From Schizosaccharomyces osmophilus (Eukaryota > Ascomycota > Schizosaccharomycetes > Schizosaccharomycetales > Schizosaccharomycetaceae): DNA of 64,000 nt. The notes beneath the pieces are model-generated. The model had not been told where the DNA came from. It did not search any database and saw only the letters and a program-made list of their open reading frames with translations. Shown here piece after piece: positions 1 to 64,000 of this stretch. Every line of letters starts with the position of its first letter. Within the stretch, counting starts at the first letter, position 1. Location: the NCBI RefSeq assembly GCF_027921745.1, contig NC_079238.1, positions 4,650,001 through 4,714,000 on the forward strand, in the 5' to 3' direction. Both the position numbers and the translations under genes were made by a program.

Positions 1-21963: not shown

Positions 21964-23388
21964 ATGAATGCTATGATACTATTATTAAAAAAGCCATTTA
22001 AAAATTCTTTAAGTTATGCACAAAACTACTTTGTAAAAAGATTCTCGCAGTATAACCACGAAGAGCGACTGTTTACAAATTTACACAGGAAGGAGAGACG
22101 ATCGATCAAAGATGCCTTAGATGAACAAACAAGATTTGAAATTACAAAGATTCTTAAAAAAGATCCAATTGACATTGTATGTGCCTTTCCTGGGAATCAA
22201 ACCCACAATTCTCAATGGTGCCAGGTTGCTAATTTCTAACATTAGATAAAAACTATAGAAAAGTCGCGTCTGAGAGGCAAAAGCTCAGGAATGCCTACGT
22301 TTCTGAAAATGTTGGATGTTAGAGATGAAATGGCCAAGGACAGCAATATCGAAAACAAACGTAAAACAAGTGTTGTCGTCATCAATGCAGCCGAAAACGA
22401 ACCCGGGACTTTTAAAGATAGAATGCTGTTGTCTTATGAACCGTTGAAGATCATTGAAGGAGCATTGATTGCTTCTAGTGCAGTAGACTCCACCCTTTGC
22501 TACATATATACCCGAAAAGATTACTACGCAGAAATGATTAACTTACAAAAATCAATAGTACAATGTTATGGAAGCAAACTATTAGGAAGAAATATCCTTG
22601 GAACCAATACAAAACTGGATATTCTTGTTCATCCAGGTGCAGGTACTTATATCACCAGTGAAGAGTCCGCTTTATTAGAATCTCTCGAAGGTCGTTTTCC
22701 GATCGCAATGCAACTGCCTCAGCCCGTAAGTGCAAAGGGTTTATTTGGATTACCGACTCTTATGCTGAATGTGGAGACAGCAGCCAATTTATCTGATATC
22801 ATGAAGAGAGAAATATCGAATAAGGAAGTTGAAAATAATTATGAAACCAAGCTGTTTTGCATCTCGGGAGATGTGAACAATCCAGGTATAACAGAGGGGA
22901 AGTTATCTTGTAGCTTGAAAGAACTCATCGAAACACACACAGGGGGTGTGAAAGATGGATGGGACTCATTGGTCGGCGTATATGCTGGGGGTCCAGCTTC
23001 AGGCATTTTAAATAAGGAACAGTGTGAACGGACGACTATGGATTACCAGACTTTGGAAGCACTTGGCTGCAATCTTAAGAATGGATCACTTATTGTGCTA
23101 AATAACCAGGATCATGTTGTTGATAGCCTTCTCAACTTCTTTAGGTTCTACTCCAAAGAAACTTGTCATATTTGTCCCGTTTGTCGTCCAGGAATTGAAG
23201 ATGTTGAGGATGTATTGACTGATTTACAACATGGAACAGCGAATTTTGGTGAAATACAAAATATACTTTCACGTTTTCAACAACCTATGCAAGAAGGTAT
23301 AGTTTGCGGTTTTGCTGATAATTTTCGACGCCCATTTCTAACTTATGTAAACAACTTTCAGCACGACCTCGTCCGACGAACACGATGA
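21964..23388 (+). CDS. NDUFV1-like (complex I 51-kDa homologue), mitochondrial
   Basis: Two exons, 21964-22176 and 22246-23388 (donor GTATGT, acceptor ACATTAG, phase 0), giving 451 aa, near the full NDUFV1 length. The match is end to end: 'HEERLFTNLHRKERRSIKDAL', 'NAAENEPGTFKDR' (NADH site), 'GAGTYITSEESALLESLEG', and a [4Fe-4S] motif CHICPVC with the fourth Cys in 'GIVCGFADN'. Fission yeasts lack proton-pumping complex I, so this is a retained relative of unknown role (S. pombe SPBC18E5.10). The usual FMN-loop GRGGAGFPTG reads GKSSGMPTF here, so flavin binding may be lost or altered. The basic, Ser/Phe-rich N-terminus suits mitochondrial import. Confidence 0.82.
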
Positions 23389-23448
23389 TAACATACATTT
23401 TAATTTCTGTATCAAAATAATAAATTAATGGTTCTTAATGTATATTTT

Positions 23449-24991
23449 TCACTCAGAATCCTCGCAGGTTACTTGTGTAAGATACTGACCATTGACTTGA
23501 GAATCGGCAACCCCCAATTCATTCCAAGTATGTACACCAGTTCCAAGGTTCCCAACAAACACGGAAACACCAGCACTCTGATCAACAAATGCTGCTTTTG
23601 CTAATGTAGTGTTAATAGCCCCTAAAGCTAAAGTCCACTTTGGCTGAACAACGGCATCTGATTGCTCGCAAGCGTAACCAGAAGGTATATCGATAGATAG
23701 CACTAGGGCATTTTGTTTGTTTATCCAGTTGATCAAAGAAGTTGTTTTTTTGTCATTAGCAGAGTGGAAACCGCTGACAGTATCGACAATTAGCTCAATC
23801 GGAGAAGAAAACTTATCAACAAATTCAGCAAAATTTTCATTTGGCATATGTCCTCCAGCGGCTAAAAACATGAGTAATTGCTTGTTATCAACATTGTAAG
23901 GTGTCAATAAACGAAGAACCACGTTTACACCGATAGCACAGAGTCTTCTTCCAGCTGCAACAGCCGCGGATGCATGGTCATGCTGACCCACGACGATACA
24001 AACTAAAGGCTGGGAGTTATGGTTAGAAGCCGTGAATCGTTTATGTCCACCCAAGACAGAGTATATAAATTGGGAAATAATCTGAGCAGCATTTTCAATG
24101 ACGATATCTGTGCTCGTTTTCGCAATAGCTAATGCTACAGCCTGTGCGAGTATATCGGGTTGAACTGTGCTTAATTTTTCGCCAGACACTGTTCGTATAA
24201 CTGTCGGAGCTAACTGACCATGACGGTCCTTTTTGTTTGAAGTTTCAAAATTAGAACCAACTTTGGAGTTTGATCCTTTCGAAGACGATTCATTAATCAT
24301 CAAGGAAGCCAAGGAAGCATCGATGTTATTTCTAAATTTCTTGGTAAAGGAAGGGCTTGGGTTTTTTGAGTCTGAGGAAATCTCTTTTTCGTTAGAATCC
24401 AAAACATTCTCGTTGGGATGATAGTTTGTAGGATGGTGGCTTTTGTTGTGCGCCACGAGTAATTTTGTAGGGTCTTTCTTATCTTTTTCCTATACAAGGA
24501 TGCATGTTAGTACTATGTCTAGTTCATCAGTCCCTAGAGGCCTTGCAATTAAGCAATGAAGAAATATACTTCTTTCATGCAATGCCTCTTTCTTTTAGTA
24601 TTTGACGTACCCGAAATTCTGCAAATATCTGTTTTTTGTCAAATTTCTCCAAGTTTGCTGCGAAGTCAAACTCGCCATCACAATCCATAGCCCATTGACC
24701 TTTAGAAGAATCATTCTTTGTCTTTGATTTGCTAGGTGTGTTTCCTAAATTGGTGTTGGAAGCCGGCTTTGAGTTATTCTTTTTTGACGATGGTGAGGGT
24801 GAACCAGGGACACTTGGTACAAGTTTTAGGTTTTTTATGTCCGACGTAACTATGCTTTTTGTAGTATTATCCGAGAGTCTTAATTGAAGCGCCGCATTTG
24901 CTGCATCAAAGTTTGCAATAACCCCTTGTGCAACATCTTCATTATTGAGGTATACCTCTACTTTGGAACCATAAAAATCAGCAACAGACAT
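23449..24991 (-). CDS. edc3: Enhancer of mRNA decapping Edc3
   Basis: P-body scaffold that binds Dcp2 and promotes decapping. Exons in transcript order: 24991-24611 and 24489-23449. The intron has donor GTACGT, a perfect TACTAAC branch and acceptor TGTATAG, in phase 0; total 473 aa. Domains in order: a divergent LSm domain (residues ~1-65, 'VADFYGSKVEVYLNNEDVAQG'), a Ser/Asn linker, an FDF domain ('GEFDFAANLEKFDKKQIF', spanning the exon junction), and a YjeF_N Rossmann dimerisation domain (~230-473, 'PLVCIVVGQHDHASAAVAAGR'). The start at 24991 (MSVADFYG) is preferred over non-ATG codons upstream. Confidence 0.92.
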
Positions 24992-25490
24992 GTCTAATAA
25001 ATTACTGTACAATCTCTCCACAAACGAGAGTTGTATTAATAAAAAAACTGATCGAAAACACTCAAATTCAATGAATGGTAGGTCTATAACATAGATGTTG
25101 TAACTTCATGCAGACCAACTGAAAGCATCACTCTGGTGTGCTAATGTAAATAACGAATTAAAGCATACAGCAAAGTTTATTTCTGGATTATCAACAAAAA
25201 CTTACTCATTAGAAATAGCCATAAAAGGTGGAAACATACAAAGGTTGTTTTATTCATTGTCGAGTAAACAGTAGATATAAGGCGCTATGCTATCTTAGGG
25301 AAACTTTCCAGTATCCTTTTCAACTCAGTTAAAATCGTTCCAACATGAGCATGTCTGAGTCAATTTGAAATTATTTATATTGAAGACTATTTTTGATTTA
25401 AAAGTTTTATTTCAAACAGAAAAAATAAACCAAAACTGAGCCAAGAAAGTGAAACATTTATCAGATGATTAAATCCATAGAACTCTGGGT
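24992..25490. other. edc3 promoter / mas2 3' region
   Basis: About 500 bp, AT-rich, no gene. Confidence 0.55.
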
Positions 25491-26960
25491 TTATTTGCCA
25501 AGTCCTGCTTTCTTGCAAAGTGATAAGATATCACCAATTTGGTTTTCGTTACCGTGAGTCAAAATTGTGGGCTTTCCTGTTCCTTTTCCAGGATTGTTTA
25601 CATTACCAGTCAAAACTCTTCGAGCAACTCTAGTCAAGTCGGCGGGAGTCAAACTTTCTATCCTTTCACACATTTCCCTGGGAGAAATATAATCACCATT
25701 CTGGGTTTGGACTTGACGTCCTAAATCTTCAAGGGAAATCATTCTGCTTTCCAGGTTCATAAGTAAGGAACTACGAAGCTGATTTTTAGCTCTCTCTGCT
25801 TCTTCTTTGCTAATAGACATGGCAATGCTGCAGAGTTCACGAATTATAATCGGAGCGGCCAAATGAGAAGCATCGTCCAAAATCGTGATAAAGATACCAA
25901 AAAGACCACTATCGGTATAACTGTGATTAAATGCCATGCATGTTTCGACCCAGGGGTACTGGTTCAGGACGTCTAAATACAAACGAGAATACATACCTTT
26001 TCCAGGGCCTCCAGCACTAAAGGATCCACCGCCTCCTAGCAAGAATTGAAGACAAGCCAATGCATAAATATCGGGGTCAGTAACCGATAACCCCTCCATA
26101 GCTATTAATACATGGGAAAACTCCTGTTGATAGGGAACCAAAGGCGCTTCTTTTTTGTTGATTGACATACTTCCACCAGTGTAATGGGAATATTCCGATG
26201 ACACCGGGGGTTGATTTGATTTTGGTAGATGACCATAAAATTCCTCGGTTATGTTTCGAGCGACGTTTTCGGGAATACCAGAATAAGCAAGTGTCATATT
26301 TTTTGGATGATAGAAATGTTCTAAATAACTGTGGATGCTATCTTCTGTCACAGAAGATGCCTTTTCAGGTGGGCAAAGCAAGGAGTTACCAAGGGTGTTA
26401 TTTTTGAAAGCAGTAACATGAGCCAATTCACCCAAAAGAGCGTCCGGCTTCGTCCAAAGCTCTGAATTTTCATAGTTGATGCTGTCACGATAATGCATAA
26501 GACCATCTTCTGAAATTTCAGGATAAAGAACGGTTTCTGATAAAAGTTTCGCCATTTTTTTAAAATCTTCGTTAAACACAGCAGTTTGGTAAATCATCGA
26601 CTCTCGACTAGTTGCACACATATAGTTACCGCCTAGAATCTCAAGCTTTGCTTTCATATCTTCTACCGATGTGTACTTTGTCCCTTGGAAAGCAAGTCGA
26701 TCCATAAAGTGACTAATCCCTGTTAATTCTTTTGTTTCATAACGAGATCCTGCGTTTACATATACGCCAAGGCCTGTAAAGTGCCCTGGTCGTGGATCTG
26801 TAACGTAGGTAATTCCATTGTCTAATTTTTGAGATCGAATAGGATATTCTTCAAGTTCATTCGTAGAGAAAAAATTTTTTGTTCTTAAACATGACTTTAA
26901 TCCATGCTTATATGAAGGTAAAATCCCAACATTTGAGCGTAAATTGAGTGGAAGTTTCAT
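25491..26960 (-). CDS. mas2: Mitochondrial processing peptidase alpha subunit
   Basis: 489 aa from the ATG at 26960. MPP-alpha recognises presequences in the matrix, while the beta subunit cleaves. The M16 fold is present but the zinc site HxxEH is replaced by 'HFMDRLAFQGT', as it should be in the alpha subunit. The substrate-binding glycine-rich loop is intact ('GGGGSFSAGGPGKGMYSRLY'). The N-terminus is basic with few acids (presequence). Adjacent to the mitochondrial IF3 gene, as in S. pombe (SPBC18E5.12c/.13). Confidence 0.93.
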   Translation of the reverse strand: MKLPLNLRSNVGILPSYKHGLKSCLRTKNFFSTNELEEYPIRSQKLDNGITYVTDPRPGHFTGLGVYVNAGSRYETKELTGISHFMDRLAFQGTKYTSVEDMKAKLEILGGNYMCATSRESMIYQTAVFNEDFKKMAKLLSETVLYPEISEDGLMHYRDSINYENSELWTKPDALLGELAHVTAFKNNTLGNSLLCPPEKASSVTEDSIHSYLEHFYHPKNMTLAYSGIPENVARNITEEFYGHLPKSNQPPVSSEYSHYTGGSMSINKKEAPLVPYQQEFSHVLIAMEGLSVTDPDIYALACLQFLLGGGGSFSAGGPGKGMYSRLYLDVLNQYPWVETCMAFNHSYTDSGLFGIFITILDDASHLAAPIIIRELCSIAMSISKEEAERAKNQLRSSLLMNLESRMISLEDLGRQVQTQNGDYISPREMCERIESLTPADLTRVARRVLTGNVNNPGKGTGKPTILTHGNENQIGDILSLCKKAGLGK

Positions 26961-27697
26961 TACTCGCACACTTCGTGGTGGTGCTAATTGAGGTGTGCAG
27001 TGAAGAGAGTGTCAAGCGCACCGACAAGGAATACCTTGTTTGAGGAAGTGAAATTCGATAGAATAAAAAAGAAATCTTCGTAGCATACTTCCAAACATTT
27101 GTTCGTTGGCCATTGCCTACCAATGGTCGGGATTTTTTCACAACCGAGCATTGGAAGCTGTACCTTTGTTAAATTGTTTATAGACGATATTCTTCCCGTT
27201 CTCTTACGATTGTAAAAGGTCTTTCTGATGTTCCTTTTCATACAAGCTGGACGTTTCATAACCTCATTTTTGCGTACTACTTCGGCGAGTTTCTAAAGCC
27301 GCTTTCGCAATGTCCTACGTTCTAAGTTAACTATTTTAAAAAGACAACAGGCCTTTTCAGATAACTCTTCGCGTGCTGATTTATTCAACAGGGAGATATC
27401 ACTTTCAATGAGAATTTATACTCTTCTATTCTGATACTAACATCTTGTTTATTAACGTATAACTGCAAGCGATACTGTAAACGGTGACGTTGGTAGAAAC
27501 ACCGAAAATGAATGTAATCACACACTCTCGGTCAGTCTTTCTTGTTGTCTTCGAGGCCTTTTGAATTCTATCATTTAAGAAAAGCAGTTCTTAATCACGC
27601 ATTTCATTCCATAAACTGGCCGTTTGAAACAAAAGCGCTGGGTTTGCTTGGATTATATATTTATATATGAACGTATAACTGTTAATCATCGGAAGTC
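26961..27697. other. Divergent mas2 / mtIF3 promoter region
   Basis: About 740 bp. A 91-codon minus-strand frame (26984-27259) ends just before mas2. It matches no family I know and may be an upstream ORF in the mas2 leader or chance. Confidence 0.45.
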
Positions 27698-28399
27698 ATG
27701 AGTATGTTACGAAATCTTCTATTTAAGCGTAGTATTACCTGCGGCCCATCATTTATAACATCCCAAATTCCCTGGCCGCGACTCAGCTGTTTTCGATATT
27801 TTCATTCTTCGTTCGTTTCACGTACCAATCTTAGTGAGTCTTTGAAAGAGTATTTCAAGGGGAGACTTAACGAAAGCATTGCATCTGAATATGTGTTTAT
27901 GCGGATGAAGGAAGATGGACGCCCAAATAAGCTTACGTGGTGTAGTCTCCATCAAGCAATTTCAAACGCTAGGGACATGGGAGATCATGCAGTGCTAAAA
28001 GTTGCAGACCGTTCAGAAAATGTAGAGCATCCTATTTGTGTTTATGCTCCAATTCAACTGTTGGAGAACAAGCAAAATGAAAAAGCTGTACAGGAAGACA
28101 AAATCCGTCGATCAAAACATAAGAGTAAAACTCGTTTACGATACATACTTTTGTCATGGAGAATTGATAATAACGATTTGGAAAGAAAACTAAAAGGAGC
28201 CGAAAAATTCCTTCAATCTGGTATTGCGGTAGAAATTCATGTCGAAGGAAAGAAAAATACTCCTCCAGCCTCTCCTGAACAAAAACAACAGATTATAGCT
28301 GCAATCACTCGATTAAGTCGTACTGCCAAGGAATCAACGCCTCCTAGCATTACCAAACACTCTGCTATTTTTAATTATCAAGGTGTCGAAAACAACTAG
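27698..28399 (+). CDS. Mitochondrial translation initiation factor IF-3
   Basis: 233 aa, one exon. The N-terminus is a clear presequence (MSMLRNLLFKRSITCG) with many Arg and Ser. The C-terminal half has the IF3 fold: 'KTRLRYILLSWRIDNNDLERKLKGAEKFLQSG' is the KEIRL...D...K.......FL..G pattern of IF3-C, followed by 'VEIHVEGKKN'. It should bind the small mitoribosomal subunit and prevent early subunit joining. A short TATA-like run precedes the start by ~40 bp. Confidence 0.8.
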   Translation: MSMLRNLLFKRSITCGPSFITSQIPWPRLSCFRYFHSSFVSRTNLSESLKEYFKGRLNESIASEYVFMRMKEDGRPNKLTWCSLHQAISNARDMGDHAVLKVADRSENVEHPICVYAPIQLLENKQNEKAVQEDKIRRSKHKSKTRLRYILLSWRIDNNDLERKLKGAEKFLQSGIAVEIHVEGKKNTPPASPEQKQQIIAAITRLSRTAKESTPPSITKHSAIFNYQGVENN

Positions 28400-28865
28400 C
28401 TTCTAAGAACCATCCTTTCATAATCCCCCTTTTTTATGATAGTTTGCCCTTTTAATCTCCACTTCGTCTTAAAAGATAACTTGGCGCTTGTTTCTGCACC
28501 TGCTCAAGGGACTTCAAGCAAGAGACCAAGACCTACTAAGATTTTCATTACTTTGAAATCATTCACCTGCCTCCTTCTTCTGTTGCATAAATATTTGATA
28601 TTTTATTGCTATTTTTTAAGTAGACTATCAATTGAAACATTTCATTAAAATTAACCTATTAGACAATACTTTATTCTTAAGCCTTGTGTAGACTTCTTAC
28701 CTACCTACAATAGCTAAAACCTCGCAACGTATATTGAGGAAGACACCTTTTTTAATTAAAGAAACAACCAACTTTCTGTCTTAAAAGTAAATCTTTGTCT
28801 TAATAAAGGTTTCTTAATTGACTCGATATTGAATTGATTGACAACCATTCCTTACAATTGAAACC
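28400..28865. other. mtIF3 - ctr6 intergenic region
   Basis: About 470 bp. A 70-codon frame at 28436 looks like chance. No convincing copper-responsive (Cuf1) element was identified by eye. Confidence 0.45.
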
Positions 28866-29318
28866 ATGGATCACGGCCACGATGATGGAAGTTCAATTAT
28901 TAAGCACTGTTCCATGAAAATGACATTTAATACTGACTATAATAATCTTTGTATCGTCTTCAAGCAATGGCATATTGGTTCTGGTTTGCAATTTGCCATT
29001 TCCTTGCTGGCCATTGTTTTTCTTGGATTCGCCTTTGAAAAACTACGTAGCTATAATTCTATCAAAGAATGTGATTTTCAACGCTCTTATGCCGAGCAAA
29101 CAAATGGACTACTTACGGCTTCGAAACGATCGGGAAAGATCAGTCGTCCATTGTGCCTTTGTGCCTTGTATGCTCTTCAACTCATATTCTCTTATTTCTT
29201 AATGCTCGTTGCTATGACTTACAATGCCTATGTAATTGCTGCAATTGCCATCGGTGCTGCCTGGGGCTACCGTCATTCACATTCTGATAGTCTACAGACT
29301 ATTGGTCTTTGCCATTAA
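28866..29318 (+). CDS. ctr6: Vacuolar copper transporter Ctr6
   Basis: 150 aa Ctr-family copper permease. The N-terminus is short with His/Met copper ligands ('MDHGHDDGSS', then 'HCSMKM'). There are three membrane segments: residues ~39-57, ~95-112 and ~113-133. TM2 contains the copper-gating M-x3-M ('MLVAM') and TM3 the packing GxxxG ('GAAWG'). Ctr6 exports copper from the vacuole in fission yeast. Its position beside nif1 agrees with S. pombe SPBC23G7.16 neighbourhood. Confidence 0.85.
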   Translation: MDHGHDDGSSIIKHCSMKMTFNTDYNNLCIVFKQWHIGSGLQFAISLLAIVFLGFAFEKLRSYNSIKECDFQRSYAEQTNGLLTASKRSGKISRPLCLCALYALQLIFSYFLMLVAMTYNAYVIAAIAIGAAWGYRHSHSDSLQTIGLCH

Positions 29319-29699
29319 TAATCGTTGCTTCTTCTCGCCCTCTTTTTTTACGCCTCTTACAGTCCTTGAACACCAAAACTTTGTAGTTAGTGCTGTAATT
29401 CTTTAGGAACTCTTTAATGCTTTATGAATCCCTCATTTTGCTTCGACTTCATAGTATTTGCTAACGAAACAATGTTTGTCCTTGCAAAAATTTCTTCATG
29501 AATACGAGGTTTTGGATATTTACTTATCTGTAGATGCTTTATGAATGATTATTTCTTATTTTGTATATTGTACAATAGTTAACGCGCTCTTCACTGATAC
29601 TGATTATAACCTGGAAAACCAAAGAACATAAATATTTAAAAAACAAAACCATTTGAAGGACAATACGTCTTCAATTCTTAAGCTCCGTAAAGAAAATCA
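29319..29699. other. Convergent ctr6 / nif1 3' region
   Basis: About 380 bp, AT-rich, no gene. Confidence 0.5.
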
Positions 29700-31721
29700 T
29701 TAAAGATAACGAACCGCCGATATAAAATTTCGAAACTTTGCCTTCGTTTTTCCATTCAATTTTACCGTGTTTACTTCAATGTTTTCCAGTATGTTAATAA
29801 CAAGAGTCACTTCTTTTGCTGCCGGCACGTTATAATTCAAGGGAAGATTGTACTTAGGTTTGTAAATCCATTTGCATTTTTGTGGAGGTAATAATCCCTG
29901 CGACTCAGCCAACAAGAAGTAATTAGCAGCCATTTGAGAATCCTTGTCGGCAACTGTTCCTAAAGAAAATTGAATTCCTGCTTCAAACTGAGCATCAACA
30001 TCTCCCCAAGCTCCGCTAAGCTTTATGAGATGTATACCCAATGGCCGATCCCTTGTGATGCCCCAGCCGTGCATAAAGCAGACAGCTAACTCATACAATA
30101 CTAGAGCGAGTAATAGTCGATCCGTAGTGTATCGCTTTGATTCTAATTCTGACGTGTATGTACTGTCAGAATTGACGGTAGCTTCCTGTAGAGAAATTGA
30201 CAGTTCACGCAAAAGGAAAGTAGCCGTTTTGAGAAGGAAAAGAAAAGAAACATGTGTTTTAGGAGAACAAGCCAATCCATGTCGAAGGTATAATCCATAA
30301 ATAAAAGAAGCCGTGTGATCGTCACGCCTAGCCGCAAAGCTGGAGTGTAAGAAGCCTTTGTTGAAATCATTAGAAAGATGATACCGAATCGCTTGATGCA
30401 AATGGTCTTCTTTAGATAAGTTTTCATATTTGAATAAGTTATTTTGAAAGGGGCTAAGGTCGGTTTTTAGGTTGGTATAGGGAATATCAACATGATTTTC
30501 ATCTACAAACTGAATTGCACTCATTGTCAAAGCTTGCAATGAAAACTCCAAATGTCGAAGAATCGGATATTCTAACCGAGTGGAAAGAGGAAGAAGTCTG
30601 AACGAATTGCTCAAGTCAACGTTGTGTGATTTGTTTTCTGCAAAACTTTGATAAATGTTAATGGATTTATTGATGGAGACCATTGTCTTGTTCAGATTAG
30701 CCCTTTCTTTGTCTGCTCTCTTCAAAAACGGAGATTGAGTTCTGAAAATAGAGACCGTTTGATGCTTTGGAGCGGACCTGGTAAATTGAATTGCTCCATG
30801 CAATGCTGCTGGACGGCTTTGACTGCCCAACGGGGAATCAAGGGATGATGATGATTGATTAGTGGTAGCAGCGTCATTTTGTTGGTCTCTTATGATAGCA
30901 GAAAAATCACCTACGTTAGAGGAGTTGGATATGTTGCTGATATTGTAAAATTCCGCAGAGGTCTCAGGACTGTTTAACGCCTCACTGGAATGTGAAACAG
31001 TCAAGGTACTTTCTAAGGATCTGACAGGTGGAGAAGAGCTTCCAAGAATAGTTGGGGAAGTAGAAGATCTGAGTACAGGAGGGCGGTTCGCAGAGGGAGC
31101 GCTTGGATTTGTTTCACGTTGAGGGGATGAAGCGGGCAATGCCAAATCATTCGGTTTTAGGAAATCAATCTGTTGACGGTATGGAGCGTTCGGTGGATGA
31201 AGTGATTTGAAGTATTCATCGTCGTCAAAATGATTGGCGACGGCATCATTATATTCAGAATTTGAAGACAGACGGGATTCAGCGTAAAGCTTTTCAGAGT
31301 ATTCAAAATCGTCATCTTCGTCATTATCGGGAGTGCCGAAAACGCTGCTTAGTTGTTTAGCAACATAATAATGATCCTCGTCATAGACACTAGGACCATG
31401 CGTTGCCATGGAGGAATGTGATTCTGAAGGGGTTAGAGGGGAGCCTGTTCGATGCATAGAAATCCCAGGAACTTTGTCTTTGGGTAAAACAAGACAGTCT
31501 TCAGATTTCGAGATTGGAGAATTCGCATAAGTATGCAAATTGAGTTGACGAGTTAAATCGCGGTGTTTTCGGGCTAAGGCGTCTAGCGGAGAAAGGCCAT
31601 GGTAGCCACTTCGACGAGAACCATCCAAACTTTCACCGTCCAATTTTGTATCAACAGACAAAGGACTACTTTGAATTTTGCTGAGGCCACCACTTGAGAG
31701 TTGCTGTTCCACTTCAGACAT
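29700..31721 (-). CDS. nif1: SEL1-repeat protein Nif1 (Nim1 inhibitor)
   Basis: 673 aa from the ATG at 31721 (MSEVEQQLSSGGLSK); the frame runs far upstream but its composition there is a Phe/Leu-rich leader artefact. In S. pombe Nif1 binds and restrains the mitotic inducer kinase Nim1/Cdr1. The N-terminal ~380 residues are Ser/Pro-rich and disordered. The C-terminal third holds SEL1-type helical repeats, e.g. 'FLHSSFAARRDDHTASFIYGLY' region, 'AVCFMHGWGITRDRPLGIHL' and 'DVDAQFEAGIQFSLG'. Length is close to S. pombe Nif1, and the neighbours ctr6 and sui1 agree. Confidence 0.85.
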   Translation of the reverse strand: MSEVEQQLSSGGLSKIQSSPLSVDTKLDGESLDGSRRSGYHGLSPLDALARKHRDLTRQLNLHTYANSPISKSEDCLVLPKDKVPGISMHRTGSPLTPSESHSSMATHGPSVYDEDHYYVAKQLSSVFGTPDNDEDDDFEYSEKLYAESRLSSNSEYNDAVANHFDDDEYFKSLHPPNAPYRQQIDFLKPNDLALPASSPQRETNPSAPSANRPPVLRSSTSPTILGSSSPPVRSLESTLTVSHSSEALNSPETSAEFYNISNISNSSNVGDFSAIIRDQQNDAATTNQSSSSLDSPLGSQSRPAALHGAIQFTRSAPKHQTVSIFRTQSPFLKRADKERANLNKTMVSINKSINIYQSFAENKSHNVDLSNSFRLLPLSTRLEYPILRHLEFSLQALTMSAIQFVDENHVDIPYTNLKTDLSPFQNNLFKYENLSKEDHLHQAIRYHLSNDFNKGFLHSSFAARRDDHTASFIYGLYLRHGLACSPKTHVSFLFLLKTATFLLRELSISLQEATVNSDSTYTSELESKRYTTDRLLLALVLYELAVCFMHGWGITRDRPLGIHLIKLSGAWGDVDAQFEAGIQFSLGTVADKDSQMAANYFLLAESQGLLPPQKCKWIYKPKYNLPLNYNVPAAKEVTLVINILENIEVNTVKLNGKTKAKFRNFISAVRYL

Positions 31722-33329
31722 TTCAATCAACAAAAAAAGAAAACTGAACGAAAGGAAAAAACGAGTCGTAAAGAGGATAGCTAAGAAACGCTTAAAAAGA
31801 AGAAAGGGAATAAAAATAAAAGTAAAAACGAAAAAGTTATATAGAGTATGCAGAAAAAGTATCAAAAACGAACGACAACAGCTTAAACGAATCAAGATAC
31901 TTGCGAAAATGAAACAAAGCGCAAGATGAATAAGAAAACCAAAACGAAAGTGAATAAGGCGTTGAAATGAATGAATGAGAAATTTAAGATAGAAGAGAAT
32001 AAAAGACAAGATAAATCAACGCAGTGTTCTATCACTGAATACAATGTAGGGAAAACTCCTGCGGGAGTTGGACAGACAATTACCTTTTAAAAGGTTTTTA
32101 AAAGGTCTTAAAACATAGAATCAATAGAAAGAAAATAAATTTACTAGCTTCTTCTTCTGCGATACAGAAAAAGCAAATTATTGAATTATGGTCGTGAGAT
32201 TAGGTGGTGGATGGGTTGCATTTGGCCAGCGTATTAGGCTAACCTTTTTTACAGTGTCAAGTTTGGTAACATATTAAGTGCGAGCATAAACGGGTCTAGT
32301 GTATATTAAATTTTATTTGGTAACATATGTGCAATATTGGATTAGCTTATTAAACTACAGTCTCGTTTAAAAATGGTAGGATGGGTAGAAAAGCAAAACA
32401 ATTTAAACCGAAAAGAGAGCGATTCACCAAAAGAATAAATCGACAAGAACCAATACGTATGTTGGAACAGAGTCCGTTTCCAACGGTTAACTGTATGTCG
32501 TTGTTTGGTTTGTTTTATTGATACATCCAACTTTTCCAAGCAGAAAATAAACAAACCGAAATAGCAAAATAAACAAAGGAAAGGAACTAAAAAAACAAGA
32601 GAAAAAACTTCAGTCCCATGCTGTAAAAAAAAAAAAAAAAAGGAAGAAAAAAAGAAAAAGCTGCGTAAACACAATTGATGTAAACAAACAAGTGAAAAAA
32701 AAAAAAAAAAATAGCGAAAAAATGCTAATACTACCCATAAAGTCTTTCTATTAGGAAAAAAAATAAATAAATAAAAAGAAAAGCTATAATGAACATGCTT
32801 GTAGGATTGTGCGTTTGTTTTCCATGTCGTTTGTAATCTATTCTGTTCATTACGACCAAATGAAAATCCACAACAAGCATTGTATGACAAAAGGTAGGGA
32901 TCAAAAGCCATCTTATATAATTTTGTAACAAGGACCAAAAAAGAAAAGATTTATCGTTCACTGAATACCCAAGTGCCTTCCATAGAACCCGACCCTTTTG
33001 TTTACATTTGAGCCTGTGCTGAAGGCGACATTGTAAACGCCCCCACCTAAACACAACAATTATGAATACATGCCCCCAGTAAAAGCACAGTACGTTGCAG
33101 TTCAATATAATATTTAGCGAAAAAAAGGAAATTTTGCCATCACCGTTTTGCCCATTTGATTAGGAAAATAAATAAATTTAATCCTATTTTATTGATTTTA
33201 TTAACACTTTTTTTTTCTTTATAAGTAGCACCTCACCTCCATGCAGAACCTCTAACTAACACCTTAACCTATTTGGTAAAGAAAAAGAACTTTTATTCTT
33301 TTTTCATTCAGGAACTGCGTTTACGTTTT
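31722..33329. other. Long divergent nif1 / sui1 intergenic region
   Basis: 1.6 kb, one of the longest gaps left of mat1. It holds purine-rich leader sequence (31.73-32.0 kb), two A-runs (32622-32641 and 32694-32711) and two Mei4/FLEX-type motifs. The frames crossing it are Phe-rich products of the homopolymer tracts. A non-coding or meiotic transcript is possible but not demonstrated. Confidence 0.5.
32680..32690 (+). promoter_or_regulatory. FLEX (Mei4) element
   Basis: GTAAACAAACA, a perfect match to the FLEX core bound by Mei4, with a second GTAAACA core at 32665-32671. Two forkhead cores within 26 bp suggest middle-meiotic regulation of a nearby transcript. Confidence 0.5.
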
Positions 33330-33867
33330 ATGTCTGCTATTCAAAACTTCAATACAATTGGTAAGTTGCAAATTGAAAGAGGATTCGGAAAAAAGGCCAA
33401 AATTATTGTCAACGCGTTTTTTAGAGTAGAGAGCAGGATGATTGCAGTTTAGATTTAAATTCATGAATTATTACGTTTATGTTTCACTTATTTGGCTGAT
33501 CTTGGTCTTTGGAATCCATCTTTGAGTGGAAATTTTTCATACATGGGAGCAGTACTAACTTATATTAGATCCTTTTGCTGACACTGGTGATGATGATGCT
33601 CAGCCTCTGAATAACATTCATATTCGTATCCAGCAGAGAAATGGTCGTAAAACTTTAACCACTGTCCAAGGTCTTCCTCGTGAATTTGACTTGAAGCGTA
33701 TCTTGCGTGTTTTGAAAAAGGACTTTGCTTGTAACGGTACTATCGTAAAGGACGATGATTTGGGTGAAGTCATCCAACTTCAAGGCGACCAACGTGTTAA
33801 CGTTATGCAATTTTTGACCCAGCAATTGGGCATGCAAAAAAAGAACATTAAAATCCACGGTTTCTAG
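33330..33867 (+). CDS. sui1: Translation initiation factor eIF1 (Sui1)
   Basis: Two exons, 33330-33360 and 33569-33867. The 208-bp intron has donor GTAAGT and acceptor TATTAG with a CTAAC branch, and splits an Asp codon. The product is 109 aa, the exact eIF1 length. The SUI1 domain is complete: 'NIHIRIQQRNGRKTLTTVQG' and 'LQGDQRVNVMQFLTQQLG'. eIF1 controls AUG selection by the scanning 43S complex. The unusually long intron is notable for this genus. Confidence 0.95.
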
Positions 33868-34078
33868 ATGTTTTTTCTTTCGACATCATGTCGTCTCTCT
33901 TTACTAGTCTTTAGATGAAGATTAATGTAATGAGTGGCGTCTGCCCTGTATAAATGTTTTATTGCCTATGGAAAATATTTAGCATCTAATAAACTACATG
34001 TTGTTAGCTCCGTTTGGCATATATACATATATTGCCTGTGTCCTCGTAGTATATTATTTATTTACATGAGCTCATAAG

Positions 34079-36319
34079 TTATTTATTATTCTCATTAGAA
34101 ACATCATAAGGTAGCGGCCGACGAGGTAGCTTATGCTTGCCAGCAATCAAAGTGGATTCGTCGGTGTTAGATTCTTTTTCTTTCGCCAGTAGCTTATCAT
34201 CTGCCATTGATTCATTGACAAAGGGAAGTGTATTTTCTTGTCCTTCGGGTTGTCTTTTTGTTTCTTCCTTTGGGCTTGGCCCCGAATCTGACTTCTGTAA
34301 CAGCTTAAATTGCGAGTTTTTGTTTGCAAAGGACAATTTATCATCAGTCAATTGATTCGTTTCTAAAAAGTCGTCTTTTTTGTCATTATCAATTAAATTG
34401 GGGCTTTTCGTAGGAATCTCTTTTTCCTTTGGTTGAATAATCGCCTTCCTCGAGGTACTGTTATCAGCATGAGATTCTGTATTCATGTCTTCATCCTCAT
34501 CATCAGATGAATTCAAGTAATTAGCTTGGAGTTTTTTTACCATTGACTTGGCTTCTGATATTCCCTGGTAGAACGATTTTTTCGCTGCAACTCCATACTT
34601 TTTAGTCGCGTCCGATATTGTAGATTGAGAATTGTCATTCCAAAACTTCGGTCTTGATTTTCCAGACTTCGTGCTCTTTCTATCTGCAGGCGTCGATTTT
34701 ACAGACTGATTGTCTCGCAATGCATAACTAGGGTTGGTATTGACGGGGAAAGGCGTTGGTAACTGAACACTTTTTGTTTCTCCATCTGAAAGAGAGTTGT
34801 CTAAATCATTTCCAAAGTCTTTAGTCAGAGACTTATTTAAATCAAAGTCTTTTACAATAGACTCACTCGATTTAATAGATTTCCAGTCTGCGTCATCTAA
34901 TTGTGGTTCGGGAGATTGATCGGGTTTTTTGCTCTTTTTAGTCTCTGCTTGTTTTTCTGTGTCGTAATACTTTGAATCTTTAGAATTGTACAAACCTCCC
35001 TTTACAGGAAAAGGATCATCAGAGAAAAAAGCAATGTCGTTCATATGTGGAAGGACCATTGTTTCGAAAATTAAGTCCAGTAGCTTGTTTCGTATAAAAT
35101 TCAATAGATAGCTGTTGCTAAGTTGCTTTTGGAATACAGTAGGCTCAACATGAAGTTCAACTTTGGGTTCGTTGTAGAAGCCATACCAAATTCTGTTTGA
35201 AGGGGGCGGTTTGATGAAAAGACGGACTCTTCCAGATAAGTGTCGCAAACGGATAACCAAAGAGAATTTCACCTTCTTAGAGGGAATCTTTGATCCTAGC
35301 GTTAGTTTTGCACTTGTCTCAGCCTTAAAACTACAGTCACCCTGATATAGAATATCCGCAGCCACATTTAGTTCTCCTGCTTCTGAAAAAGAAATAAGAT
35401 CTAAGTTGTTAACAACAGGAACGGATTCTCCAACATCAACATTAGTAACCTGGATTTCAGACATCATTTCAGGAGTACTTATTTTAGATAATTTACGAGA
35501 TAATTTGTGCTTAATCGTATTCTTGAAGCCTTCAGATTTGTGAATTCCCAAATAGATCCTTCCTATGAAAGCATTAAGCCAAATTAGGTCCGGAGAGGAG
35601 AGATTATCGAGATTATTTTTGACGGTATCATAATCAAAAGTGACAGGACCGTCAATTGGTCTGAGAGGTGGACAGGATTTCGAAAATGAGAGAAGTTTGA
35701 AATACCAATCTTCTTTTTTTGATGGAGTTCTTGCATATAAATACAGGTTTTGAGAATCCAGAGTAATCTGGTCTAATTGAGGAAGTAGCTTCCCTGTAGT
35801 AGGTTCTAATAAAATCGCATTTCGATTGCTGAAAGCTTCATTTTCGGACACCTCAGTAGGATATAATGTGATGTTGTAATTCTCTAGAACCATAGTACTT
35901 AGTAAACAATGTGTGTTTAGTGGGTCGTGCAATAAGAGTTTTCCGTTGATTAGCTTTACAAAATAGACGTTTTTGGGATTTTTTATAGCGTATCGAGTTG
36001 TTTTCCCTTCATCTGTTGAGACCTTTATATCAGAAAGTAGCGTGTTTGATTCGATCTTTCCATCAGAAGTCTCTTCAATTTCTTGAACTTTGACGGAGCC
36101 ACTTTTACCATTTAGGAATGCGGGAGAAAGTCTGACCCAGTCTTGGATTACGACCGTTTCCGGCGAATCAGAGATAGTTGTTTTGTAGTCCTCAATAGAA
36201 ATTTCTGCTTTATCGTCATCGGTTTTCCCTTTGGACATTAAGTACAGGTAAATTAATACCAAAAGAGGAAGAAAGGTTAATCCACCTAATAAATATGCAA
36301 GAAGGAAGGATAGAAACAT
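34079..36319 (-). CDS. SMP-domain lipid-transfer protein (Nvj2/TEX2 type)
   Basis: 746 aa from the ATG at 36319; 12 upstream codons are open but begin with TTG. An N-terminal membrane anchor ('FLSFLLAYLLGGLTFLPLLVLIYLYL') is followed by a PH-like region (~60-215) and an SMP/TULIP lipid-binding domain (~235-450; 'LSSPDLIWLNAFIGRIYLGI' start and 'FIRNKLLDLIFETMVLPHMNDIAFF' end). The last ~290 residues are disordered, Lys/Ser/Asp-rich. It corresponds to S. pombe SPBC23G7.06c. Relatives act at ER-vacuole or ER-Golgi contacts moving lipids. Confidence 0.82.
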   Translation of the reverse strand: MFLSFLLAYLLGGLTFLPLLVLIYLYLMSKGKTDDDKAEISIEDYKTTISDSPETVVIQDWVRLSPAFLNGKSGSVKVQEIEETSDGKIESNTLLSDIKVSTDEGKTTRYAIKNPKNVYFVKLINGKLLLHDPLNTHCLLSTMVLENYNITLYPTEVSENEAFSNRNAILLEPTTGKLLPQLDQITLDSQNLYLYARTPSKKEDWYFKLLSFSKSCPPLRPIDGPVTFDYDTVKNNLDNLSSPDLIWLNAFIGRIYLGIHKSEGFKNTIKHKLSRKLSKISTPEMMSEIQVTNVDVGESVPVVNNLDLISFSEAGELNVAADILYQGDCSFKAETSAKLTLGSKIPSKKVKFSLVIRLRHLSGRVRLFIKPPPSNRIWYGFYNEPKVELHVEPTVFQKQLSNSYLLNFIRNKLLDLIFETMVLPHMNDIAFFSDDPFPVKGGLYNSKDSKYYDTEKQAETKKSKKPDQSPEPQLDDADWKSIKSSESIVKDFDLNKSLTKDFGNDLDNSLSDGETKSVQLPTPFPVNTNPSYALRDNQSVKSTPADRKSTKSGKSRPKFWNDNSQSTISDATKKYGVAAKKSFYQGISEAKSMVKKLQANYLNSSDDEDEDMNTESHADNSTSRKAIIQPKEKEIPTKSPNLIDNDKKDDFLETNQLTDDKLSFANKNSQFKLLQKSDSGPSPKEETKRQPEGQENTLPFVNESMADDKLLAKEKESNTDESTLIAGKHKLPRRPLPYDVSNENNK

Positions 36320-36710
36320 AATTGGTTTAACAATTGCGGCAAGGGGTACAGTCAAATGAGCGTAAAGTTGTAGATACTTTAGTACGCTTGCTAGGAGGCG
36401 TGGAGTTTGAGAGAATTGTGGTAAGAGTAATTGTTTAGAAAGAAACTTTTAAACAGATTCTATAAGTGCTCATAAAAACATTAATAAACAGTTCGAGTTT
36501 GCGGTGTGTTGTTGAGAGTTACGTAGTGTTCGGTGGACGTTTTATGTGCAACATAAATAAAAGTAGTTGCCAACGTAAATAGAAACAAGTTACGAATAAA
36601 TAGTTACAATATAAAAGATAAAAACAGTGTTTATTCGATCAATGCGCAAATACTATGTAAGTCTAAATATTTAACCAAAAACCCAGAGTAAATAAAACGG
36701 AAAAAGGAAG
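36320..36710. other. SMP gene promoter / cms1 3' region
   Basis: About 390 bp. The + strand is already G-rich over C on this side of mat1. No gene. Confidence 0.5.
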
Positions 36711-37662
36711 CTAGTAGAAACAGATTTTGGTGGTCTTGTCTGATAAACGTTTAAGTAGAGAGGGATGAGTGAGAAACTCCATGACAGGTTTTTTACAGTC
36801 ATTGTTTGAGATAAGGTTGTATGATTTTTTGTCAGTGAATGTATAATCCAGAATAACAAACTTCAAGTGATCAAAGTTGAGGTTTCCTAATTTGACGTTA
36901 GTAAGGGAAGAACTAAAGATTTATTACATACCGTTTGTCAATTGTAGTATACGTTGGGGGGTCCCTACTGCTATACCAATCTTGTTATTTTTGCAGTATT
37001 CGATGTGTTCGTCAAGCTTGATATGCTTACCGAAGAGTTTTGTAATTTTAAATTCTTCTGTCTGTAGTTTCCTAAGAGCCTTTACGATATCAAGAGCCCG
37101 TAAAGCAGAGAGACAGAAAATTAGGGTAGTAGGACTACCGTTCGAATCAACTTTGTTGAACTCATTTTCTTGATTGTTTTTTTTGAACGCGTGAGTTACG
37201 TATTCGGGATAGTTTCCAGTTTCCCGTTCATTGGGAAAGTCAATTGTATCTTCGATGTACGAAGCTAAGTTTCCAAGTTAGTATAAGTAAAAAGGGTTGT
37301 TTTCGAGAAGACATACATTTGATAAACCTGTCTTGTAATTCTACAGCAGAAAGATCTTTAAAATTGATGCGAATTTGGTTGTTAATAATGTCAGACAAGA
37401 TATCAGGAGAGTGGGCAAGAGAAGTGGCTTCTTTGCCAGATGTGCCGAATTTTTGCTTTTTCTTTTCCTTTAATTTTTGACGTTGGCGTTTGCGTTTGTT
37501 TTTTTTGACTTCAGAAGCATCTGAAGAAGGTTGATTGGCTTCGATTTCATGTGAAGAAGACTGGGATTGACTGTCGTTGTCGGATTCGTTTGAAGAGGCG
37601 TCAATTTGGTAGTCTAAATCATCCTCTAACGCGTCTGCGTTTGTCTCTGTGTGCTTCATCAT
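36711..37662 (-). CDS. cms1: Cms1-like ribosome biogenesis protein
   Basis: Three exons in transcript order: 37662-37317, 37264-36932 and 36886-36711. Donors are GTATGT in both introns; branches are ACTAAC and acceptors CTTAG and ATTAG. Phases 1/1 are consistent throughout, giving 284 aa. The N-terminal third is acidic then very basic ('KKNKRKRQRQKLKEKKKQK'). The rest is a DEAD-like RecA fold without Walker A, with 'PTTLIFCLSALRALDIVKAL', 'IGIAVGTPQRILQLTN' (the motif Ib TPxR region) and 'KFVILDYTFTD' in place of DEAD. Cms1 is part of the small-subunit processome pathway. Between the SMP gene and rga7 as in S. pombe. Confidence 0.82.
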
Positions 37663-37964
37663 GTAGTACAGTTGACGTTGTTCGGAAAAAAGGACGTAGT
37701 GGTTTGGTTGAGCAAGGTTGTTTGAAAAGAAATAAGATGGTAGTTAGTGAAAATATAGATATTGAAAAGTAGTAGTGTCTAGTTTAATTATTTAAAAGAA
37801 AGAGAAAAAGTTAGATATTATTCGTGAAATAAAGAAAAAGAACTGAAGTAAACTGTGTACAAAGAAATTAAGCATATTGATTTTTTTTTTCCAAAGTAAA
37901 AAAGAAGAATTAAAGAATCAAGTGAACCGACGTTTACAGGATATTGAAATTTATGTACAATTCT
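37663..37964. other. cms1 promoter / rga7 3' region
   Basis: About 300 bp. The + strand is purine- and G-rich. No gene. Confidence 0.5.
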
Positions 37965-39971
37965 CTAGTCATAGTCAAAAATAGTAAAGCAATAATCTAT
38001 GAGGATTTCAATAGTGCGTGAGAAACTACTAATTTCTGGGATCGTAGCTTGTTTTAACAAAGTAGGGCCCCAAATGATAGCAAGATTATTAGTGGACATT
38101 TTGTTGACATCGCTGTTGTCCTTGATTTTAGTCAAATGAATTGTGAGATGACGAATAGTAGAATAGTTAGCGTCGGGCAAATCATTAATGGCGCGATGTA
38201 CAGCATCTCTCCGACGCGCTTCGTCCTCAACCTTACCAGCGTCAATAAAATCGTTGTAGTGTTGATTTGGAATAAGAGGTTCGGACAATTCGCGGAAGAA
38301 GGATTTCAAGAGATCAGCAAGGGAATGAACGTCGTTTCCATAATCCTTTGCCGAATTGAGGATCGTAAGAGGTTCTTTTGTGAATTGCTGACGAAGAGCG
38401 AGCACCTTGGCGGCAGAACTGGGAATGCGGTAGATTCCTTGAATGTTGAGGCCAAAAGTTTCTATTTGGGTGGTACATTGAACAACGACGTTTGGAACGT
38501 TGGAATGTTCACGTAAGAGAATGGCTTCCAAATGAGCACCAAAGAGAATGGTTGAGTCAGAAACCGGTGACTGGGGCTTATTATTAGACTCAACAATGTC
38601 TTGGGCAGGAAAAAAGTTAGGGGAAGGAGGTTTTGCAGAATCAGAAGTCTTTAATTTTGTTTGTGTCGATGGTGGTAAAGGATTAGTATCGATATTGGGG
38701 GGGTTGGTGGCCGTAGGTGTTTGTACTTCTGGTAGTGGATGGATGGTTTCAGACTTCGTTGGTGAAGGAGAGCCTCTTGAGGAAAGAGCAGGATTTGGAG
38801 GTGCAGGTGCAGGTGCAGGTGCAGGTTTTAGAGGTTTGGTAGGTGAGGGTAGTGTCTCTTGAGGTTGTGGTTTTTGCGAATTGGAAGCTATTTGGTTGTG
38901 AGAAGTCATAGGGCGGTTAAAGTTGTTTGTGGAAGGCGTGGAAATGTGGGTAGGATTTGTTGGAGTAGAAATGTTTACGGAGGGAGGTGTAGAAGATGTG
39001 TTAGAGGGACCATAGGAACTAGGTGGTTGAACGATTTTCGTTTTTGAAGCGTCAGAAGGGTTTTGATCATTTTTACGTCGAGAAGAAGAGTCGAGAACGT
39101 ATTGGCGGAAGTCGGCGTTAGAATCAAAATTGTGGAGAGCATGTTCGAAACCACAGCTTTGAGTTGAGATGTTTTGAGGGCGGATCAAGACACCGTTCAT
39201 GACAGTGTGAGTTTCACAAAGTTTTGTGTAACGGAGATAATTACAGTTAAGGGAGGCTTCAATTTCTTTCTGTAAGCTGAAGAACTGCTTAATATAGTTG
39301 GGACGATGAATGAGAAGAAGTTCTTGTTGGGCTGTTTGGGCATTTTGAATGTTAGATTTCATGTCCGACTCTGCAGATTCTGCTTTAGAGCGAGCCTCCT
39401 CTTCGAGTCGGGAGAGTTGAGCATTGGACTTTGGTTTGAAGAAACCAACTTTTTTCTGGTTGTCACTGGCGTTTTTTTGATCGAGAGTGTGATTGTAGTC
39501 GGATTCAGCACTCTTGAAGCGGGCTTTGGATTTGTCCATGTGTACGACGGCTTCAAGGTATGAGTTTTCTTGGCGTTTGGCATATTCCTTGATAGACTTT
39601 CGTTTGCGATCACACCCTTTATAGAAATCCAAGACTTCATCAGAGCAAGTAGAGAAAGCCTTGTGTTGTGTAAAGGAATTAGCAGCGAGTTGTTCATGGA
39701 TTTGAAGGGATTTGACGAGTACCGCTGGAAAAGAACTGGATGAAGCGTGGTTGTCTTGAAATGTTTCGAGAAACGACTTTGCAATCTTTTGAAGATCCTT
39801 TGCAGACTGTTCTTCAAGAACAGCTCGTTTCTTCAAAAAATTTGCGAATTCCTTGGAAATGTTTAAGTGGGATTTGATTCGGTCATTGAGTATGGACAAA
39901 CCAAGTTCACTGTGAAGAATGGTTTCAACTTTAGGGTCTTTTAGAATGTCGGTTTTTGTTTCAGCATCCAT
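37965..39971 (-). CDS. rga7: F-BAR RhoGAP Rga7
   Basis: 668 aa, one exon. N-terminal F-BAR (residues ~10-270, 'LSILNDRIKSHLNISKEFANFLKKRAVLEE'-type start) binds membrane, a Pro/Ser/Thr-rich linker (~290-450, including an Ala-Pro run) follows, and a RhoGAP domain lies at ~475-665. The arginine finger is visible in 'GIYRIPSSAAKVLALR', and 'LADLLKSFFRELSEPLIP' is the second GAP block. In S. pombe Rga7 acts on Rho2/Cdc42 and in septum formation. The coding strand is markedly C-rich, part of the mat1-centred skew. It lies directly left of mat1, as in S. pombe. Confidence 0.92.
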   Translation of the reverse strand: MDAETKTDILKDPKVETILHSELGLSILNDRIKSHLNISKEFANFLKKRAVLEEQSAKDLQKIAKSFLETFQDNHASSSSFPAVLVKSLQIHEQLAANSFTQHKAFSTCSDEVLDFYKGCDRKRKSIKEYAKRQENSYLEAVVHMDKSKARFKSAESDYNHTLDQKNASDNQKKVGFFKPKSNAQLSRLEEEARSKAESAESDMKSNIQNAQTAQQELLLIHRPNYIKQFFSLQKEIEASLNCNYLRYTKLCETHTVMNGVLIRPQNISTQSCGFEHALHNFDSNADFRQYVLDSSSRRKNDQNPSDASKTKIVQPPSSYGPSNTSSTPPSVNISTPTNPTHISTPSTNNFNRPMTSHNQIASNSQKPQPQETLPSPTKPLKPAPAPAPAPPNPALSSRGSPSPTKSETIHPLPEVQTPTATNPPNIDTNPLPPSTQTKLKTSDSAKPPSPNFFPAQDIVESNNKPQSPVSDSTILFGAHLEAILLREHSNVPNVVVQCTTQIETFGLNIQGIYRIPSSAAKVLALRQQFTKEPLTILNSAKDYGNDVHSLADLLKSFFRELSEPLIPNQHYNDFIDAGKVEDEARRRDAVHRAINDLPDANYSTIRHLTIHLTKIKDNSDVNKMSTNNLAIIWGPTLLKQATIPEISSFSRTIEILIDYCFTIFDYD

Positions 39972-40464
39972 AGTGTTTGGGGATTGGTAATGGATGGTGA
40001 AAATGATTGAATGCTCCGTTGGAATGAAAGTGAGGATGAGAAAAGGAGGGCGGGTTGGAGTTCACAGACGTATACTGGTGGTAGGTAGACTGTGAGGGAG
40101 TCTGTGAGGTGTTGGGTAGAGCGGTGTAATGGAATTAAGATTAATCTGATTGGAGTGCGTTAGCAAAAAAAAAGCGAAGCTCACTGGCATTTGTAACTAA
40201 AGTGCCATACCCACGATAAGTGGGGTATCATTCTTAGTGGGGTCTGTAGTAGAACTGTTGAACTTGTAAGGGAAAGATGATTTAGAGAAGAAGTACGGAA
40301 GAGACTAGAAAGTACTGAAAACGACGCGTTGGAAAAGAATGAGATTGTTAATTTTGTAGATGTAAGGATGTTTACGAAAGCTTTGATGGTTTGGACGCGT
40401 AGACGATTGTGTAATTCACAGAAAACAGAGAACAAAATAGTTTGGTAATATGGAACTACGATAC
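39972..40464. other. rga7 promoter / mat1-proximal region
   Basis: About 490 bp between rga7 and the mat1 H2-like box. The + strand is extremely G-rich (40081-40140 has 26 G and 3 C). It contains a small imperfect inverted repeat at 40207-40228 and AGTGGGGT twice. In S. pombe the replication terminator RTS1 lies on this side of mat1. Confidence 0.5.
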
Positions 40465-40808
40465 AAAGGTTCAAGAATGAGAAAGAAGCTCAAAAGGTAG
40501 AAAAAGATATATAAAAAGATATAGAGAGATATAAATAGTGCATTCAATTGATTATGACAAATGGGATAAAATCTGAGCTGACAGTATGCTGCTATGACTG
40601 TCAACTTGTCATCAAGTAGATGGACCAAATAAAGTCGGATAACAATTCATAGAACTTGATAAATATACAATTAGAAGTCTTTTATAGTTTAGATTGTAGG
40701 GACTGGAATAACATAATTTTTCTGTATGCACAGCATCCAACCTAATAGCCAGAAACGCCTTCCAAATTTACTGAACCGTGCTTATATGTAGTTTATAGTT
40801 GTTGTGTT
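40465..40808 (+). repeat. mat homology box, left (H2-like), mat1 copy
   Basis: 344 bp with no mismatch seen against 61292-61635 of the silent M cassette. S. pombe H2 is 135 bp, so this box is longer. Its last 41 bp lie inside the 3' end of matPc. Confidence 0.93.
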
Positions 40809-41121
40809 CTTTATGCCAGAGGGTAAGGATAATTTTTTCTAACGTTGCAATTTGTTTCCGCACATCCTGGTACTGACTTAATTCTGCTGTTTGTGACCAT
40901 GCTGATTTAACATTTTGAGGTAAAGAACGCCATATATTTGAACATTTAGCAGAGACACCGCCCCAGTCTCCTGAAGATTTTAAAAGCTTGTGAATCCTGC
41001 TCCGAAATAAGATGAAACCGTTCTTATAGTTGTGATTAGACGTCCGATTTTTTCTTGTTTTAAATAAAGTAGAAGGTGTTAGAACCGGTAAGAACACTGG
41101 GTTTTTTAATGTTGGATTCAT
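40768..41121 (-). CDS. matPc: mat1 matPc, alpha-box transcription factor
   Basis: 117 aa (S. pombe Pc is 118). P-cell-specific regulator needed for pheromone and receptor genes in plus cells. The MAT-alpha (HMG-related) box is at residues ~33-95, 'NGFILFRSRIHKLLKSSGDW' through 'SAKCSNIWRSLPQNVKSAW'. It is transcribed away from matPi. The last 12 residues (HNNYKLHISTVQ) are encoded within the shared H2-like box and are therefore identical to the end of Mi in the M cassette. Confidence 0.92.
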   Translation of the reverse strand: MNPTLKNPVFLPVLTPSTLFKTRKNRTSNHNYKNGFILFRSRIHKLLKSSGDWGGVSAKCSNIWRSLPQNVKSAWSQTAELSQYQDVRKQIATLEKIILTLWHKEHNNYKLHISTVQ

Positions 41122-41253
41122 TTTAAATATTTAGAAAGTTGGTGGGTTCTGCGGTCCATTTATAGTTGTATGGTGGCTCCTTTTCTTTGTTCTCTCTGTA
41201 ACTTAGATTACCGAAGTGTACTTCTGAAAGTTAGCATTAATACAACAGTCAAT

Positions 41254-41730
41254 ATGAAAGAATTGATCTCTTTTTTAAATAATTTACTGCGAAAATTTGT
41301 TACAATTAATCATGAAAGATTTGGATTTATATTAGAGCAATTGAAACACGCGTATGGACTACTGGTTGATGTTAAACACGTCCCTGCTAAGTACATTCTT
41401 GAGAGCTTTAAAATATTGGAATCAATTAAACACGTCTGCAATGTTAAAATACACGAAAATGTCACGCGAAACACTCTTAACTTCAGTTTACAAGCTCAAC
41501 TTTTCAAACCAAATGTATTGAACTGCATTCACATAAGTAACGCGAGTGGACGTCCCTTAGTGACATCCAGAGATACCTGTGCAGATTGTATCAAGGCTCA
41601 TTTAATGCGTTGGCTATTACTTCATGTTGATAATCCATATCCTACACCTTCAGAATACTACCAATTGTGTCTTGAAACTGGTTTAACGAGAAATCAATTG
41701 CGTAATTGGTTTTCCAATAGACGACGCTAA
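41254..41730 (+). CDS. matPi: mat1 matPi, homeodomain meiotic regulator
   Basis: 158 aa from the ATG at 41254 (S. pombe Pi is 159 as I recall); the frame opens further to an ATG at 41170, but that would leave only ~50 bp to divergent matPc. The homeodomain fills the C-terminus: 'KAHLMRWLLLHVDNPYPTPSEYY' then 'GLTRNQLRNWFSNRRR', ending directly after the NRRR of helix 3, as in S. pombe. Pi acts with Mc in the h+/h- diploid to induce mei3 and enter meiosis. Confidence 0.92.
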   Translation: MKELISFLNNLLRKFVTINHERFGFILEQLKHAYGLLVDVKHVPAKYILESFKILESIKHVCNVKIHENVTRNTLNFSLQAQLFKPNVLNCIHISNASGRPLVTSRDTCADCIKAHLMRWLLLHVDNPYPTPSEYYQLCLETGLTRNQLRNWFSNRRR

Positions 41731-41869
41731 CTAGCACCGATAATGCAGGAATAGACAATACTATACAACTTTTTTTCAATTTCTTTGTACATACAATTAT
41801 ACAGTAGTTCTATTAAGCCATTTCTATCAGTAGGTCCCGTTCAATTTTTTGCGTGTTTGGAATTCATAA

Positions 41870-41932
41870 ATTTTTTTTTCGGAAAACAAATGTATAGGCT
41901 TTCTCTATTGTTTTATGTCGTTCGTTTCCATG
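41870..41932 (+). repeat. mat homology box, right (H1-like), mat1 copy
   Basis: 63 bp identical to 62765-62827 (M cassette) and, inverted, to 63422-63484 (P cassette). S. pombe H1 is 59 bp. mat1 and the silent P cassette share 15 more bases beyond it, to 41947. Confidence 0.93.
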
Positions 41933-41947
41933 TATTTAATTGTCTAT

Positions 41948-42837
41948 CGCATTCTTTTACTTCTTCCCCTCTCTTTCCCTTTTCTTTGTCTTTCCTTTCC
42001 AAGCCCGATCCCTCCAACGATACTCTGCTCCGCTGCGCTACGCATACCCTTCCTCCATGTTACCTCCCATCCTTCCTCACCCGCACTACTCTTTCTTACA
42101 CATCCTTCTTACCTTTGTTTACATCCATTTGTCCCACACCATTACTTTTCGCACTGCCTCTACCTTTAACTCTTGCCTCCATTCAAACATATTCTAATTC
42201 CCTCGTTTCTTTACATTGACAACTTTTCTTCTATTTTAATTTCCTCGTGTCCATCCTTTTCCTTTCTATTCTAAACTACTTTATTCCATCTTCCTTTTTC
42301 ACCCTTCCTATAATTTCTCTGCCTTCCCATTTCCATCCCACCACATCCTCCATTCCATTGTTTTCCACTTCTCCCACTCACCCTCTCGCGCTTTCCCTTT
42401 CAACCTTCCAATTGTCCTTTCTTCATTCATCGGCTCACTCCACTATTCCCTTCTCCCTCCTACCCCATCGGTTTACCACCCTCCCTCTGCCCTACCTCTC
42501 ACTATTCACCACCCCTATACCCTGCCTAACCTTTCATTTTCCTTCCTCATCAACTTGTTATTCTTCTTTTACCCCCACACGTACTCTCTCCCACTACAAA
42601 CGAACTCTTCCTCCCCTTCCACATCATACTCAGCTATTACCTGGCCCAACTCCCCTCTACCACCCATTTTCCATTCCCCTTCCCATTGTTTCAAACGAGA
42701 ATTCTTCCTTTATTATTCACTAATAATTACTTTTTTGTAAATTAACTTACTATTCTAAACAGACTTACTCCCTACTTTACCGATTTTCTTTAATTTCAAT
42801 TCAATGTAATACCGCTACAAATTCCTACCTATACATT
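41948..42837. other. Pyrimidine-rich region right of mat1
   Basis: About 890 bp in which the + strand is almost free of G (42241-42300: 19 C, 2 G). Several overlapping open frames exist in all three + frames only because G-poor sequence lacks TAG and TGA. No gene is supported. By analogy with S. pombe the switching-activating sites and the imprint should lie near the mat1-H1 border here. Confidence 0.6.
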
Positions 42838-43455
42838 ATGTCTCCTTCTTACGCAAAAGCTGAAACCCATTTAAAAAACATTAATCCAACTTGGTCCAAA
42901 ATTGTCGACACCGTAGGTCACTGCTCCTTTGAACCCCATCCTGAACGCCAACCCTACGAAGGACTCATTCGTGCAATCACTTCACAAAAGCTTTCTGCTG
43001 CTGCTACAGATGCTATTATTCACAGATTATGTGCGCTTTATCACAAACATCAGTTTCCAACTCCCAAACAAATTGTCGACACCGACGTTGAAACATTGCA
43101 CTCCTGCGGTTTCTCTAAATTAAAGGCTGACGCAATTCACAATATCGCTAATGCTGCACTCAATAACCAACTTCCTTCCAATGACGAAATCTGCAAAATG
43201 TCCAACGAAGACCTTTTAAAAGCTCTTAGCACACATAAAAGTGTTAAGCGTTGGACAATTGAAATGTACATGATTTTTACTCTCGGTCGCCTCAACATTA
43301 TGCCAGCCGATGATGCTACTCTTCGCTCTAGTATTACACGCATTTTTCATCCTGATAAAAATCTATCTATTGAAGAACTTGAAACTCTGACTTCCCCTTG
43401 CGCTCCCTACCAGACTATTGCTGCTTGGTACCTCTGGCACTACCCAAAACACTAA
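42838..43455 (+). CDS. mag2: DNA-3-methyladenine glycosylase (HhH-GPD)
   Basis: 205 aa. Base-excision repair glycosylase of the AlkA/Mag family. The HhH motif is 'LHSCGFSKLKADAIHNIA' (residues ~82-100) and the catalytic Asp lies in 'IMPADDATLRSSITR' (~160). 'PYEGLIRAITSQKLSAAATDAI' is the family N-terminal helix pair. Codons are chosen from the C-rich side (+ strand G-poor), in line with the regional skew. S. pombe has mag2 in the same place right of mat1, from memory with a flavin oxidoreductase gene between that is absent here. Confidence 0.9.
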   Translation: MSPSYAKAETHLKNINPTWSKIVDTVGHCSFEPHPERQPYEGLIRAITSQKLSAAATDAIIHRLCALYHKHQFPTPKQIVDTDVETLHSCGFSKLKADAIHNIANAALNNQLPSNDEICKMSNEDLLKALSTHKSVKRWTIEMYMIFTLGRLNIMPADDATLRSSITRIFHPDKNLSIEELETLTSPCAPYQTIAAWYLWHYPKH

Positions 43456-44251
43456 CAAATCGACAGCAAACAACAATCTCACAAACACATGAAAAACAGG
43501 CCTCATTTATTTATTTATTTATTTATTACTTCACTTTTCTTAATACGCTCATTAAACACTTCCTATTGTTTTTCAAAACCAACATCACCACCTTAGTCTA
43601 ATAATACTAAAGTCTTCACCTCTTTCTTCCGTATACTCCACCTCTACTTCTGTATTTCTTTCCCACTAAATAACGTACCTCGTTCAACTACATTCACAAA
43701 TTCCAAACAGGACTGCTTTTTTTTATGATATATAAACCCCTCATCAACTTTTCCATTCTTCATTAAACCAAGTTTTGCCTACTGTTTTCCGCTATATATA
43801 TACCACGGACGACGGTTTACTACATGCTTGGAAGAAAAATAGTCGACTCCACCCTGGATTATCCTATTTTATGATTTTTCAGTACTAAATCAACGACTAA
43901 AATACTTCCAATAATTATACAACCTAAATATAGATACATTTTTTTCAATATACTTTATTTTATCACTAAAATTATTGTTTAATCGTAACCATAAACTATA
44001 GTATGCGATTTATCTCTTCAACTACTCAGATGTATAAACACCCCACTCCATATACTACTTGATATTCCACATTGTTACGCTTCCTCTCTTCTATATCATT
44101 TTAATACCTAACACAAATCTAACTGAAACACGTTGCAATCGCAATCCACTAACACACAATATTTACTACACATACAAATTATCACCTACAAGCAAAAACA
44201 CTTAATCGAAAAATAACTATCATCATATTCATTCATCAATTCTACTACAAA
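43456..44251. other. Convergent mag2 / rpt6 3' region
   Basis: About 800 bp, AT-rich with very low G on the + strand (44041-44100: 20 C, 3 G). A (TTTA)n tract lies near 43506-43528. No gene or tRNA recognised. Confidence 0.5.
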
Positions 44252-45546
44252 TTACTTGAATAGTTTTTGCAAACTCATCTCTCCAGATTCTCCCTTGTTA
44301 AGAACCTTTACGACGGCAAGCTCGAAATCTTCTTGAGTAACATGTACACGTCGTTCACGTAAAGCAAACATACCAGCTTCTGTACAGACACCTTTCAGCT
44401 CAGCACCACTTGCTCCGTTCATCTTTTCTGCAATACTCAACAAGTTAATTCCACGAGTAAGATTCATAGAACGAGAATGGATTCTCAAAATTTCGGCTCG
44501 AGCTTCGTTAGATGGAGGAGGAAATTCGATTTTTCGATCGATACGGCCAGGTCTTAAAAGAGCGGGATCCAAAATATCAATCCGATTTGTAGCCATGATT
44601 ACTTTAATATTTTTGGTAGACTCGAAACCATCAAGTTGGTTCAACAATTCAAGCATAGTTCTTTGAACTTCGCTATCACCACTACCGCCACCTGCGTCTG
44701 ATCGTGAAGAACCAATAGAATCAATTTCATCCATAAAAATAATTGACGGAGCATGTTCACGAGCCATAACGAAAAGTTCCCGAACCATACGACTACCTTC
44801 ACCAATATACTTCTGTACCAATTCAGAACCACTCACACGAATAAACCTGCAATCAGTGTGGTGTGCAACGGCTCTAGCAAGTAAAGTCTTTCCTGTACCA
44901 GGAGGACCGTACAAAAGAATACCTTTGGGTTGTGGAATACCCAAGCTTTCAAATAACTAAAAGTTAATTTTAATTCCCCTAATATTTATGACTTACCTCC
45001 GGATGCTTAACAGGCAACTCAATTACTTCCTTAATCTCTTTGATTTGTGTTTCTAATCCACCAACCATTTCATAAGTAGAGTCAGGAATTTTCTCGACCA
45101 TCATTAAAGAAACCAAAGGATCAACTCTATTTGGAAGTATTTTAATTAATTGGTAAGAATCATTCCTCAAGGCAACACGAATATTAGGCTTAATATCCTT
45201 GATATCAACATCGGGACTCACGTCAACGACATATTTACCCTCAGGATTCACCTTAACTAACACTTTGTTTTTGCCCATCGTTTTGATTACTTCCCCAACA
45301 TAACTTCCTGGTTCTTGTAAAAGTTGGATTTCTTCTCTCAACAAACGAACTCTAGCATTCAATCCGTTTCTCTGAGCTTCTAATCGTCGGAGGTTCTGGG
45401 TTTTATTAAGGATATTCAACTCGGCATTTTGGATTTTTTGTGTATAGTACTAAGAAGTATGTCAGAAACTACTTACACCGAAAATTACTTACCTGTACTA
45501 TGTTTTCATTGCTTTCCAAGACATTGGAAGTCAGAACTTCCGTCAT
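44252..45546 (-). CDS. rpt6: 26S proteasome ATPase Rpt6
   Basis: Regulatory-particle AAA+ ATPase that unfolds substrates. Three exons in transcript order: 45546-45493, 45449-44997 and 44956-44252, both introns with GTAAGT donors and phase 0. The total is 403 aa, the family length. N-terminal coiled coil ('[20 protein letters not shown]') and OB region are followed by the AAA domain with Walker A 'GPPGTGKT', Walker B 'IIFMDEID', and arginine fingers in '[16 protein letters not shown]'. In S. pombe the same gene (let1/rpt6) lies between mag2 and the urea transporter. Confidence 0.96.
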
Positions 45547-45846
45547 TTTTCTAAATGCCACTTAGTTGTTGTGGTGTGTAGAGAATAAGTGAATATCTAC
45601 ATTTATAGAACCTTCCATACTCCTCTAACATCACGCTATTCTGCGTTATTTGCTTTCCTTTCAAAAATATTTTATTACTCTACGAACACTGATACTACAA
45701 TAATGTGTTTATTCCATCTAAATATATACCTCATTAAGAATTACATAAAAATATCCATATTACTCTAGACAAACAAAAAATGATAAAACCAAATCGTTCG
45801 TTCGTTAACAATAATTTTATTAAATACGAAATTAAAACATTTTAAT
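45547..45846. other. rpt6 promoter / dur3 3' region
   Basis: 300 bp, AT-rich. A proteasome PACE-type element was not recognised. No gene. Confidence 0.45.
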
Positions 45847-47829
45847 CTACATAAAAGGCTTCTTTTTCTCTGTTCCCTTTTCTTCATTCTTTTCGATGTT
45901 TTCATAAGCATCAACTTCTACGATATCTTCACTTTCAATGACTTTCACTCCAAAGGCTGATTCGAACACTCTTTTCACGATGCCATAAATGTCCTTTTTC
46001 CCTTCCCATAGAGGGAATATTCCTACTGAAAACACAGTAAAGAAAATCCATATTAATCCTACTACGACCCAGCCAGTAAAAAATCGTTTTGAAAATATAT
46101 ATTTCGAACCATACATCGGCCAAGGCCACAAAATAATAAACACGGCCGCAACACCTGTTGCAGCAATTTTTGATATCATACTTGCACGATTAAGTTTTTT
46201 CTTCTGTAGAACCTCCTCTTCCTCAGATTCGTAGTGCATCTCAAACTTACTCAGCAAGTCATCAAAATCGTATTTTTCGGGCTTAATAATGGAAAAAAAG
46301 ATCAAATAGAGTATAGGGCTCAAGAGTCCCACAACATTGCCTGCTAACATTGGATTATTCGCCCCTGTCGTTTCAATTGTCAATTTACCTGAACCCTGCA
46401 CACCTGCAACGACAAGCCAACTGACGATACTCGAAACCAATCCTAATACAGGAGAAACGGTAATTGCTAGCTTAGAGGTTCGTGAAGAAAGCATCACACA
46501 TGTTGCTGGAACGACTGCAGGGCAAACCAATACTCCCATCAGTAGGTATAAATACCCCATTGATACGTTTCCATAGTATAACCCTGTTGCTAAAGCTGAC
46601 ATCGCAACCCCAAATACTATTAATACCGCATGTCCAGTATATAGCAACTCTTTATTGCCGGCATTCCGTCTAAAATACTGTTTGTAAATATCATAAGTAA
46701 ATATTGATGAGACAGCAATCAATTCGGATGAAGCTGCGGAAGTAACAGCCATAAATATTAGTAATACTGTGGCATTCGCACCTGTTTTACCCATCAACGC
46801 AATTGCTCCATAGGGCAAAGCTAGTCCTTGACTGACTTCTAGATCAGTCATACGATTTGGATACGTAGGAAAATAAGGCATAGACTCAAGGGCAAGGCAT
46901 ACGAGACCCGTTGTAGTAGCTGCCAACCATGGAATTGCAAACCAAGAAAGGCCACCCAATATGTAGCCAGGCAGCGCTGAAGCAGGGTTTGCTGCGATAG
47001 CTTTTTGCCAATAGCCATTGTCCACAAACACTGTTCCAAAATTCCCCGCAAGGTTAATTATGAAGAAAATAGCTCCTTCTCGACTTCTCATAGTAAGGTA
47101 ACTTCCCTCAGCGTTTCCTTCTACAGGGTGGGAGTCTCCGGCAGCTTTCAACATATCATAGAGCTTACCTGGGGACCCGATTTTGTCACTAGCGGAATAG
47201 GCAGATAAACTAAACATAATTAAAATCACAAGAATGATGATTGTATGAATATAATCCGTAAGGAACGTTGCCTTGATTCCTCCAAAAATAGTATATATTA
47301 TCACTCCTACTGGAAGTAAAAAGCAAGCTGCAACCGTATTCATACCAGTTATAGATGCAATTGTGGCCGATCCTCCGCATAAAAGCATAGCCATCACAAG
47401 GATGTTGGTAACATATGCAAAAAAAATAAAAACTGTGTGAGCTATCGGTCCACACCGGGCTCGAACAACTTCCAGAAACGTATGCGCATTAGGTGCTTTC
47501 CTTTTCAGTTCAATTGCCAAGACCGTAAACAACAAAATTTGAACACAAGCACCTGACGCATACCAGAATGCTCCCGAAACACCATATTGGTAAGTTTTTT
47601 GAGCACTGGTCAGTAATGTTGATGCCCAAGTCCAGCTACTCACAACAGCACTGGCGACTAATCCAGTTCTAACACTATGTGAGGCTGTATTAAAGTGCTC
47701 TGATGTCTGGTTCTCGTTGCTGTACTTCTTAAGGATATATGAAATAGATATCATCAAAACAGCGAAACCCAATCCAACACCAACAACTACGCCGTACCCG
47801 ACACTTTCGGAAACTGTCGGCTGTACCAT
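45847..47829 (-). CDS. dur3: Plasma-membrane urea transporter (SSS family, Dur3)
   Basis: 660 aa, one exon, with about 14-15 hydrophobic segments. It is a sodium:solute symporter-fold protein closest to yeast Dur3: 'SYILKKYSNENQTSEHFNTASHSVRTGL' region at TM1, 'VVSSWTWASTLLTSAQKTYQYGVSGAFWYASGA' spanning TM2-3 and 'VTSAASSELIAVSSIFTYDIY' in the middle. Dur3 imports urea (and polyamines in budding yeast), normally under nitrogen control. The C-terminal tail is acidic/basic and cytosolic. It lies between rpt6 and the coiled-coil orphan as in the S. pombe L region. Confidence 0.88.
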   Translation of the reverse strand: MVQPTVSESVGYGVVVGVGLGFAVLMISISYILKKYSNENQTSEHFNTASHSVRTGLVASAVVSSWTWASTLLTSAQKTYQYGVSGAFWYASGACVQILLFTVLAIELKRKAPNAHTFLEVVRARCGPIAHTVFIFFAYVTNILVMAMLLCGGSATIASITGMNTVAACFLLPVGVIIYTIFGGIKATFLTDYIHTIIILVILIMFSLSAYSASDKIGSPGKLYDMLKAAGDSHPVEGNAEGSYLTMRSREGAIFFIINLAGNFGTVFVDNGYWQKAIAANPASALPGYILGGLSWFAIPWLAATTTGLVCLALESMPYFPTYPNRMTDLEVSQGLALPYGAIALMGKTGANATVLLIFMAVTSAASSELIAVSSIFTYDIYKQYFRRNAGNKELLYTGHAVLIVFGVAMSALATGLYYGNVSMGYLYLLMGVLVCPAVVPATCVMLSSRTSKLAITVSPVLGLVSSIVSWLVVAGVQGSGKLTIETTGANNPMLAGNVVGLLSPILYLIFFSIIKPEKYDFDDLLSKFEMHYESEEEEVLQKKKLNRASMISKIAATGVAAVFIILWPWPMYGSKYIFSKRFFTGWVVVGLIWIFFTVFSVGIFPLWEGKKDIYGIVKRVFESAFGVKVIESEDIVEVDAYENIEKNEEKGTEKKKPFM

Positions 47830-48319
47830 GGTAGAACTCCAAAATTTCTCTTAGATTTATTAAGTATTTAGTAGAAAATAGCTTGCTTAAAGCAAACATC
47901 TTATAAATATCAACTGAGAGGCTCTTATGAACATGATTAAGACCCTCCGATATAGCGCTTAATCTATAATATTTTATTTTATCTTACACACATCGCCACG
48001 AGATCTTTTTTCTTTTAAAAATATATACTTTGAGATTTAGTTGATTGGTACCTCTATAAGTGAACGCTTTCTGATAATTTCGTTCTACTCAATATCATGA
48101 AGTGAACCTATCGAAGTATTTACTAGATTAATTAGACCCACACTTCACGACAACAGACTAACAGTATAGTACGAAATAAACAGGCAAACATCACTTTTTT
48201 GAGGTTTCTTCCTCTTTGACTATGAAAACCCGTATTTGTTCAATTAAAAAGTACAAATTGACGAACTACTAAAATACGCTTTCAGCTGATCATCAATTCA
48301 GTTTATTTGGAACAGTAAA
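47830..48319. other. Divergent promoter region
   Basis: About 490 bp between dur3 and the orphan coiled-coil gene. AT-rich, no gene. A GATA-type nitrogen site is plausible (several GATA/TATC) but not specific. Confidence 0.4.
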
Positions 48320-48727
48320 ATGGAATTCCCAGTTAAAATTGAAGAAAACCTTATTGACTCATATTTTTGGAACAACGAAGACTCCAGTGGCCTGAAGCAG
48401 CAGATATCAGACGTACAGAAACATCACTCTTACAATAAATCGCTAAGGAAAGACATTCATTTATCGAGATCAGAATTGGATGAAACTAGAAAGCATTTGA
48501 AAGCGCAAGAAAATCAATTGCAGTTTGAATATGGAGAATATGAAAACGAACTTGACGTATTTCAAAAGAAAATGCAGGTCTTTTCTACTGAAGTACTCGA
48601 AAGTCGCTTCTCAGAAACATTAAAAAAAAAGCAGGATGATCTCAATTCTTTAAAAACCAAATTAATGAACCAAGAAGTATCAGCCGTTGATTATGCTTCC
48701 TTGGTCTTGCAAACGATGAATCACTGA
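48320..48727 (+). CDS. Small coiled-coil protein, unassigned
   Basis: 135 aa, one exon, start 48320 (MEFPVKIEENLIDSYFW). Almost entirely helical: two coiled-coil stretches at residues ~24-80 and ~85-115, rich in Lys, Glu and Gln, with no membrane segment. I do not recognise a family with confidence. The pattern 'LQFEYGEYENELDVFQKKM' faintly resembles the Mod(r) region of ESCRT-I Vps37, but it could equally be a kinetochore or spindle-pole small coiled coil. Its place between the urea transporter and P2 suggests the orthologue of the S. pombe gene there (SPBC23G7.14). Confidence 0.65.
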   Translation: MEFPVKIEENLIDSYFWNNEDSSGLKQQISDVQKHHSYNKSLRKDIHLSRSELDETRKHLKAQENQLQFEYGEYENELDVFQKKMQVFSTEVLESRFSETLKKKQDDLNSLKTKLMNQEVSAVDYASLVLQTMNH

Positions 48728-48981
48728 ATAAGTGTTTATACTACTTTATGTTACTTCTAATGACTTATACAATAAATAATGCACGGTGTCGTCGAATGCA
48801 ACCTAACTTTTCTGCTTCATTACACTTTTGATATCCGACATTCGAGTTTTCATTTTGAATTCAAAACAAAATGCATCATACCCGTAACTCTTCATATACT
48901 TTGTCTTTCATTACTTCATGTTTATACTACTCACTTGAGAGTATCAATATAGTAAAGCATTTATTTGTTCGAAAAAACTGC

Positions 48982-49352
48982 CTAATCAAAGAGACCAAAG
49001 CCCATCTATTTATGTTAGTTTCTTCCAAATACCAAAATATACTTACATCTTCATCAGATTCCTCCTCTTGCTTGGCCTCTTCCTTCTTGGCTTCTTCAGC
49101 AGCAGGAGCAGCATCACCAGCGGCAGCTGGAGCAGCGGAAGCAGCACCTCCAGAGGGAACAGTGGCAAGTTTCTGGTTACCAGCAGCAATCAACTCTTCT
49201 AAGTTCTTGCCTTCAAGTTCATGGAGCAAAGACTCAACACGTTCTTTTTCAGCTTCAATGCCCACAGTGGACAAGACAGATTCAACATCGCTAGCTGATG
49301 GCGATTGCTTTCCGCCAACAGTAAGAAGTAGGTAGGCAGCAAGGTATTTCAT
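48982..49352 (-). CDS. rpp2: 60S acidic ribosomal protein P2
   Basis: Stalk protein that recruits GTPase factors to the ribosome. Exon 1 is 49352-49047 and a 24-nt exon 2 is 49005-48982. The intron has donor GTAAGT, a CTAAC branch and acceptor AAATAG. The last exon supplies the universal C-terminus, so the protein ends 'EESDEDMGFGLFD'. The total is 109 aa. The start '[20 protein letters not shown]' is the P2 signature, followed by an Ala-rich hinge. It should correspond to S. pombe rpp202. A perfect HomolE lies ~120 bp upstream. Confidence 0.95.
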
Positions 49353-49468
49353 TTTATTTACCGGAACAAAATCACTTTAAGCAAAGCAGGTTATCTTTGC
49401 AGAAATTGTCTCCAGGTCTGACAAAGTGGTTTCTGCTGCATATATATATGAAAATTTTCACAAGTCAA

Positions 49469-49478
49469 ACCCTACCCT
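49469..49478 (+). promoter_or_regulatory. HomolE box of rpp2
   Basis: ACCCTACCCT, a perfect HomolE, upstream of the minus-strand P2 gene. No perfect HomolD is adjacent; the nearby AGTCAAA is only a partial match. Confidence 0.7.
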
Positions 49479-51590
49479 ATACTTAATTTAGGGTAAAATA
49501 AGTTTTCGGGAACGACTAGGTTGTACTTAAGTTTCATTATCAACTTTACCGTATTTCGTATAGCTCACAATAAACATTAATTACTAAAAGCTTTTTGTCT
49601 TTAGTAAACAATCATTTTTCGAAGCATAAACATTGTTTACGATTATGCTCATTTTATACACGGTATTTTTTTCGTATTTAAAATCTAGCTAATAGAATAT
49701 ACTTACATAAAAATAATTCTATGGCCGTAGCACCTTTTGGCTTTTCGCTCGCTTTACAATAAAACATCCTCCTTTGCCATAACACATGCAACGAAATTTC
49801 AACAACTAAGAAACCCTCATGGTAAATCGCAAAACGACATATATATCCATCAGTACCTCAAGTCCACAAAATTAATTACAAATAAAAGTCGTGCTCATTC
49901 AAAATCATTATTAGAACAAGAAAAGCGTTCTCTCATAAAGCAAATAGAAAGTATTAAAAAAGACGAAGCATACCTCTATGTTAAGATTACCATTACTACA
50001 ACGAATAACATTCTATAAGTCGTTGTTGCGCAGTACTGCGTTGATCTATAATATTATCATCTTATTTGATTACTTATACTACGCTTTTTCTTTTTTAATA
50101 TCATTGTTACCACGTATACTAAGATATATTACTGTTTTGTAATACGAAGTAACCCGCTTGACACTAGTTTTTCATTGAAGAATCAAAATTCCAGTACTAA
50201 ACATCGAATTAAACAGCTAAAGCAACAGAAGCTTTATATTTTTAACACGGCTGTTGCAATGAAATCCATTTCCTGTCAAGTAATTCAGGTCACCACCTTA
50301 GTGATTCTATAAGAAAAAAGTACATTAGTTTTAGTAACAACACCAGTGTTTTTTTCTTCACGTCTATAGTTGTTCTCATAACATAACCTTATATAATGTT
50401 TAATACTTTGAATTTAATGTATTACCCTTATAACCTATTTAAGTCTATTGTTCATATGACAAATGAATGAAATCCAGCTGAATAGGTTGCCGTACTTTTT
50501 TCCGTAACGTATATTAAAAATCAAGTTTAGACGATAAATATGATCCCTACTACGTCAAAAATGTTAGAGCTATCGAAATATATTGTACAATTACTAAAAC
50601 TAAATTCCCTGATGAGATATTAAAAGCGAGGCCATATTTCACAATCAGCTTAAAGCCATAATTCGCATTTGTTATTTGTTTGTTATTTGGAGTGACACAA
50701 TTAAATGAAGAATGAAACCTTAAGTACAGAAATTAAGTAAGAACTCATAATATATGAAAACAATCCAAATAACTATACGATTTATTTATGCTTGAAGTCT
50801 GACATGAATGATATTTATTGCAGTAAAACGGCTTAGGAAGCCGTACATCATTTTATAACTATTCCATTCTAACGATTTAGAAGACATAATTCAAGCATTT
50901 ACTTATTAGCGTATTAATATTCGGATGCTTCAATTTATGCTATCATGCAATTACAAGGTTTCATTTCTATAACAAGGGACGCAACCAATAATTTTGTCAT
51001 AAAAACCTAAAGCTCTCTATAAGTACTCTATCAAATTCAAATGATACATAGCTTTTTGAACTGGTCATAATGTCTTCATACTACAGTATTTCAAATACTC
51101 TATAGTTATACTTAGTTTCCAAAATTTCAGTTTAATGATAGTGTATTATGGAAAAGACAGTAACTGATATATTCGAGAATCTGGCACAAACATCTATTAA
51201 ATGCTATTTTTATGGCTTTTTTTTTATGTGAGGATTAAAGGAGGAAGTAATAGGTATGACGTATTTACAATTTATTTCAAGTGAATGTTGATCGTACTTT
51301 TAAAATTTATTGTCTAAAATGGTTTGGTCGAGTACAACTAACGATACAGTAAGAATGAATAAAAAATGAGAACTAAAAGTAAAATTTAGCAAACGGATAA
51401 ACTAAAAACAAGTAACGATAGTATTGACTTCTATTGTATACAAATGACCAACTGTGGACCTGCCGACTTAGTTTTTCTCAAATATAACAACAAAGTAGTT
51501 TTCTGAATTACTTATGACTTTCAAGTATTTATATTTGGCTTCGGTTCGTTGTAAAAGCCGGTAGAGTTCATGGACGTATGCAACAACTTT

Positions 51591-51635
<45 letters not shown>

Positions 51636-54600
51636 ACTGAAAGACTTTCAATTTTACTGCTCAGTTTTGTGAGTTATAGTCATCTTACAAATTATACAGC
51701 CATCACATGGTATAATACTACTAAATTTAGTGCACGAAATATCCGCAACTGGCCCCATCGCAAGTGGCTTTTGCAGAATTACGAATTCTTTGGGACCGAC
51801 AAGCATTTTATTAAATAACGCGTATTTGCCGAGTACTTAAGAATATTCCCAAAATAGATATCTAAAGAAATAAGAATTAATTTACTACGAAGACTGAAAT
51901 AATTCCGTATGCGCATACTGTTCATACGAAGCACGCTAGCAAATATAGGGTAGAGTGGGTAGCCAATTTCATATTTCAGTCCTAAGGACCGGATGATAGT
52001 ACATTGCTTAACTTCAAAGGGTATATATATATACGGCTTTAGTGTTGTTGGGTTTAACATATAACAATGAATATGCTCTTCAGTGCCCTTTTTGGCGGAT
52101 AATATTTGGATTAATGATTGCCCCAAAAGTTTTTAAAGCATACCAATAATTAGTTAACTATTATCGATGACTGCCGTGTGCTTACCTTTTTATACAAGAG
52201 AAATATATTAAATGAAACTACCAAAAGTTTATATCCGTCAGAGGAACCTCCAATGGTATTTTAAAATGATCATACAATAATTACACTATCCAGCATGTTA
52301 CTGTATATCATGTTAAATATAATGATTTATCTAGTCAGAAACATGCATTGAAACGAGCCTTTTAAACCTTAATGCTTTGTTCTATCTCGTTTTAAATTTA
52401 CTGTGTAAGTTCCAACGTTCTAAGACAGAATCTCCAGTTAGGAAGAATTTGCTGAAGAACCTATTACATTCATTTTGCAACATATTCGTTAGCATCGCCA
52501 TACTGTTACTATAGATTTATCTCTTTGGGTATCTACCCTAACTAACTCAAAGGTACTTATTCAAACGCCAAAAGCAATTACCACTGTATTCCACTTGCTT
52601 TGTCATAACTTACTAAGTATTTTTGCCGTGACATCAACCCAACTAAAACGTCTTCCTAAGTGAGAGAGATAATGATTACAGCCAATTAATAAAACCAACT
52701 AAAAGCGATATCTTTCCGATCGAATCAAATCCGAATGATCGAATATGGAACATCACTACCAGAGTGACTCGCCAAATCAGTAGAGAAGCAAAGCAGCATT
52801 CCAACTGATTATATTAAAGATTATTTTTTGTGTATAGACATGGTTCCATGGAAACTAGAAGTGTAAAGAGAAAAGTTGATATTTATTTTCATAGATTTGA
52901 TATGAATGAACCTCCATCTTATCCCTAGAAAAAATTGAGGAAAAATACTTAAAAGAAAGTTGGATAATGTCTTCAGGACAGTTCCCAAAGCGTTTGTCTC
53001 TGGTCGCCGGAAAATAGGACGTATTAAAAGACCTCCTGAATATCACAGGAAAAGACATGGGAACAAGTAAACTGGACCCTATATATCTTTTGATAATAAT
53101 GCGCGTATGCAGCGATCGATAATTCGTAGGAATTACCAACCATAAGTTACAAATCACAGGAATCTTAACATTAACCGTAAAATAAATAGAAACAAATATT
53201 ATGAAACAATTGTTGTATCGCTTTCTATTGAAGGAAAAATCTATCCGCCGCGACATTGGAAAAAGAAGCTTTGCCGATGACTATTCCCTTGAAGATAATG
53301 ATGCCACCCTCCCTTTGCGGATATAAATAATAAATTAGAGTATGTAAGAAGTCTTCGTATCAAAATATGCCGAAGTTGACCTCCTTGAGAATTTAACTAA
53401 TTTCAAAATATCATTAGCGATGACGACTAACAAACAAATCAATCAATCCTTTTCTTCAAATCGTGGCGGATGCACATTTAACATTCTGTAGAAGATTTAA
53501 GGTAAAAGGTAATAAAAGAAACTTCAAAATATCTCTATTAGAACGGATTGCAGGTTCGACTATTCCGTTAGAAAAATCACATTGGAGATGAAAAGAAACA
53601 GCAGCAAATATCATTTAAATCCTACTCTATAGATAAAAACTTATCTACTTCAATATGTAGGTCAATACTAAATTACTCTTAAAATCAAAATTGAGTGCAT
53701 TTGCTTAACTGGCATAACCTTGAATAGTATTAGTATAGACATACGTCGACAACAGAAGCAGAAGCGCTAATGGGATGAAAGCTTCACAGGAGGGATAAAT
53801 TTATTAGCATTTATTTATGCAATATACCATGAAATTACAAATATTCGGGAAAATGATACGATTTTTGCTAGTGTGCTAGTTTTTACTCATTTGGCTTGAC
53901 AAGCTTCGAATTTCTAGGTTCCTAGACGGAAAAGTATCTGAGTAGAATTCAATAATCGCAGTATATTATCTAGCCGCTCGTATAAGATAGCTGCGTTTAT
54001 TAAATAACAAGGAGAACGAGATTTTTAACCTCAATTTGAGATTCCAGAACAAATGAGGCAATCTTTATCTTTTGGGTTTGGTTTCTTGTTTATAAATTGA
54101 TAAGTCTTTTACTTGTGTCATACTATTTTAAAAAATAGAAATCGAATTTTAATAGAAAAGTATATTTCTGAAAGTTAATCATATAACACTGTATAGAAAT
54201 ATACCTAGCTGAATGCTTCAAGTGTAAGACTGATATATCCGGTTAATTGACTAACCCGCATCTGAAAACCTACTGAGACCACCATTTGGCTAATTATGAA
54301 GTCATCCAGTTTCCTTAAATTGATGGTACTCGTTGCTTGGATTAGTATATGGTTAATAATATTAATATAACTACCAAAGTTCCGCCGCACAATACAATCC
54401 ACACGGCTCATGAATATTAAACTTGAGTTTGATTATAACTACGTTTGTAAGAAGATTATAGTTGCATTAATATATAGATATTTGCTTAACTGAATATATT
54501 GATCTATTAAACAGGGGTTTTTGATTCCCAGTGACAAAAAAAATTAATGATGCACTAAATGAATCGAGATTGGTAGATGATGTGAGATTTAAATCTAAAA

Positions 54601-55297
54601 TGCCCGAGCACTGATTTTTTTTCCCAAATACGGATTGTCTGTTATAACGATTACTTAAAGCCTATGAAAAGCAATATCTCCGCTTCTAGACTATACAAAG
54701 TTTTTGTAGGTTTTTCTAAGTCGGCCAAGCTCATCGTTGATCCGTTTAAACACTAATCACCTACGACAACTGTACCTATATTGTCTCCCAACCTATTTTT
54801 TTGTGTTCCTCATAATTTTAAACAGCGTTCTATCATTGAAAACTTTCTTGGTTTGTAAGGTTGCTTTCAGAAGACAATCCACTTAATAGTAACAGGTTTG
54901 CACGCCGATTGGGGTCCAGTCAAGACAACTCAGTAAATTACTTCTGGTAATAAAGGAAAGTAGGATTTCTTTGTCTCTTCTAGAAAGTTGTTTGTTAATT
55001 TAGTCATTTCTTAACAATCGGAATATTTTGGAATTTACTTCCATTCTTTAAGAATTGGTCGACTGGTTAATTCTTGAGCGTTAACGTATTGCGTTTTGCT
55101 CGGTAGATTTAAACTTTAGCATCTTCAGTTTTAGCCTTTTTTTCATGTTCCTTTCTCTGAAAAGTTTGCTTAGATACTATATTAATAAGAAAAGCCAAAG
55201 TCAGGAGAGTGGAAAAAGATTAGTATATCGGGTGTTTTTTGATTTTAGTGATACAACCGTACAAACTCTTTCCCACGTCAGCCTTCTGTTCACTTTA
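49479..55297. other. Gene-poor AT-rich tract (K-like region, left part)
   Basis: 5.8 kb with no supported gene. The only frame with some character is at ~49.75-50.02 kb (93 codons, basic, no ATG start), which I cannot assign. No tRNA, 5S or long internal repeat was recognised by eye. Two TGACGTA-type CREB/ATF motifs occur (50551-50557 minus sense, 51256-51263). With the retroelement remnant to its right and the silent cassettes beyond, it is the positional counterpart of silent heterochromatin next to the donors in S. pombe. Confidence 0.5.
51592..51634 (+). repeat. 43-bp poly-A tract
   Basis: Forty-three consecutive A residues, much the longest homopolymer in the window and prone to length change and sequencing error. 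Confidence 0.95.
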
Positions 55298-58200
55298 GGA
55301 AGATTCGACGGATCTGGCCTAATTAAATTAGTGTCGTTTATTAAGCTAATTTAGCCCCTGGACTCAAGGTTGAGTCAAAAGGAGGAAGAAGAACAAAATT
55401 AAACGGAAATTGAAAACGAATTCAATTTAGATAACCCATTTGAGTTACTGTCACGTATACGTAAAGCGTTTGATTCAGAAAGCCCGATGTATTTACATAT
55501 GATTTCTGTTAATATGCCGGAGATTTTCATTCCAATAACAATGTCTGCAAGCGAGTTAAAAGGGAAGGTTGAAAGTATTATCGTACATGCACCAAAAGTA
55601 TTCATCGATGAGGAGAAGAAAATCGCTTTTCTCTATTGGTATTCTCCAAAAGAATATCAGAAAGAGATCAGGGAAATTACGAGGACGCCTGGAACGCATA
55701 GAAACTTTGAAAATTTTTTTTAGTCAAGTTTTTGTTAACGAAAAGGAAAAATCATGGCTTGCACCTATTCCAAGATTTATGTAGAAAGCATGTCACGGTG
55801 AATTGGATTTCAATCAATTGAGCAAATGGGCAAATAATGTCGATCACAATACACTCGTAAGGGCATTAGCTTTCGCTATCCATTCCGATTTTTATATGAC
55901 AGAACTTTCAAAATACAATTATGAGCACAGAGATCCTTCAGCTGTCATCAGCACAATAAACAATCAGGTTCGAGATAGAACAACGAGAAAGCCATTGAAA
56001 GGATCCTCTCCCAAAAATCAGTACCAATATAGGTCGGGAAAGTTTCCTAAAGGAAACGAACGTACTAACAATTATCAAAGGTCGAAACCTAAAAATAATT
56101 CTCAATAATGGCTAGTCACCGAAAGAAGAGAGAGCGATAGAGACAAACTTACCTCTTTAGACAATTCAAAGGGGTAATTCATCAGAATTCTCTCAGATGT
56201 TGAAAATGCCCCTTCAAAAACTTGAAATAACAGATCTGCCAATTAAAATTTTTATAAATACCGGCGCAGCCGTATCCCTCATCAGAGAGGATTTAGCAAA
56301 ACAAATTACTCCTAGATTTAATCCACAAAATCGCAAATTCGCGGGCATAACAAAAGCCTAGTTAAAGTTAGTGGAAGTCTAACATTACCAGTGAAGGTTG
56401 GCAATCAGAAGCTTTACGAAACATTCATTATCACTCCATCTCTCGAGTACAAAGCGATTATGGGTTGGTCGTTTCTTCCAGAGAATGAAAGGTCTCAATT
56501 TATATGTCGAACAAACATTATGGAATCGGATAGTTTCAAGGAAAAAGACATCCTTGAAAAATATAAATAGATATTTAGCGATCATGCAAACATCCCTAAG
56601 GCGTATCATTAAAAAAATGATTTGAAAATTGAATTAACAGAAGAATTACCCGACTTTACACCCAAACTTAGGCGTTATACACAGAAAGAATTGTCAACAA
56701 TTAAAGACAAAGTACAAGGACTATTAGACAAGGGGCAAAAAGAGAACGTTCCTCAAATTTTTTGAGTGCCCCATTACTGGTCCCAAAGAAAGGAACAGAT
56801 CAATATCGGATGGTTATAAATTATAAACCCTTAAATGCACTTACTAAGAGAGACAATTATCCTTTACCAAATTTTGAAGACATTGTTAGTTGTTTAAGCT
56901 CGGCTAAAGTTTTCAGTACTCTAGACTTAAAGGAAGCTTACCATCTATTCAGACTTCAAGATGATGATGAACACAAAACAGCCTTCAAAACACCATTTGG
57001 AGCTTATGAATATTTGGTTATGCCGTTTGGATTAACGAATGCCCCCGCAAATTTCAGAGATATATCAACAAGACACTGATTCCTTATATACATCAGATAT
57101 TGATTGTATTCCTAGATGATATACTTGTCTTTCTCATCGTCGAGAGAGCAACATGTTGAACATCTTCAAAAAGTTTTAGATAAACTGAAGAAAGCAAATT
57201 TATATCTTAATCGCGAGAAGTGTCACTTTTTTCAGAACAAATTGAAGTTCATGAGTCATATTTTTTCTGCTGATGATATTCAAATAGATCCAGAGCGACT
57301 TGACGCCATTTCACATTGGCCTGTACCATATACACTTAGACAATTACAGTCATTTCTAAGATATATCAATTACTCTCGTAGATTTATGCCAAACTTATCA
57401 AAACTAGCTCGTCCATTATTTGACCTTACCAAGAAAAACGCAAAGGTTAAATGGACTGATAAACAACAACAAGCCTATGATCAAGTTTAACAGGGACTGC
57501 AAAATGTTACTATATCAAAACATTATGATCCCGTCAAAGAAACAACATTAGAAACAGACGCTTCCGATTTAGCTATTGGAGCTATTTCATCTCATAAACA
57601 GGAAAATGGAATTTATCATCCTGTTGCATTCCATTCTGCGACTTTTACGGATCAACAATGAGTTTGGCCAACATGGGAAAAAGAAGCTTATGCGATTATC
57701 GCATCACTTCGAAAATGGTATCACTTTTTAGTTGACACTAGTAAACCCTTCCAAATAATAACAGATCATAAAAACTTGGTATCATTGTTTACAAGGCTCC
57801 GCAATACTCGATCGAAAATGAATTGATGGGTAGCCAAGTTAGATCTACATAATTTCGAAATTATTTACCGGCCAGGAAGGAGAAATGAACCAGCAGATGC
57901 AATATCACGTCGCGCTGATCTCAAAGAATCAAATTATTATTCGTGTCACAACATATCCTTATTTTTCAAACATATTCCATTATATACGAGAACAATACCC
58001 CAAACATTCTAAATTCAGGAATATCCTAAATTATCCAAGTGACAAATATATTATTCATAATGACCTTATTACAAATTCGCAAGGACAAAATTTAGTTCCT
58101 AAAATACCTGACTTGATACAGCTTATATGTAATGAATTTCACGATCAACCAGTTTCAGGTGGACATCGAGGAAAAACATCGACACTAAATATAGTAAGGC

Positions 58201-59623
58201 AAAAGTTTTATTGCGAAAATATGACCAAAGACATTGCACAATACATAAAAAATGGTGATACGTGTCAACGAAACAAAAAACGAAACCATCAACGTTATGG
58301 TAAACTACAACCGCTATTGCCGAACAACCTTTTAAACATTATTAAATGGATTTTATAGTGGGAATACCAAAACCACAAGACAACGATGCCGTTTTAACAA
58401 TTGTTGATCGATTTACTAAAATGGATTGGTTTATTGCTTGCAAAACAACCATGACAGCGGAACAACTTATCGAAACATTTGAAGACAAAATTGTATCTCA
58501 ATATGGTCATTCATTTGACATCGTATCTGACAGAGGACCTGTGTTTACTTCAGCAAAATGGATATAATATGCTACCGATCATAACATATTGCTTCAACTT
58601 TCGTCAGGATATCATCCTCAAAAAAATGGTCAGACTGAGCGTGTAAATCAAATTTTGGAAACATATCTTCGCTGTTATATGAATAAACAATTAGATGACT
58701 GGTCACGTTATCCGCAGTACGCACAGTTATGTTATAACTCGACACAACATTCAGCAATTAAAATAACACCAATGAAAGCCGCGTATGGATTTCAGCCTCT
58801 GTTAACAGATCTTGATATACAATACCTAAACGAATGGGAATTCAACATTCAACAAATGATACGGAATCTACTGAACTTATTTAAGAACGCATACGTCAGA
58901 CAAACCGACGATATGCAAAGTATTATAATCATAAAACGAGTCCTCCTCCTATTTTTCAACCAAATGATCTTGTACTCGTAAAGAATGGTAATCTCGATTT
59001 TTTCCAACAATCGAACAAATGGAACCCGTTATCCTAGGCCCTTTCTCTATCAAAAAGAGAATTGCTGAACATAATTATAGCCTAATTTTTCTTACTTGTA
59101 TCAGCAGACGATACCCTGCTACCTTTCACATTTCCGACTTAGAGCCTTATTATTCGGACGCTAATGCGAACAAGTTTATGAGGTACATTAAAATTTTAAC
59201 AATTGAAGAAGCGGTTAATCCACACAAGCCATCTCTCTACTATTGTCTATACCAGTCAACTCTCCCGGATCACGATTTCCTCTCAGCGACATGGTTACCT
59301 CAACAGATCGTAAGAAAACAAAATTTTTCATTAGTTCGTAATTTTTACCTGCGCGCTTCTACATGATAGAACCGCACGATTTTAAGATTCTTCAATTCAA
59401 GGAAATGACAGAATCTTAGGCCGGGAGGTGTCAAGGCCGAGAAATTGTTTTATAATAATACAATAGAGTGTTTATAATGTTATTAGAAAAAGAACAATGT
59501 TACCTCTTTCAAGATGTTTATATACCAAACTTGAAAAGTACGAATCTTCAAATAGGAAGATTCGACGGATCTGGCCTAATAAAATTAGTGTCGCTTATTA
59601 AGCTAATCTAGCCCCTGGACTCA
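55298..59623 (+). mobile_element. Ty3/gypsy LTR retrotransposon remnant (Tf-like)
   Basis: Fossil element of about 4.3 kb on the plus strand. Parts in order: left LTR end (to ~55366), a gag-like region (~55.4-56.1 kb), protease (~56.2-56.5), reverse transcriptase (~56.65-57.4), RNase H (~57.5-57.9), integrase (~58.0-59.0) with a C-terminal part to ~59.37 kb, a short purine tract and the right LTR. The PR-RT-RH-IN order and the motifs in RT and integrase place it in Metaviridae near the fission-yeast Tf elements. It is broken, with roughly half a dozen or more interruptions. The last ~68 bp of the two LTRs still match closely, so it is decayed but not ancient. Confidence 0.88.
59429..59623 (+). 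repeat. Right LTR of the retroelement
   Basis: About 195 bp, starting TGTCAAGG after a short purine tract and ending GGACTCA (TG...CA). The final ~68 bp (from AGGAAGATTCGACGG) match 55298-55366 with a handful of differences. Only this 3' part of the left LTR is recognisable. Confidence 0.75.
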
Positions 59624-59731
59624 GAAAATACTTATAGTTAACTAAGTAGAGCCCAATTTATACAAATACAACTTTTAACAACCCTTAAATCATACACTCA
59701 GCATTATAATAATACAGCGTAAAATTTCAGC

Positions 59732-60080
59732 TGTGACAGTCACAACAGGTGTCTTGTTTATTTTATATATATTATAATATAGTACTTTAAGAGCTTATTG
59801 CTTAATATTGGTGAGAACAATAAGACTAAAGGATGAGATATTGCGAATGGTAAACAAAACAAAGAAATGACTAAATTAACAAATGGGACAGTCCTTTGAA
59901 ACAGAAGTCTCTCGGATAAGGACTTTTTGTTTAACAAAGAGATAGATTACGTTAGCTATCTGAGAAAAGATATATAAACTATGAATCCACAGTCGAACTC
60001 TTCACATTGGAAGACTCGACTGGTTTGGCTAAATAAGATCGTCTTCCTACTTTCAATTTAGTTAACCAGATCCCTGGACA
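59732..60080 (+). mobile_element. Probable solo LTR of a related element
   Basis: About 350 bp beginning TGTGACAG and ending CCCTGGACA. Its 3' part (GGAAGACTCGACTGG ... ATCCCTGGACA, 60009-60080) resembles the LTR end of the neighbouring element with many changes. No internal domain is attached. Ends are estimated; no target-site duplication was seen. Confidence 0.5.
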
Positions 60081-61291
60081 TTACTAGCGTCTATACTCGT
60101 AGCACAACACAGTCCAATTAACGAAAACAATCCTACTTTTGTAGTTATTATTTCCACCGGATATTTATTCTCATAACCCGTGAGAATTACTAACGTGACA
60201 CTTTGCTGAAAAATATGGTATGCGTATATAATAACAATATCTAAGTCACCTTTTGAGTACAAGGGGACTGCTTGTTGATATGAGCATTCACTTAGCTTTT
60301 GCTTTTGCTATTGTTCTATGTTCAGTTTACATTACTAAAAATTTTAGCCCTACTCCTAAATGATACCCAAGTTCTGTGTGCAAACGACTTGTTAATAGAG
60401 TAATTAAAGAAAATTTTTAAATGAATTTGTAATTTAGATTATGCCAGAAAAACAGATTCAGCGTTTACTTATGGACTACCTTAATCTTTCTGGAGTTTTG
60501 ATCCGTTCATTCATTCTACCTTACATATGACTTATTTTGCAAAGCATATTGTTTGGGCGACATAATTGTACTCTCAAATATTTTGTTTTGCTATTCCCCG
60601 TCAAGATTTAAATCCTGTTCATGCCAAGAGCTAGGCTATTGCAACAGATCGGCGTTATAACGCATCAATCATAATATTTTACAAAACAGTGTTTTACATT
60701 TACGGTCAAAGAAAAGCAGCATCTGTCGTGGGAGATGGGCACGTTAAACTTCAAATATCGTAATTATGTTTACTGTTTAAAATTTCGAATTAGTGAAAAA
60801 CCTCTTATGACTTGGAAAGCATCTAACCATAATTTTAGCCGGGTGGTTTGTAAGCGTATATGAGATAAAAATTGTACCTTGGACATTTACAGAGTAGGAA
60901 CTGACATTCTCTTCAACTTAGTAATGTACATTTTTTAGGGTTCTTATATAACCGTTTGCACTGGCATCGACAGTTCCTTCTAGCTCTTGAAGTAACAGTT
61001 TCGAAGAGCATCATGTTGCTTACTCTGCAAACAGTTAGAACCGATGATTAAGCTTCGCTTAGCCGATAATCGCCATGACAAAAGCTAAATGAAAGTTACC
61101 ACACATTTATCATCAACACCTCATGATGAGTACTTCAATACAATATACGTCATGTTACTTCGGAACCCGTCATACACCGGAGAATTCACTGAAACTCATT
61201 AACCAAGCTCTATCTTCGTCAAAGATAGAGCCTGTTTTAAAAATCAAGCTTAAACAGATATCTTAATTTAATCTCCCAGGTAAGTGCCTCA
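60081..61291. other. Gene-poor region left of silent M cassette
   Basis: 1.2 kb, no gene. A CREB/ATF motif lies at 61146 about 140 bp from the H2-like box. Confidence 0.5.
61146..61153 (-). promoter_or_regulatory. ATF/CREB-type site near silent M cassette
   Basis: ATGACGTA on the minus strand. In S. pombe, Atf1/Pcr1 bind ATGACGT sites beside mat3-M and nucleate heterochromatin independently of RNAi. The placement here suggests the same, but it is a single short motif. Confidence 0.45.
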
Positions 61292-61635
61292 AAAGGTTCA
61301 AGAATGAGAAAGAAGCTCAAAAGGTAGAAAAAGATATATAAAAAGATATAGAGAGATATAAATAGTGCATTCAATTGATTATGACAAATGGGATAAAATC
61401 TGAGCTGACAGTATGCTGCTATGACTGTCAACTTGTCATCAAGTAGATGGACCAAATAAAGTCGGATAACAATTCATAGAACTTGATAAATATACAATTA
61501 GAAGTCTTTTATAGTTTAGATTGTAGGGACTGGAATAACATAATTTTTCTGTATGCACAGCATCCAACCTAATAGCCAGAAACGCCTTCCAAATTTACTG
61601 AACCGTGCTTATATGTAGTTTATAGTTGTTGTGTT
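61292..61635 (+). repeat. mat homology box, left (H2-like), silent M copy
   Basis: 344 bp, no mismatch seen against mat1 40465-40808, same orientation. It carries the last 41 bp of the Mi coding region. Confidence 0.93.
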
Positions 61636-61750
61636 TTTGCTTCTTCTTCCTCAAGTTTATTTTGGTTTTATTTGCTAGGGTTAATGAAGAGAGTTTTAGC
61701 TGTATAGCGTCACAAATTTTATAAATTTCCTGTAGTTCCGACGTTTCCAT
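61595..61750 (-). CDS. matMi: Silent-cassette matMi
   Basis: 51 aa, too short for ordinary gene finding. It starts at the ATG at 61750 (METSELQEIYKICDAIQLKL) and resembles S. pombe Mi, a 42-aa M-specific protein needed with Pi for meiosis. The stop and last 12 residues lie in the H2-like box and are shared with Pc. It is divergent from Mc. Presumably silenced here and expressed only after transfer to mat1. Confidence 0.75.
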   Translation of the reverse strand: METSELQEIYKICDAIQLKLSSLTLANKTKINLRKKKQKHNNYKLHISTVQ

Positions 61751-61880
61751 GTTTTTGGTTGTTTCTAAGATAAGAATTTATGTTTTTTTTAGGTAATGTA
61801 GTGAGCTGCCCAGTTAGGTTTCTTTGTTCCAGCATATTTATAGGTGGTGTCTGAAACACTACCTTCTATTCAAACATAAA

Positions 61881-62420
61881 ATGCAAGTGAATTCTACTTT
61901 ACCACAAATGCCTAGTGAAATGTCTGATCCAGAATGGAAATTGAAAAAGTACTTAACAAAAGATGCTTTAAAATCTATTGAAGACGGGAGAGGTGCTGCA
62001 TATTTTGTACCAGAGGGCTATACCCCATTACTTGTTCCCATGTCTCAGACCTACCGGTTTGAAAGCTATGGTTTAGCACAGACTCCACAATTGACATCTT
62101 ATAAACTGGATAACTGCAGAGTACCGGGATACATAATGAAGAACATACGAAAGCAAAACATGCCTGCAAGAGCACCGCGACCACCGAATGCCTTCATTCT
62201 ATACCGTAAAGAAAAGCAATCATTACTATCCGAAACCAATCCTGGTATGACTAATGCTGAGGTTTCTAAATTGGTTGGTCAGCTCTGGAAAGAGGAATCA
62301 AATGAAGTGAAGTTGAAGTACTTTAAGATGTCAGAATGTTATAAAACCGAACACGAAAAACTGTATCCAAACTACAAATATCAACCAAGAACGAGGAAGT
62401 CTAAGAATTATTTAAAGTAA
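61881..62420 (+). CDS. matMc: Silent-cassette matMc, HMG-box factor
   Basis: 179 aa from the ATG at 61881 (S. pombe Mc is 181); an upstream in-frame ATG (61824) would add 19 residues. SOX-like HMG box at residues ~97-170: 'RPPNAFILYRKEKQSLLSE', 'EVSKLVGQLWKEESNEVKLKYF'. The N-terminal block 'KKYLTKDALKSIEDGRGAAYFVPEGYTP' is conserved with S. pombe Mc. Master regulator of M-specific genes; silent at this locus. Confidence 0.93.
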   Translation: MQVNSTLPQMPSEMSDPEWKLKKYLTKDALKSIEDGRGAAYFVPEGYTPLLVPMSQTYRFESYGLAQTPQLTSYKLDNCRVPGYIMKNIRKQNMPARAPRPPNAFILYRKEKQSLLSETNPGMTNAEVSKLVGQLWKEESNEVKLKYFKMSECYKTEHEKLYPNYKYQPRTRKSKNYLK

Positions 62421-62764
62421 TAGTTTTAATATATTTAATTTATTGATGGTCATTAATTCCTATGAGTGCCTGTAATCCTAGTATTCCCAGTAGTCCAAAT
62501 GAGCAGAGCATACTTACCCGGTAAATTGGTACGGCTGTAAAGTTTTGTGCGACAATGGATAGCGATTATCTAATAAAATTATATTACATCTATTAAAGGT
62601 TTAATTAGCGAATAATGATTCAGGTGACATTTTAGTAGGCGTCAGTAGTCAGGTCATGTCCGACCTAGGAGCGATATAGTTCATACATGTCAAAATACAT
62701 GCGATTGAGTGCCCCAATTCTATTAAAACATGCTGTCTTTTTCTTTCCGTTGATATTCTCCAAT

Positions 62765-62827
62765 ATTTTTTTTTCGGAAAACAAATGTATAGGCTTTCTC
62801 TATTGTTTTATGTCGTTCGTTTCCATG
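62765..62827 (+). repeat. mat homology box, right (H1-like), silent M copy
   Basis: 63 bp identical to mat1 41870-41932, same orientation, and inverted relative to 63422-63484. Confidence 0.92.
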
Positions 62828-63406
62828 GGCAATGTTGCAAAAACGCCGAATGTTGCATAACCATTTTTACAGCCTTTTGAATACGTTAATAGTAGTACTA
62901 TGGTAGTTTTAGAGCTCGTGTATTGTCCGTATATCGTTTTTTATGGTAGGGTGAAATTTAATTATGTCGAAAACCATAGTATTCAGCAGTTTTTTTTGCA
63001 TTTTTGTTTAATTTATACTTTTTATTAATCATATAAAATTATTCAAGTCGGTTTCTTACTAAAAAAAAGTTAATCAATTAATAACTCGGCACCTAGCGGT
63101 TTTCTAAATATCAAACAAATTTTATAAGAAATAAAAAATTAGTCTTATTACAAATAAATTAGTTTAAGCTTGATTGGTTTTGATTTGAAAAAGCAAATAA
63201 ATTGAAGATAGTTTCGAACTATCTTCAGTGACTTGAATGGCAGAATTCCATGTGCACACGTCTAAAAAAGCATTTTTAATTAAAAGAACATAAAATTAGA
63301 AACTATTTTGTAATACTTTATGGTCCTAAAGCTTACATACTGGGTCTCTGCGAACTCAGAAACATTTTCTGCAACATGAAGGGGAAAGCAGCTTAAAACA
63401 AAAGCA
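62828..63406. other. Spacer between silent M and P cassettes
   Basis: About 580 bp, AT-rich, with no gene or repeat recognised. The two H1-like boxes face each other across it. Confidence 0.6.
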
Positions 63407-64000
63407 ATAGACAATTAAATACATGGAAACGAACGACATAAAACAATAGAGAAAGCCTATACATTTGTTTTCCGAAAAAAAAATTTATGAATTCCAAACA
63501 CGCAAAAAATTGAACGGGACCTACTGATAGAAATGGCTTAATAGAACTACTGTATAATTGTATGTACAAAGAAATTGAAAAAAAGTTGTATAGTATTGTC
63601 TATTCCTGCATTATCGGTGCTAGTTAGCGTCGTCTATTGGAAAACCAATTACGCAATTGATTTCTCGTTAAACCAGTTTCAAGACACAATTGGTAGTATT
63701 CTGAAGGTGTAGGATATGGATTATCAACATGAAGTAATAGCCAACGCATTAAATGAGCCTTGATACAATCTGCACAGGTATCTCTGGATGTCACTAAGGG
63801 ACGTCCACTCGCGTTACTTATGTGAATGCAGTTCAATACATTTGGTTTGAAAAGTTGAGCTTGTAAACTGAAGTTAAGAGTGTTTCGCGTGACATTTTCG
63901 TGTATTTTAACATTGCAGACGTGTTTAATTGATTCCAATATTTTAAAGCTCTCAAGAATGTACTTAGCAGGGACGTGTTTAACATCAACCAGTAGTCCAT
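63407..64000 (-). repeat. Silent P cassette (inverted, cut by window end)
   Basis: Reverse complement of mat1 41354-41947, no mismatch or gap seen over 594 bp. It includes the H1-like box (63422-63484), the Pi 3' flank and most of Pi. The Pc half and the left box must lie beyond the window. Confidence 0.93.
63624..64000 (-). CDS. matPi: Silent-cassette matPi (partial)
   Basis: Last 125 codons plus stop of Pi, identical to the mat1 copy, including the C-terminal homeodomain. The start codon would fall about 100 bp past the window edge. Presumably silenced as the P donor. Confidence 0.9.
   Translation of the reverse strand, partial: GLLVDVKHVPAKYILESFKILESIKHVCNVKIHENVTRNTLNFSLQAQLFKPNVLNCIHISNASGRPLVTSRDTCADCIKAHLMRWLLLHVDNPYPTPSEYYQLCLETGLTRNQLRNWFSNRRR

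Follow-up and report, generated by a model that had tools for sequence, protein, structure and literature searches.

The window, a stretch of 64,000 nucleotides from chromosome 1 of Schizosaccharomyces osmophilus, contains the mating-type locus mat1, its neighbouring genes and two silent donors, and the surroundings examined amount to 264 kb. The following features were placed on the window:

34079-36319, minus strand: nvj2 (Pfam MMM1; S. pombe nucleus-vacuole junction protein 2)
36320-40464, plus strand: left flank, + strand G-rich and C-poor; non-coding 36320-36923, 37663-37964 and 39972-40464
36924-37662, minus strand: cms1, two exons with approximate boundaries (exon 1 Pfam CMS1; exon 2 an open frame)
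37965-39971, minus strand: rga7, F-BAR and RhoGAP (Pfam; named orthologues in three fission yeasts)
40465-41947, no strand assigned: mat1 cassette with P content, identical to the P donor, H2 on the left and H1 on the right
41928-41963, no strand assigned: G/C change point at the right cassette edge, best position 41950
41948-48319, minus strand: right flank, + strand C-rich and G-poor (minus strand G-rich); non-coding 41959-42837, 43456-44251, 45450-45846 and 47830-48319
42036-42040, minus strand: candidate SAS1 (Sap1) site, the sole TA(A/G)CG motif within 41948-42200
42838-43455, plus strand: mag2, DNA glycosylase homologue (orthologues named in three fission yeasts; Pfam HhH-GPD; solved Mag2 structures 4hsb and 4b21)
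44252-45449, minus strand: proteasome-type AAA ATPase, exons approximate (Pfam AAA and lid; reading frames)
45847-47829, minus strand: sodium:solute symporter (Pfam SSF)
61292-62827, plus strand: M-content donor (Mc HMG box), flanks without skew
63396-64000, minus strand: P-content donor, inverted, extending beyond the window end to about 64889 (chromosome-relative)

The AAA ATPase gene is taken by us to be rpt6/let1, and the symporter presumably is the urea transporter dur3. The cassette encodes the Pi homeodomain and has no mismatch to the P donor inside 40465-41947, with the first mismatches at 40464 and 41948; identity of H1 between mat1 and the M donor stops at 41932. This is the arrangement of a switching fission yeast mat1, in which the cassette equals a silent donor between H2 and H1 and both M and P donors are present. 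The role of mat1 as break site is taken from S. pombe, and both the break and the substitution type discussed below are inferred. Only short and weak simple-repeat arrays were found, and these were rejected as a cause of the skew. The accessible part of the published account gives one TA(A/G)CG motif for the S. osmophilus SAS1 counterpart.

Strand asymmetry on both sides of mat1

GC skew of the + strand is +0.35, +0.52 and +0.51 in the three non-coding stretches of the left flank and -0.76, -0.56, -0.27 and -0.14 in the four of the right flank, each in the order listed above. It is +0.04 across the cassette (40465-41958) and near zero beside the donors. The sign flips across the cassette, and a scan of non-coding sites over the 264 kb places the best centre at 41290 with a score of 18.6, compared to a background maximum of 6.2. 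In 1 kb windows the skew reaches +0.47 on the left (39.1 kb) and -0.69 on the right (42.5 kb), with a background SD of 0.10 in the remainder of the 264 kb. The left-minus-right contrast over 5 kb is 0.647 versus a background maximum of 0.310. Taken singly, the left peak is exceeded elsewhere, since 1 kb windows attain +0.62 in a coding stretch some 95 kb to the left of where the window begins, and the contrast over 500 bp (0.613) is equalled by the background (0.616). The two-sided, kilobase-scale skew at mat1 is unique within the 264 kb. The sequence-only reading had described a skew switch centred on mat1 with a balanced cassette, and it had named skew of similar size at many unrelated loci as the outcome that would speak against it. 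Its five quoted G and C counts around mat1 were exact, centre and balance are borne out by the values above, and sliding windows over the 264 kb revealed no comparable two-sided pattern at kilobase scale, the matches being confined to the left peak alone and the 500 bp contrast. AT skew at mat1 is weak and ordinary for the region; the excess of T over A that had been reported on the right was seen in the first 0.9 kb of non-coding sequence and not beyond.

The skew fades with a decay length of 4.05 kb (3.0-5.4) on the left, where a step of 4.25 kb describes the data better than an exponential by 4.7 lnL, and of 3.47 kb (2.8-4.2) on the right, where the exponential is better than the step by 16 lnL. 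On the left, it drops from +0.35 at 36.3-36.9 kb to +0.01 by 33.9 kb, yet +0.27 is found at 31722-32341 (9.2 kb left), and farther out, at 11.7 and 12.6 kb, two non-coding stretches are skewed the opposite way (-0.16 and -0.30, within the background range). On the right, it dies away by about 48-50 kb and stays near zero, without reversal, out to 17 kb. These values amend an earlier estimate of fading by about 35 kb and about 47 kb. Overall, C loss and G gain are mirror-symmetric on the strand that would be 3'-ended after a break, and both fade within a few kilobases to either side.

At the right edge the change is abrupt: the G/C balance shifts at 41950 (41928-41963; likelihood change point with 2 lnL support, gain 55 lnL), which coincides with the end of P-donor identity at 41947, so that the change sits at the limit of donor identity while the cassette and the donor flanks are without skew. 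Purine content changes at 41899 (41893-41904), still within the cassette by approximately 50 bp. On the left the boundary is diffuse, with support for 40157-40605 or 40456-40738 depending on the range used.

A fixed direction of replication was one of two causes proposed from the sequence alone, in the form of a fixed terminus beside mat1. Forks would always converge at mat1 and the asymmetry between leading and lagging polymerases would accumulate, whereas stochastic origins would average it out elsewhere. The sign is right, as the leading strand would be G-richer on both sides, and the available sections of two studies describe S. pombe mat1 replication as polar (PMC5878685, PMC2908685). The left skew is also plateau-like to 4.25 kb, and the reversed values at 11.7 and 12.6 kb might lie past an origin, but these values and the +0.27 at 9.2 kb are all within background. 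Fixed direction leads one to expect a plateau up to the nearest origin followed by reversal on both sides, whereas the right side decays to about zero unreversed. A two-sided pattern without equal elsewhere in the 264 kb is likewise not expected, and the position of the right edge at the donor-identity limit is not predicted except through refreshing of the cassette, which is compatible with fixed direction too. We regard this explanation as quite unlikely.

Coding sites and the type of substitution

Of 15 segments, 13 show the expected sign at third codon positions once the amino acid is taken into account (one is zero and one opposite). The rank correlation of this residual with distance is -0.70 for both sides together, -0.86 on the left and -0.36 on the right (not significant). 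The third positions of rga7, cms1 and mag2 show the same bias as the flanks, and synonymous bias in the rpt6 exons is almost nil. Raw fourfold skew is -0.85 for mag2 and -0.70 for rga7 (-2.2 and -1.7 SD from background genes), and it is ordinary for paralogues elsewhere in the genome (Mag1-like -0.19; five RhoGAP frames -0.34 to +0.07). As background genes reach -0.94, the raw measure was set aside in favour of the amino-acid-conditioned residuals. Polarised amino-acid changes of Rga7, Mag2 and Nvj2 across four species displayed no S. osmophilus-specific shift, with 8 to 10 unique changes per protein being too few.

Codon preference combined with an excess of C on the transcript strand could generate a similar picture if genes point away from G on each side. 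The sign of the codon bias fits this arrangement since the nearest left genes are all on the minus strand and mag2 is on the plus strand, and the raw fourfold skews of rga7 and mag2 deviate only modestly from background genes. On the left, an effect of orientation is inseparable because the three nearest genes are all on the minus strand. Nevertheless, the upstream flanks of rga7 (oriented skew -0.53, z -4.3) and mag2 (-0.76, z -6.2) lie beyond the values of 78 background upstream flanks, which run from -0.38 to +0.39. Beyond mag2, rpt6 and the symporter gene face the opposite way and their downstream flanks carry the reversed oriented sign (+0.64 and +0.30), the rpt6 flank being the same intergenic stretch as the downstream side of mag2. 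A full explanation by gene orientation and codon use, which had been named beforehand as evidence against the skew switch, is contradicted by these flanks. Codon usage and transcript orientation were rejected as insufficient, given the flanks and the conditioned residuals, and this cause is considered extremely unlikely.

The composition of the presumably exposed strand was A.363, C.096, G.252, T.288 in the pooled left flank and A.362, C.068, G.288, T.282 in the pooled right flank, compared to A.333, C.174, G.170, T.323 in background non-coding DNA. Under a model that assumes equilibrium and a simple background, so that composition constrains the process and the substitutions themselves are inferred, a single added C-to-G rate on the 3'-ended strand attains, within rounding, the best possible fit to the pooled left flank, and for the pooled right flank it stays 1.4 lnL (kappa 2) or 5.1 lnL (kappa 4) below the best possible value. 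C to G also accommodates the raised G+C content and the mild purine excess. C-to-T deamination alone is rejected by composition, falling short by 44 and 123 lnL on the pooled flanks. Models of A to G, T to C, C to A and equal pyrimidine-to-purine change were poorer on the pooled flanks. The fit differs between stretches. Over the 0.9 kb adjoining mat1 on the right, C to G misses by 24 lnL (kappa 2) or 13 lnL (kappa 4) and is insufficient alone because T is lost there as well. The stretch 43456-44251 is described better by C to G and C to T in equal parts than by C to G, and for 45450-45846 these models are indistinguishable.

The 0.9 kb adjoining H1 is the strongest tract, and its extra T loss on the exposed strand would suit selection acting on the flanking sequence, such as a need for purine-rich 3' tails free of structure or for a functional polypyrimidine tract beside SAS1. 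Third positions of three genes biased likewise and a skew that grades into ordinary intergenic DNA argue against selection, which we judge very unlikely.

In both flanks, C is depleted after every 5' neighbour (ratio to background: A.57, C.51, G.37, T.42), with no single motif and no AID/APOBEC-type preference for 5' T or C. G3-type G-quadruplex motifs are absent from both strands of both flanks. The exposed strands carry 6.5 and 10.5 looser G2 motifs per kb, versus about 1.2 regionally, a rise expected from composition alone. Both the REV1 and the uracil-glycosylase families are represented in the genome, by a C-terminal domain and by two matches, respectively.

Mating-type switching as a proposed source of the asymmetry

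The reading favoured here, with a probability of roughly 0.56, is that mating-type switching has left a lasting mutational footprint in the mat1 flanks, produced through single-strand exposure and translesion bypass. Every switching cycle would break mat1 and render the flanks single-stranded, the + strand on the left and the minus strand on the right. Exposed cytosines would be damaged, most likely deaminated and then excised, leaving abasic sites that could not be repaired there for want of a partner strand. During fill-in, a REV1-type translesion polymerase would insert C opposite these sites and thereby convert C to G. In the course of a great many generations the exposed strand of each flank would become G-rich and C-poor, while the cassette would be reset by the silent donors and the flanks would never be refreshed from them. 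A strand switch at the putative break site and kilobase decay on both sides are consistent with such break-associated single-strand mutagenesis. Repeated resection had been the second cause proposed from the sequence alone: its geometry stands (a C-poor 3'-ended strand on both sides, kilobase decay, a sharp right edge), and its chemistry is better described by C to G than by C to T alone. It is a more tentative proposal that a repeated programmed break rewrote the neighbouring composition to the extent that flanks near equilibrium record the resection profile and a C-to-G (REV1-type) chemistry.

Several observations sit uneasily with the footprint of switching: the left 4.25 kb step that is better than decay, the blurred left edge and the purine change inside the cassette. 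A single-ended break, as in S. pombe, also accounts poorly for a left flank that extends as far as the right one. Further points on this side are the T loss next to H1, the stretch where the equal mix does better, the near-absent synonymous bias of the rpt6 exons, the modest raw fourfold skews of rga7 and mag2, C depletion in all neighbour contexts and the unshifted amino-acid changes.

Stalled forks might expose the DNA instead. Converging forks would be held by an RTS1-like barrier to the left of mat1 and by a pause site to its right, and their resection would leave the lagging-strand template single-stranded. The single-stranded gap at RTS1 is about 1 kb, and an RTS1-type barrier would be recognised by repeated motifs left of mat1. 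The decay lengths of 3.5-4 kb exceed this gap, and no RTS1-like repeat block was detected in 39972-40600 by a repeat-based search, which a diverged barrier would escape. Stalling would presumably expose the same strands as break resection and be two-sided by nature. According to the accessible portions of the respective papers, S. pombe RTS1 blocks centromere-side forks while MPS1 pauses those from the right (PMC5878685), and forks that collapse at RTS1 undergo resection and then resume, unbroken, from a single-stranded gap (PMC4075360). Stalled forks are deemed unlikely.

If the footprint of switching is real, DNA next to a natural break site preserves, like a fossil, how far repair strips the strands and which errors it makes; this could be read from genomes alone and compared between species that still switch and those that stopped. 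Housekeeping genes beside mat1 would evolve under lasting mutational load, and the footprint bears on one- versus two-sided processing of the fission yeast mat1 break. Under the more tentative proposal, the decay lengths of 3-4 kb would be a readout of resection length in nature, and the left arm would show that a supposedly single-ended break is processed on both sides.

Comparison with known systems

Bacterial chromosomes show leading-strand GC skew as a chromosome-scale plateau. There, and presumably at mat1, the G-rich strand is the lagging-strand template, but mat1 represents a steep local peak. S. pombe mat1 shares the homology-box cassette, silent donors on the same arm and syntenic neighbours (PMC10085805), and differs in that the S. 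osmophilus donors are inverted and close together; the word 'skew' is absent from the main text of PMC10085805. The accessible parts of the S. pombe mat1 literature (PMC6420890, PMC5878685, PMC2908685) report gamma-H2A over about 50 kb in donorless cells, with a peak within 10 kb of the break, and hold no statement on base skew that could be found; the break is described there as single-ended (PMC6420890). Titles and abstract openings of the open-licence papers listed for skew together with mat1, switching or resection likewise reported no such skew.

A close likeness is yeast kataegis (Taylor et al. 2013, PMC3628087), with kilobase-scale, strand-coordinated C changes near a break and C to G as a typical change. 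In the portions of that study at hand, C to G made up 47% of clustered and 11% of unclustered substitutions in yeast with an expressed deaminase and nearly vanished without UNG or REV1. Those changes were deaminase-induced in culture, whereas mat1 presents a fixed composition at a natural locus and no deaminase motif. Human meiotic breaks offer a natural counterpart: the accessible part of a 2023 study (PMC7615360) reports that mutations within 2 kb of the breaks are strand-asymmetric, with C>N and A>N on the forward strand, and proposes resection and translesion polymerases such as REV1. Human breaks are spread over many hotspots, whereas mat1 of S. osmophilus is a single locus with a somewhat longer range, and it may be for this reason that the composition itself has shifted there.

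Strand composition around mat1

The sequence-only reading described the + strand as G-rich to the left of mat1, C-rich to its right and balanced inside the cassette, and its five quoted base counts were correct on recount. The skew is real, large and centered on mat1. Segmentation of the non-coding DNA differed slightly between the two skew runs, the second of which masked frames of at least 100 codons, including some chance ones.

Table. Non-coding + strand GC skew by position
33868-34078, farther left, then moving outward: +0.01; -0.07, +0.27, -0.16; 28400-28865, -0.30
36320-36923, left flank: +0.35
37663-37964, left flank: +0.52
39972-40464, left flank: +0.51
41959-42837, right flank: -0.76
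43456-44251, right flank: -0.56
45450-45846, right flank: -0.27
47830-48319, right flank: -0.14
49353-52854, farther right: -0.08
Background (141 stretches): SD 0.123, range -0.45 to +0.31

The 0.9 kb tract at 41959-42837 adjoins H1, the right end of the cassette. On the + strand, pyrimidines make up 76% of the tract and G only 5%, and the sole SAS1-like motif of 41948-42200 is located in it. Its minus strand is low in T as well as C, unlike DNA farther out.

Non-coding G and C sites over 264 kb were scanned with a two-sided kernel, which peaked at 41290 with a score of 18.6 against a background of -6.8 to 6.2 (decay 3 kb). With decays of 1.5 and 5 kb the peak remained at 41290 and the background maxima were 6.9 and 5.8. 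The exact center is partly built in, because the kernel omits 750 bp (approximately half a cassette) on either side; uniqueness is not. Within the 264 kb the mat1 region was not unique at the 500 bp scale, nor was its left peak taken alone, and an A/T version of the kernel gave 5.3 for mat1 versus a background maximum of 13.6. The largest background GC-skew peak (0.62 at 1 kb) overlies a 545-codon minus-strand frame (chromosome 1, approximately 4554320-4555954) and is therefore coding in origin. As the scan and ten additional 4 kb samples, used in the gene tests only, together cover less than 3% of the genome, equal peaks elsewhere are possible.

Gene orientation and coding sites

On the right, the bias tracks the chromosome strand and not gene orientation: gene-oriented downstream flanks gave -0.65 for mag2 (+), +0.64 for rpt6 (-) and +0.30 for the sodium:solute symporter gene (-), the first two being the ends of one intergenic stretch. 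This control was possible on the right only, because the three nearest left genes (rga7, cms1 and nvj2) all lie on the minus strand.

Since fourfold sites of background genes already lean to C on the coding strand (105 reading frames; mean skew -0.22, SD 0.28, extreme -0.94), the raw values of rga7 (-0.70) and mag2 (-0.85) are just modest outliers; those of rpt6 and the symporter gene were ordinary. Elsewhere in the genome the bias was absent: five RhoGAP frames ranged from -0.34 to +0.07, and the Mag1-like frame stood at -0.19. These frames were matched to search hits by position; at a sixth RhoGAP locus, no listed frame covered the match. Residuals conditioned on amino acids were scaled against 106 background genes; the segments over which they were taken are non-independent and fall short of those genes in length.

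Table. Amino-acid-conditioned + strand residuals
nvj2: far end -0.06; near end +0.01, +0.07
cms1: +0.08, +0.19
rga7: +0.11, +0.14, +0.17
two cassette genes: approximately 0
mag2: -0.19, -0.15
rpt6: -0.02, 0.00
symporter: -0.08, -0.06, -0.08

The skew implied at first and second codon positions was also compared between proteins of S. osmophilus and those of three other species.

Table. Implied skew (S. osmophilus, S. octosporus, S. cryophilus, S. pombe)
Rga7: -0.09, -0.14, -0.09, -0.07
Mag2: -0.02, 0.01, -0.06, 0.10
Nvj2: 0.16, 0.17, 0.15, 0.08

No clear between-species difference was found for these three proteins in the four species, and the comparison neither supports nor refutes the proposed single-strand mutagenesis at mat1. 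S. octosporus Mag2 is short by approximately 17 residues that are present in the other three species, perhaps reflecting a miscalled intron in the database entry.

Cassette, donors and edges of the skew

The mat1 cassette (40465-41947) lies between rga7 and mag2, and its flanking genes are described as strongly syntenic in four species (PMC10085805). It carries P content. Two donors follow approximately 19 to 22 kb rightward in the order M, then inverted P; the names used in print are mat2-P and mat3-M (PMC10085805). M content (Mc) is found in the mat1-proximal donor and P content in the distal inverted donor (window 61292-64000). From 40465 to 41947, mat1 and the P donor are free of mismatches, and GC balance is near even in the cassette as well as in the two donors and their flanks. 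The right G/C change point is at 41950 (support 41928-41963); the right-hand skew starts at the limit of donor copying. Purine content changes approximately 50 bp earlier, at 41893-41904 within H1. The left change is gradual, with support at 40157-40605 or 40456-40738 depending on the range taken. A process acting at mat1 and erased within the cassette would produce this pattern.

An extra 146-column, H3-like alignment was observed between the donors outside H2, the left-end homology (60892-61291 versus 64891-65290, beyond the window end); the mat1 left flank aligned to this stretch at chance level only. Reading frames that resemble retroelements on visual inspection, together with a pair of 71-base repeats sharing 96% of their sequence, lie near the donors (55296-59623) and are presumably LTR-element remnants. 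A run of 43 A residues occupies 51592-51634.

Base change and mechanism

On the putatively exposed, 3'-ended strand (+ left of mat1, minus right), C is reduced from approximately.17 to.096 (left) and.068 (right), G is raised to.252 and.288, A is slightly raised and T slightly lowered. Five composition sets were fitted with twelve models each in a four-state equilibrium scheme (assumed symmetric background, two transition biases, one added rate). C to G alone reached the ceiling for the pooled left (small negative values being rounding) and came within 1.4 or 5.1 lnL of it for the pooled right, with an added rate about 1 to 2 times the average background rate per site. A model with only C to T was rejected, falling short by 44 (left) and 123 (right) lnL. 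In the model, the 0.9 kb closest to mat1 on the right needed T loss too, 43456-44251 preferred equal C to G and C to T, and at 45450-45846 the C to G and equal-mix models were not separated. Judged from composition, no other single change fits as well as C to G. The misfit of A/T skew with simple deamination, which had been raised from the sequence, largely disappears if the product of C is G rather than T.

Single-strand mutagenesis at mat1, linked to a break or to forks, is the best account, the break being inferred from S. pombe. Recurrent single-strand exposure at a putative mat1 break, with translesion bypass at damaged cytosines, would explain the flanks with a probability slightly above one half (about 0.56). 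As the S. pombe break is described as single-ended (PMC6420890), exposure of the left flank would need later break processing or resection at forks stalled by an RTS1-like barrier. Resection at such forks is, as a general alternative, the hardest to separate, exposing the same strands as the break. A fixed fork direction gives the correct sign but the wrong shape on the right, and is improbable overall; it is less well excluded on the left because of the plateau-like profile and the reversed sign in two stretches lying at distances of 11.7 and 12.6 kb. If exposure at the break is accepted, the flanks might, more tentatively, record both the resection profile and the C-to-G (REV1-type) repair chemistry of a programmed break. 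C to G changes in single-stranded DNA near breaks, dependent on uracil excision and REV1, are established in yeast expressing a deaminase (PMC3628087), and the left/right strand geometry reported for human meiotic breaks is the same as that of the mat1 flanks (PMC7615360).
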